A stretch of 64,000 nt of DNA from Amycolatopsis thermalba (GTDB taxonomy: Bacteria; Actinomycetota; Actinomycetes; Mycobacteriales; Pseudonocardiaceae). Within the stretch, counting starts at the first letter, position 1, and every line of letters begins with the position of its first letter. The notes below the pieces were generated by a model. The model ran no database searches, was not told where the DNA came from, and worked only from the letters and a program-made list of their open reading frames with translations. Location of the stretch: NCBI RefSeq assembly GCF_003385215.1, contig NZ_PQHW01000002.1, positions 62,001 through 126,000 on the forward strand. The letters run 5' to 3'. Both the position numbers and the translations under genes were made by a program. This document shows positions 1 through 64,000 of this stretch, in pieces.

Positions 1-123
1 GCCGCGGAGGCGAAGTCGCTGTCCGAACCGGCCGCGAAGGCCGTGCGCGCGCTCTTCGCGTCCTACGCCTGCGACAGCTTCGAGGCACCGGTCGCCGACC
101 TCGAGGCGCTCGGCCTGCTGTAG
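1..123 (+). CDS. C-terminal fragment of an unrecognised protein (5' end outside window)
   Basis: The first 40 codons read through to a TAG and end in the peptide ADLEALGLL. The fragment is alanine-rich and probably helical, with no motif I can assign to a family. Its stop codon overlaps the GTG start of the IclR regulator that follows (TAGTG). The two are therefore probably co-transcribed and the regulator may control this gene. Function unknown. Confidence 0.6.
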   Translation, partial: AAEAKSLSEPAAKAVRALFASYACDSFEAPVADLEALGLL

Positions 124-758
124 TGAGCGCCGAAGGCTCGCTGACCCTCGACCGCGGCCTGGCGTTGCTGCAGGCCGTGGCCGACGCCGACGGCGACGCG
201 GCCACGATCTCCGAGCTGGCCGCCGCGATCGGCGCCAGCCGCGCCGCCGTCTACCGGTTGCTGGTGCCGCTGGCCGCGCGTGGGCTGGTGTGGCGCGACG
301 GCAGCAAGGTCCGGCTGGGCATCGGCGTGCTGCGGCTGGCCGGGCAAGTGGTCCCGCAGCTGCGGGAAGCCGCGCGTCCGGCGCTGCGCGAGCTGGCGGA
401 GAAGGCCGGCGCGACCGCGCACCTGTCGATCGCCGAGGGTGACCTGGTCGAATCGGTGGTGACGGTCGAGCCCTCGTGGACCGACTTCCACGTGTCCTAC
501 CGGGTCGGCGCCCGCCACCCGATCGGTGTCGGCGCCGCGGGCAAGGCGCTGACCCTGCGTCGCGGGAGCCGGGGCTGGGCGGCGGTCACCGGCGAACCCC
601 AGCGCGGGACCTCGGGCGTCGCCGCGCCGGTGCGCGGCGTGCCGGGCCTGCGGGCGGTCGTCGGCGTGATCGCGCTGGGCCCGCTCAACGCCGAAACCGT
701 GGGCCCCCAGGTGGTGGACGCCGCCGCCGCGGTCGCCGAGGCGCTGCGCGGCGGTTAA
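123..758 (+). CDS. IclR family transcriptional regulator
   Basis: A 211-residue DNA-binding regulator. Residues 5-65 form the IclR winged helix-turn-helix (LDRGLALLQAVADA; ISELAAAIGASRAAVYRLL). Residues 75-205 are the effector-binding domain, with the typical GVGAAGKAL stretch near 140. IclR proteins are usually about 250 residues, so the effector domain is shortened between GKAL and the final helix. The start is GTG at 123, overlapping the upstream TAG, which indicates translational coupling. The stop (TAA 756-758) overlaps the stop of a decayed gene on the other strand. The target is unknown but is likely the upstream gene. Confidence 0.85.
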   Translation: MSAEGSLTLDRGLALLQAVADADGDAATISELAAAIGASRAAVYRLLVPLAARGLVWRDGSKVRLGIGVLRLAGQVVPQLREAARPALRELAEKAGATAHLSIAEGDLVESVVTVEPSWTDFHVSYRVGARHPIGVGAAGKALTLRRGSRGWAAVTGEPQRGTSGVAAPVRGVPGLRAVVGVIALGPLNAETVGPQVVDAAAAVAEALRGG

Positions 759-943
759 CGCGCGCGGCGGTATTCGGCGGCCGCCGCCTCGTACTGCCGG
801 TGCTCGGCCTCGTGGTCCGGATCGGGTCGCGGCGATGCGTTCGCCGCGCACCACCAGGTAGCCGCGGACGTGCCCGTTGCTGTTGCGCGAGCCCGGCGGA
901 CGTACTGGCCCGCGGTCCGCCGGGCGACGATCGCGCTGACGAC
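755..943 (-). pseudogene. Decayed reading frame, remnant of a small hypothetical gene
   Basis: The minus strand carries protein-like sequence split over two frames. One frame gives SAIVARRTAGQYVR, the second gives GSRNSNGHVRGYLVVRGER, and the first frame resumes as PDPDHEAEHRQYEAAAAEY before a TAA at 757-755. Two compensating frameshifts, near 900 and 825, would join these into one short protein. There is no start codon, and the first frame is separated from the upstream exporter gene only by that gene's TAG. It reads as a degraded gene. The family is not recognised. Confidence 0.4.
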
Positions 944-1543
944 CTAGGCGAAGGCCTGCACGACCGCCAGCAGGGCGAACACCGCGAACGCGAACCCGGC
1001 GATGCGCTGCAGCAGCTTCGGCTTGAGGCGGCCGCGCACCTTGTGCCCGATGAACACCGCGACCGAGGCGACCGTGATCAGGGCGAGCAGCGAGCCGGCG
1101 CCGACCATCAGCGGGTGGCCGTACCGGGCGGTCAGCCCGGCGGTCGCCAGCTGGGACGCGTCGCCCCACTCGGCGGCGAACAGCACGCCGAACGACGTGG
1201 CCGCGGAGCGCAGGAACGTCACCGGCTTCACCCCTTGGCGCGCCGCGTCCTCGCCGCTCTCGTCGGCCGCGGAGAAGCCCTCGCGCAACAGCAGGAAGGC
1301 CCCGAGCCCGAACAACGCCGCGACGACCGCCGCGACCAGGCCGTCCGGTAGCAGGGTGAGCGCCCGGCCGAACAGCACCGCGATCGTGGACTGCACGGCG
1401 AACGCGAGGGAAACCCCGAGCAGGACCGGCCACGCGCGGAAGCGGGTGGTCAGCACGAGGGTGGCGATCATCGTCTTGTCCGGCAGCTCCACGGCCAGGA
1501 CGAGCACGTACGCGCTCAGCAGCGCCAGCAGTGCGGTACTCAC
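944..1543 (-). CDS. GDT1/UPF0016 (TMEM165) family membrane transporter, probable Mn2+/Ca2+ exporter
   Basis: About 199 residues with six hydrophobic segments in two halves. Each half carries the family's E-x-G-D-[KR]-[ST]-like signature: ELPDKT near residue 20 and EWGDASQ near 125. These acidic motifs form the cation path in the GDT1/MneA family, which exports Mn2+ (or Ca2+/H+) from the cytoplasm. The reading frame is open to 1717, but the extra N-terminus is not membrane-like. GTG 1543 follows an AAAGGGGAG ribosome site and matches the family's N-terminus; GTG 1555 is an alternative. The ribosome site is buried in a 10-bp hairpin (see leader), suggesting translational control. Confidence 0.85.
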   Translation of the reverse strand: MSTALLALLSAYVLVLAVELPDKTMIATLVLTTRFRAWPVLLGVSLAFAVQSTIAVLFGRALTLLPDGLVAAVVAALFGLGAFLLLREGFSAADESGEDAARQGVKPVTFLRSAATSFGVLFAAEWGDASQLATAGLTARYGHPLMVGAGSLLALITVASVAVFIGHKVRGRLKPKLLQRIAGFAFAVFALLAVVQAFA

Positions 1544-1553
1544 GGTGATTTCC

Positions 1554-1652
1554 ACTCCCCTTTCACTGCAACGATAAAGGGGAGTTCCGGCAATTGCCAG
1601 CAGATCGGTTTCGCGAATTGCCGGTTTTCGGTTCGCCAGAATTACTTCTGGC
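1554..1652 (-). promoter_or_regulatory. Structured 5' leader of the GDT1 gene: three consecutive hairpins
   Basis: Reading toward the exporter gene there are three inverted repeats: 1652-1635 (7-bp stem, 4-nt loop), 1624-1587 (9-bp stem CCGGCAATT/AATTGCCGG, 20-nt loop) and 1585-1554 (10-bp stem, 12-nt loop). The last hairpin contains the ribosome-binding AAAGGGGAG in its 3' arm. The segment is also AT-richer than its surroundings. I did not find the conserved core of the yybP-ykoY Mn riboswitch, so this is a candidate regulator of unknown class. Confidence 0.5.
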
Positions 1653-1867
1653 TCGGGCGCAGTTTTTTCTTCGCCGCACCGAAACCTGCCTTGAGCTGGG
1701 GAAGAACCGGTCGTCAATCCTGGTCGGATAGCCCGTCGCGCGGCGATGGCGGCGGGTGACCGGGGATTGTTGTCGAGGTATTCGTGAAGTGGTTCGCAAG
1801 GCCTGTGGTGCCGGTCACCGCGCTTGATGCGGAACGAGCGCCCCGCTTGTCAAAGCCGTGTCGGTGA

Positions 1868-1910
1868 CCGGGACCTTGGTCCCGGCACGATCAGGACCGC
1901 GGGACCTGAT
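1868..1910 (+). promoter_or_regulatory. Two adjacent palindromes upstream of cydA
   Basis: 1868-1885 is a perfect palindrome (CCGGGACCTTGGTCCCGG). Five bases later, 1890-1910 is an imperfect one (ATCAGG/CCTGAT arms around a 9-nt centre). They lie 33-75 bp before the cydA GTG. They could be operator sites or hairpins in the mRNA leader. Neither matches the Rex or CRP consensus I know. The rest of 1653-1942 shows nothing gene-like. Confidence 0.35.
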
Positions 1911-1942
1911 GCCGGACCACGGAAGCGAGCAGTCTGAATGAC

Positions 1943-3421
1943 GTGGACGTGCTCCAGCTGGCGCGGTGGCAGTTCGGGATCACCACCGTCTACCACTTCC
2001 TCATGGTCCCGCTCACCATCGGACTGTCGGTCCTCGTCGCGGGGATGCAGACCGCCTGGGTCCGCACCGGTGAGCAGCGCTACTACCAGATGACCAAGTT
2101 CTGGGGGAAGCTCCTGCTGGTCAACTTCGCCATGGGCGTGGTGACCGGCATCGTCCAGGAGTTCCAGTTCGGGATGAACTGGAACGCCTACTCCCGCTTC
2201 GTCGGTGACGTGTTCGGGGCGCCACTGGCGATGGAGGGCCTGGTCGCCTTCTTCGTCGAGTCGACGTTCCTCGGCCTGTGGATCTTCGGCTGGGACCGGC
2301 TGCCGAAGAAGGTGCACCTGGCCTGCGCCTGGGCGTTCTCGCTGGCCACGATCGCCTCCGCGTACTTCATCCTCGCCGCGAACTCGTGGATGCAGCACCC
2401 GGTCGGCGCCGAGATCGTCGACGGCAGGCCGACGCTGAACTCGATCTGGGCGGTGCTCACCAACAACACCGCGCTCGCCGCGATCCCGCACACCATCGCC
2501 GGCGCGTTCTCCGTCGCCGCGGCGTTCCTGGTCGGCATCGCCGCCTGGCACCTGTGGCGCAAGCGCAAGACCGACGACGAGCACCGCGCGGTGTGGCGGT
2601 CGTCGATCCGCCTCGGCGGCTGGACCGGCATCGTCGCGTTCGCGGTGCTGGCGATCACCGGCGACTTCCAGGGCAAGCTGATGTTCGAGCAGCAGCCGAT
2701 GAAGATGGCCTCGGCCGAGGCGCTCTGCCACACCGAGCAGCCGGCCAGCTTCTCGATCATCGCGATCGGCGACGTCACCTCGGAGAACTGCGAGGACGTC
2801 AAGACGTTCAACGTGCCCGCGCTGCTGTCCTTCCTCGCGCACAACGACTTCAGCACCGAGGTCAAGGGCGTCGAGGACCTGGTGACCGAGTACCAGGCCC
2901 GCTACGGCACGAACTACCCGGACGACCCGCAGCTCGGCGAGCTGGCCGGCAAACCGATCGACTACGTGCCGAACCTCCCGGTGACCTACTGGGGCTTCCG
3001 GATCATGATCGGCTTCGGCGCGATCTCAGCGGGCACCGGATTGCTGGCACTGTGGCTGACCCGCAAGAACCGGATCCCGGACACGAAGTGGTTCCCGCGC
3101 CTGGCGCTGCTGAGCATCGCGACGCCGTTCATCGGCAACAGTGCGGGCTGGATCTTCACCGAGATGGGCCGCCAGCCGTTCGTCGTGGTGCCCAACCCGT
3201 CCGGTGTGGACGGTGTGTGGATGTTCACCGCGCAGGCCGTGTCGCGGATCTCCACCGGTGAGGTGTGGACCTCGCTGATCGCGCTGACCAGCCTCTACGC
3301 CGTGCTCGGCGTGGTGGAGGTGTTCTTGATCCGCAAGTACGTCCGCGGCGGCATCGACGGTGTGATCCCGCCCGAGAAGACCGACAACGAGGGCAAGGAC
3401 GAACTTGCCTTCGCCTACTAG
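1943..3421 (+). CDS. cydA: Cytochrome bd ubiquinol/menaquinol oxidase subunit I
   Basis: A 492-residue integral membrane subunit that carries the haems and oxidises quinol at the terminal oxidase. It opens MDVLQLARWQFGITTVYHFL, the conserved CydA N-terminus including haem-ligand His18, and has the GRQPF motif near residue 415. Its length is that of the short-Q-loop type usual in actinobacteria. GTG 1943 is chosen because it gives this N-terminus exactly; an ATG at 1938 is out of frame. cydB starts 9 bp downstream. The enzyme serves respiration at low oxygen or under stress. Confidence 0.98.
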   Translation: MDVLQLARWQFGITTVYHFLMVPLTIGLSVLVAGMQTAWVRTGEQRYYQMTKFWGKLLLVNFAMGVVTGIVQEFQFGMNWNAYSRFVGDVFGAPLAMEGLVAFFVESTFLGLWIFGWDRLPKKVHLACAWAFSLATIASAYFILAANSWMQHPVGAEIVDGRPTLNSIWAVLTNNTALAAIPHTIAGAFSVAAAFLVGIAAWHLWRKRKTDDEHRAVWRSSIRLGGWTGIVAFAVLAITGDFQGKLMFEQQPMKMASAEALCHTEQPASFSIIAIGDVTSENCEDVKTFNVPALLSFLAHNDFSTEVKGVEDLVTEYQARYGTNYPDDPQLGELAGKPIDYVPNLPVTYWGFRIMIGFGAISAGTGLLALWLTRKNRIPDTKWFPRLALLSIATPFIGNSAGWIFTEMGRQPFVVVPNPSGVDGVWMFTAQAVSRISTGEVWTSLIALTSLYAVLGVVEVFLIRKYVRGGIDGVIPPEKTDNEGKDELAFAY

Positions 3422-3430
3422 GGGACGGCC

Positions 3431-4438
3431 ATGAGCCTGGAAACGATCTGGTTCTGCATCATCGTCGCCTTCTGGCTGGGGTACCTGTTCCTGGAGGGCT
3501 TCGACTTCGGCGTCGGCATGCTGCTGCCGGTCCTCGGCCGCGACAACACCGAACGGCGGGTCATGATCAACACGATCGGCCCGGTGTGGGACGGCAACGA
3601 GGTCTGGCTGATCGTCGCCGCCGGCGCGATGTTCGCGGCCTTCCCCAGCTGGTACGCGTCACTGTTCTCGGCCACCTACCTGCCGCTGCTGCTGGTGCTG
3701 CTCGCGCTCATCGGCCGCGGGGTGGCGTTCGAGTACCGCGGCAAGGTGGACTCGGCACGCTGGCGCCGCAACTGGGACCGCGTCATCGTGCTCGGCTCGT
3801 GGATCCCGCCGCTGGGCGTCGGCCTCATCCTGACCACCACGGTCCTCGGCCTGCCGCTGGACGAGCACGGCAACCGGATCGGCGGCGCGTTCGAGTCGGT
3901 CCGCTGGGACACGCTGCTCGGCGCGCTCGCGGTGGTCGGGTTCGCGCTGGTGCACGGCGCGGCGTTCCTGGCGCTCAAGACCGCGGGTGACCTGCGGGAG
4001 CGGGCGCGGCTGTTCGCCGTCCGCGCGCTGCCGGTCGCGTTGCTGCCGCTGTTCGCCCTGCTGGCGGTCGTGCAGTGGCGGTCGGGTGCACTGTGGACAC
4101 TCGTGGCGCTTGCCGTCGCGGTGGTGGCCGCGGTGGTCGCCTGGCGCAAGCTGGTGGCCGACCGGGACGGGCAGGCCTTCGCCGCGCTGGGCGTCGCCAT
4201 CGCCGCGGCCGTGGTCACGCTGTTCGGGTCGCTCTACCCGGACGTGCTGCCCTCGACGCTCGACCCGGCCAACTCGCTGACCGTCGCGGAAACCGCGTCC
4301 AGCCCGTACACGCTCGAGGTGATCACCTGGGTCGGCGCGTTCGGCGCCCCCGCCGTGCTGGTCTACCAGGGCTGGACGTACTGGGTGTTCCGCAAGCGGA
4401 TCAGCGCCGCCCACATCCCGCCGGTGCACACCCCATGA
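3431..4438 (+). CDS. cydB: Cytochrome bd oxidase subunit II
   Basis: 335 residues, with about eight membrane segments. The N-terminus (TIWFCIIVAFWLGYLFLEGF, followed by the DFGVGMLLP segment) and the internal GPVWDGNEVWLI segment are CydB hallmarks. It partners CydA in the haem b/d quinol oxidase. It lies 9 bp after cydA, and its TGA overlaps the ATG of cydDC (ATGA), so the three genes form one tightly coupled operon. Confidence 0.98.
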   Translation: MSLETIWFCIIVAFWLGYLFLEGFDFGVGMLLPVLGRDNTERRVMINTIGPVWDGNEVWLIVAAGAMFAAFPSWYASLFSATYLPLLLVLLALIGRGVAFEYRGKVDSARWRRNWDRVIVLGSWIPPLGVGLILTTTVLGLPLDEHGNRIGGAFESVRWDTLLGALAVVGFALVHGAAFLALKTAGDLRERARLFAVRALPVALLPLFALLAVVQWRSGALWTLVALAVAVVAAVVAWRKLVADRDGQAFAALGVAIAAAVVTLFGSLYPDVLPSTLDPANSLTVAETASSPYTLEVITWVGAFGAPAVLVYQGWTYWVFRKRISAAHIPPVHTP

Positions 4439-7400
4439 GCTTTCCCGGACGCTCCGTCCTTCCCGCATCGGTGTCCACAGCGGACACCACGCGTCCGGGA
4501 AAGGGTCCGCTCGGCGCGCTGCCCTTGTTGTCCGCGGCGGCGCGCCGGGCGCTCGCCCTCTCCGGGCTGCTCGCGCTCGGCAACGCCGCGGCGCTGGTAG
4601 CGCAGGCCTTCCTGCTCGCCTCGGTGTGTGCCGCGGTGGTCGCCGGGCACGACATCACCGCCGGCCGGCTGGTCGCGCTGGGCGGGGTGGTCGTCGGACG
4701 CGCGCTGATCGCGTGGGCGCTGCGGGTGGTCGCCGCGCGGGCCGCGGCGGGGGCCAAGGAGGAGCTACGGGCCAAGGTCGTCGACCACGCGCTGCGGCTC
4801 GGGCCGGAGTGGATCGCGCGCCGTGGGCCGGGCGAGCTGACCGCGGTGACCACCAAGGGCCTGGACGCGCTGGACGCCTACTTCACCGAGTACCTGCCCG
4901 CGCTGGTCACCGCCGCCGTGGTGCCGCTCGGCGCGGGGGCGGCCGTGCTGTTCGCGGACTGGCCGTCCGCGGTGATCATCGCGCTGACCGTGCCGTTGCT
5001 GCCGATGTTCGCGATCCTCGTCGGCAAGTACACCGCCGACCGGTCGGCGGCCGCGACCGACGCGCTGCAGCGGATGTCCGGCCACCTGCTGGAACTCGTG
5101 CGCGCGCTGCCGGTTTTGGCCGCGTTCCGCCGCGCGGAGGCGCAGGCCGAAGCGGTGCGGCGGGTGTCGGAGAAGCACCGGCGGGCGACCCTGAAGACGT
5201 TGAAGGTCGCGTTCTCCTCGGCGTTCGTGCTGGAGCTGGCGGCGACGCTGTCGGTCGCGCTGGTCGCCGTGGTCATCGGCGTGCGGCTGGTGGGCGGTGA
5301 CCTGTCCCTCGCGATCGGGCTCGGCGTGCTGATCCTGGCGCCCGAGTGCTACCAGCCGCTGCGGGCGGTCGGCGCGGCCTTCCACGCCAGCGAGGACGGG
5401 GTGGAGGCGGTCCGCCGCGTCACCGACGTGCTCGCCGAACCGGTCACGCCGGAGGGCACCGCGATTCCCGGCCGGGGTGAGGTGCGGGTCGCGGGTCTGC
5501 GGGTGGCGCGGCGCGGGGGCTTCGCGCCGGACGGCGAGACGTTCACGCTGCGCCCCGGCACGCTGACCCGGCTCGATTCGCCGAGTGGCGCTGGCAAGTC
5601 GACGACGCTCGCCGTCCTGCTGGGCTTCGTGCGGCCGTCCGCCGGGACGGTGCTGATCGACGGTGTCCCGCTGAGCGAGGTCGACATGTCGGCTTTCCGG
5701 CGGGACATCGCGTGGGTGCCGCAGAACCCGGCGTTCACCGGCGGCACCGTCCGGGCCGAGCTGGACCTCGCGCTGGACCAGCCGCCCGACCCGGTCGAGG
5801 TCGATGCGCTGCTCATCGAGCTCAACCTCGCCGGGCTGGCCGACGCGCCGGTCCACGAACTGTCCACCGGACAGCGCCAGCGGGTCGCGGTCGCGCGGGC
5901 GCTGCTGCGCGTCCGGCACGGCGCGTGGCTCCTGCTGCTCGACGAGCCCACCGCGCACCAGGACGCCGCCAACGCCGCGCTGGTCGAGGCCGCCATCGCG
6001 TCCACCCTGCCGCTGGGCACCGCCGTCCTCCTGGCCGCGCACCACCGGGAAACCCACCTGCCGGCCACACACGCGGCGACGACCGCGCCGCACGTCACGG
6101 TTGCCGACGCCGCGGAGCCGCAGCCGCTCCGGGGAGTGGTGAGCCGCCGGTTCGTCGGCGGCGCCGCGGTCGGGGCGCTCGCGTTGCTCGCCGGGGTGGC
6201 GCTGACCGCGACCTCGGGCTGGCTCATCGCCAAGGCGTCGTTCCAGCCGCCGATCCTGACGCTGACCGTCGCGGTCGTCGGGGTGCGGGCCTTCGGGCTC
6301 GGCCGCGCGGTGCTGCGCTACCTGGAGCGGCTGATCACGCACGACGCCGCGTTCCGCATCGCCGGGCAGCTGCGGGTCCGCCTGTGGCGGGGGCTCGTCC
6401 GGCTCGGCCCCGCCCGCACGCTCGGCCTGCGGTTCGGCGAGGGGCAGCGGCGGCTGGTCGCCGACGTCGACACCGTTCGCGACCTGCTGCCGCGCGTGGT
6501 GACCCCGCCGCTGGTCGCGGTGCTGGTGCTGGCCGGGGCGATCGCCGTGCAGACGATCCTGCTGCCGGTGGCCGGGCTCGTGCTCGCCGCCGCCGTGCTG
6601 GTCGGCGCCCTCGCCGCGCCCGCGCTCGCGCTGCGGCTGGAGCGCCGGGCGACCACCGCGCTCGCCGAGGGGCGCCGGACGGTCAGCGCCCAGGTGCTCG
6701 GCCTGTTCGGCGCCGCCGCCGAGCTGATCGCGTTCGGCGCGCACCGCCGCCGCCGGAAAGACCTCGCGCGCGCCGACGACCGGCTGGCTCACCAGGCCCG
6801 GCGGCAGGCGTTCGGGGCGGGCGCGGCCGACGCCTTGATCACGCTGGTCACCGGGGCGGCCGCGGTCGCCGGGGTCGGCCTGGCCGCGGGCTCGGGCATC
6901 GACCCCGTGCTCGCGCCCGTCCTCGCCCTGGTGCCGCTGGCCCTGGCCGAGGTCCTCGCGATGCTGCCGCCGGTGGCCCAGCACTGGGACCCGCTGCGCA
7001 CGTCGATGGACCGGATCGCCGACGTCGAGCGCTCGCAGCCGCAGCCGCCCGTGGCACACGGCCCGATCGCCTTCGAGCACGCCGACCTCGGCTGGACCAC
7101 CCCCGTGCTGCGGGACGTGGACCTGCGGATCCCGGCGGGCACGCACGTCGCCGTCGTCGGCCCGTCGGGTGCCGGCAAGTCGACCCTGCTCGCCGCGCTG
7201 CTCGGGTTCCTGCCCGCCCAGCGCGGACGCCTGACCACCGCCGCCGAGGTGGCCTGGGCGCCCCAGGAACCGCAGCTCGTTTCGACGACGGTCGCGGAGA
7301 ACCTGCGCCTGGCCGACCCGCACGCCGACGACGACCGGCTGCGCGAAGCCCTGCGCCTGGCCTGCCTGGACCTGCCGCTGGACACCGTCCTCGGCGACGC

Positions 7401-7683
7401 CGGCAGCGGCCTGTCCGGCGGTCAGGCGCAACGGCTCGCGGTCGCGCGGGCGCTGGTCGCGGCCCCGCGGGCGGACCTCGTCCTGCTCGACGAGCCGACC
7501 GCGCACCTCGACGAGCCGACGGCCCGCCGGCTGCGGGCCAACCTGCGTACCGCCCTGGCCGGCCGTACGGTCGTGCACGTCACCCACCACGCCGAGGAGG
7601 CGGCCGAGGCCGACCTCGTCCTCGACGTGCGTGACGGGCGTGTCAGCGTGCGGATGCCGGCCCTGGAAGGCGGCTACGCTTGA
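4435..7683 (+). CDS. cydDC: Fused CydD-CydC ABC exporter for cytochrome bd assembly
   Basis: A 1082-residue fusion of two ABC half-transporters, each a six-helix membrane domain plus an ATPase. CydDC exports cysteine/glutathione-type thiols (or handles haem) in the periplasm and is needed for cytochrome bd maturation. The first ATPase has Walker A SPSGAGKST (about residue 382), signature LSTGQ (476) and Walker B LLLLDEPTA. The second has GPSGAGKST (909), LSGGQ (993) and VLLDEPTAHLDE. The first P-loop lacks its initial glycine and has a variant signature, so the two sites look asymmetric. Fusion is common in actinobacteria. ATG 4435 overlaps the cydB stop; a longer open frame from 4075 merely shadows cydB. 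Confidence 0.95.
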   Translation: MSFPGRSVLPASVSTADTTRPGKGPLGALPLLSAAARRALALSGLLALGNAAALVAQAFLLASVCAAVVAGHDITAGRLVALGGVVVGRALIAWALRVVAARAAAGAKEELRAKVVDHALRLGPEWIARRGPGELTAVTTKGLDALDAYFTEYLPALVTAAVVPLGAGAAVLFADWPSAVIIALTVPLLPMFAILVGKYTADRSAAATDALQRMSGHLLELVRALPVLAAFRRAEAQAEAVRRVSEKHRRATLKTLKVAFSSAFVLELAATLSVALVAVVIGVRLVGGDLSLAIGLGVLILAPECYQPLRAVGAAFHASEDGVEAVRRVTDVLAEPVTPEGTAIPGRGEVRVAGLRVARRGGFAPDGETFTLRPGTLTRLDSPSGAGKSTTLAVLLGFVRPSAGTVLIDGVPLSEVDMSAFRRDIAWVPQNPAFTGGTVRAELDLALDQPPDPVEVDALLIELNLAGLADAPVHELSTGQRQRVAVARALLRVRHGAWLLLLDEPTAHQDAANAALVEAAIASTLPLGTAVLLAAHHRETHLPATHAATTAPHVTVADAAEPQPLRGVVSRRFVGGAAVGALALLAGVALTATSGWLIAKASFQPPILTLTVAVVGVRAFGLGRAVLRYLERLITHDAAFRIAGQLRVRLWRGLVRLGPARTLGLRFGEGQRRLVADVDTVRDLLPRVVTPPLVAVLVLAGAIAVQTILLPVAGLVLAAAVLVGALAAPALALRLERRATTALAEGRRTVSAQVLGLFGAAAELIAFGAHRRRRKDLARADDRLAHQARRQAFGAGAADALITLVTGAAAVAGVGLAAGSGIDPVLAPVLALVPLALAEVLAMLPPVAQHWDPLRTSMDRIADVERSQPQPPVAHGPIAFEHADLGWTTPVLRDVDLRIPAGTHVAVVGPSGAGKSTLLAALLGFLPAQRGRLTTAAEVAWAPQEPQLVSTTVAENLRLADPHADDDRLREALRLACLDLPLDTVLGDAGSGLSGGQAQRLAVARALVAAPRADLVLLDEPTAHLDEPTARRLRANLRTALAGRTVVHVTHHAEEAAEADLVLDVRDGRVSVRMPALEGGYA

Positions 7684-8843
7684 CCCTGCTCATGGAACCC
7701 ACCCTCGCCGCCCGCGCGCTGTCCGCGGCCACGGAGATCACCACCGCCGCCCTGTCCGGCGGCGACCCCGACGCGGTCCTGGACTCGGTCGTGCACCAGG
7801 CCGCCGAGCTGGCCGGGGCCGACCTGTGCCTGGTGATGGTCCGCGCGGACGACGGCAAGGTGTCCGTCGAAGCCGCCTACGGCACGCACAACGAGGACCC
7901 GCGCGGCGTGGTGCTGCCCGCCGAGTCCGCGGCCGGGCAGGTCGCCCGCGGCGGGGTCACGGTGGTCGCCGACGACATGACCACCGATCCGCGCACGGCC
8001 CCGTACGTGCCGGCCGAGCTGCGCCGGTTCGGCCCGTTCGCCGCCGCGCCGTTCGGCTCCGGCGGGCGGGTGCTGGGCGCGCTCGCGGTGTACCGGGAGC
8101 GGTCCGGGCGGCCGTTCGACGAAGCCACCGTCGAGGTGCTGACCGCGTTCGCCGCGCAGGTCGGCGTCGTGCTGGCGCTGGCCGAGGCCGCGAACGACCG
8201 GCACCGGATCACGCTCTACCAGGAGCGCGAGCGCATCGCCCGCGAGCTGCACGACGTGATCGTGCAGCGGTTGTACGCGGCGGGCATGCAGCTGGACCGG
8301 GTGCGCCGCCGGATGCGCAAGCGGTTCGCCTCGACCGACGCGACCCGGCTCGGCGAGGCCATCGACCAGCTCGACCAGACCATCGAGGAGATCCGGCACA
8401 CCGTGCGCGAGCTGCGGTCCCCGGAGCCCGCGACGGCGGAGAAACCGCCGGCCACCGACCTGGCCGAGTCGGCGCGCGCCGAGGTGCGGATCGCGGGGGA
8501 GCTGCTCGGCTTCCCGCCCACGCTGGAGCTGTCCGGCGAGCTGGCCGACATCCCCGCCGAGCGGGCCGACCACATCCGCGCCGCGCTGCGCGAGGCACTG
8601 TCCAATGTGGTCCGGCACTCCGGGGCGAGCGAGACCAGGGTGACGCTGGTGCGCGACACCGACGGGGTGAAGCTGCGCGTCCGCGACAACGGCGCCGGCG
8701 TGCCGCAGGACGTGCAGACCCGTGGCCTGCGGCACCTGGAGGAACGCGCCCAGCGCGCGGGCGGGAAGTTCTACCTCAACTCCTCGCCGAGCCTGGGCAC
8801 GCTGGTGGCGTTCGAGCTGCCGCTGGACAAGCGGGCCAGCTGA
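7680..8843 (+). CDS. GAF-domain sensor histidine kinase (NarL/DevS-type)
   Basis: A 387-residue soluble two-component kinase. A GAF domain (about residues 15-175) precedes the HisKA_3 dimerisation motif RERIARELHDVIVQRL, with phosphoacceptor His191. A HATPase domain follows, with N-box REALSNVVRHSG and G-box VRDNGAGVP. The TTG start at 7680 overlaps the cydDC stop and has GGAAGG 9 nt upstream; ATG 7692 is an alternative. There is no response regulator beside it. Overlap with the cyd operon suggests it senses redox state, oxygen or NO and tunes respiration, as DevS/DosS-type kinases do; this is inferred. The 3' end overlaps the convergent oxidoreductase gene by 73 bp. Confidence 0.88.
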   Translation: MTLLMEPTLAARALSAATEITTAALSGGDPDAVLDSVVHQAAELAGADLCLVMVRADDGKVSVEAAYGTHNEDPRGVVLPAESAAGQVARGGVTVVADDMTTDPRTAPYVPAELRRFGPFAAAPFGSGGRVLGALAVYRERSGRPFDEATVEVLTAFAAQVGVVLALAEAANDRHRITLYQERERIARELHDVIVQRLYAAGMQLDRVRRRMRKRFASTDATRLGEAIDQLDQTIEEIRHTVRELRSPEPATAEKPPATDLAESARAEVRIAGELLGFPPTLELSGELADIPAERADHIRAALREALSNVVRHSGASETRVTLVRDTDGVKLRVRDNGAGVPQDVQTRGLRHLEERAQRAGGKFYLNSSPSLGTLVAFELPLDKRAS

Positions 8844-9559
8844 TCGCGGGACGCCGCCGCCACGTCGGCCGCGACCCCCAGTTCGCCCAGCATCTCCGCG
8901 GCGGCGGCCATCTCGTCGGTGCGGCGCCTGGCGTGCTTGACGCTGCCGGTCACCAGACGCTCCACCGTGGACTCGTCGGCGCGCGTCAGCTCGTCGACGA
9001 TCACCCCGCGCAGCCAGTCCTCGACCCCCGCCGCGCGGGCGGCCTCCAGCGCCTCGACCACGGCGGCCGACATGCCCTTGAAGAACACGCTCCGCAGCAG
9101 CTTCCGCTCCGCCGCCACCCCCGCCTCGCCGGGCAGCACCTCGACCGACGCGCCGAGCGCGCCCAGCAGCTTCGACACCGCGTCCGCCGCCGGACCGCTG
9201 GCGAGCATCGGCACGCGCAGTCCGCGGCCGGGGACGGGGGCCATGATCGCGACGTCGGCGAAGCCGATCCCGGCGTCGGCGGCGATCGCGGCGAGCTCAC
9301 GCTTCTTGCCGGGGGAGGCGGTGTTCAGGTCGGCCCAGACGCCACTGACCTTCGGCAGGCCGGCCCGCAGCGCGCCGACCGCGGCGGCCGAGCTGTTGAC
9401 GCTGAGCACCAGGTCCGCGTCCTCGGCGGCGTCGGCTTCGGCGGAGAACTCCGACGGCACCACCGGGTCGTACCCGCGCACCACGGCTCCGGCCGCCCGC
9501 AGGTCGCGGGCGAACTCACTGCCCGCCTCCCCGAGACCGAGAACGGCGACAACGGTCAT
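8771..9559 (-). CDS. NAD(P)-dependent oxidoreductase, 6-phosphogluconate/3-hydroxyisobutyrate dehydrogenase-like with DUF1932
   Basis: 262 residues. The N-terminal Rossmann domain begins MTVVAVLGLGEAGSEFARDL (GxGxxG at 8-13). The helical C-terminal part resembles DUF1932. Family members oxidise small hydroxyacids. The substrate here is unknown. A strong ribosome site (GAGGAGG) precedes ATG 9559. The gene is divergent from the GntR regulator, whose operator-like site lies about 60 bp away, so it probably belongs to the same regulon as the DUF6282/ABC operon. Confidence 0.8.
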   Translation of the reverse strand: MTVVAVLGLGEAGSEFARDLRAAGAVVRGYDPVVPSEFSAEADAAEDADLVLSVNSSAAAVGALRAGLPKVSGVWADLNTASPGKKRELAAIAADAGIGFADVAIMAPVPGRGLRVPMLASGPAADAVSKLLGALGASVEVLPGEAGVAAERKLLRSVFFKGMSAAVVEALEAARAAGVEDWLRGVIVDELTRADESTVERLVTGSVKHARRRTDEMAAAAEMLGELGVAADVAAASRDQLARLSSGSSNATSVPRLGEELR

Positions 9560-9617
9560 AACGGGCTCCTCCTCGACAACCGACTACCATTCCGAGTAGA
9601 CGATGTTCACGACAAAA

Positions 9618-9627
9618 TTGTCAACAA
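9618..9627. promoter_or_regulatory. Putative GntR operator TTGTCAACAA (autoregulation)
   Basis: TTGT-CA-ACAA sits 21 bp before the GntR start and between the divergent oxidoreductase and regulator genes. It shares the TTGTnnACAA pattern with the perfect site at 10320-10331. FadR-subfamily GntR proteins commonly bind such short palindromes. Inferred from the repeated motif. Confidence 0.5.
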
Positions 9628-9647
9628 ACCGAGCGCGGGGAGCGGGC

Positions 9648-10292
9648 GTGGGAGAGCGGGCCGAAGTCGAGAAGCCGGTGGTGGACGCCATCCGCGAAGC
9701 GATCATCCGGGGTGAGTTCGTGCCCAACCAGCGGCTGGTGGAGGCCGACCTGTCCGCGCAGTTCGCCGCGAGCCGCGCCAACGTCCGCATCGCGCTGCTC
9801 GAACTCGCCAACGAAGGCCTGGTCGAACGGGTGCAGAACCGCGGCGCGCGGGTGCGGGCCGTGTCGCTGGAGGAGGCCATCGAGATCTCCGAGGTGCGCA
9901 TGGTGGTGGAGAGCCTGTGTGCGGAGAAGGCCGCCGAGCGCGTCACCGGCGAGGAGATCCGCGAGCTGAAGGCCCTCGGCAAGGCGATGCGCAAGGCCGT
10001 CGCGTCCGGGGACGTGATGGGGTACTCGGGGCTGAACCAGGAGCTGCACCGCCGGGTGCGGGAGATCTCCGGTCAGCACACGGCGGGCCAGGTGCTGGAG
10101 CGGCTGCGGGCGCAGAGCGTGCGGCACCAGTTCCGGCTGGCCATGCGCCCCGGCCGGCCGTCGGTCTCGCTGCCCGAGCACCTGGCGATCATCGACGCCA
10201 TCTGCGCCCACGACCCGGCCGCCGCGGCGGCGGCGATCCGGAAGCACCTGAGCAGCGTCATCGAGGCGCTGCGCGAAGCCGAACAGTCCTGA
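9648..10292 (+). CDS. GntR family regulator, FCD (FadR) subfamily
   Basis: About 214 residues. A winged helix-turn-helix covers residues 8-70 (VVDAIREAIIRGEFVPNQRL; FAASRANVRIALLELANEGL). An all-helical FCD effector domain covers 78-205, with metal-ligand-type residues (EVRMVVE; NQELHRRV; EHLAIIDAI). GTG 9648 is preferred over ATG 9603: it has GGGGAG upstream, and the earlier start would place the operator inside the coding sequence. It likely represses the divergent oxidoreductase and the downstream DUF6282-ABC operon, using a small carboxylate as effector. Confidence 0.85.
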   Translation: MGERAEVEKPVVDAIREAIIRGEFVPNQRLVEADLSAQFAASRANVRIALLELANEGLVERVQNRGARVRAVSLEEAIEISEVRMVVESLCAEKAAERVTGEEIRELKALGKAMRKAVASGDVMGYSGLNQELHRRVREISGQHTAGQVLERLRAQSVRHQFRLAMRPGRPSVSLPEHLAIIDAICAHDPAAAAAAIRKHLSSVIEALREAEQS

Positions 10293-10313
10293 GCCGTACC
10301 CTTGACGCCTGTC

Positions 10314-10337
10314 GCCACAATTGTTAACAATCTTGGC
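10314..10337. promoter_or_regulatory. 24-bp palindromic operator of the DUF6282-ABC operon
   Basis: A perfect 12-bp palindrome ATTGTTAACAAT (10320-10331) is flanked by a second matching pair, GCCA at 10314 and TGGC at 10334. It lies in the 70-bp gap between the GntR gene and the hydrolase gene, 26 bp before the latter's start. This matches the site upstream of the GntR gene itself, so GntR control is the simplest reading. Confidence 0.6.
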
Positions 10338-10362
10338 GAGCAAAATGGCGCAAAGGAGCGGC

Positions 10363-11286
10363 ATGGCAGACCACCCGGTACCCACCCAACGTGCCCGAGA
10401 CCTCGTCCGCGGCGCCTATGACGTGCACATCCACGTCGCGCCGGACGTGATGCGACGGCGGATCGACGACCTGACGCTCGCCGAGCGCTTCGCCGAAGCC
10501 GGGCTCGCCGGCTTCGTCCTGAAATCCCACTACCTGCCCACGGCCGAGCGCGCCGCGGTCGTCAACCGGGCCCGCCCCGGCATCGACGCCCGCGGCGCGA
10601 TCACGCTCAACGCCTCGGTCGGCGGCATGAACCCGATCGCGGTCGAGATCGCCGGCCGCGGCGGCGCCACGTTCGTCTGGCTGCCCACCGTGGACAGCGC
10701 CAACCAGCGGCAGTGCCAGGCCCGCGAGCCGGAGGGCGCGAAACCGCCGATGTGGGCGCAGGTGCAGGCCGACCTCGCCGCCGCGGGAATGGCCGCGGAC
10801 CCGGTGGACGTGCTGGACGCCGACGGCAAGGTGCTGGAGAAGACCCGCCAGGTGCTCAGCCTGGTCGCCAAGCACGACATGACGCTCGCGACCGGACACC
10901 TGCACCAGGACGAGTCGGCCGCGGTGATCGACGCCGCGATCGAGGAGGGGGTGCGGCGGATCGTCGTGACCCACCCCGAGTTCACCTCGCAGCGCATCGG
11001 CATCGAGCGGCAGCGCGCGCTGGCCGAGAAGGGCGCGCTGCTGGAACGCTGCTTCACCACGCCCTACACCGGCAAGGTGAGCTGGGACGTCTGGCTCGGC
11101 AACATCCGCGCGACCGGCCCGGAGCACTCGGTGATCTCCAGCGACCTGGGGCAGCCGTTCAACCCGCCGGTCGAGCACGGCCTGGCGCTGGCCGCGGACC
11201 GGCTGCTGGAGTACGGCTTCACCGCGGACGAGGTGCACACGATGATCGTCGTGAACAGCCGCCGCCTGGTGGGGGCGGACGCATGA
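10363..11286 (+). CDS. DUF6282 family protein, putative metal-dependent hydrolase
   Basis: 307 residues, resembling the DUF6282 family of amidohydrolase/PHP-like TIM barrels. Metal-ligand-type motifs are visible: YDVHIHVAPDV near residue 21, LKSHY near 53, ATGHLHQDES near 180 and VTHPEF near 206. Catalytic activity and substrate are not known for the family. ATG 10363 follows AAAGGAG closely. The open frame extends back to 10321, which would run through the operator. The stop overlaps the ATPase gene start (ATGA). It probably processes the compound imported by the following ABC transporter. Confidence 0.75.
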   Translation: MADHPVPTQRARDLVRGAYDVHIHVAPDVMRRRIDDLTLAERFAEAGLAGFVLKSHYLPTAERAAVVNRARPGIDARGAITLNASVGGMNPIAVEIAGRGGATFVWLPTVDSANQRQCQAREPEGAKPPMWAQVQADLAAAGMAADPVDVLDADGKVLEKTRQVLSLVAKHDMTLATGHLHQDESAAVIDAAIEEGVRRIVVTHPEFTSQRIGIERQRALAEKGALLERCFTTPYTGKVSWDVWLGNIRATGPEHSVISSDLGQPFNPPVEHGLALAADRLLEYGFTADEVHTMIVVNSRRLVGADA

Positions 11287-12041
11287 GCCTCACCGCGGAC
11301 GCGATCACCAAGCAGTTCGTCAAGGACGACTCGGCTGTGGTCGCGCTCCGCGAGTTCAGCCTCGACATCGAGCCGGGCAGCTTCGTGACCCTGCTCGGCC
11401 GCAGCGGGTGCGGCAAGTCCACGCTGCTCAACCTGCTCGCCGGGCTGACCGAACCGAGCACCGGCGAGATCCGGTACCACGACCGCAGGCTCACCGGGCC
11501 GGACACGAGCATCGGCTACCTGACCCAGCACGACACGCTGATGCCGTGGCGGGACGTGCTGCGCAACGTGGAAATGCCGCTGGAGATCAGGGGAGTGGAC
11601 GCGCGCACGCGCCGGGAGACCGCGCTCGACCTGGTGCGGCGCGTCGGCCTGAGCGGGTTCGAGAAGCACTACCCGCGTGAGCTGTCCGGCGGCATGCGGC
11701 GCCGCGCGAGCCTGGCGCGGATGCTGGCAGGCGCGCCGGAAACCCTGCTGATGGACGAGCCGTTCGGCGCGCTCGACGCGCAGCTGCGCACCGAACTGCA
11801 GGAGGAGCTGCTGCGGCTGTGGCAGGGCAGCGGCCAGACCGTCGTGTTCGTGACGCACGACATCGAGGAGGCGCTGCTGCTCGGCGACCGGGTCGTCGTG
11901 CTCGGTTCGCTCGGCACGATCCTGCTCGACCGCCCGATCACCCTCGCCCGCCCCCGCTCGGCCGACGACCTGCGGGTGGATCCGGAGTTCGTGGCGCTGC
12001 ACCGGGAACTCGCCGGAGCCCTGAAGGAGGCCGTCGCATGA
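11283..12041 (+). CDS. ABC transporter ATP-binding protein, nitrate/sulfonate/taurine (SsuB/TauB) type
   Basis: A 252-residue importer ATPase. Walker A is GRSGCGKST (about 38-46), the Q-loop is YLTQHDTLMPW, the signature is LSGGM, Walker B is LLMDEPFGALD and the H-loop is VFVTHD. The QHDTLMPW segment is typical of the SsuB/TauB/NrtD group. It starts at an ATGA overlap with the DUF6282 gene and ends in an ATGA overlap with the permease gene, so the three are translated as a unit. Confidence 0.92.
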   Translation: MSLTADAITKQFVKDDSAVVALREFSLDIEPGSFVTLLGRSGCGKSTLLNLLAGLTEPSTGEIRYHDRRLTGPDTSIGYLTQHDTLMPWRDVLRNVEMPLEIRGVDARTRRETALDLVRRVGLSGFEKHYPRELSGGMRRRASLARMLAGAPETLLMDEPFGALDAQLRTELQEELLRLWQGSGQTVVFVTHDIEEALLLGDRVVVLGSLGTILLDRPITLARPRSADDLRVDPEFVALHRELAGALKEAVA

Positions 12042-12859
12042 CCCTCACCGCAACCGGGCCCGTGCGGGTCAGTGTGGATCGCACCTGGTGGCAGCGCAAC
12101 GGCACCACGACCACGGTGTGGGCGCTGCGCGTCGCGTTGCTGGCCGCGTTCCTGGTGCTGTGGCAGATCGCCGCGGACCGCTGGATCGACAGCACGTTCA
12201 CCAGCAAGCCCAGCGACATCGTCCGGCGGCTCGGCGAGTGGAGCGCCGACGGGACGCTGTGGACGAACACCTGGATCACCGTGCAGGAGATCGTCTACGG
12301 GTTCCTGCTCGGCGCGGTGACCGGCGCGATCGCCGGGTTCGTGCTGGCGTCGCTGAACCTGCTCTACCGCGTGCTCGACCCGTTCATGATGGCGCTGTAC
12401 TCGATCCCGAAGGTCGCGCTCGCGCCGCTGTTCATCGTGTGGTTCGGCATCGGGATGCACATGAAGGTGCTGCTCGCCGCGGCGACGGTGTTCTTCCTGG
12501 TGTTCCTCAACACCGCGGCCGGCGTGCGCGAGGTCGACCGCGGGCTGGTCGACGCGGTGCGCCTGATGGGTGGCAACCGGCGGGACATCGCACGCAAGGT
12601 CGTGCTGCCGGCGTCGATGACCGGGGTGCTCACCGGGCTCAAGGTGGCGATCCCGTACGCGTTGATCGGGGCGGTGATCGGGGAGCTGGTCGCGTCCAAC
12701 CGCGGGCTGGGTTACCTGATCAACGACGCGGCGGCGCAGTTCGACACCGCCGGGGTGTTCGCCACGCTGGTCGTGCTGAGCGTCGTGGCGGGGCTGCTCA
12801 ACGTCCTGGTCGGGCTGATCGGCCGTCGCGTCAACCGCTGGAAGCCGATCGATGGGTGA
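12038..12859 (+). CDS. ABC transporter permease, SsuC/TauC type
   Basis: A 273-residue inner-membrane permease with about six helices. The EAA loop near residue 180 reads DAVRLMGGNRRDIARKVVLP, followed by the GLKVAIPYALIGAVIGELVAS signature of the nitrate/sulfonate/taurine permeases. It starts at an ATGA overlap with the ATPase gene and overlaps the binding-protein gene by 8 bp. It works with both in uptake of an unidentified, probably small anionic, substrate. Confidence 0.92.
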   Translation: MTLTATGPVRVSVDRTWWQRNGTTTTVWALRVALLAAFLVLWQIAADRWIDSTFTSKPSDIVRRLGEWSADGTLWTNTWITVQEIVYGFLLGAVTGAIAGFVLASLNLLYRVLDPFMMALYSIPKVALAPLFIVWFGIGMHMKVLLAAATVFFLVFLNTAAGVREVDRGLVDAVRLMGGNRRDIARKVVLPASMTGVLTGLKVAIPYALIGAVIGELVASNRGLGYLINDAAAQFDTAGVFATLVVLSVVAGLLNVLVGLIGRRVNRWKPIDG

Positions 12860-13844
12860 CCGGCGGACGTTTCTGAAAGCGCTTGCCGCGAGCCCGCTGC
12901 TGCTGGCGGGGGCGTGCGCGACGCGTGAGTCGACCACACCCTCCGGCGTGCTCAACGTCGGCCAGATCAGCGATTCGGCGGCGTTCTTCCCGCTGTTCAT
13001 CGCGGAGAAGCGCGGCTACTTCGCGGCCGAAGGCCTGACCCTGGGCGAGCGGCCCCGGCTGGGCACCGGCGCGAAGGTGGCGGCGGCGCTCAAGTCGGGC
13101 AGTATCGACCTCGGCGCCGGGGTCATCACGGACGCGTTCAACCTGGCCAAGATCGACGACGGCACGCGGATCGTGACGAGCCTGGTGACCGAGTACTACG
13201 TGGACATCGTGGTGCCGCCGTCGTTCCCGGAGGCGGGGTCGCTGGAGGAGAAGATCCGCGCGCTGGTGGGGAAGAACATCGGCATCACCGGGCCGGGCAG
13301 CGGCACCGAGGCGCTGGTGAAGTACCTGTTCGGCAGCATCGGCCGCAACGCCGAAACCGACGCGACGCTGGTGAACCTGGGCAGCGCCGCGACGTCCGCG
13401 ATCGGTGCCCTCAAGTCGGACCGGGTGGACGCGCTGGCGTTCTTCCAGCCGATCGGGCAGCAGGCGGAGGCGGCCGGCGCCGGGCGCATCCACATCTCGC
13501 CGGCGGCCGGGGACGTGCCGAGCCTGACGGGAGCGTTGCACGGCTGCGTGTTCAGCACCCGGAAGCTGCTGGCCCGCAAGAAGGACGAGTTCGCCGCGTT
13601 CCAGCGGGCGATGGGACGGGCGCTGGCCGACGTGCACGGCGACCCGGCCGGCGCTCGCGAGCTGCTCGGGCAGTACCTGAAGTCGACGGATCCGGCGGCG
13701 CTGGACGCGTTGCTGCCCATCCTGCGGCACGAGATCCCGGTGTCCCCGGACGTCCAGCAGACCTCGTACGACACCGCGCGGAAGTTCCACCTGGACAGCG
13801 GACTGGTGAAGAAGGCCCCGGACTACGGCGCCGTGTTGCTCTAA
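12852..13844 (+). CDS. ABC transporter substrate-binding lipoprotein, NMT1/SsuA-like
   Basis: 330 residues. The N-terminus has a twin-arginine motif (RRTFLKALA) and an unusual lipobox ending AGAC, so export by Tat and lipid anchoring are likely. The mature part is an NMT1/SsuA-type periplasmic binding fold (FFPLFIAEKRGYFAAEGL; GKNIGITGPGSGTEALVKYL). It is the last gene of the GntR-controlled operon. A tandem repeat array and a strong hairpin follow it. Confidence 0.88.
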   Translation: MGDRRTFLKALAASPLLLAGACATRESTTPSGVLNVGQISDSAAFFPLFIAEKRGYFAAEGLTLGERPRLGTGAKVAAALKSGSIDLGAGVITDAFNLAKIDDGTRIVTSLVTEYYVDIVVPPSFPEAGSLEEKIRALVGKNIGITGPGSGTEALVKYLFGSIGRNAETDATLVNLGSAATSAIGALKSDRVDALAFFQPIGQQAEAAGAGRIHISPAAGDVPSLTGALHGCVFSTRKLLARKKDEFAAFQRAMGRALADVHGDPAGARELLGQYLKSTDPAALDALLPILRHEIPVSPDVQQTSYDTARKFHLDSGLVKKAPDYGAVLL

Positions 13845-13850
13845 CACCCA

Positions 13851-13934
13851 CGCGCGAGTCCCACGCTCGGGCGCGCGAGTTCCACGCTCGGGCGCGCGAG
13901 TTCCACGCTCGGGCGCGCGAGTTCCACGCTCAGC
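13851..13934. repeat. Tandem repeat array, 21-bp period, four copies (core GCGAGTTCCACGCT)
   Basis: Four contiguous 21-bp units start at 13851, 13872, 13893 and 13914. Each holds the 14-base core GCGAGTyCCACGCT plus a GC-rich spacer. The first copy has TCCC, the later copies TTCC. The array lies seven bases after the substrate-binding protein gene, facing the convergent MarR gene. The same core and the same period recur at 56877-56995, also between convergent gene ends. Confidence 0.9.
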
Positions 13935-13960
13935 GGCCGCGTCCGGTGCGCCGCTGAGCG
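13927..13960. terminator. Probable bidirectional terminator hairpin
   Basis: An 11-bp perfect stem (CGCTCAGCGGC 13927-13937 with its complement at 13950-13960) and a 12-nt loop. It lies between the convergent substrate-binding protein and MarR genes and overlaps the last unit of the repeat array. There is no T-tract, as is usual in high-GC actinobacteria. Confidence 0.65.
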
Positions 13961-13972
13961 GAGGGCGCGTCC

Positions 13973-14458
13973 TCAGCCGACACCTTCGACCGTCTCCAGC
14001 ATCACCTTCAGCAGCCCGGCCAGCTCCGCCTGCTGCTCCGGTGCCAGGTTCGCCAGCGCGACCTTCTCGCCTTCGAGGTGTTCGGGCAGCAGCCGGTCGA
14101 TCAGCTCCACGCCGCGCTCGGTCAGCCGGACCTGCACCACGCGCCGGTCGCGTTCGCTCGCCGTCCGGGACACCAGGCCGAGCCGTTCCAGCCGGTCCAG
14201 CCGCTTGGTGATCGCCGCACCGGAGGACAGCATCTCGCGGCTGATCTGGCCGGGGCTGAGCACCTCGTTGCGCCGCAACGCGCACAGCACGTCGAACTCG
14301 GCGCGGTTCAGGTCGTTGGCCAGCAGGAGGTCGTCGGTCGCGCGGCGGATCAGCGAGGCCAGCCGCAGCACCCGGCCGACGACGGCCATCCCGGACGTGT
14401 CGAGGCCGGGGTGCACGTCCTGCCACTGCTGCCGCACTCTGTCGACGAGATCACTCAC
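13973..14458 (-). CDS. MarR family transcriptional regulator
   Basis: About 161 residues. A winged helix-turn-helix occupies residues 45-115 (LNRAEFDVLCALRRNEVLSP; MLSSGAAITKRLDRLERLGL; RDRRVVQVRLTERG wing). GTG 14458 is chosen because AAGGAG lies exactly 7 nt upstream; an earlier GTG at 14476 lacks a site. It is divergent from a FUSC-type exporter with overlapping -10 elements, so it probably represses both genes and is released by an aromatic or phenolic ligand. Confidence 0.9.
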   Translation of the reverse strand: MSDLVDRVRQQWQDVHPGLDTSGMAVVGRVLRLASLIRRATDDLLLANDLNRAEFDVLCALRRNEVLSPGQISREMLSSGAAITKRLDRLERLGLVSRTASERDRRVVQVRLTERGVELIDRLLPEHLEGEKVALANLAPEQQAELAGLLKVMLETVEGVG

Positions 14459-14489
14459 CGCTGAGCTCCTTCGCACGCAAATCGTTCGT

Positions 14490-14499
14490 TAGTATTTTA
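14490..14499. promoter_or_regulatory. Overlapping divergent -10 elements of the marR and FUSC genes
   Basis: TAGTAT (14490-14495) ends 7 nt before the GTG at 14503, the spacing of a leaderless mRNA. On the other strand TAAAAT (14499-14494) serves the MarR gene. The AT-rich stretch is a plausible MarR operator, since one bound repressor would block both directions. Confidence 0.55.
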
Positions 14500-14502
14500 C
14501 TC

Positions 14503-15555
14503 GTGAATTATTTCGGCCGCCACGACCTCTTCCGCGCGCTCTCGCCGCGCGGCTGGTGGCACCTGCGCCCGGCCGACCGGGCCCTGGTGTCCGCGTTACG
14601 GGCCATGACCGGGGCGAACATAGTCCTGGTCGCGGTTGTGACCGCAGGGCACACCGAGCTGGCCCCCGCCGCGGCGTTCGGCGGGATGACCGCGGTGCAC
14701 GCCCGCTTCGAGCCGTATCCGGTGAGGGCCCGGCTGCTCGCCGTGATCGGCGCAGGTCTGACGGCCGCCGTCGGCCTCGGGGGGACGGCGTCGGCGGCCG
14801 GCTGGGGCCCGGTGCCGGTCGCGATCATGGTCGCCCTGGTCGCGGCGGCCGCGAAACTGTTCACGGACGGTATCCGGTCGGGGCCGCCCGGCGGGCTCAT
14901 GTTCGTCTTCGCCGCGGGGACCACGTCGGCCGTCCCGGTGAGCTGGCCGGGCGTCGCCGCACAGGTCGGGGTCGCGGCCGCGGGCGCGCTGGGCGCGTGG
15001 GTCGTGGCGGTGTCCGGGTGGCTGTTCTTCGACCACGACGACCGGCCGACCTCGTGGCGCACGGGGCTGCGGGCCGCGCTGGACCGGTCCTCGCCCGAGT
15101 GGCCGCGTGCGGTGAAGGTGTTCGCCGGGGTGCTGGCGACCGGTCTGCTCGCGCACGCGCTCGGCCTCGGGCACCCGTACTGGGCGACCGTCGCGGCGGC
15201 CGCCGTGCTGCAGGCCACGCACCTGCAGCACACGATGCACCGCTTCGTGCAGCGCGTGTCGGGCACGGTCGTCGGTGTCCTGGTGGCCGCGTTGTTGCTG
15301 ACGCTCGACCTGCCGCAACCGGTGAAGCTCGCGGTGATCGTGGTCGCGCTGCTCGGCGCGGAGCTGACGGTCATCCGCAACTACGCGCTCGCGATGGTGT
15401 TCGTGACGCCCCTGGTGCTGCTGCTCGGCTCGATGGCGGCGCCGGTCGACACGCTGGCCGTCACCGCCGACCGGCTGGTGGACACCGTGCTCGGCGCGGC
15501 CGTCGGCCTGGCCGCCGCGCTGGTCCGGCCGGGCCGCGGCTACCAGCTGGCCTGA
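14503..15555 (+). CDS. FUSC family membrane protein, putative aromatic acid exporter
   Basis: 350 residues with two blocks of membrane helices (residues 28-180 and 205-345) around a short cytoplasmic segment, the layout of FUSC/ArAE-type exporters. The second block has the YWATVAAAAVLQATH segment seen in FUSC_2 proteins. The start is GTG 14503, apparently leaderless. The gene is divergent from a MarR repressor, a classic arrangement for an inducible efflux pump. The substrate is unknown; aromatic acids are the family precedent. Confidence 0.75.
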   Translation: MNYFGRHDLFRALSPRGWWHLRPADRALVSALRAMTGANIVLVAVVTAGHTELAPAAAFGGMTAVHARFEPYPVRARLLAVIGAGLTAAVGLGGTASAAGWGPVPVAIMVALVAAAAKLFTDGIRSGPPGGLMFVFAAGTTSAVPVSWPGVAAQVGVAAAGALGAWVVAVSGWLFFDHDDRPTSWRTGLRAALDRSSPEWPRAVKVFAGVLATGLLAHALGLGHPYWATVAAAAVLQATHLQHTMHRFVQRVSGTVVGVLVAALLLTLDLPQPVKLAVIVVALLGAELTVIRNYALAMVFVTPLVLLLGSMAAPVDTLAVTADRLVDTVLGAAVGLAAALVRPGRGYQLA

Positions 15556-15556
15556 C

Positions 15557-16183
15557 CTACTTCGAGCGCCGCGCCACCCACGCCACCGCCTGCGTGCGGC
15601 GCTGCATGCCCAGCTTGGACAGCACCGACGTGACGTGGTTCTTCACGGTCTTCTCGGCGAGGAACAGGCGCTCGGCGATCTCCCGGTTGGACAGGCCCTC
15701 GCCGATCAGCTCCAGCACCGTGCGTTCCCGGTCGGTCAGGCGCGCCAGCTCGTCGTCGGCGGGGTGACGCAGCTTGTCGAGCACGCGGGCGGTGGTGACC
15801 GGGTCGAGCAGGGACCGGCCGGCGGCGACCTCGCGCACGGCGTTGACCACGTCCTGGCCCCGGACCTGTTTCAGCAGGTAGCCGGAGGCGCCGGCCATGA
15901 TCGCGCCGACCATGGCCTCCTCGTCGTCGAACGCGGTGAGGACCAGGCAGTACGGCGGGTTCGGCCGCGCCCGCAACTCCCGGCACAGCGCGACGCCGTC
16001 ACCGTCGCCGAGCCGCACGTCGACGACGGCCACGTCCGGCTCGACGTGCATGGCCACCGCGATGGCCTCGTCGGCGCTACCCGCCTCGGCGACGACCTCG
16101 ATGTCCGGTTCGTCGCTCAGCATTTCCCGCAGGCCGCGCCGCACGACCTCGTGATCGTCGACGAGCAGCACCTCGATGGCCAT
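15557..16183 (-). CDS. NarL/LuxR-type response regulator
   Basis: 208 residues. The receiver domain is residues 1-120 ([18 protein letters not shown]; phosphoacceptor Asp55 in [11 protein letters not shown]). The LuxR helix-turn-helix is 140-205 ([25 protein letters not shown], with [14 protein letters not shown]). It resembles DevR/DosR-like regulators. No kinase is adjacent. The nearest candidate is the DevS-type kinase at 7680, which lacks its own regulator. It ends one base from the FUSC gene. Confidence 0.92.
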
Positions 16184-16196
16184 ACCCCGAGCCTAG

Positions 16197-16328
16197 TCAG
16201 CCGGAGAGGTCTTCGACCGCCTTCGCGATGCGGCGCTGCCGGCTGTAGGAGAGCTTGTCGAAGGCGGCTCGTGCCCCGGCGGCTTCGAGCGCGTCGGCCA
16301 GGTCCGGTTGAGCCGGGCCCGGAGCTTC
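16197..16328 (-). pseudogene. C-terminal remnant of a YdeI/OmpD-associated (bacteriocin-protection-like) protein
   Basis: Forty-three codons ending in TGA read QPDLADALEAAGARAAFDKL then SYSRQRRIAKAVEDLSG. The segment resembles the FxxLSYSRRxE C-terminal region of YdeI-like proteins, which are normally about 190 residues. There is no start codon and no upstream domain. The frame abuts the esterase stop, so only the tail of the gene survives. Confidence 0.45.
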
Positions 16329-17727
16329 ACGCCGCCGCCTCCCAGATCCGTCGCGAACTCGCTATCGGGTCGCTCGTCACCGAGACCGGCACGTCCCAGA
16401 TGCGGGTGAGCCGGTGGTCCTTGTCGTACTCCGGCCAGCCCGGGTCGCCGGTCGTGGCGAAGGAGACCCACGCCTTGCGGATCTCCTTCGACAACGTGTC
16501 CGCTTCCGGCGGGGCCGGGTTGCCCAGCAGCATTTCGGCGAGCGGGCCGGTGAAGTTGCCGAACGTCAGCGGAACGTCGAGCGCGTGGCAGGACCGCAGC
16601 ATCCCGCCGAACGCGGGCGACGGCCAGGTCAGCTCGTAGCACCAGCTGCGGCCGGGGTGGTTCTGCGCGGACCACAGCGACGGCAGGCGGAAGGTGCGGT
16701 CGGACAGGATCAGGACGTGCAGGTCGGCGTCCGACAGGCCGGGGTGGGCGGCCCGGTACTCGGCGATCGCGCCGGCGGGCAGGCCCACGGCGTCGGCGGT
16801 GGCGGCGGGGTCGGCGCCGGAGAGGTCCTGGCCGGCGACGAAGAGGGTGAACTCGTCGTGGTTGAAGCCGGCGACCAGGTCGACCTCGGCGCGCAGGGTG
16901 CGCCACGGGAGGTCGGTGACCAGCTCACCGTCGACGATGGGGCCGAACGGCGTGATCTCGCCGGGCACCATCTGCACGGCGTGGATGGCTTCGGAGGGCA
17001 CCTGCGCGAAGCCGTCGAGCGTGGCCGGGACGCCGAGGGCCGCCGCGATGCGCTCGGTGGTGCGCCGCACGCGGTTCTCGGAGAGGAACCCCTGCGCGAT
17101 GCTCTGCCCGATGGCCCGCCGGAAGAGGCCGCGCCCGGCGTCGGAGGCGGTCAGCGCCGCGACGGACGTGCCACCGGCGGACTCGCCGAAGATCGTCACG
17201 TTGTCCGGGTCGCCGCCGAAGTTCGCGATGTTGTCCTGGACCCAGCGCAGCGCCGCGAGCTGGTCCAGGAAGGCCCGGTTGGCGGGCGCCCCGGGCAGCC
17301 AGCCGAACCCCTCGAGGCCGACGCGGTAGTTGAACGTCACGACGACCACCCCGGCGCGGGCGAGGTTGGCGCCGTCGTACTCGGGCTGCCGCGCGGTGCC
17401 GATGAGGTAGGCGCCGCCGTAGATCCAGACCATGACGGGCAGACCGCTGCCACCGGCGTCCGGGGTCCACACGTTGACGCTGAGGAAGTCGTCCCCTTCA
17501 CCCGGCTGCCAGGCCGACGGCATGCCGGGAAACAGCGACCCCTGCGGCGGCGAGGCCGAAAACCGGTCCGCGGGTCGCGTCCCGTCCCACGGCTCGGGCC
17601 CGGTGGGCGCCTGGAACCGCGCGGCACCGGTCAACGGTCCGGCGAACGGAATGCCCTTGAAGGAACTGACCACCCCGTCGGTCACGCCGCGGACGGCCCC
17701 GGACCTGGTCTGCACGATGGGATCCAC
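16327..17727 (-). CDS. Type B carboxylesterase
   Basis: A 466-residue alpha/beta hydrolase of the carboxylesterase/lipase type. The oxyanion-hole motif is VWIYGGAYLIG (about 100-110), and the nucleophile elbow is GESAGG with Ser183. Catalytic acid and histidine are expected near FNHDEF and SCHALDVPL. It is slightly shorter than typical members (about 500). No signal peptide is visible, so it is probably cytoplasmic. It hydrolyses carboxylic esters; the natural substrate is unknown. It stands alone between a gene remnant and a terminator. Confidence 0.92.
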   Translation of the reverse strand: MDPIVQTRSGAVRGVTDGVVSSFKGIPFAGPLTGAARFQAPTGPEPWDGTRPADRFSASPPQGSLFPGMPSAWQPGEGDDFLSVNVWTPDAGGSGLPVMVWIYGGAYLIGTARQPEYDGANLARAGVVVVTFNYRVGLEGFGWLPGAPANRAFLDQLAALRWVQDNIANFGGDPDNVTIFGESAGGTSVAALTASDAGRGLFRRAIGQSIAQGFLSENRVRRTTERIAAALGVPATLDGFAQVPSEAIHAVQMVPGEITPFGPIVDGELVTDLPWRTLRAEVDLVAGFNHDEFTLFVAGQDLSGADPAATADAVGLPAGAIAEYRAAHPGLSDADLHVLILSDRTFRLPSLWSAQNHPGRSWCYELTWPSPAFGGMLRSCHALDVPLTFGNFTGPLAEMLLGNPAPPEADTLSKEIRKAWVSFATTGDPGWPEYDKDHRLTRIWDVPVSVTSDPIASSRRIWEAAA

Positions 17728-17793
17728 CGGTCGTGGATATCACAGGTTCTGCGACCAAGTCACCCACCGGCGACGCCGTCCTGGTCAGCGGAA

Positions 17794-17822
17794 GGCGGGC
17801 ACCGGGGTGCTCGGTGCCCGCC
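17794..17822. terminator. Hairpin terminator downstream of the secreted FG-GAP protein gene
   Basis: An 11-bp perfect stem (GGCGGGCACCG 17794-17804 with CGGTGCCCGCC 17812-17822) and a 7-nt loop, 13 bp beyond the stop of the minus-strand gene at 17835. Confidence 0.65.
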
Positions 17823-17834
17823 AGGTCGCCACCG

Positions 17835-18458
17835 TCAGACGCAGGATTCCGGCGTGGTGCGCAGTACCGGATCGTCCTGCGGGGCCGAGGTGATGGTGTA
17901 GGTGGTCACCTCGCGGGCGGTCCCGTCGTGGATCTCGTAGAGCACCCGCTGTCCGCTGTAGGTCATGGCGGAGGTGTTGTCGTCCATCAGCGCGGCCAGC
18001 GTGATGAGGTCCCGGCCGCCGGAGGAGTTGTCGGCGCATTCGTAGCCGAGCCGGGTCGTGACGCCGCCGCCCTCGTACAGGTACAGCTTCTCACCGTCCG
18101 TTGTGGACAGAGTGCGCGGGCCGGTGCCGTCGTAGTCCCAGACGCCGTACCAGAGCGTGTTGGCGCCGGCGGTCTCGAGCACGACCACCTCCTGCCTGCC
18201 GTCGCCGTCGATGTCGGTGACGCGCATCGGCGCGGGAGCCCCGGGCAGGTCGACGGCTGTCGTCACGCCGCGCACGGTGAACTCCAGCCGCTGCGTGTAG
18301 TCGCCCGTCGTGGTGAGTGTCGCCAGGTCCGGCGTGCCGTCGCCGTCGAGGTCGACGGCGGCCCGTTGTGGTTGCGGGGCGGCGGACGCCGCTCCGGAAG
18401 CGAGCACCGCCGATGCCAGAGCCGCCGCCAGAACGGCAGCACACCGCAGAGTTCTCAT
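17835..18458 (-). CDS. Secreted VCBS/FG-GAP repeat protein
   Basis: 207 residues. The signal peptide (MRTLRCAAVLAAALASAVLA, followed by SGAASA-APQ) is cleaved near residue 27. Two FG-GAP/VCBS-type calcium-loop motifs follow: DLDGDGTPDLATL near 35 and DIDGDGRQEVVVL near 80. The rest is beta-rich. ATG 18458 follows GGGAGG by 9 nt. The full open frame to 18593 would put 45 non-signal residues first. It is probably an extracellular protein of unknown role. Confidence 0.75.
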   Translation of the reverse strand: MRTLRCAAVLAAALASAVLASGAASAAPQPQRAAVDLDGDGTPDLATLTTTGDYTQRLEFTVRGVTTAVDLPGAPAPMRVTDIDGDGRQEVVVLETAGANTLWYGVWDYDGTGPRTLSTTDGEKLYLYEGGGVTTRLGYECADNSSGGRDLITLAALMDDNTSAMTYSGQRVLYEIHDGTAREVTTYTITSAPQDDPVLRTTPESCV

Positions 18459-18633
18459 GATCGAAAACCTCCCGTCCGTCGGCCGGGACAGCCATCCCGG
18501 CGCCCGAACCGCCCGCCGTCGTGAACGAATGACGAAGTGCGGTCTACCGAGGTTCACGCTTTCCGGGAGTGGGACGTGCACCGCGAGTGCCATGTGCCAT
18601 AGCGGGGCAACCTTCCGCCCTGCTACGGCGTAA

Positions 18634-18951
18634 CTACTCCGGTACCGGGAATCGCGACTCGTTGCGGTTCACCTTCGCCTCGGCGGCTTCCAGGAGGTCC
18701 ACGCCGAGCACGTAGGCCAGCCGGGCGAGGTAGATCGTCACGTCGGCCAGCTCGTCGAGCACCGCGGCGCGCGTGGCCGGGTCCTCGAGCACCGAAGCCG
18801 ACTCCGCCGGCGTCAGCCACTGGAACAGCGCCGTCAGCTCGCCCACCTCGCCGGACAGGGCCATCACCAGGTTCTTCGGCGTGTGGAATCGTTGCCAGTC
18901 CCGGGCGGCGGCGAACTCGGCCAGCCGCCGTTGCAGATCGTCGAGCGTCAC
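18634..18951 (-). CDS. MazG-like nucleotide pyrophosphohydrolase (dCTPase/XTP3TPA type)
   Basis: 105 residues. The all-alpha NTP pyrophosphatase fold shows its metal-binding ExxE and ExxD motifs in ALSGEVGELTALFQWL and LDELADVTIYLARLA. Members cleave non-canonical or surplus (d)NTPs to monophosphates plus pyrophosphate. GTG 18951 matches the family N-terminus (TLDDLQRRLAEFAAARDW). It lies 7 nt after GATACT, so the message may be leaderless. It is divergent from the DUF3024-like gene. Confidence 0.85.
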   Translation of the reverse strand: MTLDDLQRRLAEFAAARDWQRFHTPKNLVMALSGEVGELTALFQWLTPAESASVLEDPATRAAVLDELADVTIYLARLAYVLGVDLLEAAEAKVNRNESRFPVPE

Positions 18952-19006
18952 AGGGCGCAGTATCCGGTGCCGCACGACCCGATCGGGTTGCGGTATCACT
19001 GTGGGT

Positions 19007-19354
19007 ATGTCGCCGATCCCCGAGCTCCAGCAACGCCAGATCGATCGTTGGTGTGAGCGGCGGGTTCCGGCAGGTCAGCGCGACGAGTACACGGTCATGT
19101 CCCGCTGGCGCGGGCGCATCGTGACCCTCGTCGAGCGGCGGGCCGGATGGGTGGGCGACGGGCCGGCCGAACGGCCCTTCGCCCAGCTCCGCTACGGCCT
19201 CGACGAGATGTGGTCGCTCTACTACCTCGCCGACGCGGGCCGCTGGCGCCCGTACCCGCGCAGCGTTCCGGAGATCTCGCCCGTCCCCCTTCTGGACGAC
19301 CTCGATCGTGGCGCCGAGACCGGTTACTTCTTCCAGTGGCTCAGCCCCTGCTGA
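19007..19354 (+). CDS. DUF3024-like small protein
   Basis: 115 residues, beginning MSPIPELQQRQIDRWCERRV. It contains IVTLVERRAGW and FAQLRYGLDEMWSLYYLADA, a pattern that resembles DUF3024 proteins (a WCxxRVP-like opening, a VERRPPW-like strand, then a RYxxxxxxWxLYW core). It is likely cytoplasmic. The function of the family is unknown. ATG 19007 is used because upstream in-frame codons run into the divergent pyrophosphohydrolase gene. Confidence 0.6.
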   Translation: MSPIPELQQRQIDRWCERRVPAGQRDEYTVMSRWRGRIVTLVERRAGWVGDGPAERPFAQLRYGLDEMWSLYYLADAGRWRPYPRSVPEISPVPLLDDLDRGAETGYFFQWLSPC

Positions 19355-19416
19355 TGCTCACGCAGCGTCAGGGAAGACGACGCTGTTGGGTGACGTTCTC
19401 CTCCCATCGGGTGCGG

Positions 19417-19422
19417 CAGGAT
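19417..19422 (+). promoter_or_regulatory. -10 element CAGGAT, leaderless start of gene A1
   Basis: CAGGAT ends exactly 7 nt before ATG 19430. The identical hexamer with identical spacing precedes the paralogue A2 (21636). Confidence 0.45.
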
Positions 19423-19429
19423 TGTCCGC

Positions 19430-20473
19430 ATGACCTCGGCCCCGGATCTGCGTGCCTATCTGCGCACTCTCGATGCGGAGACGCTGGCCGAACTCCTCCT
19501 CGAACAGGCCGATCGTGACCCGCGGTTACGACACGAGCTGGAGCTGCGGGCGGTCGCGCACGGCAAGGTCGGCCCCGTCCTGGACACGCTGCAACGACTC
19601 CTCGACGCGGGCACCCAGGCCGATCTGACCCCGCTGGCCCGCCGGATGGCCGACAGCGACGCCACCGGCGCCGAGCTGCGCCGCGCGATCGGCCTGTACG
19701 CCCGCGCCTGCGCGGTCCACCGCCCCGACCCGCGCGAGCTGGCCGACTGGATCCTGGACACCCAGCTCGACCGGCCCGGCTGGCCCGAGATCAACCTCGC
19801 CGACTTCGCGCCCGCCCTCGGCGACGAAGGACTCGCGCACCTGAAGGCCGCGCTCACGAAGACCCCGCAGACCGACGCCACCCGCCGCCTGACCGAGCAG
19901 CTCGCCGAGGTCACCGGCGACGTCGACGCGCTACTGGCGATCCTGTCCGCCCAGCCGCCCACCCCGGCCACCGCGTTGCGCATCGTCCGCCTGCTGCGCT
20001 CCGCCGGCCGCCACGGTGAGGCCATCGCGCACGCCGCCCGCACCGTCGTGCACCCGCGCGAGGGCGTGCTCGCCCTGCGCCGGGCCGAGTTCCGCCGCCA
20101 CCCGTCCCCGGACACCTACCGCGCCCTGCGCGCCGCCGCCGAGGAACTCGGCCGCTGGCCCGACGAGCGCACCCAGGCGCTGGCCCGGCTCGCCGACCGC
20201 GATCCGGCCGCGGCGATCCCGGTCTACCGCCTGCACGTCGAGGAACTCATCGAGCTCAAGGACCCGGCCGGCTACCGCGAGGCGGCCCAGCGGCTGCGCG
20301 AGCTGCGCGCCCTGCACAAGCGCGCGGACCGGGTGCCGGAGTTCGGCGAGTACCTGGCCGGCCTGGTCGAGACCCACAAGCGCAAGACCCGCCTCCTCGT
20401 CGAGGTCCGCAACGCCCGCATCGCCGTGCCGAAGGTGGTGTCCGGCCGGAAAGCTGCCACCATGGGCGCATGA
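19430..20473 (+). CDS. Uncharacterised alpha-solenoid protein A1 (paralogue of A2)
   Basis: 347 residues, nearly all helical, rich in Ala, Leu and Arg. The N-terminus (PDLRAYLRTLDAETLAELL) and C-terminus (YREAAQRLRELRALHKRA; YLAGLVETHKRKTRLL) match those of A2. The C-terminal third resembles the region that follows the zinc finger in SWIM-type proteins (AYREA...L, then H-KRK), but no SWIM CxCx(n)CxH motif is present. There is no signal peptide or membrane segment. The stop overlaps the start of B1. Function unknown; it is the first gene of a duplicated A-B module. Confidence 0.8.
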   Translation: MTSAPDLRAYLRTLDAETLAELLLEQADRDPRLRHELELRAVAHGKVGPVLDTLQRLLDAGTQADLTPLARRMADSDATGAELRRAIGLYARACAVHRPDPRELADWILDTQLDRPGWPEINLADFAPALGDEGLAHLKAALTKTPQTDATRRLTEQLAEVTGDVDALLAILSAQPPTPATALRIVRLLRSAGRHGEAIAHAARTVVHPREGVLALRRAEFRRHPSPDTYRALRAAAEELGRWPDERTQALARLADRDPAAAIPVYRLHVEELIELKDPAGYREAAQRLRELRALHKRADRVPEFGEYLAGLVETHKRKTRLLVEVRNARIAVPKVVSGRKAATMGA

Positions 20474-21633
20474 GCCCGGTCAGCCGGAAGCGCAAGCCCG
20501 CCAAGAAGAAGCCCGGCGTCTCCGACGAGCGCCGCCAGCTGCTCAAGACCGTGCTCGCCGACGCCGAGGACGCGCTGGCCGAGCGCGACCCGATCGAGGT
20601 CGAGCTGATGGCGTCGACGATCCTCGGCGACCTGTGGCACCCCTCAGACGAAGGTCGCGACGTCGTGCTCCCGCTGATCGATGACGCCGCGCGCCGGCCG
20701 AGCCCGGCCGCCCGCGCGCTGCTGCGGATGCTGCAGCACCTGGCGCTGACCGACGAGCAGCGCACCCGCGCCGGGGCGGCGGCCGAGACGTTCTCCGCCA
20801 TGCCCGAACCGCCGTGGGACCTGGGCGACCTCACCGTCACCGAGTGCTGGCAGCAGGCCGACGTGTTCGGCGACGGCGCCACCCTGGTCCTGCGCGGGGA
20901 CCGGTCCGGGCACGTCCACGGGCTGGTCGCCGAGGTCGAGCTCAGCGGCGGCGGGCTGGGCGACGTCTACCTCACCGACCAGGTGGACGACCTGGTGGAC
21001 AGCATGCGCGCGAGCGAGGAGGCCAGCGAGGTCCTGGTGACCGAGCGGATCCCGCTGCCGCGGGCGCGCCGCATCCTCGAAGACGCGGTCGCGGTCAACG
21101 ACAGCGCGGCGGCCCTGCTGCCGGACGTGATCGCCGAGGACCCGCTCACCCCGCTGCGCGCCTTGCTGGCCGCCCGGCTGCGGGCCATGCCGCCCGCCGA
21201 TCCGCCGGTGGAGCCGCCCACGTTCACCGAGGCCGAGCGGGACGAGCTGGTGCGCGCCTTCCTCGCCGAGGCCGACGGCGTCCGCGACGACCGCTGGTTC
21301 ACCGATTGCGTCCGGTTCCTCGTGGACTACGGCTGCGACGACGACTTCGGCCGCCCGCTGCGGGTCGGGCCGGGCAAGTTCGACCTCCTGCTGGAGGACG
21401 TGCTGGACGCCGAAGGCTTCCCGGCGGAGTTCCTGGAGACCCTGCCGGAGGTCCTGCCGCCGTGGGGCCGCTGGGCCGGCGAGCGGTCCGGGCTGCGCCC
21501 CGCCGCGATCGAGCGGCTGCTGGAGGAGCTGGACGAGATCACCGAGGAGTTCCGCGACCTGCTCGCCGAGGAGGACGCGGATTCCGATCATGAAACGGGC
21601 GGTGCCGCGCCGATCGCGCTGCGACGCGAGTAG
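20470..21633 (+). CDS. Uncharacterised acidic protein B1 (paralogue of B2)
   Basis: 387 residues with a lysine/arginine-rich opening (SRKRKPAKKKPG) and an otherwise acidic, helical sequence. It shares three landmarks with B2: PIEVELMASTILGDLW, ECWQQADVFGD and GRPLRVGPGKFDLLLEDVLD. It lacks the C-terminal extension of B2. ATG 20470 overlaps the A1 stop, implying coupled translation and perhaps a complex of A1 with B1. I recognise no catalytic motif. Confidence 0.8.
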   Translation: MSPVSRKRKPAKKKPGVSDERRQLLKTVLADAEDALAERDPIEVELMASTILGDLWHPSDEGRDVVLPLIDDAARRPSPAARALLRMLQHLALTDEQRTRAGAAAETFSAMPEPPWDLGDLTVTECWQQADVFGDGATLVLRGDRSGHVHGLVAEVELSGGGLGDVYLTDQVDDLVDSMRASEEASEVLVTERIPLPRARRILEDAVAVNDSAAALLPDVIAEDPLTPLRALLAARLRAMPPADPPVEPPTFTEAERDELVRAFLAEADGVRDDRWFTDCVRFLVDYGCDDDFGRPLRVGPGKFDLLLEDVLDAEGFPAEFLETLPEVLPPWGRWAGERSGLRPAAIERLLEELDEITEEFRDLLAEEDADSDHETGGAAPIALRRE

Positions 21634-21635
21634 GC

Positions 21636-21641
21636 CAGGAT
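21636..21641 (+). promoter_or_regulatory. -10 element CAGGAT, leaderless start of gene A2
   Basis: CAGGAT lies 7 nt before GTG 21649, the same hexamer and spacing as upstream of A1. This supports GTG 21649 rather than ATG 21640 as the start. It also shows the promoter was duplicated with the gene. Confidence 0.45.
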
Positions 21642-21648
21642 GTGCGGG

Positions 21649-22665
21649 GTGACGGATCTCCGCGCCTACCTGTCCTCCCTCGACACCGAGACGCTGGCCG
21701 GGCTGCTCCACGACCAGGCCGAACGCGATCCGGAGCTGCGGCGGTCCCTCGAACTGCGAGCCGGGACGCCGGAGCCCGCGGCGGAGAACACGAAGATCGG
21801 CCCGGTGCTGGACACCGTGCAGCGGCTGCTCGACTCCGGCACCCGCGCCGACGTCGCCCCGCTGGCCCGGCGCACCGTCGAGCGCATCAGCCGCGACGAG
21901 GGCGACGGCGCCGAGCTGCGCCGCGCACTGGGCCTCTACGCGCGGGCCTGCGCGGCGCGGGCGCCGGACCCGGTCGAGCTGGCCGACTGGCTGGCCGGGG
22001 TCGCCTTCGACGGGCGGGCCGAGATCGACCTGGCCGAGTTCGCCGGCCCGCTCGGCGAGACCGGGCTGGCCCAGCTGCGGTCCCACGTGGACCGGGCCCG
22101 CCCCGACCGGGCCAAGCGGCCGGTCGCCGAGCGCTTGCACGAGCAGCTCGTGGAGATCTCCGGCGACGTCGACGGGCTGGTCGCGATCCTGTCGACGCAG
22201 CTGCCGCGGATGGAGGCGAGCCTGCGCATCGTCCGTGTCCTGCGCGCCGCCGGCCGCACGAGCGAGGCGATCACCTACGCGGCGCGGGCGCTCAAGCAGG
22301 ACCCGGCGGCCGCCGAGCTGGCCGACGACGTGCTGAGCCTGCGCCGCGCGGAGTTCGACCGCGAGCCGACGCCGGAGCACGCGGAGGCGTTGATCGAGGC
22401 ACTGGTGGCGGCCGGGCGTCAGGAGGAGGCGGCCGGGCTGCTGGCGGTCCACCGCGAGCACGTCGAGTCGCTGATCGGCGGCCGGACCGTCGAGCACTAC
22501 CGCGAGGCCGCCCGTGCCCTGCGCCGCCTGCGCGCGCTCTACCGCACCGTCGGCCGCCCGGCGGACTTCGCGCCCTACCTCGCCGAGCTGGTCGGACGGC
22601 ACAAGCGCAAGGTCCGGTTGATCACCGAAATCCGGAACGCCCGGATCGCGCTGCCCACGGACTGA
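21649..22665 (+). CDS. Uncharacterised alpha-solenoid protein A2 (paralogue of A1)
   Basis: About 338 residues, aligning with A1 along its length (TDLRAYLSSLDTETLAGLL; KIGPVLDTVQRLLDSGTRAD; YLAELVGRHKRKVRLI; EIRNARIALP). Like A1 it is helical and soluble, and resembles the C-terminal part of SWIM zinc-finger proteins without the zinc finger. An ATG at 21640 is in frame, but the A1-like start and promoter spacing favour GTG 21649. Function unknown. Confidence 0.8.
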   Translation: MTDLRAYLSSLDTETLAGLLHDQAERDPELRRSLELRAGTPEPAAENTKIGPVLDTVQRLLDSGTRADVAPLARRTVERISRDEGDGAELRRALGLYARACAARAPDPVELADWLAGVAFDGRAEIDLAEFAGPLGETGLAQLRSHVDRARPDRAKRPVAERLHEQLVEISGDVDGLVAILSTQLPRMEASLRIVRVLRAAGRTSEAITYAARALKQDPAAAELADDVLSLRRAEFDREPTPEHAEALIEALVAAGRQEEAAGLLAVHREHVESLIGGRTVEHYREAARALRRLRALYRTVGRPADFAPYLAELVGRHKRKVRLITEIRNARIALPTD

Positions 22666-22704
22666 GACGCCGGTCCCGCGCGTGAGCCGGGGTGCCGCTG
22701 GTGC

Positions 22705-22710
22705 GACTAT
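22705..22710 (+). promoter_or_regulatory. -10 element GACTAT, leaderless start of gene B2
   Basis: GACTAT ends 7 nt before ATG 22718, with the 7-nt gap used by A1 and A2. There is no ribosome-binding site in the gap. Confidence 0.4.
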
Positions 22711-22717
22711 GTGCGCC

Positions 22718-24184
22718 ATGACCGAGGTGCCGCAGCCGGAGACCGCCTTCGACGAGGTTCTGAACGCCTTCGCCGAACTGGGGAACGACGCCGATCCGAC
22801 CCGCGTCGAGCTGGTCACCTCGGAGATCCTCGGCGAGTGGTGGGAGGCCGACGACGACCTCGCGGCCGGCCTGATCGACCTCGCCGCCGACACCGCCGAG
22901 CCGGAGCGCCTGGTGGCGCCGCTGGCCGCGCTGCGCGTCCTGGCCACCGACGAGGACCAGCGGGAGGCCGCGGGCCTGGCGCTGGAGAAGTTCGGGCTGC
23001 CCGAACCGGCCTGGGCGGCACGGCTGAACCAGGTCACGCCCGGCCAGTGCTGGCGCGCCACCGACGTCTACGGCGACGAGAGCTCGGTGCTGGTGTCGTT
23101 CGGCGACCACGGCCTGGTCGTCTCGATCAACTACGGCAGCTTCGGCGGCTGGGTCACCGACGCCGCGATCGTCGAGTCGCCGCAGGACGTGCTGGCCGAG
23201 CTGCGCACGGTGGGCGAGTCCGCGGAAATCGGCCCCGAGCAGGCCCACGAGGTGATCGCGGACGCGTTCGCCGGCACCGAGTGGCAGGCCGAGCCCGAGG
23301 TGGGCGAGGACTTCGTCCGGTTCCGCGCGCTCGCGCTGGCCCGCCTGCGGACGCTGCCGGAGCCGGCCGAGGCCGGGGAGCCGGAGCCGCTGACGGTGGA
23401 GGAGCAGGCCGAGGTCATCGACTCGTTCTTCGCCGCGGCCGGGGACGAGGTCGGCGACACCGAGGACGCCCGGGTGGTCGCGCTGCGCCTGATCGAGTTC
23501 GGCTTGGAGCACGACTCGCGGCGCCCGCTGCGCGTCGGCCCGGCCAAGCTGGAGTCCTTTGTGGACTTCGTGGACGACGGGCAGATCGAGCTGACCGACG
23601 AGCAGGACGCGGCGATGGCCGCGCTGCTGCCGGTGTGGGCGCGGGTGTTCGGCGAGCGCCAGGGCCTGCCCGAGGACACGCTGACCGCCCTGGTCGAGAC
23701 GGTCGAGGACCGGCTGGACGACCGCGACCCGGAGGAGGAGTCCGCATTGGACGCCTACCTGACCGGTTCCGAGGACCTGACCCCGGAGGACGTGCAGGAC
23801 CTGCTGGAACGCCGTCAGTTCGCGCTGCCGTCGCTGACCGTGGAGACCGAGGACGACGAGGTCGAGCTGGACCCGTCCGACCCCGAGCAGCGCCGGATGC
23901 TGGTGCTGAGCGAGTTCGCCGCCGAGTTCGACGACGAGGAGTCGGAGCTGCGGGCGGTCGCGCTGACCACGGTCGTCGACCAGCTGTGGGACGGCGAGCC
24001 CGCCGAGACGTGGATCGCCGCCCAGCGCCTGACCGAGTCCGGCCTGGAACGCGACGAGGTGCTGGCCGAGCTGACCGCGGTCCTGGAGGAGCACCTCACC
24101 GCCGACGAGGACGGCAACCTGGAGTTCGACCTCGACGACTACGTGGCCGCGCTCGACGAGCTGGACGCCGGCTCGGCGGACTAG
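22718..24184 (+). CDS. Uncharacterised acidic protein B2 with DUF1841-like C-terminus (paralogue of B1)
   Basis: 488 residues, strongly acidic. Residues 1-330 align with B1 (PTRVELVTSEILGEWW; QCWRATDVYGD; RRPLRVGPAKLESFVDFVDD). The additional C-terminal domain begins DPEQRRMLVLSEFAAEFDDE and has VVDQLWDGEPAETWIAAQRL then GLERDEVLAELTAVLEEHL. This resembles DUF1841, a small helical domain of unknown function. The stop TAG shares the CTAG at 24181 with the convergent small membrane protein. It probably forms a partner pair with A2. Confidence 0.8.
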   Translation: MTEVPQPETAFDEVLNAFAELGNDADPTRVELVTSEILGEWWEADDDLAAGLIDLAADTAEPERLVAPLAALRVLATDEDQREAAGLALEKFGLPEPAWAARLNQVTPGQCWRATDVYGDESSVLVSFGDHGLVVSINYGSFGGWVTDAAIVESPQDVLAELRTVGESAEIGPEQAHEVIADAFAGTEWQAEPEVGEDFVRFRALALARLRTLPEPAEAGEPEPLTVEEQAEVIDSFFAAAGDEVGDTEDARVVALRLIEFGLEHDSRRPLRVGPAKLESFVDFVDDGQIELTDEQDAAMAALLPVWARVFGERQGLPEDTLTALVETVEDRLDDRDPEEESALDAYLTGSEDLTPEDVQDLLERRQFALPSLTVETEDDEVELDPSDPEQRRMLVLSEFAAEFDDEESELRAVALTTVVDQLWDGEPAETWIAAQRLTESGLERDEVLAELTAVLEEHLTADEDGNLEFDLDDYVAALDELDAGSAD

Positions 24185-24348
24185 GGCACCGCGGTCGGGC
24201 CCTCCGCTGCCACCGGGTCCAGGCGGCGCTTGCGGCGGCGGTCGGCGAGAGCGTCTTCGAAATCGAGGACGAACGCACCGAAGGCCATCACCAGCAGCAC
24301 CGCGATACCGAGCACGGCACCGATCCACGTGAAGATGATCGCGAACAT
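24181..24348 (-). CDS. Small single-pass membrane protein
   Basis: 55 residues. One hydrophobic helix (IIFTWIGAVLGIAVLLVMAF, residues 4-23) is followed by an acidic then basic cytoplasmic tail (DFEDALADRRRKRR). ATG 24348 has GGAGG with 7-nt spacing, which rules out the longer open frame. It is convergent with B2 and shares its stop palindrome. No family is recognised. Confidence 0.75.
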   Translation of the reverse strand: MFAIIFTWIGAVLGIAVLLVMAFGAFVLDFEDALADRRRKRRLDPVAAEGPTAVP

Positions 24349-24475
24349 CGGCGTGCCTCCTCCCTGGTCAGGGCGCATTTCCTGCCCTCCAGGGTGAGCT
24401 TTGCCGGGTGCCCGCGGTATCGGCCAACCGGTTACCGCTCGGCGAGCGGGGTCAGCCATTCGGCCGAGGGCGTGC

Positions 24476-25408
24476 CTACAGCTTGCGCAGGCGGACCCGG
24501 TTGATGCTGTGGTCCGGGTCCTTCCGCAGCACCAGCGTCGCGCGGGGGCGGGTCGGCAGGATGTTCTCCACCAGGTTCGGCTCGTTGATCGTGCGCCACA
24601 GGTGCCGCGCCTCGGCGCGGGCCTCCACGTCGTCCAGCGTCGCGAAGTGGTGGAAGTGCGAGGCCGGGTCCGCGAACGCCGTGCTGCGCAGCTTGAGGAA
24701 CCGCTCGACGTACCAGCGCTCGATGTCCTCGATGTGCGCGTCGACGTAGATGGAGAAGTCGAACAGGTCCGACACCGTCAGCCGCGAGCCGGGCTGCAGC
24801 ACGTTGAGGCCCTCGATGATGAGGATGTCCGGCCGGTTCACCACCTGCTCCTCGCCGGGCAGGATGTCGTAGGCCAGGTGCGAGTACACCGGCGCGCTGA
24901 CCGACTCGGCGCCGGACTTGACGTCGGAGACGAACCGCAGCAGCGCGCGGCGGTCGTAGCTCTCCGGGAAGCCCTTGCGGTGCATGATGCCGCGGCGCAC
25001 CAGCTCGGCCTTCGGGTACAGGAAGCCGTCCGTGGTCACCAGGTCCACGCGCGGGTGGTCCGGCCAGCGGGCGAGCAGGGTGCGCAGGATGCGCGCGGTG
25101 GTCGACTTGCCGACCGCGACGCTGCCGGCGATGCCGATCACGAACGGCACCTTGGTGCCCCGGCAGTCCTCGCCGAGGAAGGTCGTGGTGGCCTCGTACA
25201 GGCGTTGACGCGCCGCGACCTGCAGGTTGATCAGGCGGGACAGCGGCAGGTAGACCTCGGCGACCTCGGTGAGATCGATTTGTTCGCCGAGCCCCCGCAG
25301 GCCGTGCAGCTCCTCGGCAGTCAGCGGCAACGGTGTGCTGCGACGCAGCTCCCGCCACTGCTCCCGGTGGAGCTCGACGTACGGGCTGAGCTCACGTACC
25401 CGTGGCAT
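24476..25408 (-). CDS. coaA: Type I pantothenate kinase
   Basis: 310 residues. It phosphorylates pantothenate with ATP, the first step of coenzyme A synthesis. The P-loop is GSVAVGKST (95-103), followed by the PanK-I blocks [31 protein letters not shown] and [10 protein letters not shown]. Length is normal for bacterial CoaA. ATG 25408 has AAGGAG 7 nt upstream. The 140 bp before it hold only the promoter region. Confidence 0.97.
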
Positions 25409-25550
25409 TCCCACACTCCTTGCCCGTCGGTGGGCTGGGCTGGCGTCGACATCTCCGTAACGCAGCTTCAACGGTAGGTCTTACGGCGAGTAAATGCGCT
25501 GTGACCTTCTACACGCGCGCCCGGAACCGCCCGTGACCAGGGCCGGAGTG

Positions 25551-26165
25551 CTAGTTCCGCCGGAAGACCTCGTCCCAGGCCGCCGCCACCTGGCGGGCGC
25601 ACGTCTCCGGGCTCACGCCCCCGACGCCGGTGCCCAGACCGGGCATCGCGATGGTCTCGACGACCGCGCGCACCGCCACGCCCTGTTCGAGCACCCCGTC
25701 GCGCCACTGCAGGAACACCGCCCGCGCCGCGAGGTACGGGTGGACCGTGTCGGCGGGCAGCCGCTCGCCGGGTTCCCGCATCGTCGGCGCGCTGATCAGC
25801 CACGCCGGCGCGGGTTCGCCGGTCGGCACCACGACCGCGCTGCCCACCGGCAGTTCACCGCCGTGGTAGGCGAGGATCGTGCTGCGGACGTTCTGCTCGA
25901 CGTTCGGGAACGCGCGCGCGTAGACGGCGTCGATCCCGCCGCGCATCCAGCCGAACGAGTTCGCCGGGCTGACCACGGCGTCGGCGACCACGTCCAGCAC
26001 CGAACCCCGGTGCACGCGCACCGAGCCGGTCATGGTGTCCACAACGGATCGCCACGCGCTGGCGAGTGGTTCGTCGACGGCACACAGCACCAGGGCGGGA
26101 GTTGCGGGAGCGACCTGGTCCTCCGTTCGCTTGCCGGTGGGTTGGGTGCCCGATTCGGCAGTCAC
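25551..26165 (-). CDS. Macro domain protein (ADP-ribose-binding fold)
   Basis: About 204 residues. The macro-domain core is clear: DAVVSPANSFGWMRGGIDAV near residue 75, LISAPTM near 125 and AMPGLGTGVGG near 175, the loops that bind ADP-ribose. Relatives begin with the LVLCAVDE segment seen near residue 25, so GTG 26165 is used. It may remove or read ADP-ribose marks, or act on ADP-ribose-derived metabolites. It stands alone upstream of coaA. Confidence 0.82.
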   Translation of the reverse strand: MTAESGTQPTGKRTEDQVAPATPALVLCAVDEPLASAWRSVVDTMTGSVRVHRGSVLDVVADAVVSPANSFGWMRGGIDAVYARAFPNVEQNVRSTILAYHGGELPVGSAVVVPTGEPAPAWLISAPTMREPGERLPADTVHPYLAARAVFLQWRDGVLEQGVAVRAVVETIAMPGLGTGVGGVSPETCARQVAAAWDEVFRRN

Positions 26166-26250
26166 CCCTACACCATGCCAAAAAACGCGACCCCACGTAA
26201 CCAGGCGGCGCACTCGAACGCCTGAACAGACCAGCAGCGGGCGCGGTGCG

Positions 26251-26256
26251 TAGCCT
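26251..26256 (+). promoter_or_regulatory. -10 element TAGCCT, leaderless start of pheA
   Basis: TAGCCT ends 6 nt before the pheA GTG at 26263, leaving no room for a ribosome-binding site. Confidence 0.5.
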
Positions 26257-26262
26257 GTCGGC

Positions 26263-27177
26263 GTGTCACGGATCGCATATTTCGGGCCGGTCGGGACGTT
26301 CACCGAGCAGGCCGCCCGCACGTTCACCACGGCGGAGGACGAACTCGTCCCCGCCGACACGATCCCGCACGCGCTCGACGCGGTGCGCCGGGGCGAGGCG
26401 GACGCGGCGTGCGTGCCGGTGGAAAACTCCGTCGAGGGCGCGGTTCCCGCGACGCTGGACAGCCTCGCCGTCGGCGAGCCGCTGATCGGTGTCGCGGAAG
26501 CCTTGCTACCAGTGCACTTCAGCGTCCTCACGCGCGACGACGTCGGCGAAATCCGTACCGTGGCGAGCCATCCGCACGCGCTCGCGCAGGTGCGCCAGTG
26601 GCTGGCCGACAACCTGCCCGGCGCCCGCGCGGTGGCGGCCGGATCGACCGCGGCGGCCGCGGTCGCCGTGCAGGCCGGGGAGTTCGACGCCGCCGTGACC
26701 GCGCCGGTCGCCGTCGAGCACTACCCGCTCAAGGTGCTGGCGACCGAGGTGGCCGACGTCCGGGACGCCCGCACGCGGTTCCTGCTGATGCGCCGGCCCC
26801 CGGTGGTGCTGCCGGAGCCGACGGGCGCCGACCGCACGTCGCTGGTCGCCGCGGCCGCCAACCGCACCGGCGCGCTCGCCGAGCTGCTCACCGAACTCGC
26901 GACCCGCGGCATCAACCTGACCCGCCTGGACGCCCGGCCGAACAAGCAGAACTTCGGCGAGTACCGGTTCTTCATCGACTTCGAGGGCCACGTGGCCGAG
27001 CCGCGCATCGCCGACGCGCTCGCCGCGCTGCGCCGCCGCTGCCGCGACGTCCGGTTCCTCGGCTCGTTCGCCCGCGCCGACGGCGTGCGGGCCACCGTCG
27101 AACCGGCCGCCCGCAACGAGGATTTCACCGACGCCGCCGGCTGGGTCGCCGCGGTGCAGAGAGGGGAGCAGGCATGA
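26263..27177 (+). CDS. pheA: Prephenate dehydratase
   Basis: 304 residues. It converts prephenate to phenylpyruvate in phenylalanine synthesis. The catalytic domain is residues 1-180 (IAYFGPVGTFTEQAA; VPVENSVEGAV; catalytic Thr in DARTRFLLM). The C-terminal ACT domain is about 195-275 (NRTGALAELLTEL), where phenylalanine binds for feedback control. The usual ESRP binding motif reads DARP here, so inhibition may be altered. The start GTG 26263 is leaderless. The stop overlaps the next gene (ATGA). Confidence 0.95.
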   Translation: MSRIAYFGPVGTFTEQAARTFTTAEDELVPADTIPHALDAVRRGEADAACVPVENSVEGAVPATLDSLAVGEPLIGVAEALLPVHFSVLTRDDVGEIRTVASHPHALAQVRQWLADNLPGARAVAAGSTAAAAVAVQAGEFDAAVTAPVAVEHYPLKVLATEVADVRDARTRFLLMRRPPVVLPEPTGADRTSLVAAAANRTGALAELLTELATRGINLTRLDARPNKQNFGEYRFFIDFEGHVAEPRIADALAALRRRCRDVRFLGSFARADGVRATVEPAARNEDFTDAAGWVAAVQRGEQA

Positions 27178-27791
27178 AGCTGTACCTGGTGCGGCACGGG
27201 CAGACCGCGGCCAACGTCGCCAAGAAGCTGGACACCGCGCTGCCCGGCCCGCCGCTCACCGAGCTGGGCCACGAGCAGGCGCGGCAGCTGGCCGAGAAGC
27301 TCGCGACCGAGCCGGTGGAGGGCGTCTACGCCTCGCACGCCACCCGTGCGCAGCAGACGGCCGTCCCGCTCGCGCAGGCGCTGGGGATGGCGGTGGAGCG
27401 GGTCGAGGGCGTGCACGAGATCGTGGTCGGCGACCTGGAGGGCCGCAGCGACCGGGCGGCCATCGAGCAGTACCTGACCGTGGTGAGCCACTGGACCCGC
27501 GGCGAGCTGCACGTCCCGATGCCCGGTGGGGAGACCGGGGAGCAGGCCCGGGACCGGTTCGCCGGTGCGATCGCCGGTCTCGCGCAGCGTCACGACTTCA
27601 CCCGATCGGACGGTGTCGTGGTGCTGGTCTCGCACGGCGGGCTGATCCGGCTCGGCGCCGAGTGGCTGGCCCCGAATGTGCGGTCCGAGCTGGCCGATCA
27701 GGGCCTGATCCCGAACACCGGCATCATCGAGCTGGAGGCCGCCGCCGACGGTGGCTGGCAGTGCCTGAACTGGGTCGGTTTGCCCATGTAG
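27174..27791 (+). CDS. Histidine phosphatase family protein (phosphoglycerate mutase-like)
   Basis: 205 residues. The phosphohistidine motif is LVRHGQTAAN near residue 4-13. Conserved basic and acidic partners lie at YASHATRAQQTA and LVSHGGLIRLG. It belongs to the branch of broad-specificity phosphatases rather than glycolytic mutases. It is coupled to pheA by an ATGA overlap and has GAGGGGAG upstream, so it is co-expressed with phenylalanine synthesis. The substrate is not predictable. Confidence 0.88.
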   Translation: MKLYLVRHGQTAANVAKKLDTALPGPPLTELGHEQARQLAEKLATEPVEGVYASHATRAQQTAVPLAQALGMAVERVEGVHEIVVGDLEGRSDRAAIEQYLTVVSHWTRGELHVPMPGGETGEQARDRFAGAIAGLAQRHDFTRSDGVVVLVSHGGLIRLGAEWLAPNVRSELADQGLIPNTGIIELEAAADGGWQCLNWVGLPM

Positions 27792-27827
27792 GGGACGTTT
27801 CGACCGGTCGTCGAGGGCGCCTTGTTG

Positions 27828-27833
27828 TAGTTT
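27828..27833 (+). promoter_or_regulatory. -10 element TAGTTT upstream of the DUF4232 gene
   Basis: TAGTTT ends 6 nt before an in-frame ATG at 27840. However, the signal peptide and a strong GGAGGGG point to GTG 27945, which would leave a leader of about 105 nt. Confidence 0.35.
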
Positions 27834-27944
27834 CACCGCATGTTGCGGCGGATGGTCGGAAAATCGCGTGACGCGGCGCAACCAGGCGTGTGGACCACAC
27901 GTCTCCCGGGTAGTGCTCCGATCGGCACAGGGAGGGGAAAGATC

Positions 27945-28589
27945 GTGGTTCGAATCAGTTCACCGCGCATCGGACTGGGTGTGGCGACGGCGGCGCTGGC
28001 GGCCGCGCTGGCCGGCTGCGGGACCGCGGGAACGGAGAACGCGCAGCCCGAGCCGGCCGCGCCGACGACGTCCGAGACCACCACCTCGAGCAGCCCGTCC
28101 ACGTCCGCCACGACGGCCGAACCGGACGCGGCGACCAGCACCAAGACCGGCGAGACGCTGTGCAAGTCCAGCGACCTCAAGCTGACCCTCGGGCACGGCG
28201 ACGCCGGCGCCGGCACCGTCTACCGGCCGCTGATCTTCACCAATGTGAGTGACCACCCGTGCGTGATCCAGGGCTTCCCGGGCGTCTCGTACGTCGCCGG
28301 GGAGGACGGGCACCAGGTGGGCCCCGCGGCGGTCCGGCAGGGCGAGAAGGGCGGCGCGTTCACGCTGAACAAGGGCGACACCGCCTACGCCGAGATCGGG
28401 TTCGTCAACGTGCAGAACTACGACACGGTGACCTGCCAGCCGCAGCCGGTGCGCGGCCTGCGGATCTACCCGCCGCAGGAGACGGCGTCGATGTTCGTCG
28501 AGCTGCCCACCACGGGCTGCGCGAGCGACAAGATCCCCGGCGACCAGCTCACCGTCCGGACCATCCAGAAGGGCAGTGGCGGCGAGTAG
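27945..28589 (+). CDS. DUF4232 domain lipoprotein
   Basis: 214 residues. The lipoprotein signal ends LAAALAGC, with the acylated Cys near residue 23. A Thr/Ser/Pro/Ala-rich linker (about 25-65) precedes a DUF4232 beta-sandwich domain with conserved cysteines (LCKSSDL; CVIQGFPGVSYV; GCASDKI). GTG 27945 is chosen for its GGAGGGG site and because it puts the signal peptide at the N-terminus. Exported and membrane-anchored; the function of the domain is unknown. Confidence 0.82.
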   Translation: MVRISSPRIGLGVATAALAAALAGCGTAGTENAQPEPAAPTTSETTTSSSPSTSATTAEPDAATSTKTGETLCKSSDLKLTLGHGDAGAGTVYRPLIFTNVSDHPCVIQGFPGVSYVAGEDGHQVGPAAVRQGEKGGAFTLNKGDTAYAEIGFVNVQNYDTVTCQPQPVRGLRIYPPQETASMFVELPTTGCASDKIPGDQLTVRTIQKGSGGE

Positions 28590-28994
28590 CTAGATCGTGT
28601 CGCAGATTTCGCGGGCCTGCGCCAGGTGCCGCCGGCCGTTCGGGTCGGCGAAGTTGAGGCTCAGCGCCATCCGCCGGACGCCGTCGATGTGGTCGGCGAG
28701 GTCGTCGTAGGTCGAGCTGACCTCCGCGGCCGCGGACGCGAGCGCGTCGGCCGCCATGATGTGCTGCAGCACGCCCGGTTCGAGCGTGCCCCGGCCCACG
28801 CGGCCCTCCGGCAGCGGCTGGGCCCTGGACAGCGCGGCGCACGCGGCCTTCGCGTCCGCGGTCGGGCCGCTCACCGCCGTGGTGGACGCCCACAGCACGC
28901 CGATCATGCCCGCCCCGACCACGAACCCGGCGACACCCGCCAGCACCAGGCGGCGCCGGGCCGCCAGCGGCTCTTCGGCATCGCTGATCCGCAT
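28590..28994 (-). CDS. Hypothetical membrane-anchored protein
   Basis: 134 residues. A basic N-terminus (EEPLAARRRLVLAG) leads into one membrane helix (residues 15-37), and the remaining helical domain is probably extracytoplasmic (residues 40-134). Two cysteines occur (KAACAAL; REICDTI). The stop TAG lies directly against the stop of the convergent DUF4232 gene. No family is recognised. Confidence 0.7.
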   Translation of the reverse strand: MRISDAEEPLAARRRLVLAGVAGFVVGAGMIGVLWASTTAVSGPTADAKAACAALSRAQPLPEGRVGRGTLEPGVLQHIMAADALASAAAEVSSTYDDLADHIDGVRRMALSLNFADPNGRRHLAQAREICDTI

Positions 28995-29091
28995 AGGACA
29001 TTCCAGCACCGAACGGGCACCGGGCACCAGATGCGGAGCGATCCCCATCCGGGGGTGGCACGCGCCGGGCGCGGCGACGACCATCGGGACC

Positions 29092-30654
29092 ATGACACCG
29101 ACGTCCCCTTACGACCGCCCGGATGCCTGCGTGGCGCGGCTGCTGTGTGACGACCACCCGGCCGGCGACGTGGCCTGCACGGTCATCGAACCCGACCTGA
29201 CCAGCCGCGACGTCACGTTCGGCGAGCTGCGGGACGCCTCCGCGCGCTTCGCCGCGGCGCTGGCCGGGCTGGGTGTCGGCCGCGGCGACCGGGTGGCGAC
29301 GCTGATGGCGAAGTCGGCCGAGTTCGTCGTCGCCGTGCTCGGGATCTGGCGGCTCGGCGCGGTGCAGGTGCCGCTGTTCACCGCGTTCGCGCCGCCCGCG
29401 ATCGAAACCCGCGTCGGCGGCGTGAAGGTGGTCGTCGCCGACCCGTCGCAGCGCGCCAAGCTCGACCAGGTCCCCGGTGAGCGGCGGGTGATCGTCACCG
29501 GTGAGGCGAGCGGCGACGACCTGGCCTTCGCGGACCTGCTGCGCGCTGAACCGCAGCCGGAGCCGGTGGCCGTGGGCGGCGACGGGACGATCGTCGAGCT
29601 GTACACGTCCGGCACGACCGGTGCGCCGAAGGGCGTGCCGATCCCGGCGCGGGCGATCGCCGCGTTCCGCATGTACCAGGAGTACGGCCTGGACCACCGG
29701 CCCGAGGACGTGTTCTGGAACGCCGCCGACCCGGGCTGGGCCTACGGGCTCTACTACGCCGTCATCGGCCCGCTCGCGCTCGGGCAGCGCAGCCTGTTGC
29801 TGCACGCCGGGTTCTCCCCGGAGCTGACCTATGCGGTGCTGGAGCGGTTCGGCGTCACGAACTTCACCGCGGGCCCGACGGTCTACCGGGCGCTGCGCAA
29901 CGCGGACGTGCCGGTGCCGGACGGGTTGCGGCTGCGGCACTGCTCGTCGGCGGGCGAGCCGCTCAACCCGGACGTCATCGAATGGGCCGAAAAGGTGTTC
30001 GGGGTGCCGATCCTGGACCACTACGGCCAGACCGAGCTGGGCATGGTGATCGCGAACGGATGGCACCCGGACATCCGGGGCGAGCTGCGGCCCGGGTCGA
30101 TGGGCCGCGCGCTGCCCGGCTCGCTGGCCGAGGTGCTGCGCCCCGACGCCGACGAGGTCGCGCCGCCCGGCGAGCAGGGGCGGGTGGCCGTCGACCTGGC
30201 GGGCAGCCCGCTGATGTGGTTCACCGGCTACCGCGACGCGCCGGACCGCACGGCGGAGCGGTTCTCCGCCGACGGCCGCTGGTACCTGACCGGCGACGTC
30301 GCCACGAAGTCCCCGGACGGCTACTTCACCTTCGCCTCGCGGGACGACGACGTCATCCTCATGGCCGGGTACCGGATCGGGCCGTTCGAGGTGGAGAGCG
30401 TGCTGCTGCAGCACGACGCCGTCGCCGAAGCGGCGGTGGTCGGCCTGCCGGACGAGCTGCGCGGCGAGGTGCTGGCGGCGTTCGTCGTGCTCCGGCCGGG
30501 TGCCGAGCCGGGCGAGGCGCTGGTGGCGGAGCTGCAGCAGCTGGTGAAGACGAAGTTCGCCGCGCACGCCTACCCGCGTCAGGTGCACTTCGTGGACGAG
30601 CTGCCGAAGACCCCGAGCGGCAAGGTGCAGCGGTTCCTGCTCAGGAAGAGCTGA
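29092..30654 (+). CDS. AMP-binding acyl-CoA synthetase (acetyl/medium-chain type)
   Basis: A 520-residue adenylate-forming enzyme. The P-loop is LYTSGTTGAPKGVP (about 168-181), the A5 motif is DHYGQTELG, and the A7/A8 region reads YLTGDVATKSPDGYFTFASR. The catalytic lysine near the C-terminus is in TPSGKVQRF. It activates a carboxylate as acyl-AMP and transfers it to CoA. Sequence features (WNAADPGWAYGLYYAVIGPL) suggest short-to-medium chain or acetyl substrates. ATG 29092 follows GACCAT by 7 nt (likely leaderless). The 3' end overlaps the convergent MFS gene by 14 bp. Confidence 0.9.
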   Translation: MTPTSPYDRPDACVARLLCDDHPAGDVACTVIEPDLTSRDVTFGELRDASARFAAALAGLGVGRGDRVATLMAKSAEFVVAVLGIWRLGAVQVPLFTAFAPPAIETRVGGVKVVVADPSQRAKLDQVPGERRVIVTGEASGDDLAFADLLRAEPQPEPVAVGGDGTIVELYTSGTTGAPKGVPIPARAIAAFRMYQEYGLDHRPEDVFWNAADPGWAYGLYYAVIGPLALGQRSLLLHAGFSPELTYAVLERFGVTNFTAGPTVYRALRNADVPVPDGLRLRHCSSAGEPLNPDVIEWAEKVFGVPILDHYGQTELGMVIANGWHPDIRGELRPGSMGRALPGSLAEVLRPDADEVAPPGEQGRVAVDLAGSPLMWFTGYRDAPDRTAERFSADGRWYLTGDVATKSPDGYFTFASRDDDVILMAGYRIGPFEVESVLLQHDAVAEAAVVGLPDELRGEVLAAFVVLRPGAEPGEALVAELQQLVKTKFAAHAYPRQVHFVDELPKTPSGKVQRFLLRKS

Positions 30655-31852
30655 CCGGCTCGTGGTCCATCGAAAACCGCCACAGCATCAGCGCGGCGAG
30701 GGCGGCCAGCACGATCTGGGCGCCGCCGGACACCGCGAAGGTGGCGCTCGCGCTGCCCAGCAGGTGCGTCAGCGCGCCGCCGGCCAACGCGCCTAGCGGG
30801 ATCGCGCCCCACACGACCGTCCGCCACACGCCGAGGACCCGGCCGAGCAGCTCGCTGGGCACCAGGGTGTGGCGGGCGGTCGCCAGCACCACGTTCACCG
30901 CCACGACGGCCGCCGCGAACAGGCCGAACAGGGCCGCGGAGGCGACCGGCTGGGAGACCAGGCCCATCGCGCCGAACCCGACGCCGGCGGTGAAGATGCC
31001 GGCCACCAGCACCGGCCGCCGCCCGGCGCGCCGCACGAGCCGTGGCGCGACCGCGGCACCGATCAGCCCGCCGATGCCGCCGACGAACGTGAACAGCCCG
31101 AACGCGGCCTCGCTCAGCCCGAGATCCTCCAGCGCGTACAGGACGAGCTGGGCCTGGGCCAGCTCGCTGGTGAAGCTGATCAGGCCGGCGATGATCACCA
31201 GCCGGCACAGCAGCGGGTGGTGGATCAGCCACTTGAACCCGTCGACCAGGTCGGTGCGCAGCCGGGTCGGTTCCGCCGGCGCCTTCGGCCGGTAACTGCC
31301 GGCCAGGCCGATGAGCAGCGCCGCGGCGATCGCGAAACCGGCGGAGTTCAGCAGGAACGGGAACGCGGCGAACACCGCGAAGGTGAGGCTGCCGACGGGG
31401 CCGCCCAGGAAGGTCTGGCCGAGGATCTCGGCGGCCTGGAACTTGCTGTTCGCGCTCTCCAGCTGGTCCGGCCGGGCCAGCGCCGGGATCATCGCGTTGC
31501 CGGCGCTCTCCGCCACGGTCTCGGCCGCGCCCAGCAGCAACGCGGCGACGTAGACGAGCCAGATCGACAGCGACCCGGTGTGCACGAGCAGAGCGGTCAG
31601 CCCGACGACCACCGCACGCGCGACGTTGGCGAGCAGCACGGCGCGCTTGCGGTCCACGCGGTCGGCGAGGGTGCCCGCGAACACGCCGAAGAGCAGCCAC
31701 GGCAGGAACTGGGTCGCGGACAACGCGCCGATCTGCACGGGGTCGCGCGTGAGGGTCGCGGCCAGCAGCGGAAAGGCGACCTTGCCGATCCCGTCGGCGA
31801 GGTTGCCCACCGCGTTGGCCGCCAGGAGCCAGCTCAGCCGTCGGTCCGGCAT
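30641..31852 (-). CDS. MFS transporter
   Basis: 403 residues with about twelve membrane helices and the loop 2-3 motif GTLADRVDRKRAVL. It belongs to the MFS_3 / enterobactin-exporter-like group (AANAVGNLADGIGKVAFPLL). ATG 31852 has AAGGACAG just upstream; the open frame to 32215 continues into a repeat-rich region and is not coding. The substrate is unknown; drug or siderophore efflux is the usual role. Confidence 0.85.
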   Translation of the reverse strand: MPDRRLSWLLAANAVGNLADGIGKVAFPLLAATLTRDPVQIGALSATQFLPWLLFGVFAGTLADRVDRKRAVLLANVARAVVVGLTALLVHTGSLSIWLVYVAALLLGAAETVAESAGNAMIPALARPDQLESANSKFQAAEILGQTFLGGPVGSLTFAVFAAFPFLLNSAGFAIAAALLIGLAGSYRPKAPAEPTRLRTDLVDGFKWLIHHPLLCRLVIIAGLISFTSELAQAQLVLYALEDLGLSEAAFGLFTFVGGIGGLIGAAVAPRLVRRAGRRPVLVAGIFTAGVGFGAMGLVSQPVASAALFGLFAAAVVAVNVVLATARHTLVPSELLGRVLGVWRTVVWGAIPLGALAGGALTHLLGSASATFAVSGGAQIVLAALAALMLWRFSMDHEPVSSS

Positions 31853-32056
31853 CTGTCCTTCATGATCACCCTCGGTGGCGCTTCGATTGCCCTGTGCTTC
31901 CGAATGCTGCCACGGAGGGTGGCGATCAGTCGAGCTGATCTGGGGGGTGCTTACCGGAGGGTGAAAGAAAAAGAGCCTCGCCGGCGGGCAAGCTCTGGGG
32001 AGGAGGGGCCGGGTCGCCGGGGGTGTCGGCTTGGTTTTGCCTGTTGCGCTGGGTGC

Positions 32057-32217
32057 GGGTGGGCCTGGGCTCGCGTTCTCCCCGTGGCCCGGCCGCAGGG
32101 AAGCACCGAAAACAGGCCCTGTCCAGGGTGAAGTGAACGCTGCGCGCCCTGGACAGGGCCTGTTTTCGGCGCTCGGTGGCAGCCATGCGACGGGGAGAAC
32201 GCGAGCGAGGCCCACCC
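32057..32217. repeat. 161-bp inverted repeat with a 22-bp perfect inner stem
   Basis: Two arms of about 70 bp face each other. The inner 22 bp (32107-32128 and 32147-32168) are perfectly complementary around an 18-nt loop. The outer parts (32057-32086 and 32190-32217) match except for a few bases, with a mismatched bulge between. It lies in the otherwise empty 31853-32244 gap, downstream of the metallopeptidase gene and upstream of the MFS gene. It could be a mobile MITE-like element or a very strong terminator. Confidence 0.85.
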
Positions 32218-32244
32218 TGTTGGGTCACCTCTGCCGAGGGGGCG

Positions 32245-32595
32245 TTAGCCCCAGCCGAGTTCGTGCAGGCGGCTGTCGTCGATGCCGAAGTGGTGTGCGA
32301 TTTCGTGCACCACCGTGATCAGCACCTCCTCCACCACCTGTTCCTCCGAGTCGCACATGGCCAGGATCGGCGTCCGGTAGATCGAGATCCGGTCGGGCAG
32401 CACGCCGCCGTAGTCGCTGGTCCGCTCGGTCAGCGCCACGCCGTGGTAGAGGCCGAGGATGTCCGGCGCCTCGTCGTTGTGGTCCTCCACCAGCACGACC
32501 ACGTTGTCCATCGCGCCGGCCAGTTCCTCCGGCACCTCGTCCAGCGCGTCGGCGACCAGTTCCTCGAACCGGGCCTTCGACATCTCCACCGGCAC
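32245..32595 (-). CDS. Small metallopeptidase of the zincin-like family (PF06262 type)
   Basis: 116 residues. The zinc motif is HEIAHHFGIDD near residue 95, the HExxH plus Asp pattern of the one-domain zincin-like family common in actinobacteria. VVVLVED and LGLYHGVALTER are conserved blocks. GTG 32595 gives the family N-terminus (PVEMSKARFEELVADALD). It begins 4 bp after the septum-formation gene, so the two form an operon. The substrate is unknown. Confidence 0.88.
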   Translation of the reverse strand: MPVEMSKARFEELVADALDEVPEELAGAMDNVVVLVEDHNDEAPDILGLYHGVALTERTSDYGGVLPDRISIYRTPILAMCDSEEQVVEEVLITVVHEIAHHFGIDDSRLHELGWG

Positions 32596-32599
32596 GCGG

Positions 32600-33535
32600 C
32601 TACCTGCCCGGGCTCGACGGGGGCGCGGCGGGCGGGGCCGCCTTGCGGATGCTGCCCGTGACCGGCGCGAGGCCGCTGTTGTCCGCCAGCTTGGCGCCGA
32701 CCTTGCAGTTCACCAGGGTCGACCCGGCGTCCCAGCTCTCCTGCTCCCGGATGTCCCAGGTGAGGATCAGCTTCTGCGCGGCGAGGTCGACCTGGCCCGC
32801 GTAGTCCTGGACCGCCTTGTTGCACTCGGTGTCCAGCCAGATCTTCTGGTCGTTCTGCGACGGGTAGCCGTTCGGGAACTTCGTCTTCAGGTCCAGCGTG
32901 GCGACGATCTCGTAGGAGTGCGGCTGCGCGCAGTCGATCGGGTTGCCGACCGTCTTGTCCACCAGCGCGAGGCACGTGCCCGGTTCCCACACCGCCGACT
33001 GCGACTGGCCGGCCGCGTTGCCGACGATCGGCTCCAGCTTGCCGCCGGGCGCGGCCCACTGCAGCACGCAGCGCATCTCGCGGTCACCGTCCGCCCATTC
33101 GTCGTTGCCCGGCCGCAGCGCGCTGACCGTGAACCGGCCGAACGGGTCCAGCTCCTCGTTCAGGTAGGTCTCCACACCCGCGGTGCAGCGCTCCAGCGCG
33201 ATGTCCCGCCACTGGTCGACGGTCGGCGCCGGCGCGTTCGGCGGGTACTTGTCGCCGATGTTCACCACGCCGGTCACCTCGTACAGGTGCGGCTGGGTGC
33301 ACGGCACGATGTGGATGTCCGACACGTCCGGCATCGTCCAGGTGACGCAGCTGCCGGGCGGCGCGGCGAACGCGGCCTTCGCCTCGGGGGACTCCTCGAC
33401 CTCGCCGCCGCCGCTGACGGCGCCTCCCCACGAGAACGCGACGCTCAGCGACAACGCCAGGATGGCGCCCAGAAACACACCCGCCATCACCAAGCGGGTG
33501 CGCAGCGTGGTCTTTTCCACTCCATCTCCGAGCAT
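32600..33535 (-). CDS. Septum formation family membrane protein (two Septum_form domains)
   Basis: 311 residues. One membrane helix (about 14-36) anchors a secreted region with two related Septum_form domains. The first begins PGSCVTWTMPDVSDIHIVPC, the second PGTCLALVDKTVGNPIDC, each followed by QPHxYE. Cysteines are probably disulfide-bonded outside the cell. ATG 33535 and GTG 33520 are both possible starts. It is divergent from a YgiB-like gene. A role in cell envelope or septation is suggested by the family name only. Confidence 0.82.
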   Translation of the reverse strand: MLGDGVEKTTLRTRLVMAGVFLGAILALSLSVAFSWGGAVSGGGEVEESPEAKAAFAAPPGSCVTWTMPDVSDIHIVPCTQPHLYEVTGVVNIGDKYPPNAPAPTVDQWRDIALERCTAGVETYLNEELDPFGRFTVSALRPGNDEWADGDREMRCVLQWAAPGGKLEPIVGNAAGQSQSAVWEPGTCLALVDKTVGNPIDCAQPHSYEIVATLDLKTKFPNGYPSQNDQKIWLDTECNKAVQDYAGQVDLAAQKLILTWDIREQESWDAGSTLVNCKVGAKLADNSGLAPVTGSIRKAAPPAAPPSSPGR

Positions 33536-33584
33536 CGCGTCCCATAATGCCTGCGTCCGCAGGACGAGACACCCCTCGGGTGGT

Positions 33585-33590
33585 TAGGGT
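33585..33590 (+). promoter_or_regulatory. -10 element TAGGGT, leaderless start of the YgiB-like gene
   Basis: TAGGGT ends exactly 7 nt before ATG 33598. The same arrangement occurs at 35902 and 46342. Confidence 0.5.
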
Positions 33591-33597
33591 GAGCGCG

Positions 33598-34212
33598 ATG
33601 ACAGAAGACGGTGCGGGCGGCCAGCGGCCCCCGGAAGAACAGCCACCGCGTGGCTCGATGCGGTTCCAGGACCCGTCGTCGGCCAAACGGCGCGAGCCGA
33701 CGCTGGCCGAGCAACGCGCCCGGCGGCAGGCGCTGGAGGAACAGGCCCGCCAGGAGGCCGCCGCCGAACAGGCGCGCGCCCAGGCGGAGCAGAAGGCCGC
33801 CACCCGCCGCAAGGTGCTGATCGGCAGCGGCGTCACCGTCGGCCTGGTCGCCGTCGTCGCGACCTGGTACATCGCGGGCACCAGTGACGAGGTGAGCGCG
33901 GTCTGCACCGACGGCAACGGCACGGTCCAGCCCGACGAGTACTGCGACGACGACTACATCCGCACCCACGGCGGGTACTACAACCCGGTCGGCGGGTTCT
34001 GGTTCATCCCGCTGCCCGGCGGTGGGTACAGCCAGTACCGCTACAACTACGGCGGCTCCGGCACGGTCGGCCAGCCCGTGCGCGGCGGCACCTACACGGC
34101 GCCGTCCGGCAACACCACGGTCAAGACCCAGTCGGGCAAGACCGTGCAGCGCGGCGGCTTCGGCATCAGCAGCAAGAGCAGCGGCGGCGACGGCAAGAGC
34201 GGGGGGTCCTAG
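33598..34212 (+). CDS. YgiB/DUF1190-like membrane protein
   Basis: 204 residues. A charged coiled-coil-like region (about 28-72, EQRARRQALEEQARQEAAAE) precedes one membrane helix (73-92). A secreted Gly/Tyr-rich domain follows (GGYYNPVGGFWFIPLPGGGY), ending in VQRGGFGISSKSSGG. The terminal RGGFG plus Ser/Gly tail and the glycine-rich domain recall E. coli YgiB/YjfM, which are encoded beside glutathionylspermidine-synthase-like YgiC/YjfC. The same partnership is seen here, because the next gene is such an enzyme. The homology is inferred from tail motif and context. Confidence 0.65.
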   Translation: MTEDGAGGQRPPEEQPPRGSMRFQDPSSAKRREPTLAEQRARRQALEEQARQEAAAEQARAQAEQKAATRRKVLIGSGVTVGLVAVVATWYIAGTSDEVSAVCTDGNGTVQPDEYCDDDYIRTHGGYYNPVGGFWFIPLPGGGYSQYRYNYGGSGTVGQPVRGGTYTAPSGNTTVKTQSGKTVQRGGFGISSKSSGGDGKSGGS

Positions 34213-34213
34213 G

Positions 34214-35380
34214 GTGCGGAGGGGGACCGCCGAGCCGCGGCGGGACTGGCAGCGCATCGTCGAAGAACAGGGGCTCGTGTTCGGCACCCCGGCCCGCTAC
34301 GGCTCCGGGCTGGACCGGCCGTACTGGGACGAGTCGGTGCACTACGTCCTGGAGATGGACGAGGTGCTCAGCCTGGAAGCCGACGTCGAGCTGCTGCACT
34401 CGATGTGCCTGGAAGCCGTCGACAACGTCGTGCTGACCGAGCGCTACCGCGAGTTCGGCATCCCGGAGTGGGTGTGGCCGCACATCGCGGAGTCGTGGAA
34501 GCGCCGCGACCCGCACGTCTACGGCCGCTTCGACCTGCGCTACGACGGCCGCGGCCCGGCGAAGCTGCTGGAGTACAACGCCGACACGCCGACGTCCCTG
34601 CTGGAGGCGTCGGTGCTGCAGTGGCACTGGAAGACCGAGGTCTTCCCGGACGACGACCAGTGGAACTCGGTGCACGAGCGGCTCGTCGAGCGCTGGCAGG
34701 AGATCCGCGGCCAGCTGCCCAGCAACGAGCTGTACTTCACCTGGTCCAGCGCCGACCCCACCGGCGAGGACCACATCACCACCTCCTACCTGCAGGAGAC
34801 CGCGGCCGAGGCCGGCCTGGACACCGTCGGGCTGGCGATCGAGGAGATCGGCTGGGACCCGGTGCTCAAGCGGTTCGTCGACCTCGAAGAGGCGCCGATG
34901 AACACCGTGGTCAAGCTGTACCCGTGGGAGTGGGTGGTGGACGAGGAGTTCGGCCGCTTCGCCGCCGAGTCGCTGCCGCGGACCCTGTGGATCGAGCCGC
35001 TGTGGAAGATGCTGCTCTCCAACAAGACGCTGCTGGCGATCCTGTGGGAGAACTACCCGGGTCACCCGAACCTGCTGCCCGCGTTCGTCGACCAGCCCGG
35101 CATCCTCACCGAGTACGTGCGCAAGCCCAAGCTGGGCCGCGAGGGCGCGAACGTGCAGATCGTGGCGCCCGGCTACGAGACCGAGACCGGCGGCGTCTAC
35201 GGCGCCGAGGGCTACGTCTACCAGGCGTTCGACCCGCTGCCCGAGTTCGACGGGTTCCGCCCGGCGCTGGGCGCGTGGGTGGTCGGCGACACCTCGGCCG
35301 GCCTGGGCATCCGGGAGACGGCCGGCCTGGTCACCGACGACGGTGCCGCGTTCGTCCCACACCGCATCCCGCAATCGTGA
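34214..35380 (+). CDS. Glutathionylspermidine synthase-like ATP-grasp ligase (YgiC/YjfC type)
   Basis: About 388 residues of the GSP_synth ATP-grasp family without the amidase domain of full-length Gsp. Landmarks are YGRFDLRYDGRGPAKLLEYN, ADTPTSLLEASVLQWHW, GEDHITTSYLQETA, KLYPWEWVVDEEFG and KPKLGREGANV. The enzyme is expected to form an amide between a carboxylate and an amine, with ATP cleavage. Homologues beside YgiB and DUF350 have no proven substrate. GTG 34214 starts one base after the YgiB-like stop with a GGGGGG site. Confidence 0.85.
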   Translation: MRRGTAEPRRDWQRIVEEQGLVFGTPARYGSGLDRPYWDESVHYVLEMDEVLSLEADVELLHSMCLEAVDNVVLTERYREFGIPEWVWPHIAESWKRRDPHVYGRFDLRYDGRGPAKLLEYNADTPTSLLEASVLQWHWKTEVFPDDDQWNSVHERLVERWQEIRGQLPSNELYFTWSSADPTGEDHITTSYLQETAAEAGLDTVGLAIEEIGWDPVLKRFVDLEEAPMNTVVKLYPWEWVVDEEFGRFAAESLPRTLWIEPLWKMLLSNKTLLAILWENYPGHPNLLPAFVDQPGILTEYVRKPKLGREGANVQIVAPGYETETGGVYGAEGYVYQAFDPLPEFDGFRPALGAWVVGDTSAGLGIRETAGLVTDDGAAFVPHRIPQS

Positions 35381-35396
35381 TAAACCACCCGAGCAT

Positions 35397-35428
35397 CCAC
35401 ACCATCTGACTGCCACACCATCTGACTG
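35397..35428. repeat. Tandem duplication of 16 bp (CCACACCATCTGACTG)
   Basis: Two perfect adjacent copies, 35397-35412 and 35413-35428, lie in the 57-bp spacer between the ligase and DUF350 genes, immediately before the DUF350 ribosome site. Probably a replication-slippage duplication. Confidence 0.85.
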
Positions 35429-35437
35429 GGAGACCCC

Positions 35438-35890
35438 GTGACCCACACCCTCGCGCTGGCCGAGACGTTCGGTTCCGATCTCGTGCGCGGGATCGGTGCG
35501 ATCCTGCTGTACGGCGTCATCGGGCTGCTGCTGATGCTGGTCGGGTTCTACGCGATCGACTGGACGACCCCCGGCAAGCTGTCCGACCTGGTGCGCCGCG
35601 GCCTGCCGAACGCGGTGATCGTCACGGCGTCCGGGATGCTGTCGATGGCGTTCATCGTGGTGATCGCGATCTTCAACTCGGCCAGCGACCTCACCGAGGG
35701 CCTGATCACCTCGCTGGTCTACGGCCTGCTCGGGATCGTGGTGCAGGTCCTGGCGGTGCGGCTGCTGGAGTGGTCGACCCGGATCGACGTGAAGGGGACC
35801 ATCCAGAGCGAGGTGTTCGCGCCGGCCAGCATCGTGGTCGCGGCCGCGCACCTGGCGCTGGGTCTCGTCGTCGCGGTCTCGATCAGCTGA
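35438..35890 (+). CDS. DUF350 family membrane protein (YjfL-like)
   Basis: 150 residues with four membrane helices in two related hairpins. The first (about 20-42) ends DWTTPGKL; the second pair begins near 103. The arrangement is typical of DUF350. GTG 35438 has GGGAG 5 nt upstream. DUF350 proteins accompany GSP-synthase-like ligases in many bacteria, as here. A transport or membrane-anchoring role is assumed but unproven. Confidence 0.85.
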   Translation: MTHTLALAETFGSDLVRGIGAILLYGVIGLLLMLVGFYAIDWTTPGKLSDLVRRGLPNAVIVTASGMLSMAFIVVIAIFNSASDLTEGLITSLVYGLLGIVVQVLAVRLLEWSTRIDVKGTIQSEVFAPASIVVAAAHLALGLVVAVSIS

Positions 35891-35901
35891 CGCGAAGCCC
35901 C

Positions 35902-35907
35902 TAGGGT
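35902..35907 (+). promoter_or_regulatory. -10 element TAGGGT, leaderless start of the dehalogenase gene
   Basis: TAGGGT ends 7 nt before GTG 35915. This decides the start against an in-frame codon at 35906, inside the promoter. Confidence 0.5.
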
Positions 35908-35914
35908 GGGTGGT

Positions 35915-36820
35915 GTGCGCCTGCTGAGGACTCCCGAAGACCGGTTCACCGACCTCCCCGACTTCGACTACCCACCGCTGTACTGCGACCTGGAGAACGA
36001 GCAGGACGGCATCGTCCGGATCTCCTACGTGGAGGCCGGCCCGTTCGACGGTCCCGTCGTGCTGCTCCTGCACGGCGAGCCGAGCTGGTCGTTCCTCTAC
36101 CGCAAGGTGCTGCCGATCCTGGCCGAGGCCGGGATCAGGGCGATCGCGCCCGACCTGATCGGCTTCGGCCGCTCCGACAAACCGGTCGACGTCGCCGACC
36201 ACACCTACGCGCGGCACGTCGAGTGGATCCGCTCGTTCGCGTTCGACGCCCTCGACCTGCGGAACGTCACGCTGGTCGGCCAGGACTGGGGCGGCCTGAT
36301 CGGGCTGCGGGTCGTCGCCGAGAACCCGGACCGGTTCGCGCGCGTGGTCGCGGCCAACACGCTCCTGCCGACCGGCGACCAGGCGATGCCGGACGAGTGG
36401 CTCGCCTTCCGCAACGCCGTGCAGAAGGCGCCGGTGCTCGACATCGGCCGGTTCGTGCAGTCCGGCTGCCGCACCAAGCTGAGCGACGCGGAACGCGCCG
36501 CCTACGACGCGCCCTTCCCCAACGAGATGTACAAGGCCGGCCCGCGGGCGATGCCCGGACTGGTCCCGACCACACCGGACGACCCGGCGAGCGAGGCGAA
36601 CCGCCGCGCCTGGTCCGTGCTGTCCGAACTGGACACCCCGGTCCTGTGCGCGTTCGGGGACAGCGACCCCATCACCGGCCCGGCGGCCGCGGTCCTGCAA
36701 CGCGAGCTGAAGGGCGCGGCCGGTCAGGACCACCGGACGCTGGAGAACGCGGGCCACTTCCTGCAGGAGGACCAGGGCGAGGAGCTGGGCCGCATCATCG
36801 CCCGGTTCGTGCGGGGCTGA
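35915..36820 (+). CDS. Haloalkane dehalogenase (DhmA/DmbB-like alpha/beta hydrolase)
   Basis: 301 residues. It hydrolyses carbon-halogen bonds, giving an alcohol and halide. The nucleophile is Asp124 in VGQDWGG, with the neighbouring halide-binding Trp125. The oxyanion segment is HGEPSW (53-58). The catalytic acid is probably Asp251 in FGDSDPITG and the base His281 in NAGHFL. The N-terminus RLLRTPEDRFTDLPDF is typical of the subfamily that includes mycobacterial DhmA. The real substrate may not be halogenated. A strong hairpin follows. Confidence 0.9.
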   Translation: MRLLRTPEDRFTDLPDFDYPPLYCDLENEQDGIVRISYVEAGPFDGPVVLLLHGEPSWSFLYRKVLPILAEAGIRAIAPDLIGFGRSDKPVDVADHTYARHVEWIRSFAFDALDLRNVTLVGQDWGGLIGLRVVAENPDRFARVVAANTLLPTGDQAMPDEWLAFRNAVQKAPVLDIGRFVQSGCRTKLSDAERAAYDAPFPNEMYKAGPRAMPGLVPTTPDDPASEANRRAWSVLSELDTPVLCAFGDSDPITGPAAAVLQRELKGAAGQDHRTLENAGHFLQEDQGEELGRIIARFVRG

Positions 36821-36893
36821 CCGGCACGGGGTTCAGCGCCGCGAGGTCAACCCCGGTGAACAGCTCGGCTCGCGCGCGTTCCCGTAGCGGAAG

Positions 36894-36928
36894 CCCCGGT
36901 GCCGCGCACGGGATGCGCGGCACCGGGG
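36894..36928. terminator. Bidirectional terminator hairpin
   Basis: A 14-bp perfect stem (CCCCGGTGCCGCGC 36894-36907 with its complement at 36915-36928) and a 7-nt loop. It lies between the convergent dehalogenase and YsnF-like genes. Confidence 0.75.
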
Positions 36929-36941
36929 AACCCAGCCCGGG

Positions 36942-37688
36942 TCAGCGGTTCTTGCGCCGCTTGGTGTCGTCCTCCATCTCGATGCGCTCCTTGCGCACCT
37001 GGCCGGACACGGTCTCCTCGTCACGCACGGTTTCCTTGGCCAGCCGCACCTTCTCCACCGGCACGGTCTCCTTCTCGACCTTCGGCCGCTCCTCGTGCAG
37101 GGTGATCTCCTGCTCCTCGTCGGCGATGCGCGCGCCGGTGCGGTCGCCGTCGGTGATCGGCTCGCGTTCCAGCCGGACCTCCTCGTGCGTCACCGGCACC
37201 TTGACCTGCTGCTCCTCGGTGACGGTGTACTTGCGCAGCCGGACCCGGCCGGTCTCGACGCGCTCGGTGCCGACGTTGAGCCGCTCCTCCGAGCGGGTCA
37301 TCGACTCACCCGCCGTGCCGCGCTTGCCCGGCTGCGGCCGGGTGCGGCCGCCGCGGTTCTCCTGGCTGCCGCGCGGCGCCGGCATGTCGTAGAAGCGGTA
37401 CAGCTCGGCGGATTCCTGTTCGGACAGGTGCCGGTCACCGTCGGTCTGCGGCGCCTCGGACACCTTTTCCTTGGTGACGCGCACGTGCAGGCCGTCCCGG
37501 TCCATCGTGGCGCCCTGGAGCGGCACGAAGCTCTCCTTGTGCCCGAACATCCCGGTGCGGACAGTGACCCACTCCGGTTCCTGCGTGTCGTCGGCGACGT
37601 AGACCGTGCCGACCTTCCCGATCTTGCGGCCGTGCGAGTCCACCACCGCGTTTTCCATGAGCTCTTCCGGTCGCATGGTGCCAGTCAT
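36942..37688 (-). CDS. PRC-barrel plus YsnF/AvaK (DUF2382) stress-type protein
   Basis: 248 residues. A PRC-barrel domain (about 8-75, VDSHGRKIGKVGTVYVADD) is joined by a basic Gly/Arg/Pro linker to a DUF2382 domain (about 128-235). The latter is a run of alternating charged beta strands (EERLNVGTERVETGRVRLRK; EEVRLEREPI; EEQEITLHEERP). Soluble and very charged. Relatives are associated with general stress and desiccation responses. ATG 37688 has AAGGAG 6 nt upstream. Confidence 0.88.
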   Translation of the reverse strand: MTGTMRPEELMENAVVDSHGRKIGKVGTVYVADDTQEPEWVTVRTGMFGHKESFVPLQGATMDRDGLHVRVTKEKVSEAPQTDGDRHLSEQESAELYRFYDMPAPRGSQENRGGRTRPQPGKRGTAGESMTRSEERLNVGTERVETGRVRLRKYTVTEEQQVKVPVTHEEVRLEREPITDGDRTGARIADEEQEITLHEERPKVEKETVPVEKVRLAKETVRDEETVSGQVRKERIEMEDDTKRRKNR

Positions 37689-37770
37689 GGCTTGCTCCTT
37701 CCCCGTTGTCGAGCCGTCATGGGTGTAGACGGCTCGGTGGGGGTGCGAAACTGACACCATCGGGGATCAC

Positions 37771-37959
37771 TCACGTGAGGGTCCCCCGCACGTCGGTGGC
37801 CGCCACTTCGACGACCTGCAGTAGAGCGTCCAGTGTGGACAGGTCATCCGGATCGAGGCGACCGCGGATCCTGGACAGGATTTCGTTCCCGGCGGCGGTT
37901 CCGGCCGCGAGGGCCCGATGCCCCGCCGGGGTGACCGATCGCGCGGCCAGGCCGAGTTC
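37771..37959 (-). pseudogene. C-terminal remnant of a MarR family regulator
   Basis: Sixty-two codons ending in TGA include LGLAARSVTPAGHRALAAGT and LDPDDLSTLDALLQVVEV. This is the wing and C-terminal dimerisation helix pattern of MarR proteins. The helix-turn-helix part is missing: the frame meets unrelated sequence at about 37960. It occupies most of the 37689-38017 gap, which contains no intact gene. Confidence 0.5.
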
Positions 37960-37964
37960 CTCCG

Positions 37965-38021
37965 CTGGTCGCCCTCGACCTGGCCCGCCGCCTCCGCGAC
38001 GAGACGGCGCGGCTGCTCTAG
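37965..38021 (+). pseudogene. Possible C-terminal scrap of a second lost gene
   Basis: Eighteen codons (LVALDLARRLRDETARLL) end in a TAG that shares CTAG with the serS stop. The helix-like sequence starts where the MarR remnant ends. Together they suggest a deletion that joined the tails of two convergent genes. Too short to identify. Confidence 0.25.
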
Positions 38022-39307
38022 GCCGTGCTGCCGTCCGGGTTGATGACCGCGAACCCGGTGTAGGGCACCAGCGCCTCGGGGATCCGGATCGAGCCGTCGG
38101 CCTGCTGGTTGTTCTCCACCACCGCCACCAGCGTCCGCCCGATCGGCAGCCCGGACGCGTTCAGCGTCGCGATCTGCGCCCGCTTGCCGTCCTTGCCCTT
38201 GCCGCGGATGTTCGCCCGCCGGGCCTGGAACGTGCCGGTGTCCGACGCGCTCGAAATCTCCCGGTAGGTGCCCTGGCTGGGCAGCCACACCTCGACGTCG
38301 AAGGTGATCTGCGCGGAGAACCCGGTGTCCCCGGCCGCGAGCTTGATCACCCGGTACGGCAGGCCGAGCTTCCGCAGCGGCGCCTCGGCGTGCGACAGGA
38401 TCTCGTCCAGCGCCTCGCGCGAACGCTCCTCCTCGACGAACTGCACCAGCTCGACCTTCGAGAACTCGTGCTGCCGGATCAGCCCGCGGGTGTCCTTGCC
38501 GTACGAGCCGGCCTCCGAGCGGAAGCACGGGGTGTGCGCGGTGTAGCGCAGCGGCAGGTCCTCCAGCTGCAGGATCTCGCCCGCGTGCAGGTTGACCAGC
38601 GGCACCTCGGCGGTCGGGATGAGGAACAGCTCCCGGTCGGCCACGCCGGTGCGGAACAGGTCCTCCTCGAACTTCGGCAGCTGACCGGTGCCGGTCATCG
38701 TCTGCCGGGTGACCAGCGCGGGCAGGCTGAACTCGGTGTAGCCGTGCTCGCCGGTGTGCACGTCGAGGAAGAACTGCGCCAGCGCGCGCTGCAGACGCGA
38801 TCCGGCGCCCTTGAACACCGCGAACCGCGGGCCGGACAGCTTGGTCGCGCGGCCCAGGTCGAGGATGCCGGCGCGCTCGCCGAGGTCCACGTGGTCCAGC
38901 GGCGCGAAGTCGAACTCCGGTGGCGTGCCGACGCGGCGCACCTCTTCGGCGAATTCCTCGGTCGCGCCGTCCGGGATCTCGTCGAGCGGGATGTTCGGGA
39001 TGCCGAGCAGGAACTCGTGCAGCTCCGCCTCGACCTCCCGCTGCTCCTCCTCGAGCCGGGTGATCCGGTTCTTCAGCTCGCGGGCGCGCTCGCGCAGCTC
39101 GGTGACGTCCTCACCGCGCTTGGCGGCGGCGCCGACCTCGGCCGCGGCCTTCTTCGACTCGGCCCGCGCCTGGTCGCCCTCGCTGATGACGGAGGACCGC
39201 CTGCTCACCAGCTTGCCCAGGTGGTCGGTGTCGAGCACATACCCGCGGCGGCGCAGCTTGGCGGCCGCGTCCACCTCGGGGTCGAGCAGCTGGCGGGGGT
39301 CGTGCAT
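38018..39307 (-). CDS. serS: Seryl-tRNA synthetase
   Basis: A 429-residue class II synthetase that charges tRNA-Ser (and tRNA-Sec where present). The N-terminal long coiled-coil arm is residues 30-100 (ELRERARELKNRITRLEEEQ). Class II motif 2 is CFRSEAGSYGKDTRGLIRQH and motif 3 lies near ADGSIRIPEALVPY. ATG 39307 gives the standard start MHDPRQLLDP and has GGAG 5 nt upstream. The open frame to 39436 is not coding. Confidence 0.97.
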   Translation of the reverse strand: MHDPRQLLDPEVDAAAKLRRRGYVLDTDHLGKLVSRRSSVISEGDQARAESKKAAAEVGAAAKRGEDVTELRERARELKNRITRLEEEQREVEAELHEFLLGIPNIPLDEIPDGATEEFAEEVRRVGTPPEFDFAPLDHVDLGERAGILDLGRATKLSGPRFAVFKGAGSRLQRALAQFFLDVHTGEHGYTEFSLPALVTRQTMTGTGQLPKFEEDLFRTGVADRELFLIPTAEVPLVNLHAGEILQLEDLPLRYTAHTPCFRSEAGSYGKDTRGLIRQHEFSKVELVQFVEEERSREALDEILSHAEAPLRKLGLPYRVIKLAAGDTGFSAQITFDVEVWLPSQGTYREISSASDTGTFQARRANIRGKGKDGKRAQIATLNASGLPIGRTLVAVVENNQQADGSIRIPEALVPYTGFAVINPDGSTA

Positions 39308-39374
39308 CAGTACTCCAGGTACGAGCCGGTACGGATGCGCTCCAGCGTAACGAGCCCGACCAGCGGGTTTCGCC

Positions 39375-40118
39375 CTACCCGGTCGGCAGCCGGGCCGGCG
39401 CCCCCAGGTCCCACCCGACGGGCACGCCGGCGGCACGCAGAGCCGACCACATGGTCACCTGGTTCGCGGTCAGCACGGGGATGCCCAGGCGCTGCCGCAG
39501 CGGCTCGATCACGTCGTAGGTGGGCACGTTCGTGCAGCTCACGAACAACGCGTCGGCGCCGGTGGTGTCCAGTTCGGCGACCGCGGCGAGCACGTGGGTG
39601 TAGGTCGTCTTCCAGATCTCGCCGAGCATGCCGAGCCCGACGCTCGCGGTGGTGGTGATCCCGTACTCGGCGAGGAACGACACCAGCCGGTCCGTCACCG
39701 CGTCCACGTAGGGCGTGACGACGGCGACCCGGCGCGCGCCCAGCGTCTCCAGCGCGCTCACCATCGCGCCGGAGGTGGTGATCGCGCGCGGCGCGCCGGC
39801 GTCGAGCATCGCTGCGACCAGCGCGGCCTCACCCGCGGCGCCACCGACGAAGCTGCCGGACGTGCACGAGTAGGCGACGACCTCGGGTTCCGGGACGAGC
39901 AGGTCGGTGGTGGCGCGGCGGACGCCGTGCGGGTTGGCCAGCGCCTCGGCGAGCTGCACGGTCACCGGCTCGGGCAGGTAGGGCAGGCGCGTGGTGTGCA
40001 GGCACGCGTGGTCGGGCACCCAGCGCCACAGCTCGCGGTCGAGGGCGAAGTCGAACGGCGCGACCACACCGATCCCGGTCTGGACCGGCAGGGTGATCTC
40101 GAACGGATCGGCTGTCAT
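39375..40118 (-). CDS. Maleate isomerase / Asp-Glu racemase family protein
   Basis: 247 residues. Two cysteine motifs, AYSCTSGSF (about residue 83) and FVSCTNVPTYD (about 195), are the paired catalytic cysteines of the Asp/Glu racemase superfamily. The pattern resembles maleate cis-trans isomerases and arylmalonate decarboxylases more than amino-acid racemases. ATG 40118 has GAGAGGGGAA upstream, and a TAGCCT box lies near 40155. The substrate is unknown. Confidence 0.8.
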   Translation of the reverse strand: MTADPFEITLPVQTGIGVVAPFDFALDRELWRWVPDHACLHTTRLPYLPEPVTVQLAEALANPHGVRRATTDLLVPEPEVVAYSCTSGSFVGGAAGEAALVAAMLDAGAPRAITTSGAMVSALETLGARRVAVVTPYVDAVTDRLVSFLAEYGITTTASVGLGMLGEIWKTTYTHVLAAVAELDTTGADALFVSCTNVPTYDVIEPLRQRLGIPVLTANQVTMWSALRAAGVPVGWDLGAPARLPTG

Positions 40119-40226
40119 CGCGGCGTTCCCCTCTCCCGGCAGCGGTGGCCAGGCTAGGTTCGGCGTGGGAAAACCGATGACGCCGCGAGTTACCGAGCGG
40201 TTAAACCTGCGCAGGGGAGGCTTTCA

Positions 40227-40751
40227 GTGAGGTGGCGGATCGCCGCGGTGGTGGCCGCGGCCGGCCTGGCCGGTGCGTGCACGACCACGGTCAGCGGGAC
40301 ACCGCAGCCGGCTCCCGGGCGGATCACGGTGGCGCCGGCCAGCTCGACCGACCCGTGCACGCTGCTGACCACCGACGAGGCCGCCGAGCTGGGGCTCGGT
40401 CCGGGCACCCCGATCCCCGCGCAGCCCAGGCAACGGGTGCCGCCGGGCTGCGACTGGCGGTCGCTGGACCCGGACGCGGGCCTCGACGACTCGCTGCAGG
40501 CCTACTACGGCACCGACCAGACGATGGAGGAGTACTTCGCCGCGCAGCCGGTCGGCGAGAAGCAGCTGGGCGGCATCACCTGGCAGCACTACTCCTCGAT
40601 CATGGGCGACTGGCTGTGCAACCTGGCCGTGAAGCTCGGCGAGACGGAGTTCGTGGTGATCACGGGCCAGAACCTGGGCGACGAGACCAAGTCCTGCGTG
40701 GTGGCCGAGCGCGCGGCGCCGGTGGTCGCCAAGCACCTGCCGCAGCGCTAG
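40227..40751 (+). CDS. DUF3558 lipoprotein
   Basis: 174 residues. The lipoprotein signal (MRWRIAAVVAAAGLAGAC) has its Cys at residue 18, and the TTTVSGTPQP opening of the mature protein is typical of DUF3558. The domain continues with DPCTLLTTDEAAELGL and PPGCDWRS, then CNLAVKLGETEFVVI; its cysteines are likely disulfide-bonded. It is exported and anchored; the family function is unknown. GTG 40227 follows GGGGAGG by 6 nt. It shares its stop CTAG with the convergent gene. Confidence 0.88.
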   Translation: MRWRIAAVVAAAGLAGACTTTVSGTPQPAPGRITVAPASSTDPCTLLTTDEAAELGLGPGTPIPAQPRQRVPPGCDWRSLDPDAGLDDSLQAYYGTDQTMEEYFAAQPVGEKQLGGITWQHYSSIMGDWLCNLAVKLGETEFVVITGQNLGDETKSCVVAERAAPVVAKHLPQR

Positions 40752-41221
40752 GGCGCGCAGGAGCCGGTCGCCAGGACCTCGGCGTCCGGGAACTGCTGCC
40801 GAACCGCCGGGGCCACCTGCTCGGCGGTGGTGTCCGCGCGCGTCATCAGGATCAGGGACGCGGGCAGCGCCTCCGGCCGGGCCTTGTCCAGCAGGTCCGG
40901 CCGGTCGGCGAAGGTCCGCTGGAACTCCGCCCACGTCTCCTGCTGGGTCCGGGTGCGGACGCTCGCGAACCGGGCGTCGCCGCGCAGCCGGTCCGCGGCC
41001 GCCGTCATCGCCGGGTCCGGGTTCCGCCCGGTGAAGTTCACGGTGATCTCGTGGACGCAGCGGTCGTGCGCCTCCTTGGCCATCCGGTCCGCGGGCGAGT
41101 CGCCCGCCCACAGGAGCGCGCCGATCCCGACGCCGGCGCCGGCGGCGAGCACGAGCGAGAGGACGAACACCCACCACGGGATGCCTCTGGTGCGCCGCGT
41201 GGCGCCAGGTCTGTCGGTCAT
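40748..41221 (-). CDS. Membrane protein with FtsX-extracellular-domain-like region
   Basis: 157 residues. A single membrane helix (about 16-40) is followed by an outside domain. That domain resembles the ectodomain of the division permease FtsX (CVHEITVNFTGRN; ETWAEFQRTFADRPDLLDKA; RPEALPASLILM), where similar segments bind peptidoglycan hydrolase regulators. The three other FtsX helices are absent. Relationship inferred from pattern. The gene is convergent with the DUF3558 gene and follows lhgO closely. Confidence 0.65.
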   Translation of the reverse strand: MTDRPGATRRTRGIPWWVFVLSLVLAAGAGVGIGALLWAGDSPADRMAKEAHDRCVHEITVNFTGRNPDPAMTAAADRLRGDARFASVRTRTQQETWAEFQRTFADRPDLLDKARPEALPASLILMTRADTTAEQVAPAVRQQFPDAEVLATGSCAP

Positions 41222-41244
41222 CCGATCATCCTGGCAGGGGCTGC

Positions 41245-42429
41245 TCAACCGACCTGGTCGGCCACGTACTTCGCGATCTCCAGTGCGCTCGTCGCCGCCG
41301 GGGACGGGGCGTTCAGCACGTGCACCTGGTGCGGCGCGGTCTCGATGAGGAAGTCGTCCACCAGTGAGCCGTCCGGGCGCAGCGCCTGGGCCCGCACGCC
41401 GGAGCCGTGGCGGACGATGTCGTCCGGGCCGACCGCCGGGACCAGCCGCGCGAGGCTGGCCGCGAACCGGCGCTTCGACAGCGACCGCCGCACCTCCTCC
41501 AGCCCGGTCGGGTACGCCCACTTCCGCGCCAGCCGCCACGAGCCGGGGAAACGGGCCACGTCGGCGAGGTCCGACGGCGACACGTCGCGCCACCGGTAGC
41601 CCTCCCGCCGCAGCGCCAGCACCGCGTTCGGCCCGGCGTGCACGCTGCCGTCGAGCATCCGCGTCAGGTGCACGCCCAGGAACGGCAGCGCGGGGTCGGG
41701 CACCGGGTAGATCAGCCCGCGCACCAGGTGCCGCCGCTGCGGCGTCAGCTCGTAGTACTCGCCGCGGAACGGGACGATCCGCGCGCTCGGGCGCAGCCCG
41801 GCCAGCTCCGCGACCCGGTCGGACTGCAGGCCCGCGCAATTGACCAGCGCGTCCGCGCGCAGCACCTCGTCCCCGGTGGCGACCTCCACGTTCGCCGCCG
41901 AACCCGGCCGGATGCCGCGGGCCGCCGTGCCCAGCCGCAGGTCGGCGCCGTGCTCGGTGAGCAGCCGGACCAGCGCGGTGCACACCCGCGGGAAGTCGAT
42001 GATCGCCGTCGACTCCACCCGCAGCGCCCGCACGCAGGAGACCTCGGGCTCGTACTCGCGCGCCTCCGCCGCGCTGATCAGCTTCGCCGGCACGCCGTTG
42101 GCCTCGGCCCGCTGCGCGAGCACGCCCAGCGCGGGCAGTTCGGCGTCGCTGGTCGCCACCACGAGCTTGCCGCACACCTCGACCGGCACCCCGTGCTCCC
42201 GGGCGAATTCCACAATGGACCGGTTGCCCGCCACGGACATCCGCGCCTTCGCCGAGCCCGGCCGGTAGTACAACCCGGCGTGCACGACGTTGGAGTTGTG
42301 CCCGGTCTGGTGGGCGGCCCACCGGTCTTCCTTCTCCAGCACGGTCACCGCGGACCCGCGGCGGGTCAGCTCCCACGCGGTCGCGAGGCCGATGATTCCG
42401 CCGCCGACGACGACAACCCGGTTCACCAC
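41245..42429 (-). CDS. lhgO: L-2-hydroxyglutarate oxidase
   Basis: A 394-residue DAO-fold flavoprotein. The FAD-binding motif is VVVVGGGIIGLATAWEL (5-21). Conserved blocks are QTGHNSNVVHAGLYY and GSGVRAQALRPDGSLVDDF. It oxidises L-2-hydroxyglutarate to 2-oxoglutarate, passing electrons to the quinone pool or oxygen. GTG 42429 or 42426 starts the protein. A TATACG box 8 nt upstream suggests a leaderless message. Divergent from the amino-sugar operon. Confidence 0.9.
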   Translation of the reverse strand: MVNRVVVVGGGIIGLATAWELTRRGSAVTVLEKEDRWAAHQTGHNSNVVHAGLYYRPGSAKARMSVAGNRSIVEFAREHGVPVEVCGKLVVATSDAELPALGVLAQRAEANGVPAKLISAAEAREYEPEVSCVRALRVESTAIIDFPRVCTALVRLLTEHGADLRLGTAARGIRPGSAANVEVATGDEVLRADALVNCAGLQSDRVAELAGLRPSARIVPFRGEYYELTPQRRHLVRGLIYPVPDPALPFLGVHLTRMLDGSVHAGPNAVLALRREGYRWRDVSPSDLADVARFPGSWRLARKWAYPTGLEEVRRSLSKRRFAASLARLVPAVGPDDIVRHGSGVRAQALRPDGSLVDDFLIETAPHQVHVLNAPSPAATSALEIAKYVADQVG

Positions 42430-42437
42430 GCGCCCAG

Positions 42438-42443
42438 CGTATA
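42438..42443 (-). promoter_or_regulatory. -10 element TATACG, leaderless start of lhgO
   Basis: Read on the minus strand, TATACG ends 8 nt before the GTG at 42429. Confidence 0.4.
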
Positions 42444-42490
42444 CGCCGTCAACCAGGGCGTTCGCCCGATCGAGTGACGGGCCTCGTGCT

Positions 42491-42496
42491 TAGACT
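42491..42496 (+). promoter_or_regulatory. -10 element TAGACT for the 42.5-46.3 kb amino-sugar operon
   Basis: TAGACT lies 24 bp before ATG 42521, leaving space for a short leader with AAGGAG. This start is therefore led, unlike most neighbours. Confidence 0.4.
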
Positions 42497-42520
42497 GCGC
42501 GCTCGACGAGAAGGAGCCCG

Positions 42521-43636
42521 ATGCCCGAACCCGTTCCGCTCGGCCGTCCCACGGTCGGCGAGGAGGAGCTCGCCGCGGTGGCCGAGGTGTTCGCGTCGGG
42601 CTGGCTCGCCGGCGCCGGCCCCGCCTGCCGCCGGTTCGAGGAGCGCCTCGCCGCCGCCACCGGCACCGCCCACGCCCTGGCGACCAGCAGCTGCGGCGCC
42701 GCCCTGTTCCTCGGGCTGCGCGTGCTCGGCGTCCGGCCCGGCGACGAGGTGATCGTCGGCGACTACACCTTCCCGGCCACCGGCCACGCCGTCGTGCAGG
42801 CGGGCGCGACCCCGGTGTTCGCCGACGTCCGGCCCGACTCGTTCGCGGCCGACCCCGCCGCCGTCGAAGCCCTCGTCACGCACCGCACGGTCGGGATCAT
42901 CCCGGTGGACGTGGCCGGCCAGCCCGGCGAGTACGACGAGTACCGGGCGATCGCCGACCGGCACGGGCTGTGGCTGTTCGCCGACGCCGCCTGCGCGGCA
43001 GGCGCCACCCACCGCGGCCGCCCGGCGGGCAGCCTGGCCGACCTGACCGCGTTCTCCTTCCACGGCCGCAAGGGCATCACCGCCGGTGAGGGCGGCGCGC
43101 TGGTCTCCGACCGCGCGGACCTGATCGAGCACGCCCGCAAGCTGCACACCTACGGCATCGCGCCCGCACTCTCCCGCGAAGGGGCGCTCGCGGTGCCGGA
43201 GTTCGACGAGCTGGGCTGGAACTTCCGGCTCTCCGACGTCCAGGCCGCGATCCTGCGTGTGCAGCTGGACCGGTTGCCGCGACTGCTGGCGGCGCGGCGC
43301 GCGGTCGCCAAGCGGTACTCGGACGCCTTCGCCGGCCTGCCCGGCGTCTCCACGCCGGCGGAACTGCCCGGCCGCGAGCACCCGTGGCAGGCGTACCTGC
43401 TGCGGCTCGACCGCGGCCGCGACGAAGCCATTGCGAAGCTGCGCGCCCGCGGCATCCAGTGCACGTTCGGCACCTACGCCTCGCACCTGCAGCCGGTGTA
43501 CGGGCCGCAGGAGCCGTGCCCGGTGTCGGCGGAGTTGTTCCGCCGCCACCTGGCTCTCCCCATGCACGCCGATCTGACCGACGAGCAGGTCGCGCGGGTC
43601 ATCGAATCCGTCCGAGAAGTCGTAGGAGAGCTGTAG
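42521..43636 (+). CDS. DegT/DnrJ/EryC1 family aminotransferase (NDP-keto-sugar)
   Basis: A 371-residue fold-type I PLP enzyme that transaminates a keto group on a nucleotide sugar, usually from glutamate. The PLP lysine is Lys184 in FHGRKGITAGEGG, with the DAACAAGATHRGRP aspartate block before it. ATG 42521 has AAGGAG 5 nt upstream. The stop overlaps the epimerase GTG (TAGTG). First gene of a four-gene sugar operon. Confidence 0.9.
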   Translation: MPEPVPLGRPTVGEEELAAVAEVFASGWLAGAGPACRRFEERLAAATGTAHALATSSCGAALFLGLRVLGVRPGDEVIVGDYTFPATGHAVVQAGATPVFADVRPDSFAADPAAVEALVTHRTVGIIPVDVAGQPGEYDEYRAIADRHGLWLFADAACAAGATHRGRPAGSLADLTAFSFHGRKGITAGEGGALVSDRADLIEHARKLHTYGIAPALSREGALAVPEFDELGWNFRLSDVQAAILRVQLDRLPRLLAARRAVAKRYSDAFAGLPGVSTPAELPGREHPWQAYLLRLDRGRDEAIAKLRARGIQCTFGTYASHLQPVYGPQEPCPVSAELFRRHLALPMHADLTDEQVARVIESVREVVGEL

Positions 43637-44556
43637 TGCGAGTCCTGCTCACCGGGGGTGCCGGGTTCATCGCCGCGCACACCGTCCCGCTGCTGCGCGA
43701 GCGCGGCTACGAGGTGCGGATCTTCGACAACATGACCCGCGGCGACCGCGACCGCGTGTCCGGGTTCGTGGCGGGTGGCGGCGTCGAACTGGTCGAGGCC
43801 GACGTCCGCTACGGCGGCGCGGTGCGCGAGGCGATGCGCGGGTGCACGCACGTCATCCACTTCGCCACGGTGTCGATCAACAAGTCCATCGCCGACCCGC
43901 ACGAGTCGATCGACATCAACATGACCGGCAACCACAACGTGTTCGCCGCCGCCGCGGACGAGGGCGTGGACCGGGTCGTGTTCGCGTCGTCGGCCTCGGT
44001 GTACGGCGAGCCGGAGAAGCTGCCGATGCACGAGGACGACCGGCTCGACCCGCTCACGCCGTACTGCATCAGCAAGCGCGCGGGGGAGGACCTGCTGCGG
44101 TTCTACCAGCGGCAGAAGGGCTTGTCCTGGATCGCGTTGCGGTTCTTCAACGTCTACGGGCCGGGGCAGCGGATCGAGGCGTACTACACGTCGGTGATCA
44201 ACCACTTCATCCAGCGGCTGCGGGCGGGCAAGCCGCCGGTGATCGACGGCCGGGGCGCGCAGTCGATGGACTTCGTGCACGTCAGCGACCTCGCGCGGGC
44301 CGTGGTGCTGGCGCTGGAGTCGGTGACGGCGAACCTGCCGGTCAACATCGGCACCGGCATCGACACCTCGATCGCGGCGCTGGCGAAGATCCTCATCGAC
44401 GCCGTCGGGGTGGACGTCGAGCCCGAGTTCAACCCCCGCGACGTGCTGGTCTCGCGCCGGGCCGCGGACATCACCCGCGCCCGCGAGGTGCTCGGCTGGA
44501 CGCCGGAGATCTCCGTCGAGCAGGGCATGCGCGACCTCGTCGAGAGCTACCGGTGA
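43636..44556 (+). CDS. NAD-dependent epimerase/dehydratase (extended SDR, nucleotide-sugar)
   Basis: 306 residues. The NAD motif is TGGAGFI (6-12). The catalytic Ser/Thr lies in SSASVYGE and the catalytic pair is Tyr143-Lys147 in PYCISK. It resembles UDP-glucose 4-epimerases and related sugar-nucleotide enzymes. It probably supplies the keto-sugar or epimer handled by the preceding aminotransferase. Both ends overlap neighbours by 1-4 bp. Confidence 0.9.
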   Translation: MRVLLTGGAGFIAAHTVPLLRERGYEVRIFDNMTRGDRDRVSGFVAGGGVELVEADVRYGGAVREAMRGCTHVIHFATVSINKSIADPHESIDINMTGNHNVFAAAADEGVDRVVFASSASVYGEPEKLPMHEDDRLDPLTPYCISKRAGEDLLRFYQRQKGLSWIALRFFNVYGPGQRIEAYYTSVINHFIQRLRAGKPPVIDGRGAQSMDFVHVSDLARAVVLALESVTANLPVNIGTGIDTSIAALAKILIDAVGVDVEPEFNPRDVLVSRRAADITRAREVLGWTPEISVEQGMRDLVESYR

Positions 44557-45764
44557 GCGCGCCCGTCGCCGGGCCGGGCGCGCACCGGCCGCTGCGGATC
44601 GCCGTGGTCAACAACTTCTTCCCGCCCCGGGTCGGCGGCAGCGCGCACATGGCGGCGTCGCTGGCCCAGCGGTACGCGGCCGAGGGGCACGAGGTGCTGG
44701 CGATCACCGCGGCCTACGCCGACGCGCCGGAGACCGAGGAGCGTGACGGCTACCGCGTCGTGCGGCTGCCCGCGGTGCGGATGCCGCGGCTCGGGTGGTC
44801 GATCGACTTCGACCTCAGCTTCGTGACACCGCACCTGCGGACCCGGCGGCGGTTGCGGCGCCTGCTGGACGAGTTCCGTCCGGACGCGCTGCACCTGCAC
44901 GGCCAGTTCTTCGACCTCACCTGGCTGGCCGGGCGGTACGCGCGGCGGCGGGGGCTGCCGTCGCTGCTGACCATCCACACGCTCCTGGTCAGCGAACGGC
45001 GCCGGTACGACCGGCTGTTCCGGCTGCTGGACGCCGCACTCGTGCGGCCGAACCTGAACCGGATCGCGCCGCGGTTCGTCATCCTGGACAAGCTGGGCCT
45101 GGACTACTGCGCGCGGCGGTACGGCGTGACCGATCCGGAGTTCTTCCCGATCCCCGTGGACACCGAGCACCTGGATTCCGCGCCACGGAAGGACATCCGC
45201 GCCGAGCACGGCGTCGACGGGCCGCTGATCGTGTCGCTCGGGCACGTCATCCCGCTGCGGAACCGGCTGCCGCTGGTCGAGGCGATGCCGGCGATCCTGG
45301 CGCGGCACCCGGACGTCAGGGTGCTGGTGGTCGGCCGGGTCTACCACGACGCGTTCCTCAAGCGCGCCAGGGAACTCGGCGTCGCGGACGCGTTCGTGGT
45401 CACCGGCGCGGTGCCCAAAGACGACGTGCCGTCCTACCTGGCGGCGGCGGACCTCGTGGCGCACGACCTCAACGGCGGCTGCGGCACGGCGTCGCTGGAG
45501 GCGATGGCGGCCGGCACCGCGACGATCGCGTCCGTCGGCGAGGACAACTACCCGGGCGTCGAACTGCGCAACGGGTGGAACGTCCTGCTCGTCGAACCCG
45601 ACGACGCCGAGGCGGTCGCGGCGAACGTGATCGAGCTGCTGGACAAGCCGGGCAAGCGCCGGGCACTGGCCGCCCGGCAGCAGGCGCTGGTGCGCAACAA
45701 CTTCGCGCTCGACGTGGTCGCGGCCGAGCACCTGCGGGTGCTGGCGAAGATGGCGGGCCGGTGA
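44553..45764 (+). CDS. Glycosyltransferase family 4
   Basis: 403 residues, GT-B fold. The N-terminal acceptor-side loop is NNFFPPRVGGSAHMAASLA. The C-terminal donor-binding domain has VSLGHVIPLRNRLPLVEAM, VTGAVPKDDVPSYLAAADLV and the E-x7-E-type block GTASLEAMAAGTATIAS. It likely transfers the sugar made by this operon to a lipid-linked or surface acceptor on the cytoplasmic face. GTG 44553 overlaps the epimerase stop. Confidence 0.9.
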   Translation: MSAPVAGPGAHRPLRIAVVNNFFPPRVGGSAHMAASLAQRYAAEGHEVLAITAAYADAPETEERDGYRVVRLPAVRMPRLGWSIDFDLSFVTPHLRTRRRLRRLLDEFRPDALHLHGQFFDLTWLAGRYARRRGLPSLLTIHTLLVSERRRYDRLFRLLDAALVRPNLNRIAPRFVILDKLGLDYCARRYGVTDPEFFPIPVDTEHLDSAPRKDIRAEHGVDGPLIVSLGHVIPLRNRLPLVEAMPAILARHPDVRVLVVGRVYHDAFLKRARELGVADAFVVTGAVPKDDVPSYLAAADLVAHDLNGGCGTASLEAMAAGTATIASVGEDNYPGVELRNGWNVLLVEPDDAEAVAANVIELLDKPGKRRALAARQQALVRNNFALDVVAAEHLRVLAKMAGR

Positions 45765-46333
45765 TGTTCTTCGACGACGAGCGCAGCAACCGGTTGCGGC
45801 CGCGGATCCTGACCGAGGTCGTCGGGCAGTACCTGAACGACTCCGAACGCGCCCGCCTGTTCGGCCTGCCGGACACCACGCGCATCCGGGAGCGCGCGAA
45901 GATCATCGACCCGGAGCGGCTGGAGATCGGCGAACACTGCTGGATCGGCGAGGGCGCGGCGCTGGACGCCAGCGGTGGCCTGACGATCGGCGAGCACACC
46001 AGCATCGGGGTGGGCACGCTGGTGTTCACGCACTCCAGCTGGCTGGCGAACATGATGCTGGACAACCGGCCGGGCAGCGACCTGATCGAACGCAAACCGG
46101 TGCGGATCGGCAAGGGCTGCTTCATCGGCAGCATGGTGGTGGTCATGCCGGGCGTCACGATCGGCGATTTCGTCACGGTGCAACCGATGTCGCTGGTCGC
46201 CAAGGACGTCCCGGACCGCTGCCTGGTGGCCGGCAACCCGGCGCGGATCTTCCAGCGCTACGACGAGGAGTTCATCGAGGCGGAAGCCGCCCGGGTGCGG
46301 GCCGCGCGGGAGGGGTATCGCCCGGTCGAGTGA
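45764..46333 (+). CDS. Left-handed beta-helix (hexapeptide) acyltransferase, NodL/LacA-like
   Basis: 189 residues with hexapeptide repeats (LEIGEHCWIGEGAALDASGG; LTIGEHTSIGVGTLVFTHSS; VRIGKGCFIGSMVVVMPGV) and the terminal GNPARI block. The His in THSS probably acts as base. It is expected to O- or N-acetylate a sugar with acetyl-CoA. ATG 45764 overlaps the GT4 stop by one base (TGATG). Last gene of the operon. Confidence 0.85.
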   Translation: MFFDDERSNRLRPRILTEVVGQYLNDSERARLFGLPDTTRIRERAKIIDPERLEIGEHCWIGEGAALDASGGLTIGEHTSIGVGTLVFTHSSWLANMMLDNRPGSDLIERKPVRIGKGCFIGSMVVVMPGVTIGDFVTVQPMSLVAKDVPDRCLVAGNPARIFQRYDEEFIEAEAARVRAAREGYRPVE

Positions 46334-46341
46334 GCCGCGGC

Positions 46342-46347
46342 TAGGGT
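46342..46347 (+). promoter_or_regulatory. -10 element TAGGGT, leaderless start of the VOC gene
   Basis: TAGGGT ends 6 nt before ATG 46354, so the VOC gene has its own promoter despite following the sugar operon by only 20 bp. Confidence 0.5.
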
Positions 46348-46353
46348 GAGCGC

Positions 46354-46788
46354 ATGGCGTCGGTCAAACAGTTCCAGGTCACCTTCGACTGCGCGGAGCC
46401 CGAGCGCGTCGCCCGCTTCTGGTGTGAGGTGCTGGGTTACGTCATCCCGCCGCCGCCGAAGGGGTTCGCCTCCTGGGAGGAGTTCGATCGCTCCCTGCCG
46501 CCGGACCGCCAGGGCGCGGCGTTCGCCTGCGTCGACCCCACCGGGGTGGGGCCGCGGCTGTTCTTCCAGCGCGTTCCCGAAGGCAAGGTCGTCAAGAACC
46601 GGGTGCACCTCGACGTGCGCGTCGGCACGGGCCTGGTGGGCGAGGAGCGCCTCGCCGCGCTCCAGGCCGAGCGCGAGCGGCTGGAAGCGCTCGGCGCGAC
46701 CTGCGTGCAGGTGCTGCTCGCCGACGAGTTCAACGAGTCGTGCATCCCGATGCTGGACGTCGAGGGCAACGAGTTCTGCATCGACTGA
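46354..46788 (+). CDS. VOC (glyoxalase-like) family protein
   Basis: 144 residues. The paired beta-alpha-beta-beta-beta fold is indicated by FQVTFDCAEPERVARFWCEV at the start and a second unit from NRVHLDVRVG, ending LDVEGNEFCID. This is the Glyoxalase_6 type pattern. The metal ligand set is incomplete to the eye. Function unknown; members include lyases and resistance proteins. The reading frame of the convergent AraC gene runs antisense through it. Confidence 0.85.
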   Translation: MASVKQFQVTFDCAEPERVARFWCEVLGYVIPPPPKGFASWEEFDRSLPPDRQGAAFACVDPTGVGPRLFFQRVPEGKVVKNRVHLDVRVGTGLVGEERLAALQAERERLEALGATCVQVLLADEFNESCIPMLDVEGNEFCID

Positions 46789-46792
46789 GGCG

Positions 46793-47535
46793 TCAGCGGC
46801 GGTGCGCCCCGGCGTGTGGCCGTAGGCGCGGCGGAACACGTCGATGAACGCGCTCGCCGACGACCAGCCGCAACGGTGCGCGACCGTCGTCACCGGGACG
46901 TCCTCGGCCAGCAGGCGTAGTGCGTGGTAGAGCCGCAGCTGGGTGCGCCACCTGGTGAACGACATGCCCAGCTCGCCGGCGAACAGGCGGCTGAGGGTGC
47001 GTTCGCTCGCGCCGGTGGCGGCGCCGAGCTGCGCCAGCGTGCGCTGGTCCGCGCAGTCGGCGTGCAGCAGCTCGCACACCGCCACCAGCCGCGGGTCCGA
47101 CGGCGTCGGCAGCTGGGCCGGCTCCCGCGGTGCCGCCCGCAGCTGGTCCAGCAGCACCGCCCGCAGCCGCCGGCCCTCAGCGGAACCGTCGCCGGGGGAG
47201 CGGGTGGCGGCCAGGATCAGCTCGCGCAGCAGCGGGTTCACGGTGAGGACCGCCGGCTCGTCCAGGCCGAGCGGGTTGGTGTCCGCGGGCAGGCCGAGCA
47301 GGTGCAGATCGGTGCGGCCGGTGGCGAGGTGGGCGTGGACGCGGCCGGCCGGCACCCAGATCGCCCGCGTGCCGGGCGCGAACCAGGTGCCCGCGTCCGT
47401 GGTGACCGCGAGGACGCCGGAGCGCGCGTAGACGATCTGGTGGTCGTCGTGGCGGTGCGCGTCGATGCGCTCGCCCGCCGCCAGGACCTGGGTCCGGGTG
47501 GGCGCGTGCGGTAGGTGGCGGGTTTGCGGCATCAT
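46793..47535 (-). CDS. AraC family regulator, 3' end frameshifted
   Basis: About 247 residues expected. An N-terminal cupin domain (AGERIDAHRHDDHQIVYARS) is followed by two AraC helix-turn-helices (LAQLGAATGASERTLSRLF; VTTVAHRCGWSSASAFIDVF) and the final FRRAYGHTPG. The intact frame does not stop here: it runs on antisense through the whole VOC gene to 46258. One extra G in the run at 46807-46810 would give the usual ending HTPGAHRR and the TGA at 46793. So one base seems lost, by mutation or sequencing error. Divergent from an MFS gene it probably controls. Confidence 0.7.
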
Positions 47536-47586
47536 CTGGCAGATTAACGGAAGCGCGCCAGCCCTCGCCGCCGCGACCATGGGCCG

Positions 47587-48711
47587 GTGCGAACGATCCC
47601 CCTGCTCGCGGTCGGGCACGCGTGCGTCGACGTCTACCAGGGCGCGGTGGCCGCGCTCGTGCCGTTCTTCGTCGCCGAGCGCGCCTACACCTACGCCGCC
47701 GTCTCCGGCATCGTGCTGGCCGCGTCCCTGCTGTCCTCGGTCGTGCAACCGCTGTTCGGCGCGCTCGCCGACCGCTGGTCCATGCCGTGGCTGCTTCCGG
47801 TCAGCGCCCTCACCAGCGGGCTCGGCCTCGCGTTCGCCGGGGTCGGCGGTTCCTACGCGCTCACCGTGGCGGCCGTGGCCGTTTCCGGGATCGGGGTCGC
47901 CGCCTACCACCCGGAAGCCGCCCGCGTGGCCCGGATCGCGAGCCGGGGCAGCCACACCGCGATGGGCTGGTTCTCCCTCGGCGGCAACGTCGGCTTCGCG
48001 ACCGCGCCCCTGCTCGTCGCGGCCGTCGTGGCGACGAGTGGGCTGGCGTGGTCGCCGCTGCTGGCCCTGCCCGCGGCCGCGGGAGCCGTGTTGTGCGCGG
48101 CCGCCCTCCGCCGGATCTCCGGTACCACGGCGCAGGCGCGCGAGGGGACCGGCCGGAACGACTGGGCGTCCTTCGCGAAGCTGTCCGGCGCCATCGTGTG
48201 CCGCTCGATCGTCTTCATCGGACTGAGCACGTTCGTCTCGCTGTACGCGCAGCAACGCACCGGCGGCGGCAGCCTGGCGGGCACGGTCGCGTTGTTCGTG
48301 CTCTACGTCGGCGGCGCGATCGGCACGGTGGCCGGCGGGCGACTGGCCGCGTGCTTCGGCCGGATCCCCGTCGTGCGGTGGTCCTACGCGCTCACCACGT
48401 TGTCGGTGGCCGGGGTGGTGCTCGTGCCGGGGCCGCTGCTGTACCTGTTCGTCGCGGGCACGTCCGCCGGGCTGTACGTGCCGTTCTCGCTGCACGTCAC
48501 GCTGGGCCAGGACTACCTGCCGAGCCGGATGGGCACCGCGAGCGGCATCACGCTCGGCCTCACGGTCAGCGTCGGCGGGCTCGCCAGCCCGGTCCTGGGC
48601 AGCCTGGCGGACGCCACGTCGCTGCGGACCGCGCTCCTGCCGCTGATCGCGCTGCCGGTGCTCGGCCTGCTACTGCTGTCCACTGTGGAGGAGCCGGCTG
48701 TCCGGGGCTGA
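47587..48711 (+). CDS. MFS transporter, fosmidomycin-resistance-like
   Basis: 374 residues, about twelve helices. The opening GHACVDVYQGAVAALVPFFV, the AYHPEAARVA and FSLGGNVGFATAPL blocks match the Fsr-type group of efflux pumps. GTG 47587 lies 51 bp from the divergent AraC start, which suggests inducible drug efflux. The 3' end overlaps the convergent dehydrogenase gene by 42 bp. With the VOC and AraC genes it forms a resistance-like insert between two sugar operons. Confidence 0.85.
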   Translation: MRTIPLLAVGHACVDVYQGAVAALVPFFVAERAYTYAAVSGIVLAASLLSSVVQPLFGALADRWSMPWLLPVSALTSGLGLAFAGVGGSYALTVAAVAVSGIGVAAYHPEAARVARIASRGSHTAMGWFSLGGNVGFATAPLLVAAVVATSGLAWSPLLALPAAAGAVLCAAALRRISGTTAQAREGTGRNDWASFAKLSGAIVCRSIVFIGLSTFVSLYAQQRTGGGSLAGTVALFVLYVGGAIGTVAGGRLAACFGRIPVVRWSYALTTLSVAGVVLVPGPLLYLFVAGTSAGLYVPFSLHVTLGQDYLPSRMGTASGITLGLTVSVGGLASPVLGSLADATSLRTALLPLIALPVLGLLLLSTVEEPAVRG

Positions 48712-49656
48712 AGCTTGCTCCAGCACCGTCGCGACCACGCGGTGCGCGGGCCGGATCGAGGCGCGTTCGGCGTCCACGTCCACCCGGCCGTCGAGCAGGG
48801 CCAGGAAGTGGTCCAGCTGCGCGGCCAGCGGTTCCGCGGCCGAGACCAGCTCGGGGATCTCGATCACGGCCTGCTGCCGGTAGCCGAGCCCGTCCGGGGT
48901 GACCGCGTCGTGCGACACGTGCCGGTACAGGGTGACGTCCCGGCGCAGCAGGTCGAGTTCGATGAGCCGGTCGAGTTCGGAAATCACCAGCGACCGCACC
49001 TTCCGTTGCCCGACGCGGGACGCGGACACCGTCGCCAACCCGGCCGGGAAGGACAACACCGCTTCCACCGCGTCCTCCGCGCCGTCGGCGGACTCGGGGT
49101 GGAAGTACCCGGTGCCGGACGTGATCCGCTCCGGTTCCGCGCCGAAGAACTGGATGGCGATGTCGACGTCGTGCACGAGCAGGTCCCACGCCACCCCGGT
49201 GCGGACGCGCGGCGCGTACGGCCCGTGCCTGCGGGCCATCAGGTGCACCGGCCGGGTCGCCAGCGCCCGCGCGGTCAGCACGGCGGGGTTGAACCGCTCG
49301 ACGAACCCGCACATCAGCGGCACGCCCCTGGCGACCGACAGCGCGATGACCTCCTCGGTCGCGGCGAGGCTGTTCGCGACCGGCTTCTCCACCAGCAGCG
49401 GCTTGCCCTGGCCCAGGATCTCCAGCGCCAGCTCGTGGTGCGTCTCGGTGGCCGACGCCAGCACCACGGCGTCCACATCGGACAGCGAACCCAGCTCGGG
49501 GGTCCAGGCGGTGCCGTACCGCTCGGCGCCGGTCGGCCCGGCCGCGGCGCGCGGCTCGACCACCCGGACCAGGTCGACGCGGTCGTGGCGGGACAGCACA
49601 CGCGCGTGCAGCGACCCCATGTTGCCGGTGCCGACCAGCGCGACGCGGTATCTCAC
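48670..49656 (-). CDS. Gfo/Idh/MocA family oxidoreductase (GnnA/WbpB-like sugar-nucleotide dehydrogenase)
   Basis: 328 residues. The NAD Rossmann motif is VALVGTGNMGSLHARVL (5-21), EKPVANSLAAT is the family's EKP block near 93, and HDVDIAIQFFG the catalytic-domain helix. Together with an adjacent aminotransferase such enzymes oxidise the 3-position of UDP-GlcNAc or its uronic acid to set up a 3-amino sugar. GTG 49656 overlaps the aminotransferase stop, so the two are translationally coupled. The exact nucleotide sugar is not predictable. Confidence 0.85.
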   Translation of the reverse strand: MRYRVALVGTGNMGSLHARVLSRHDRVDLVRVVEPRAAAGPTGAERYGTAWTPELGSLSDVDAVVLASATETHHELALEILGQGKPLLVEKPVANSLAATEEVIALSVARGVPLMCGFVERFNPAVLTARALATRPVHLMARRHGPYAPRVRTGVAWDLLVHDVDIAIQFFGAEPERITSGTGYFHPESADGAEDAVEAVLSFPAGLATVSASRVGQRKVRSLVISELDRLIELDLLRRDVTLYRHVSHDAVTPDGLGYRQQAVIEIPELVSAAEPLAAQLDHFLALLDGRVDVDAERASIRPAHRVVATVLEQASAPDSRLLHSGQQ

Positions 49657-50759
49657 GCGCCGAGCGCCTCTCGCACCTCGCGCACGATGGTGTCCACGTC
49701 GGCCTCGGACAGCCCGGGGTGCACGGGCAGCGACAGGACTTCCTCGGTGACCTTCAGCGCCACCGGGAAGTCCTGCCGGGACACCGCCGGGATCTGCGGG
49801 TGCTCCCGGAAGCAGTCGTGGTCGAAGACCAGCTTCGGGTAGTACACGCCGGTCCCGATGCCGCGCGCGGCCAACTCGGCGACCAGCTCGTCGCGGGCGA
49901 GCATCGCGTGCGGGCCGATCAGCACGCTGTACTGGTGCCACACGTGCTCACGGCCGGGCAGCTCGGCGGGCACCGCCAGCCCGGGCGTCCCGGCGAGGCC
50001 GACGGACAGCTGCCGCGCGTTGCGCCGCCGGGCCGCGATCAGTTCGTCCAGTTTGTCCAGTTGCGGGATGCCGACGGCGGCGTGCAGCTCGGACATCCGG
50101 TAGTTGTGCCCGGGCACCTCGTAGGAGTAGCGCGTCCGCATGCCCTGGTTGCGCAGCACGCGCAGGCGGTCGGCCAGCTCGGCGTCGTCGGTGGTGATGA
50201 CGCCGCCCTCGCCGGTGGTCACGTTCTTGGTGGCGTACAACGAGAAACAGCCCACGCCGAACGATCCGGCCGGCCGTCCGGCGAAGGTCGCCCCGACCGC
50301 CTGCGCGGCGTCCTCCACCAGGTACAGCTCGTGCTCCTCGGCGAGCGGGGCGAGCTTGCCCAGGTCGGCGGTCTGGCCGTAGAGGTGCACCGGGAGGATC
50401 GCCCGGGTGTCCGGGGTGATCTCGGCCGCGACCGCGTCCGGGTCGACGGCGAAGTCCTCGCGGGTGATGTCGGCGAACCGGACCGTCGCGCCCGTCGCCA
50501 GGATCGCGTTGAGCGTCGCGACGAAGGTGAACGGCGAGGTGATCACCTCGTCGCCGGGGCCCAGCCCGAGCGCCCGCAGCGTGGCGGTGAGCGCGGCGGA
50601 TCCGCTGTTCACGGCGACCGCGTGCGCGGTGCCGGCGGCGCGGGCTAAGGCGTCCTCGAAGCGGGCGACCATCGGGCCCTGCGCGAGCGTCCCCGACCGC
50701 AGCACCTCCACCACGAGGGATTCGGCGTCGCGGACGTCGACCGCGGTGATGGGGATCAT
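49653..50759 (-). CDS. DegT/DnrJ/EryC1 aminotransferase (GnnB/WbpE-like)
   Basis: A 368-residue PLP enzyme. The PLP lysine is Lys178 in LYATKNVTTGEGG, with VEDAAQAVGATFAGR before it and GHNYRMSELHAAVG after. It is paired by overlap with a Gfo/Idh dehydrogenase, the arrangement of GnnA-GnnB (UDP-GlcNAc to its 3-amino analogue) and WbpB-WbpE. It is divergent, 64 bp apart, from an LpxA-like acyltransferase that could use its product. It resembles the aminotransferase at 42521 only at family level. Confidence 0.9.
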   Translation of the reverse strand: MIPITAVDVRDAESLVVEVLRSGTLAQGPMVARFEDALARAAGTAHAVAVNSGSAALTATLRALGLGPGDEVITSPFTFVATLNAILATGATVRFADITREDFAVDPDAVAAEITPDTRAILPVHLYGQTADLGKLAPLAEEHELYLVEDAAQAVGATFAGRPAGSFGVGCFSLYATKNVTTGEGGVITTDDAELADRLRVLRNQGMRTRYSYEVPGHNYRMSELHAAVGIPQLDKLDELIAARRRNARQLSVGLAGTPGLAVPAELPGREHVWHQYSVLIGPHAMLARDELVAELAARGIGTGVYYPKLVFDHDCFREHPQIPAVSRQDFPVALKVTEEVLSLPVHPGLSEADVDTIVREVREALGA

Positions 50760-50823
50760 GGGCGCGGCGTTCCTTTACTGTGATCGGCTCAGGCGTCCGT
50801 AAGACTGTACGAATGGATCTCGC

Positions 50824-51528
50824 GTGGTAAACCGCATCCACCCGACTGCGGTACTCGGGCCCGGAGTCGAACTCGGCGACGGCAACGTCGTCGGACCCTA
50901 CGCCGTGCTCGCCGGGCCGCTGGTGATCGGGGACGGCAACTGGATCGGTCCACACGTCACGATCGGCACTCCGGCCGAGGACCGCACCGGTCCGCATCCC
51001 GTGTCGTGGGAGGACGAACCGGTCGGCGCGGGGGTGCGGATCGGCAGCGGCAACCGGATCCGCGAGTACGTGAGCGTCCACCAGGGCACCCGGCGCAGCA
51101 CACGTCTGGGTGACAACGGGTACTACCTGCGCGGCAGTCACGTCGCGCACGACTGCGAGATCGGCGACCACGTCACGCTCGCGTCGAACGTCGTGCTCGG
51201 CGGGCACACGGCGATCTGGTCGCGCGCCAACCTCGGCATGGGCGCGATCGTGCACCAGCACGTGCGGATCGGCCCGGGCGCCATGGTGGGCATGGGATCC
51301 GCGGTGCGCCGCGAGGTCGGCGCGTTCACCGTCGCCGTCGGCAACCCGGCGCGCGTGACCGGCCTGAACGTGGTCGGCCTGACCCGGCTCGGCCTCGACG
51401 AGCGGCAGATCGCCGCGCTGGAGCCGTGGCTCAAGGGGGCCGGGCCGATTCCACCCGATGGGCTGCTGGACCGGCTCCCCGGCGGCGTCTCTACTTTGGT
51501 GCAGGCGTGGAACGACCGGAAGGACTAG
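50824..51528 (+). CDS. LpxA-like acyl-ACP-dependent acyltransferase
   Basis: 234 residues. Landmarks match LpxA along the whole chain: IHPTAVLGPGVELGDGN, GSGNRIREYVSVHQGT, HVAHDCEIGDHVTLASN (catalytic His109), VLGGH (His128), IVHQHVRIGPGAMVGMGSAV and the C-terminal GLNVVGLTRLGLDERQIAAL. LpxA transfers a 3-hydroxyacyl chain from ACP to the 3-position of UDP-GlcNAc or its 3-amino analogue. Lipid A is not expected in an actinobacterium, so the product must be another acylated sugar. An acyl carrier protein is encoded next. GTG 50824 is preceded by a five-codon reading frame at 50813. Confidence 0.85.
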   Translation: MVNRIHPTAVLGPGVELGDGNVVGPYAVLAGPLVIGDGNWIGPHVTIGTPAEDRTGPHPVSWEDEPVGAGVRIGSGNRIREYVSVHQGTRRSTRLGDNGYYLRGSHVAHDCEIGDHVTLASNVVLGGHTAIWSRANLGMGAIVHQHVRIGPGAMVGMGSAVRREVGAFTVAVGNPARVTGLNVVGLTRLGLDERQIAALEPWLKGAGPIPPDGLLDRLPGGVSTLVQAWNDRKD

Positions 51529-51530
51529 AC

Positions 51531-51767
51531 GTGGACATCGAGACCCGGCTGCGCAAGGTTTTCACCGAAGCGCTCGACCTCGGCGGCGACGTCGACGTGG
51601 ACGCCCTGACCTACCGCGGGATCGAGGCCTGGGACTCGGTCGGCCACATGAGCCTGGTCGCCGCCATCGAGGACGAGTTCGACATCGAGCTGGAGACCGA
51701 CCAGGTGATCGACTTGAGCAGCTTCCAGGTCGCGCGGAAGCTGGTGGCGGAGCTGGCGGGTGCCTGA
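51531..51767 (+). CDS. Acyl carrier protein
   Basis: 78 residues, acidic. The phosphopantetheine site is Ser36 in EAWDSVGHMSLV, with helix III DLSSFQVARKLV. It is a dedicated ACP rather than the fatty-acid AcpP, judging from the DSVGHM motif shared with ACPs of specialised clusters. GTG 51531 has AAGGA 6 nt upstream. It probably carries the acyl chain for the LpxA-like enzyme and the LuxE/LuxC genes downstream. The stop overlaps the SDR start by 8 bp. Confidence 0.9.
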   Translation: MDIETRLRKVFTEALDLGGDVDVDALTYRGIEAWDSVGHMSLVAAIEDEFDIELETDQVIDLSSFQVARKLVAELAGA

Positions 51768-52467
51768 CCTGCGCGGGCGGGTCGCGCTGGTCACCGGCGG
51801 CACCCGCGGCATCGGACTGGCGACCGTGCGCGCGCTCGCCGCGGCCGGCGCGGCGGTGGTGCTCACCGGACGCGACGAGGCACGCGCGAAGGAGGTCGCG
51901 GCGTCGGTCCCCGGGCAGGTCACCGGGGTCGCCCTCGACGTCACCGACGCGAAGGCCGTGTCGTCCGTCGTCCGCGCCGCCGCCAAGGAGCGCGGCCGGC
52001 TCGACGTGCTGCCCGGCGACGCCGGGATCTACGCCGAGGGCGTGCTGGGCATGGTCGGCGACGTCGAGGCGGTCCTGTCGACGAACGTGGCGGGCACGAT
52101 CCACACGGTGCAGGCGGCGGCGCGGGCGATGACCCGCGCCCGCTCGGGCGCCATCGTGGTGCTGGCCTCGGTCGTCGGCGAGCGCGGCGCCGCCGGTCAG
52201 ACGGTCTACGCGGCGTCGAAGGCGGCGGTCGCGAACATCGCGAAGAGCGCGGCGAAGGAGCTGGGCCGGTTCGGCATCCGGGTCAACGCCGTGGCGCCGG
52301 GCGTGATCGACACCGAGATGACCGCCGGGCTCGCCGATCCGGACACCGCGCTGGGGCGCCGCGGCCGCGCCGAGGAGGTCGCGAACGCGATCGCGTTCCT
52401 CGCCGGCGACGAGGCGTCCTACGTGACCGGTCAGGTGCTCGGCGTCGACGGAGGGATGGTGCTGTGA
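51760..52467 (+). CDS. FabG-like short-chain dehydrogenase/reductase
   Basis: 235 residues. The NADP motif is TGGTRGIG (12-19), and the catalytic triad is Ser137, Tyr150 and Lys154 (YAASK). The typical NNAG block reads PGDAG at 85-89, an unusual change. The C-terminal segment is YVTGQVLGVDGGM, as in FabG. Next to an ACP it may reduce a 3-keto-acyl-ACP to the 3-hydroxyacyl form. GTG 51760 overlaps the ACP gene. Confidence 0.87.
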   Translation: MPDLRGRVALVTGGTRGIGLATVRALAAAGAAVVLTGRDEARAKEVAASVPGQVTGVALDVTDAKAVSSVVRAAAKERGRLDVLPGDAGIYAEGVLGMVGDVEAVLSTNVAGTIHTVQAAARAMTRARSGAIVVLASVVGERGAAGQTVYAASKAAVANIAKSAAKELGRFGIRVNAVAPGVIDTEMTAGLADPDTALGRRGRAEEVANAIAFLAGDEASYVTGQVLGVDGGMVL

Positions 52468-53861
52468 CCCTGCTGGCTCCCGGCGCGCGGCTCGTCGACG
52501 CGGAAACCGGCGCGGAACTGGGCGGCGCGGCGCTGACCGGCGAGGTCGAGCGGCGGGCCGAGGAACTCGCGGCGCTGCCGGACGGCGTGTTGTTCGCCCG
52601 CACCGGCGTCGACCTGGACAGCGTGCTCACCTACGTCGCGGCGGTGCGGGCCGGGCGGGCGGTGGCGCTGATCGACCCGGAGGTGTTCGTCCCGGTGCTG
52701 GCCGGCCTGATCGAGCGGTTCTGCCCGGCGGCCGTGCTCGGCGCGCCCGCGGCGGAACCGCCGTCCGGGTACCGGACCGCGGACGGGCACTGGCTGCGCC
52801 TCGACCCCGGTGGTATCCGCCCGCACCCCGACCTCGCCGTGCTGCTGCCGACCAGCGGTTCGACCGGCAACCCGAAGCTGGTCCGGTTGTCCCGCACCGC
52901 GATCCTGACCAACGCGCACGCGATCGCCGACGTGCTCGGCATCGACGAGCGCGAGGTCGCCCCCACCACGTTGCCGCTGCACTACAGCTACGGCCTGTCC
53001 GTGCTCAACTCGCACCTGGTCCGCGGCGCGACCGTCGTCGTCGAGCGGGAGGGCATCCTCGGCCGCGGGTTCTGGGACGCCGTGGCCGCGCACGAGTGCA
53101 CGTCGGTCGCCGGGGTGCCCTACCACTACGAGATGCTGCGGCGGCTGAAGTTCGACCCGTCCGCCAATCCCGGCGTGCACACGCTGACCCAGGCCGGCGG
53201 GCGGATGCGGCCCGAGCTGATCGCCGAGTTCGACACGCTCATGCGCTCGGCCGGCGGGCGGATGTTCGTGATGTACGGCCAGACCGAGGCCGCGCCGCGG
53301 ATGGCGATCATGCCGTCCGAGCGGCTCGCCGAGAAGATCGGCTCGGTCGGGCCCGCGCTGCCCGGCGGGCAGTTCGCCATCCGCCGCCCGGACGGCGGCG
53401 ACACCACGCACCCCAAGATCAGCGGCGAGATCGTCTACCGCGGGCCGAACGTGATGATGGGCTACGCCTCGACCGCCGAGCAGCTCGCGCTGGGCGACGA
53501 GTGCGGCGGTGTGCTGCCCACCGGTGACCTCGGTTACCTCGACGAGGAGGGGTTCCTGTTCGTCACCGGACGGCTCAAGCGGATCGGCAAGGTGTTCGGC
53601 AACCGGATCAGCCTCGACGACCTGGAGGCGGCCACCCGCGCGACCGGGCTGGGCATCGACATCGTGGCCGCGGTGCCCGCCGACGACAAGGTCGTGTTGT
53701 TCGCCGAGGGCGTTCCGGCGGAGACGTGCAAGGCCGCGTCCCGCGCGCTGTCCGACCGGCTGCACCTGCACGCGTCCGGGTTCGACGTCCGCTCGATCGA
53801 CACGATCCCGCTGCTGGCCAGCGGGAAGATCGACTACCAGGCGCTGGCGGAGCGGGTATGA
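52464..53861 (+). CDS. AMP-dependent acyl ligase
   Basis: 465 residues. The P-loop is LLPTSGSTGNPKLV (about 129-142), A5 is MYGQTEAAPRM, A7/A8 is TGDLGYLDEEGFLFVTGRLK, and the catalytic lysine is in LLASGKIDYQAL. The N-terminal domain is shorter than in acyl-CoA synthetases, as in ligases that load carrier proteins. It probably activates a carboxylic acid and loads the ACP two genes upstream. Coupled by overlap to the SDR and LuxE genes. Confidence 0.87.
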   Translation: MTLLAPGARLVDAETGAELGGAALTGEVERRAEELAALPDGVLFARTGVDLDSVLTYVAAVRAGRAVALIDPEVFVPVLAGLIERFCPAAVLGAPAAEPPSGYRTADGHWLRLDPGGIRPHPDLAVLLPTSGSTGNPKLVRLSRTAILTNAHAIADVLGIDEREVAPTTLPLHYSYGLSVLNSHLVRGATVVVEREGILGRGFWDAVAAHECTSVAGVPYHYEMLRRLKFDPSANPGVHTLTQAGGRMRPELIAEFDTLMRSAGGRMFVMYGQTEAAPRMAIMPSERLAEKIGSVGPALPGGQFAIRRPDGGDTTHPKISGEIVYRGPNVMMGYASTAEQLALGDECGGVLPTGDLGYLDEEGFLFVTGRLKRIGKVFGNRISLDDLEAATRATGLGIDIVAAVPADDKVVLFAEGVPAETCKAASRALSDRLHLHASGFDVRSIDTIPLLASGKIDYQALAERV

Positions 53862-54865
53862 GCCTGCTCGCCGAGCTGACCGCGCTCACCGCGCACCACC
53901 GGGCGCGCTGCCCGGAGTACGACCGGATCCTGTCCGCGCTCGGTGCCGGGTCGTCGTTCGACAGCGTGGCCGACCTGCCGTGGCTGCCGGTCCGGTTGTT
54001 CAAGACGCACGCGCTCAAGAGCATCCCGGACGAGGCGGTGTTCAAGGTGCTCACGTCGTCGGGGACCACCGGCGAGCCGTCGCGGATCTTCCTGGACCGC
54101 GAAGCCGCGGCCGCGCAGACGAAGCACCTGGCGGAGACGCTGCGGACGGTCCTGGGCCCGCAGCGGCTGCCGATGCTGGTGGTCGACACGATCGGCGTGA
54201 TCAAGGACCGCCGCACGTTCTCCGCGCGCGGCGCCGGGGTGCTGGGCATGGCGAACTTCGGGCGCAAGCACGTCTACGTCCTCGACGAGCACGACGTGCC
54301 GGACGTCGAGGCGGTGCGCGGGTTCCTGGCGCGCCACGGCGGCGAGCCGTTCCTGGTCTTCGGGTTCACCTTCATGGTGTGGCGGTACCTGTACCGGATG
54401 GCGCGCGAGCACGGGTTCGACCTGTCCAACGGGATCCTGCTGCACTCCGGCGGCTGGAAGAAGCTCGCCGACCAGGCGGTGGACAACGCGACGTTCCGCC
54501 GCGCCTTCGCCGAGGACACCGGGCTGCGGCGGATCCACAACTACTACGGGATGGTCGAGCAGATCGGCACGGTGTTCGTCGAGGGCGCGGCCGGGGACGG
54601 CCTGTACTGCCCGGAGTTCGCCGACGTGATCATCCGCGATCCGGTGACCTTCGCCGAGCAGCCGGTGGGGGTGCCGGGCGTGATCGAGGTGGTGAGCACG
54701 CTGCCGCGGTCCTACCCGGGGCACGTGCTGCTGACCGAGGACCTCGGCGTGTGCCACGGGATCGACGACGGCGAGCGGCCGGGCAAGCGGTTCTCGGTGC
54801 TCGGCCGGCTGCCGAAGGCGGAGGCGCGGGGCTGCTCGGACACGTTCCAGGCGCGGGCCGCATGA
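53858..54865 (+). CDS. luxE: LuxE-like acyl-protein synthetase
   Basis: 335 residues. The adenylate motif is LTSSGTTGEPSRIF (about 63-76), with IHNYYGMVEQIGTVF and the C-terminal GCSDTF. LuxE activates a fatty acid as acyl-AMP and holds it on a C-terminal cysteine before passing it to LuxC; Cys326 here is suitably placed. It is not a bioluminescence operon, because luxA and luxB are absent. LuxE/LuxC pairs also occur in polysaccharide clusters. ATG 53858 overlaps the ligase stop, ATG 54862 (luxC) the LuxE stop. Confidence 0.87.
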   Translation: MSLLAELTALTAHHRARCPEYDRILSALGAGSSFDSVADLPWLPVRLFKTHALKSIPDEAVFKVLTSSGTTGEPSRIFLDREAAAAQTKHLAETLRTVLGPQRLPMLVVDTIGVIKDRRTFSARGAGVLGMANFGRKHVYVLDEHDVPDVEAVRGFLARHGGEPFLVFGFTFMVWRYLYRMAREHGFDLSNGILLHSGGWKKLADQAVDNATFRRAFAEDTGLRRIHNYYGMVEQIGTVFVEGAAGDGLYCPEFADVIIRDPVTFAEQPVGVPGVIEVVSTLPRSYPGHVLLTEDLGVCHGIDDGERPGKRFSVLGRLPKAEARGCSDTFQARAA

Positions 54866-56016
54866 GGCAGCTCTTCCCGGCCGCGGGGCCGGTCGAGGTG
54901 GACCGCCTGCTGGACGAGGTGCGCTCGGCGCCCGCGCTGGAGGTGGGGGACGAGCGGGTCGTGGACTTCCTGGTCCGGTTCGCCCGCGCGCTGCTCGCCC
55001 CGGCGGTGGCTCGCGCGTACCCGGAGCTGGCCTCACTGGGGTTCTTCCTGCGGCGGGGCGAGATCCGGCGCGCGCTGGCCCGGCTGGACGGGGACGAGCT
55101 GCGGTTGCCGCGTGGCCTGGTGTTCCACGTGCCACCGGCCAATGTGGACACCATCTTCGTGTACTCGTGGGCGCTGTCCGCGCTGGCGGGCAACCGGAAC
55201 GTCGTGCGCCTGTCGCCCCGGTCCGCGGGCGCCTCGGCCGCGGTGCTGGACGCGTTGTCCGATGTGGACCCCGTGGTGGCCGCGTCGCAGCGGATCGTCA
55301 CCTACGACCGCGACGACGCGGTGACGGCGGCGTTGTCGGCGGCGGCGGACCTGCGGGTGCTCTGGGGCGGCGACGCGACGGTGCGCGCGTTGCGGAGGTT
55401 CGAGCTGGCGCCGCACGCGCGGGACCTGACGTTCCCGGATCGCTCGTCGTTCGCGGTGATCTCGGCGGCCGGCTGGGCGCGCGCGTCGGCGGACGAGCGC
55501 CGGGCGGCGGTCGAGGGGTTCCGCAACGACGTGTTCTGGTTCGACCAGGCCGCGTGCGCGTCCCCGCGCGGCGTGTACTGGGTCGGCGGCCCGCCCGCGG
55601 CGGAGTTCCGGTCGTTGCTGGCCTCGATCGCGCCGGCGCCGGAGCCCGCGATGGCGGTGCAGAACCGGGTCGGCGCCTACGGTGTGGCGGCCGACGGCGT
55701 GGCGACCCGGATCGCCTTCGACGGTCCGGCCCTGACCACCCTCGAAACACCCGACGTGGTCCGCGATTGGCTCGGCGCGGGGGTTGTCACCCAATCGAGG
55801 GTGTCCAGTTTGGACGAACTGGTACCGAAAGTCGTCCGGCGCGACCAGACCATCACTCATTTCGGTTTTTCCCGCGCGGAGCTGACCGATTTCGCGCGGA
55901 AACTGCCCGGCGTGGACCGGTTGGTGCCCTTCGGTTCGGCGTTGCAGTTCGCGCCGGTGTGGGACGGCTACGACCTACTCGCGGAATTCACCAGGATCGT
56001 CACTGTTACCGTCTGA
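54862..56016 (+). CDS. luxC: LuxC-like acyl-CoA/acyl-protein reductase
   Basis: 384 residues of the aldehyde-dehydrogenase-like LuxC family, which reduces a LuxE-bound acyl group to aldehyde with NADPH. Landmarks are FHVPPANVDTIFVYSWALSA near 88, NRNVVRLSPR, and the active-site Cys232 in QAACASPRGVYWVGG. Its place after ACP, ligase and LuxE genes implies a fatty or small acyl aldehyde intermediate, possibly for attaching or modifying a sugar. It ends 4 bp before the flippase-like gene. Confidence 0.88.
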   Translation: MRQLFPAAGPVEVDRLLDEVRSAPALEVGDERVVDFLVRFARALLAPAVARAYPELASLGFFLRRGEIRRALARLDGDELRLPRGLVFHVPPANVDTIFVYSWALSALAGNRNVVRLSPRSAGASAAVLDALSDVDPVVAASQRIVTYDRDDAVTAALSAAADLRVLWGGDATVRALRRFELAPHARDLTFPDRSSFAVISAAGWARASADERRAAVEGFRNDVFWFDQAACASPRGVYWVGGPPAAEFRSLLASIAPAPEPAMAVQNRVGAYGVAADGVATRIAFDGPALTTLETPDVVRDWLGAGVVTQSRVSSLDELVPKVVRRDQTITHFGFSRAELTDFARKLPGVDRLVPFGSALQFAPVWDGYDLLAEFTRIVTVTV

Positions 56017-56020
56017 CCTC

Positions 56021-56914
56021 GTGAAACGACTCCTGGACGTCGCCCGCTGGGTGGCGCTCGCGGTCGTCGCGGCGTTCGTGGTGCGGGTGCTGGCCGGCGA
56101 CTGGACGGAGTTCTGGCGGGCCCTGCGGTCGATCGCCTGGCCGTGGGCCGTGCTCAGCCTGGCCGCGCTGGTCGCGAGCATCACGGTGTCGACCTACGGC
56201 TGGCAGACGGTGGTCGACGGCCTCGGCGACCGGGTCGGCTACCGGCGCGGCGCGCGAATCTGCCTGGTCGGGCAGCTGGGGAAGTACGTGCCCGGTTCGG
56301 TGTGGGCGTACCTGCTGCAGATGGAGCTGGGCCGCAAGGCGGGCGTGTCCCGGGCGCGGATCTTCACCGGTTCCCTGGTGCAGTTCGGCATCGGCCTGGT
56401 CGCGGCGCTGCTGTTGTCCGCGCTGGCGCTGCCGGTCGCCGGGCCCGCGGTGTGGTTGCTGGTGCTGCTGCCTGCCGGGCTGGTGGCGTTGCACCCGCGG
56501 GTCCTGGCGTGGGGCACCGGCCTGGCGCTGCGCCTGCTGCGCCGCGATCCGCTGCCCCGCCCGCTGGGGTTCGCGTCGATCGCGCGGGCGTTCGCGGCCT
56601 CGGTGCTGGCCTGGACGCTGCAGGGGCTGCACCTGTGGCTGCTGGCGCCCTCGCTGAACCTCTGGACGTGCGTCGGCGCGATGGCGATCGCGATGACCGC
56701 GGGCACGTTCGCGTTCCTGCTGCCCAGCGGCGCCGGTGTGCGCGAGGCCGTGCTGGTGGCGCTGCTCGGCACGGCCGGTTTCTCGGCCGGTCAGGCGCTG
56801 GCGTTCGCCCTGGTGTCCCGGGTGATGTTCACGGTGGCCGACCTGCTGACCGCACTGGCCGCCACCCTCCCCACCCGCGAGTCCCACGCTCAGCCGCGCG
56901 AGTCCCACGCTTGA
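56021..56914 (+). CDS. Flippase-like membrane protein (LPG_synthase_TM / UPF0104 family)
   Basis: 297 residues with seven to eight helices. The family landmarks are VGQLGKYVPGSVWAYLLQ (about 85-102) and LLPSGAGVREAVLVALL (about 227-243). Members include the membrane domain of MprF and putative glycolipid flippases. As last gene of the LpxA-LuxC operon it may move the acylated sugar product across the membrane. Its final 13 residues (RESHAQPRESHA region) are encoded by the 21-bp repeat array and are not part of the family. Confidence 0.82.
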   Translation: MKRLLDVARWVALAVVAAFVVRVLAGDWTEFWRALRSIAWPWAVLSLAALVASITVSTYGWQTVVDGLGDRVGYRRGARICLVGQLGKYVPGSVWAYLLQMELGRKAGVSRARIFTGSLVQFGIGLVAALLLSALALPVAGPAVWLLVLLPAGLVALHPRVLAWGTGLALRLLRRDPLPRPLGFASIARAFAASVLAWTLQGLHLWLLAPSLNLWTCVGAMAIAMTAGTFAFLLPSGAGVREAVLVALLGTAGFSAGQALAFALVSRVMFTVADLLTALAATLPTRESHAQPRESHA

Positions 56915-56995
56915 GACCGCGAGTTCCACGCTTGAGACCGCGAGTTCCACGCTTGAGACCGCGAGTTCCACGTTCCAGGCCCTGAGTTCCGCGTT
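56877..56995. repeat. Tandem repeat array, 21-bp period, six copies (core GCGAGTTCCACGCT)
   Basis: Core copies start at 56877, 56898, 56919, 56940, 56961 and 56982, each 21 bp apart; the last two are diverged. The first two have TCCC, the later ones TTCC. Spacers differ (mostly TGAGACC). It overlaps the 3' end of the flippase gene and fills the space to the convergent DUF6541 gene. Same core, period and position type as 13851-13934. Confidence 0.9.
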
Positions 56996-58863
56996 CAGCG
57001 CACCAGCTGGTACACCACCGCGTCCGCGTTGCGGTAGGCCACGCGCAGGAACGGCAGCCCGTCCAGGTCCAGCAGGCCCGCCGGCCGCACCGCGGTGCGC
57101 GGGTAGCCGCCGTGGCCGAGGATCACCCACCGGATGTTCAACCGCGCCACCGCGTCCCGCACCGCGGCGTTCGTCGCGTATTCCCGGAAGTGTCCCGCGA
57201 GCAGCACGTAGTCCGCGGGCGGCAGGGCCGGGTCGAAGTGGCCCGCCGTGGTGCGCACGCCGCTCAGCGCGTAGGTCCAGGCCGTCCCGTCGGAGCGGTC
57301 GTTCACCGCCCAGTCGCCGGGGGAGGCGAGCCGCCCCAGCTCCAGCATCGCCTGCGCCTCACCGGTGTTGAGCGGGATGTCGCCGGTCGACGGGTAGCCC
57401 GGCCGCACGATCGCCGCGTTCGACGTCGAGTACAGGCCGTTCGTCGCCACCGCGAAGCCCGCCAGCGTCACCACTCCAGCCACCCACGCCCAGCGCGGCG
57501 CGAAGTTCCGCAGCCACCGCTGGACCTCCGCCAGCCCGTGCGCGGCCAGCAGGCAGCAGGGGACCGCCGCCATCACCAGGAACCGGTACGGGTCGTTCCA
57601 CCACGGCCGCGACACGGCCTTGACCAGCGGATGCCCCGACGACAGCACCGCCACCGCGAACACCCCGAACAGCAACGCCGTCGCCGCCACCCACCGCAGC
57701 GGGCCCAGCCGTTGCCACAGCACGATCCCCACCAGCAGTGCCGCCGACAACCACAGCTGCGGATGCGGCGCCACGTGCTCGAAGGTCAGCAGCATCCCGA
57801 CCGCCGTGTTCGTCGACGCCGCCGTCGGCCAGCCGTTGTACGGCAGCGGCCCGGCGGCCAGCCCGATCGCCCCGAACAGCTGCAGCCACCCCAGCAGCAA
57901 CCCGGCCACCGCGATCGGCCACAGCCGCCACAGCGTCCGTCGGTGCGCCACCAGCAGCGGCAACGCGAACAACAGGCCGCCGAACAGGGTCGACGAGTGG
58001 ATGGTCAGCAGCCCGACCGCCACCGCGACCAGCAGGAACCCGGTGTCGAACGCCGGCCGCCGCAGGTAGCCGTCGAGCACGACCGCGACCAGCGGGGTCA
58101 GCGCGATCCCCAGCAGGAACGGCAGCAGCGGGCCGAAGTTCAGCGCCTCGTACAGCAGCGTCACCGGCGCCACGCACACCAGCGCCACCGCCCCGGCCGT
58201 CACCGCCCGGCCCCGGAACCACCGCACCAGCACCACCAGCGACAACGCCAGCAACCCCGGCAGCAGCACGGTGTTCGCGTTCAGCACCGCCGGGATCTCC
58301 GCGCCGGTCAGCCGGTACACGAGCGAGCCGACCAGGTGGTAGGCGTTCGGGTAGAACGACCCGTTGGGGTACCAGTTGACCGTGCCGGTGCCCACCAGGC
58401 TGCCGTCGCCGGTCTCGGCGAGGTAGCGGATGCCGTTGCCGTGGTACACCGCGTCGTAGCCCTGCGGCACGGCGTTGAGCCGCCCGATCCCGGTGAGCAC
58501 GGTCCGCGCCCCGACCGCCCCACCGGCCAGCAGGCACAACCCGACCGCGACATGCCCACGCCGGTCCCACACACCCTCGACCGCGACCCGCCCCCGCCCC
58601 GCCACCCACGCGATCCCGGCCAGCACAGCCACCGCCGCCAGGAAACTCGGCAGGTTGAACGGGATCCCGGCCTGCGCGAACCACGGCCCGGCCAGCCCCG
58701 CCGCGAAGTAGGTCAGCACCGGCGCCAGCCCGGCGAGCAGCCATCCGCGGGCACCGGCGAGCGCGCCGATCAGCAGGCCGGGCGCGAACAGCACCAGCAG
58801 GTACACCGCGATCACCGCGGCGGCGCCGGAGGCGCTCAGGGGAGTCGGCAACGGGTCCGCCAA
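56995..58863 (-). CDS. Large polytopic membrane protein (DUF6541-like, GT-C-type topology)
   Basis: About 620 residues with twelve or more membrane helices and a soluble C-terminal domain (from about residue 490). Landmarks are LNAVPQGYDAVYHGNGIRYL, NWYPNGSFYPNAYHLVGSLV and PWWNDPYRFLVM. These are patterns of actinobacterial DUF6541 envelope proteins, whose architecture resembles GT-C glycosyltransferases. No ATG is available. TTG 58863 is used, with GTG 58815 the alternative. A TATCGT box lies about 40 bp upstream. Probably acts on extracytoplasmic glycans. Confidence 0.75.
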   Translation of the reverse strand: MADPLPTPLSASGAAAVIAVYLLVLFAPGLLIGALAGARGWLLAGLAPVLTYFAAGLAGPWFAQAGIPFNLPSFLAAVAVLAGIAWVAGRGRVAVEGVWDRRGHVAVGLCLLAGGAVGARTVLTGIGRLNAVPQGYDAVYHGNGIRYLAETGDGSLVGTGTVNWYPNGSFYPNAYHLVGSLVYRLTGAEIPAVLNANTVLLPGLLALSLVVLVRWFRGRAVTAGAVALVCVAPVTLLYEALNFGPLLPFLLGIALTPLVAVVLDGYLRRPAFDTGFLLVAVAVGLLTIHSSTLFGGLLFALPLLVAHRRTLWRLWPIAVAGLLLGWLQLFGAIGLAAGPLPYNGWPTAASTNTAVGMLLTFEHVAPHPQLWLSAALLVGIVLWQRLGPLRWVAATALLFGVFAVAVLSSGHPLVKAVSRPWWNDPYRFLVMAAVPCCLLAAHGLAEVQRWLRNFAPRWAWVAGVVTLAGFAVATNGLYSTSNAAIVRPGYPSTGDIPLNTGEAQAMLELGRLASPGDWAVNDRSDGTAWTYALSGVRTTAGHFDPALPPADYVLLAGHFREYATNAAVRDAVARLNIRWVILGHGGYPRTAVRPAGLLDLDGLPFLRVAYRNADAVVYQLVR

Positions 58864-58941
58864 AAGTCTCGGAGACGAAACAATTCGTGCGCGAGAACGA
58901 TACTTACGGCAAGGGTGGAGCGGCGTCACGGAGGGTGAGAA

Positions 58942-60297
58942 GTGCCTGGTGCCCTGGTCGCCGCGTGGCTGGCGCTGGCGGGGGTGGTCACCGCGGTGTG
59001 GCCGCGGGTGGCGACCCAGCGCGCCCGGCGGGGCTGGATCCTGCTGCTCGCGCTGGTGTTCGCCCTGGTCCTGCAGCTCGTCGTGGCCACCGTGCCGGAC
59101 GACGCGTTCGTCACCTTCCGCTACGCCCGCAACATGGCCGAGGGCTACGGCGCGGTCTACACGATCGGCGAGCGGACCCAGGGCGTGCCGAACTTCCTGT
59201 GGCTGGTGCTGGTCACGTTGCCGCGGGCGATGTTCGGCGCGGACATCGTCGGCGGCGCGGTCGGGCTCGGCATCGCGTGCGCGCTGGGCTGCGTGGTGCT
59301 GGCGTACCTGCTGGCGAAGCGGTTCGCCGGTGGGGCCGGGGTGGTCGCCGCGCTGCTGACCGCGGGCGCGAGCATCCTGGCCGCCCGCGGTCTGGCCGGC
59401 ACCGAGACGGCGTTGTTCGTCCTGCTCGTGCTGGCCGTGTGCCTGGCACTGGTCACCGGCCACCCGCTGGTCGCCGGGGTGCTCGCCGCGCTGGCCGTGA
59501 TGACCCGCTCCGACGGTGCGGTGCTCGCGTTGCTCGGCGAGGCCTGGCTGGTGACCGCCGCGGTGCGGCGCCGGTCGAGCTGGTGGGGCCCGGCCGGGTA
59601 CCTGCTGGGCGCGCTGGTGTTCCTCGTGCCGTGGTGGGCGTGGGAGGCCACCTACTACGGGCACGCCAGGGCGGGGTGGCCCGCGTCGGCCCACCTGCCG
59701 TACGGGTTCCTGCTGTGCGCGCTGGCCGCGGTCGGGGCGGCGGTGGTGTCCGCCAGGCTGGGCGTGCGTCACGACCGCCCGTCGCCCCGGCCGCGCCGCA
59801 GCCTCGCTGAGCGGCGCGTCGTGCCGGTGGTCGCGCTCGCGCTGTGCGCGGTCAGCGTGCCGGTGGCGGTCGCGGCGCAGCAGGTGGTGCACCTCGACCG
59901 CGAGCGGCTCGCGCAGACCACGGAGATCGGCCGCTGGCTGGGTGACCGCCTGCCGGCCGGCTCGACCATCGACACGTTCGGCAGCGCCGCGCTGGCCTAC
60001 CGCGCCGGCTCCCGGATGATGATCACCGGCATCACCGGCATCACCGCATCCGAGCCGGCGGACGCCTACGCCCCGGTCGCGATCTTCGGCCTGCCGGTGC
60101 TCGCCGCGCCGCTGGCCTGGTATTCACCGGAGCAGGACTGCGGGATAGCGGAGAAGTACGCGCAGCGCTACGAGGTGGCCACCTTCCAGCGCACCGGCCT
60201 GGGCTGGCTGACGTTGTACCTCCGCACCGACAGCGAGTCGCGCCTGCTGACCCAGCTGATGTCCGACCAGCGGCTGACCTACGTGCCCTGTCCCTAG
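58942..60297 (+). CDS. GT-C-type membrane glycosyltransferase, AftB/ZomB-like
   Basis: 451 residues, about nine to ten membrane helices. The first outside loop reads VPDDAFVTFRYARNMAEGYG then TIGERTQGVPNFLWLVL. The DD motif plus G-x-G-x-x-Y/F and E-x-T/V-Q-G pattern is that of AftB-like arabinofuranosyltransferases and ZomB-like proteins, which use polyprenyl-phosphate sugar donors. GTG 58942 has GGAGG 7 nt upstream. The stop shares CTAG with the convergent HAD gene. A cell-wall arabinan role is plausible given glf nearby. Confidence 0.75.
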   Translation: MPGALVAAWLALAGVVTAVWPRVATQRARRGWILLLALVFALVLQLVVATVPDDAFVTFRYARNMAEGYGAVYTIGERTQGVPNFLWLVLVTLPRAMFGADIVGGAVGLGIACALGCVVLAYLLAKRFAGGAGVVAALLTAGASILAARGLAGTETALFVLLVLAVCLALVTGHPLVAGVLAALAVMTRSDGAVLALLGEAWLVTAAVRRRSSWWGPAGYLLGALVFLVPWWAWEATYYGHARAGWPASAHLPYGFLLCALAAVGAAVVSARLGVRHDRPSPRPRRSLAERRVVPVVALALCAVSVPVAVAAQQVVHLDRERLAQTTEIGRWLGDRLPAGSTIDTFGSAALAYRAGSRMMITGITGITASEPADAYAPVAIFGLPVLAAPLAWYSPEQDCGIAEKYAQRYEVATFQRTGLGWLTLYLRTDSESRLLTQLMSDQRLTYVPCP

Positions 60298-61109
60298 AAC
60301 CAGCGCTCCAGCACCTGCGCGACGCCGTCCTCGCTGTTCGGGCTCGTCACCTCGTCCGCCACGGCCAGGACCTCCGGGTGCGCGTTCGCCATCGCCACGC
60401 CGTGGCCGGCCCACTTCAGCATCTCCACGTCGTTGGGCATGTCCCCGAACGCGATGATCCGCTCGACCGGCACGTCGAACCGCTCGGCCACCTCGGCCAG
60501 CCCGGTCGCCTTCGTGATGCCGTGCGCGGCGATCTCGATCAGCCCGCCGCTGGCGGAGAACGTGATGTCCACCGACTCGTCGAGCACCGCCCCGGCCGCG
60601 CGCGCCATCTCGTCCGAGGTCATGTCCGGGTGGCTGACCAGCAGTTTCACCGCCGGCCGCCCGACGATCTCGGCGCGCGACACCGGCACGCCCTCACCGT
60701 CGCCCCACGGGTTGCGGTAGCCGTGCTCGATCACCAGGTGCTGCACGTCCGGGTCGAGCGCGCGCCGCCCGACCCGTTCGGCGGCGAACCCGGCGCCGGG
60801 CAGCGCCTTGGTCAGCTCGTCGACGGCGTCGTGGAGCATCATCGGCTCCAGCGCGCCGTGCACGCTGACCACCTCGTCGTTGCCGATGTCGTACAGCACG
60901 GCGCCGTTCGCGCACACCGCGTAACCGGTCAGGCCGCCGGCCTGCGCCACCGCCGGGATCCAGCGCGGCGGGCGGCCGGTGGCGAGCACGATCGGAACCC
61001 CCGCCTCGGCGGCGCGGCGCAGCACGGCGGCGGTGCGGGGGGACATCCGTTCCATCGGGTCGAGCAGGGTGCCGTCCACATCCGACGCGATCAGCAGGGG
61101 TTTCTCCAC
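60294..61109 (-). CDS. Cof-type HAD hydrolase
   Basis: 271 residues. HAD motif I is SDVDGTLLD (about 9-17), motif II LATGRPPRW, and motif IV FGDMPNDVEML, with a type-II cap between. Enzymes of the Cof group dephosphorylate sugar phosphates, pyridoxal phosphate or FMN. GTG 61109 follows GACAAT by 6 nt, so the message may be leaderless. The precise substrate is unknown. Confidence 0.9.
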   Translation of the reverse strand: MEKPLLIASDVDGTLLDPMERMSPRTAAVLRRAAEAGVPIVLATGRPPRWIPAVAQAGGLTGYAVCANGAVLYDIGNDEVVSVHGALEPMMLHDAVDELTKALPGAGFAAERVGRRALDPDVQHLVIEHGYRNPWGDGEGVPVSRAEIVGRPAVKLLVSHPDMTSDEMARAAGAVLDESVDITFSASGGLIEIAAHGITKATGLAEVAERFDVPVERIIAFGDMPNDVEMLKWAGHGVAMANAHPEVLAVADEVTSPNSEDGVAQVLERWF

Positions 61110-61160
61110 ACCCCCATTGTCCCTTGGGGTGCGGGGCGACGGATTGTCGGTGCTGACCGA

Positions 61161-61166
61161 TAGCGT
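61161..61166 (+). promoter_or_regulatory. -10 element TAGCGT, leaderless start of the F420-type oxidoreductase gene
   Basis: TAGCGT ends 6 nt before GTG 61173. Confidence 0.5.
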
Positions 61167-61172
61167 GGGCCG

Positions 61173-62057
61173 GTGCGCGTTGGCATCGTGATTCTTCCCG
61201 AGGACCGGTGGTGGGCGGCCGAGCCGAAGTGGCGGGCCGCCGAGGAGTACGGCTTCGACCACGCCTGGACCTACGACCACCTCGGCTGGCGAACGCTGGT
61301 CGACGGCCCGTGGTTCTCCGCGGTGCCCACGCTGACCGCCGCGGCCATGGTCACCTCCACCATCCGCCTCGGCACGTTCGTCGCCTCGCCCAACTTCCGC
61401 CACCCGGTGCCGTTCGCCCGCGAGCTGATCACCCTCGACGACGTCTCCGACGGCCGTCTCGTCCTGGGCATCGGCGCGGGCGGCCTGGGCTACGACACCG
61501 GCGTGCTGGGCGAAGCGGAACTCACCCCGCGGCAGCGTTCCGACCGGTTCGCCGAGTTCGTCGAGGCCCTGGACGGCCTGCTCATCACCGACGGGTTCGA
61601 CTACACCGGCACGTACTACGCCGCCCGCGGCGCGCGGAACCTGCCCGGTTGCGTCCAGCGGCCGCGCATTCCGTTCCTGATCGCGGCCAACGGGCCGCGC
61701 GCGATGAAGGTTGCCGCAACTTACGGTGGCGGCTGGGTGACGACCGGCCCCCGGGCCGAGACGCTCGACGAGTGGTGGCGCGGCGTGACCGAGCTGTCGC
61801 GGCGCTTCGACCAGGTGCTGGCCGACTCCGGCCGGGCCGGCGAGGACGTGCACCGCTACCTCAGCCTGGACGCCGCGCCGGTGTTCTCCCTGGTCAGCGC
61901 ACAGGCGTTCACCGACGCGGCCGGCCGCGCCGCCGAGCTGGGTTTCACCGACGTCGTCGTGCACTGGCCGCGTTCGTCCGGCCCGTACGCCGGGCGCGAG
62001 TCGGTGCTCGAGGAAGTGGTCGCCGACGTGCTGCCGGGCCTGCGCGAGGCGCAATAG
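61173..62057 (+). CDS. LLM class flavin/F420-dependent oxidoreductase
   Basis: 294 residues, TIM-barrel luciferase-like fold. The N-terminus is RVGIVILPEDRWWAAEPKWR, with YDHLGWRTLVDGPW and the FVASPNFRHPVPFARELITL, DDVSDGRLVLGIGAG, PFLIAANGPRAMKVAA landmarks of the F420-dependent branch. It transfers hydride between reduced F420 (or FMN) and an unknown substrate. Actinobacteria carry many such genes. Single-gene unit between the HAD and glf genes. Confidence 0.88.
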   Translation: MRVGIVILPEDRWWAAEPKWRAAEEYGFDHAWTYDHLGWRTLVDGPWFSAVPTLTAAAMVTSTIRLGTFVASPNFRHPVPFARELITLDDVSDGRLVLGIGAGGLGYDTGVLGEAELTPRQRSDRFAEFVEALDGLLITDGFDYTGTYYAARGARNLPGCVQRPRIPFLIAANGPRAMKVAATYGGGWVTTGPRAETLDEWWRGVTELSRRFDQVLADSGRAGEDVHRYLSLDAAPVFSLVSAQAFTDAAGRAAELGFTDVVVHWPRSSGPYAGRESVLEEVVADVLPGLREAQ

Positions 62058-62060
62058 TGA

Positions 62061-63843
<1,783 letters not shown>

Positions 63844-63853
63844 GGAACCACCC

Positions 63854-64000
63854 GTGACCAAATCAGTGAACAACGCCGCGGAAGCCGAGATCGTGGACGA
63901 AACCAGCGAAACGGCCGAAGCGAAGACGGTGGAGACGGCGGAGCCGGCTCCGGCGGTCAAGCGCGGCCCGGTGCACATGGTCGTCGGCGTCGCCAAGACC
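63854..64000 (+). CDS. N-terminus of a probable decaprenyl-phosphate phosphoribosyltransferase (ubiA-like), cut by window end
   Basis: Forty-nine codons are visible: a long acidic Glu/Ala/Thr-rich N-terminus, then VKRGPVHMVVGVAKT. That resembles the segment just before the ARPRQWVKN region of UbiA-type DPPR synthases. GTG 63854 lies 10 bp after the PAP2 stop. Position in the glf-PAP2 operon supports the assignment, but the catalytic domain lies outside the window. Confidence 0.65.
   Translation, partial: MTKSVNNAAEAEIVDETSETAEAKTVETAEPAPAVKRGPVHMVVGVAKT

Follow-up and report, generated by a model that had tools for sequence, protein, structure and literature searches.

A seven-gene operon occupies positions 50824-56914 of the window, by which we mean the whole stretch of 64,000 nucleotides from Amycolatopsis thermalba analysed here, and all seven of its genes either overlap their neighbours or sit 2-4 bases apart from them. 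The operon begins with the gene for an LpxA-like left-handed beta-helix acyltransferase of 234 residues (50824..51528, + strand; NCBIfam LpxA, E = 8.3e-53), followed on the same strand by genes for a 78-residue ACP carrying Ser36 in a DSVGHM site (51531..51767; best E-value among the NCBIfam ACP models 5.7e-6, no Pfam match at 1e-3), a FabG-like SDR reductase (51760..52467; adh_short_C2, 8.3e-52), an AMP-forming acyl ligase of 465 residues (52464..53861; AMP-binding, 7.4e-39), a LuxE-family acyl-protein synthetase (53858..54865; PF04443, 3.4e-45) whose nearest relative is from Nonomuraea (70%), a LuxC-family acyl-CoA (acyl-protein) reductase (54862..56016; PF05893, 6.6e-28) and, as the last gene, a flippase-like LPG_synthase_TM membrane protein (56021..56914; PF03706, 2.5e-22). 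Divergent from the operon, on the - strand, lie the genes for a DegT/DnrJ/EryC1/StrS aminotransferase with a putative GnnB/WbpE-like role (49653..50759; PF01041, 9e-117) and a Gfo/Idh/MocA dehydrogenase with a putative GnnA-like role (about 48670..49656; PF01408, 7.1e-20). An upstream block on the + strand, which adjoins the operon block also in loci L023, L024 and L026, encodes a second DegT aminotransferase (42521..43636; PF01041, 1.9e-102), an NAD-dependent epimerase/dehydratase that relatives also carry in this locus (43633..44556; PF01370, 6.1e-55), a GT4-type glycosyltransferase (44556..45764; Glycos_transf_1, 2.2e-21) and a hexapeptide acyl/acetyltransferase (45764..46333; Hexapep, 4.9e-12). 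On its other side, the operon is adjoined by the gene for a DUF6541 membrane protein (56995..58887, - strand; PF20176, 6.5e-102), beyond which lies that of a PMT-like membrane protein (58942..60297, + strand), possibly a lipid-linked glycosyltransferase, whose match to PF13231 (3.2e-5) stays below the cut-off (24.6 versus 26.1).

The genes of this locus are real and intact, and the E-values of the LpxA-like, DegT and Gfo/Idh profile matches exclude chance by far. A preliminary description of this DNA had ended the interval of interest at 51767; the four genes that it reported there are confirmed, but the operon runs on to 56914, so that this interval stops at its second gene and misses the LuxE/LuxC pair, which is the most telling part of the locus. 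An Rfam search of 47000-58000 returned zero matches, and between 50600 and 57100 we found zero promoter-like sites and a single terminator-like site, where 1.6 would be expected. A G+C content of 72%, a seryl-tRNA synthetase whose nearest relatives are copies on Streptomyces plasmids (59%) and the Nonomuraea-like LuxE point to an actinobacterium.

The protein encoded at 50824-51528 had been described as matching LpxA over its whole length. Both motifs noted at that time, AHDC and NRIREYVSVHQGT, are present, and the counterparts of E. coli H122, H125, H144, H160, N198 and R204 are retained, the catalytic His (H109, corresponding to E. coli H125) being invariant across all groups compared. The full-length match was not borne out: the protein scores below the cut-offs of two LpxA equivalog profiles (179.2 bits versus 226, and 167.2 bits versus 231.05), its C-terminal PF13720 domain is partial, with 34 of 82 positions matched (4-37 of 82; 27.4 bits, above the cut-off of 24.5), and the alignment with LpxA shows it to be short of one helix coil (about 18 residues). 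Its identity to E. coli LpxA is 35% over 203 residues, and its identity to Pcryo_0615 of Psychrobacter cryohalolentis (PDB 8e62), which reaches a score similar to that of LpxA, is 38% over 180 residues; we know the function of 8e62 from its PDB title, which names an N-acetyltransferase of a diacetamido-2,3- sugar. In our tree, the protein is split at 100/100 from eight LpxA rows and a nearby 11-row clade; it keeps the catalytic His of LpxA but falls outside LpxA itself. Grouping with acetyl-CoA sugar acetyltransferases had been named beforehand as an outcome speaking against an LpxA-type enzyme, and this grouping was recovered by half: at 100/100 the protein shares its side of the tree with Pcryo_0615, but a long branch leads to the latter, from a fork that the tree leaves open. 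A predicted structure of the LpxA-like protein (pLDDT 68.6, pTM 0.62) gave no Foldseek match at E <= 0.001 and the model of the Gfo/Idh protein was poorer (pLDDT 43.7); neither model serves as evidence here.

Lipid A was not expected in this organism, and our genome search bears this out. Lipid A is very unlikely because LpxB and LpxC are without a match (0/1 each) and no LpxD rises above the cut-off in a profile search of this genome (98.5% complete), a search that did place each of the three over cut-off in four of the 14 control genomes. The Gfo/Idh and DegT pair beside the LpxA-like gene is confirmed and fits 3-amino-sugar synthesis. The top NCBIfam model for the Gfo/Idh protein is an archaeal UDP-GlcNAc 3-dehydrogenase (127.8 bits, far under the cut-off of 450), and its best PDB match is 7bvj, which we take to be GnnA. 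The divergent DegT protein finds perosamine synthetase 3bn1 (best) and WbpE 3nyu among its PDB matches and is nearest to 4-amino-sugar enzymes, with all profile scores below cut-off.

How firmly the acyltransferase is tied to its neighbours was addressed in 297 genomes of the family, of which 106 contain an LpxA homologue at E 1e-20; 111 loci were read, comprising 108 of the 109 homologue places of this survey and three from other families. Defined by the presence of at least four of the five genes for ACP, SDR, ligase, LuxE and LuxC, cassette loci account for 70 of the 111, all five genes being found in 67. LuxE lies within 6 kb of 63 of the 77 closest LpxA homologues in the 297 genomes, and the co-occurrence of the LpxA-like and LuxE genes in this set has a Fisher p of 2e-37, uncorrected for relatedness. 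The ACP gene is by distance the next gene 3' of the LpxA-like gene in 65 loci (midpoints 461-647 bases apart), and these represent every cassette locus of a 79-row clade (support 100/97), among them L031 and L032, which belong to another family of the order and occupy a basal position in the cassette clade. Because it stands directly downstream in 65 of 65 clade cassette loci, the ACP looks dedicated to the acyltransferase, just as the preliminary description had supposed. Eight loci outside the family all have a DegT match; six of them are free of the cassette within the stretch read, and in the other two (L031 and L032) it adjoins LpxA. The use of acyl-ACP and the WbpB/WbpE/WbpD-like chemistry, previously set out as alternatives, may hence be two states of one family.

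The catalytic residues of the cassette are well kept: the ACP Ser (70/70 cassette loci and 9/9 other loci), the SDR Tyr/Lys (all 67 copies found, the SDR being absent from three of the 70 loci), the C-terminal and P-loop Lys of the ligase (70/70 and 65/70, respectively), the C-terminal Cys of LuxE and the active Cys of LuxC (70/70 each). Among further genes, LPG_synthase_TM accompanies 56 of the 70 cassette loci and 12 of the 41 others, DUF6541 27 and 15 and, within the stretches read, the upstream hexapeptide transferase 41 and four; the GT4-type glycosyltransferase occurs in 44 of the 70, again within the stretches read. In the LpxA-like protein, the position of E. coli H122 is His in 65/65 of the clade and Tyr in 21/21 of the sister clade and in Pcryo_0615; this His does not track the cassette, as it also occurs in 10 of the 14 cassette-less clade rows and in three of five class-level loci without a cassette (L181, L183, L185). 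At the position of E. coli G173, which we take to be the acyl ruler, the clade cassette loci have Met (56/65) or Leu (9/65), which as a sequence feature is consistent with an acyl group shorter than in E. coli; Met is common to 8e62 as well. Asp at the E. coli D74 position occurs in only 43 of 65.

We rejected the idea that LpxA and the cassette form an obligate pair, since each is found alone: 14 of the 79 clade rows have LpxA but no cassette, and in four loci an ATP-grasp protein (gene confirmed in all four) takes the LpxA slot of the cassette. Five of the 70 cassette loci hold a sister-clade LpxA, which is separated from the ACP by about 8-17 kb and from LuxC by 4-13 kb. The rate of LpxA was quicker after cassette loss in two of three loss lineages; the remaining one, which has no settled position in that tree, showed no such change, and we dropped the rate as evidence. 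In other phyla, the N-acyltransferase-type neighbour of the cassette is NeuD in Deinococcus and a protein with a GNAT match slightly below cut-off in Ponticoccus. The Rhizobium neighbour in L094, annotated as acyl-ACP--UDP-N-acetylglucosamine O-acyltransferase, has its best match in the NeuD/VioB family (153.4 bits versus a cut-off of 160.8); it was rejected as a second LpxA case and therefore counted only as an N-acyltransferase-type neighbour. A scan of ORFs near the cassette in Nonomuraea (L095) and in L091 identified no acyltransferase, and the LuxE loci L088 and L090 have no ACP, LpxA or sugar-gene match. By eye, the latter two are unlike sugar loci.

The explanation that we favour, with somewhat more confidence than doubt, is that of a glycan-precursor operon in which a 3-amino UDP-sugar would be N-acylated from a dedicated short hydroxyacyl-ACP, donor and acyl group being deduced. 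Judged from its family, the Gfo/Idh enzyme would oxidise a UDP-HexNAc at C3, and DegT would aminate the product to UDP-GlcNAc3N or a close relative. The ligase might load a short acid onto the operon's own ACP, LuxE and LuxC might convert a carboxyl group to the aldehyde, and the SDR could reduce the aldehyde to the alcohol; the families and intact catalytic residues of all four enzymes are evident, the order of events and the substrate being our proposal. The LpxA-fold enzyme, which from its sequence is probably an N-acyltransferase of a 3-amino sugar, would then use its counterpart of E. coli His125 to pass the short hydroxyacyl group on from the ACP, with the 3-amino group as acceptor. Finally, the sugar would enter a lipid-linked surface glycan or a glycoprotein, assembled with the help of the glycosyltransferase and flippase-like genes nearby. 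In favour of this explanation stand the close packing of the seven genes, the co-occurrence with LuxE, the ACP next to LpxA in all clade cassette loci, the intact cassette residues, the N-acyltransferase-type neighbours of the cassette elsewhere, the clade's His at the H122 position and the Met or Leu at the ruler. Against this explanation count the acetyl group moved by the closest characterised relative (8e62), clade LpxA without cassette and cassette without LpxA, sister-clade LpxA in cassette loci, the H122-position His that fails to track the cassette, the inconstant Asp at D74, the Met ruler of 8e62, the three loci lacking the SDR, the hexapeptide transferase upstream, and L088 and L090.

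In a rival reading, the LpxA-like enzyme would instead use acetyl-CoA on the 3-amino sugar in a WbpB/WbpE/WbpD-like manner, as the title of its relative Pcryo_0615 indicates for that protein, and the ACP cassette would make a different group for another enzyme of the locus; one that might partner the ACP in this way is the hexapeptide transferase encoded at 45764-46333. The title, LpxA-like score and tree side of 8e62 speak for this reading, as do the six outside-family loci with LpxA-like and DegT matches but no cassette within the stretch read, the ability of LpxA and cassette to stand by themselves, and the commoner occurrence of the hexapeptide gene in cassette loci within the stretches read. 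We nevertheless regard it as rather unlikely: the ACP follows LpxA in every clade cassette locus, the seven operon genes hold no second acyltransferase, and the His/Tyr difference at the H122 position sets the clade apart from 8e62, though not strictly by cassette.

A true LpxA-type reaction, in which a medium or long 3-hydroxyacyl-ACP would yield a lipid-like acylated amino sugar (a glycolipid), strikes us as improbable despite the LpxA profile similarity, the conserved catalytic residues and an operon holding both an ACP and a FabG-like SDR; the genome search gave neither an LpxB nor an LpxC match and placed no LpxD above the cut-off, the protein lies below the LpxA cut-offs and outside LpxA in the tree, its C-terminal domain is shortened, Met or Leu occupies the ruler position, and ketosynthase and dehydratase are both absent among the seven genes. 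Even less credible is that the cassette's aldehyde or alcohol never reaches this sugar and is made, for instance, for another metabolite, the two gene sets being mere neighbours. L088 and L090 and the ATP-grasp loci would suit such an arrangement, but the tight co-occurrence and gene order argue against it, as do the N-acyltransferase-type or glycan genes that accompany the cassette in other phyla.

If the glycan-precursor reading is true, an LpxA-fold acyl-ACP transferase, of a type best known from the lipid A of Gram-negatives, would have a function beyond lipid A in an organism whose genome shows no such pathway, and a cassette found in the glycan loci of several phyla would gain a testable job. 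If the donor switched from acetyl to a carrier-bound hydroxyacyl group, this switch would be open to study in one protein tree. A more specific proposal, which we advance as doubtful, is that the cassette is a transferable unit producing a C4 dihydroxyacyl-ACP (2,4-dihydroxybutyryl or an isomer; C4H6O3, 102.03 Da), and that in this family an LpxA-fold N-acetyltransferase was re-tooled to use it on a 3-amino sugar. Were it correct, it would account for the so far unexplained 102-Da moiety of the Aeromonas piscicola AH-3 flagellin glycan and for the 376.14-Da pseudaminic acid derivative of AH-3, as Pse5Ac7Ac with one acetyl replaced has a mass of 376.148.

The locus can be compared with several known systems. 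According to the part of the source consulted, the UDP-GlcNAc3N route, LpxA with GnnA and GnnB, serves some lipid A pathways (PMC5644692); it shares with our locus the dehydrogenase, the aminotransferase and an LpxA-fold enzyme that retains the catalytic His, whereas here lpxB and lpxC matches and an lpxD over cut-off are missing, the LpxA-like protein is one coil shorter and below the LpxA cut-offs, and the ACP cassette is the locus's own. Pcryo_0615 resembles our protein in having fewer coils than LpxA (over the part aligned) and Glu at the E. coli Gln73 position, and differs by Tyr in place of the clade's His at H122 and by its title as an acetyltransferase; the available portion of PMC8040287 deals with Pcryo 0612, 0638 and 0637. 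The same five families occur in the flagellin glycosylation islands of Aeromonas group II and of enterobacteria, where, in the sections at hand, the cassette is described solely as fatty-acid-like, or 'liposugar' (PMC7874193; PMC4875605), and for Aeromonas the five genes are given in an order identical to ours and follow downstream of pseH, which encodes a sugar N-acetyltransferase (PMC7874193). Our locus presents these families in the order ACP-SDR-ligase-LuxE-LuxC with their catalytic residues; it differs in that the sugar of the islands is pseudaminic acid or unspecified, and in that our locus, from a probable actinobacterium, has an LpxA-fold enzyme and a predicted 3-amino sugar. The tetronate genes VC0248-VC0252 of Vibrio cholerae O1, which presumably include LuxC-like, ligase and ACP roles, offer a further parallel. 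As far as the excerpted source goes, they are credited with making the acyl group on the amino groups of perosamine (PMC3441752). Likened by description, both are sets of five genes that would make an acyl group for an amino sugar, and it is the sugar, perosamine, that sets the Vibrio system apart.

The four genes named in the preliminary description, encoding a Gfo/Idh-type dehydrogenase, a DegT-type aminotransferase, an LpxA-like protein and an acyl carrier protein (ACP), are indeed present where it had placed them. The latter two belong to a run of seven + strand genes opened by the LpxA-like gene (50824-51528), followed by ACP (51531-51767), SDR (51760-52467), AMP ligase (52464-53861), LuxE (53858-54865), LuxC (54862-56016) and LPG_synthase_TM (56021-56914). 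Adjacent pairs either overlap by 4-8 bases or are spaced by 2-4 bases, as expected of a single translationally coupled operon. The Gfo/Idh and DegT genes are oriented divergently to this run, from 50759. An upstream block (42521-46333; second DegT, epimerase, GT4, hexapeptide transferase) is part of the same locus, as it adjoins the Gfo/Idh gene in three relatives (L023, L024, L026); between it and the Gfo/Idh side, the window has a glyoxalase-like gene and an MFS gene (46354-48711). The operon is real and conserved, not an artefact.

We read 111 loci, comprising 108 of the 109 LpxA-like places in the host's family (that of genome G301 was omitted), together with three (L031, L032, L034) that belong to other families of the same order. 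With at least four of the five genes ACP, SDR, AMP ligase, LuxE and LuxC (the cassette) defining a cassette locus, 70 qualified (67 with all five genes), 24 had DegT and/or Gfo/Idh only, and 17 had neither. The residues that we take to be catalytic are well kept in the 70 cassette loci: the ACP Ser, the LuxE Cys and the LuxC Cys in 70/70 each, the C-terminal Lys of the ligase in 70/70 and its P-loop Lys in 65/70, and the SDR Tyr/Lys in all 67 copies present.

At a threshold of E 1e-20, and with the host's own genome counted in each survey, LpxA-like homologues occur in 18 of the 61 genomes of the relatives search, in 106 of 297 family genomes and in 7 of 393 genomes of the class; the type of LuxE seen in the window was found in 76/297 family genomes. 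Grouped by score, the 109 places in the family comprise 77 of at least 239 bits (LuxE within 6 kb in 63, genome without LuxE in 14), 21 weaker ones (LuxE within 6 kb in one, farther in five, none in 15) and the 11 weakest (near in none, elsewhere in three, absent in eight). LpxA-like proteins at the 239-bit cut and LuxE are strongly associated across the 297 genomes (63/14/13/207; Fisher p 2e-37, kinship ignored); seven LuxE-bearing genomes among them gave no LpxA-like match.

A tree of 120 rows (the 111 loci, eight LpxA and 8e62, the PDB entry of Pcryo_0615), rooted at its midpoint, resolves a cassette clade of 79 rows (support 100/97). It holds 65 of the cassette loci, along with 14 rows in which the LpxA-like protein lacks the cassette. 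Its sister clade of 21 rows (97/84) contains 15 loci with DegT or Gfo/Idh without the cassette, five cassette loci and one with neither. The cassette label requires only six changes on this tree versus 33.4 in shuffles, and none of 500 shuffles reached so small a number. The 65 cassette loci of the cassette clade all have ACP as the next gene 3' of the LpxA-like gene, with the same orientation and the two midpoints separated by 461-647 bases; the remaining five (L075-L079) have a sister-clade protein, with ACP about 8-17 kb off. Both DegT and Gfo/Idh were found in 50/70 cassette loci at the thresholds used. Thirteen of the other 20 showed neither in the stretch read, and 12 of these 13 belong to one subclade; in a relative of it, L030, the two genes are 8-9 kb distant, beyond most of the stretches read. 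One locus, L115, gave a weak DegT match only.

Eight loci were read outside the family. Two of them (L031, L032) branch at the base of the cassette clade and combine the LpxA-like gene with a full cassette and farther DegT and Gfo/Idh matches. In the stretches read for the other six (L034, L181-L185) the cassette is absent; DegT matched in 6/6 and Gfo/Idh in 5/6. We infer that DegT, Gfo/Idh and the LpxA-like protein form an older set, to which the cassette was added once or a few times and from which it was repeatedly lost, a direction that depends on the midpoint rooting.

Eleven further rows group with one another at 99/95 and with LpxA at 100/100. They represent a second LpxA-like clade of the family (L164, 8611-9348; L038; L165-L173), and no cassette gene matched in any of these 11 loci. 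PF13720 covers positions 1-81 of 82 in the L164 protein, and a neighbour common to 5/11 loci resembles a TetR regulator by eye. Another LpxA-like match, L174 (G117:C24:7286-7972), carries one in-frame TGA and is possibly disrupted or prematurely terminated. A 17.9-kb plasmid of Enterobacter asburiae (NZ_CP129955.1:10992-11525) also codes for an LpxA-like protein, with 33% identity across 78% of the query.

At the position of E. coli H122, His is found in all 65 cassette rows of the cassette clade, in 8/8 LpxA and in 11/11 LpxA-side rows; Tyr occupies it in 21/21 sister-clade rows and in 8e62. The 14 cassette-less rows of the cassette clade have His (10) or Trp (4), and the five class-level loci have His (L181, L183, L185), Tyr (one) or Ser (one). 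As this residue splits the clades but does not follow the cassette, it is weak evidence on the acyl donor.

That the LpxA-like enzyme N-acylates a 3-amino sugar is, in our view, very probable. Whether the acyl group comes from the cassette as acyl-ACP, or from acetyl-CoA instead, is more delicate. In four genomes (G237, G274, G309, G027) the cassette, DegT and Gfo/Idh are present and LpxA is not beside them; its slot between DegT and ACP is filled in 4/4 by a PylC-like ATP-grasp gene (L072:12768-14410; L073:5622-6689; L074:13497-14564; L080:13025-14721). These ATP-grasp genes share 77-100% identity with the L072 copy, and none was found among the 70 cassette loci. In the two loci that were read, L072 and L080, a HAD hydrolase gene goes with it. 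The same amide could be formed from the free acid by an ATP-grasp ligase, but these four loci show that the cassette can do without LpxA. The hexapeptide transferase encoded in the upstream block, present within the stretches read in 41/70 cassette loci and 4/41 others, could be the cassette's partner. In two loci (L088, L090), LuxE, LuxC and ligase matched, SDR matched weakly, and no sugar gene did. These loci, the hexapeptide transferase and the 14/79 cassette-less rows count against cassette-made acyl-ACP as the donor for the LpxA-like enzyme, which we therefore regard as no more than somewhat favoured. The LuxC, LuxE and ligase homologues of L088:8744-12413 and L090:8314-11941 stand without ACP or LpxA matches; a neighbour in L090 resembles a P450 by eye, perhaps marking a natural-product cluster.

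The cassette also keeps other company. Deinococcus sp. NW-56 combines its genes, in the order of the window, with a NeuD-type transferase, Rhizobium anhuiense, in a different order, with a NeuD-like protein, and Ponticoccus alexandrii with a weak GNAT match, luxC lying apart on the opposite strand; near the Nonomuraea gerenzanensis cassette no partner was found. The R. anhuiense protein (L094:3991-4644) is annotated as acyl-ACP--UDP-N-acetylglucosamine O-acyltransferase and is closest to the NeuD/VioB family; judged by sequence, the annotation looks wrong. Among the matches listed in the open-licence literature, no LpxA-like protein was tied to the cassette or to the host's family.

LuxE and LuxC constitute the carboxylic acid reductase of bioluminescence, and the tetronate genes VC0248-VC0252 of Vibrio cholerae O1 presumably include LuxC-like, ligase and ACP genes. 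Those five genes are assigned to the synthesis of an acyl group that sits on the amino groups of perosamine (PMC3441752). Together with the SDR, LuxE and LuxC might convert one malate carboxyl into an alcohol, yielding 2,4-dihydroxybutyrate, which as an acyl group adds 102.032; Pse5Ac7Ac with one acetyl swapped for 2,4-dihydroxybutyryl has a computed mass of 376.148. A mass of 376.14 is reported for Aeromonas piscicola AH-3, whose glycan also bears an unknown 102-Da moiety (PMC7874193). The match with 2,4-dihydroxybutyryl is suggestive only, as O-methylglyceroyl has the identical formula. The same study lists ACP, 3-oxoacyl-ACP reductase, AMP-dependent synthetase, luxE and luxC in the group II islands of 98 Aeromonas strains, places these five genes downstream of pseH in AH-3, and suggests a 'liposugar' (PMC7874193), a suggestion also made for enterobacterial islands with the same five families (PMC4875605).

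The host's genome (7.24 Mb, 98.5% complete) contains no match to LpxB or LpxC, and its six LpxD matches all fall under the cut-off, in keeping with the expectation that lipid A is not made; PF13720 has one match above its cut-off. The claimed end-to-end match to LpxA does not hold, as the window protein scores under both LpxA equivalog cut-offs. Relative to E. coli LpxA, one coil (about 18 residues) and the greater part of the C-terminal domain are missing, and one loop is longer in the alignment. Residues aligned with H125, H122, H144, H160, N198 and R204, some of which presumably act in LpxA catalysis, are retained. Among the 65 cassette-bearing rows of its clade, Glu replaces Gln73 in all, Asp74 is kept in 43, and G173, which we take to be the acyl ruler in LpxA, is Met (56) or Leu (9). 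By four tests, the proposed phylogeny among them, the protein is not a member of LpxA. In the tree it falls outside LpxA; 8e62 shares its side of the tree, attaching to the cassette and sister clades by a long branch at an open fork. A PDB sequence search returned Burkholderia LpxA 4eqy (3.4e-34) and 8e62 (3.8e-34) side by side. The latter is titled as a Psychrobacter cryohalolentis N-acetyltransferase required for making a diacetamido-2,3- sugar, so that the WbpB/WbpE/WbpD-like N-acylation offered as an alternative has a real representative. The window protein is like LpxA in its repeat fold and catalytic residue, and the description that suits it best is that of a Pcryo_0615-like N-acyltransferase coupled with a dedicated acyl-ACP cassette.
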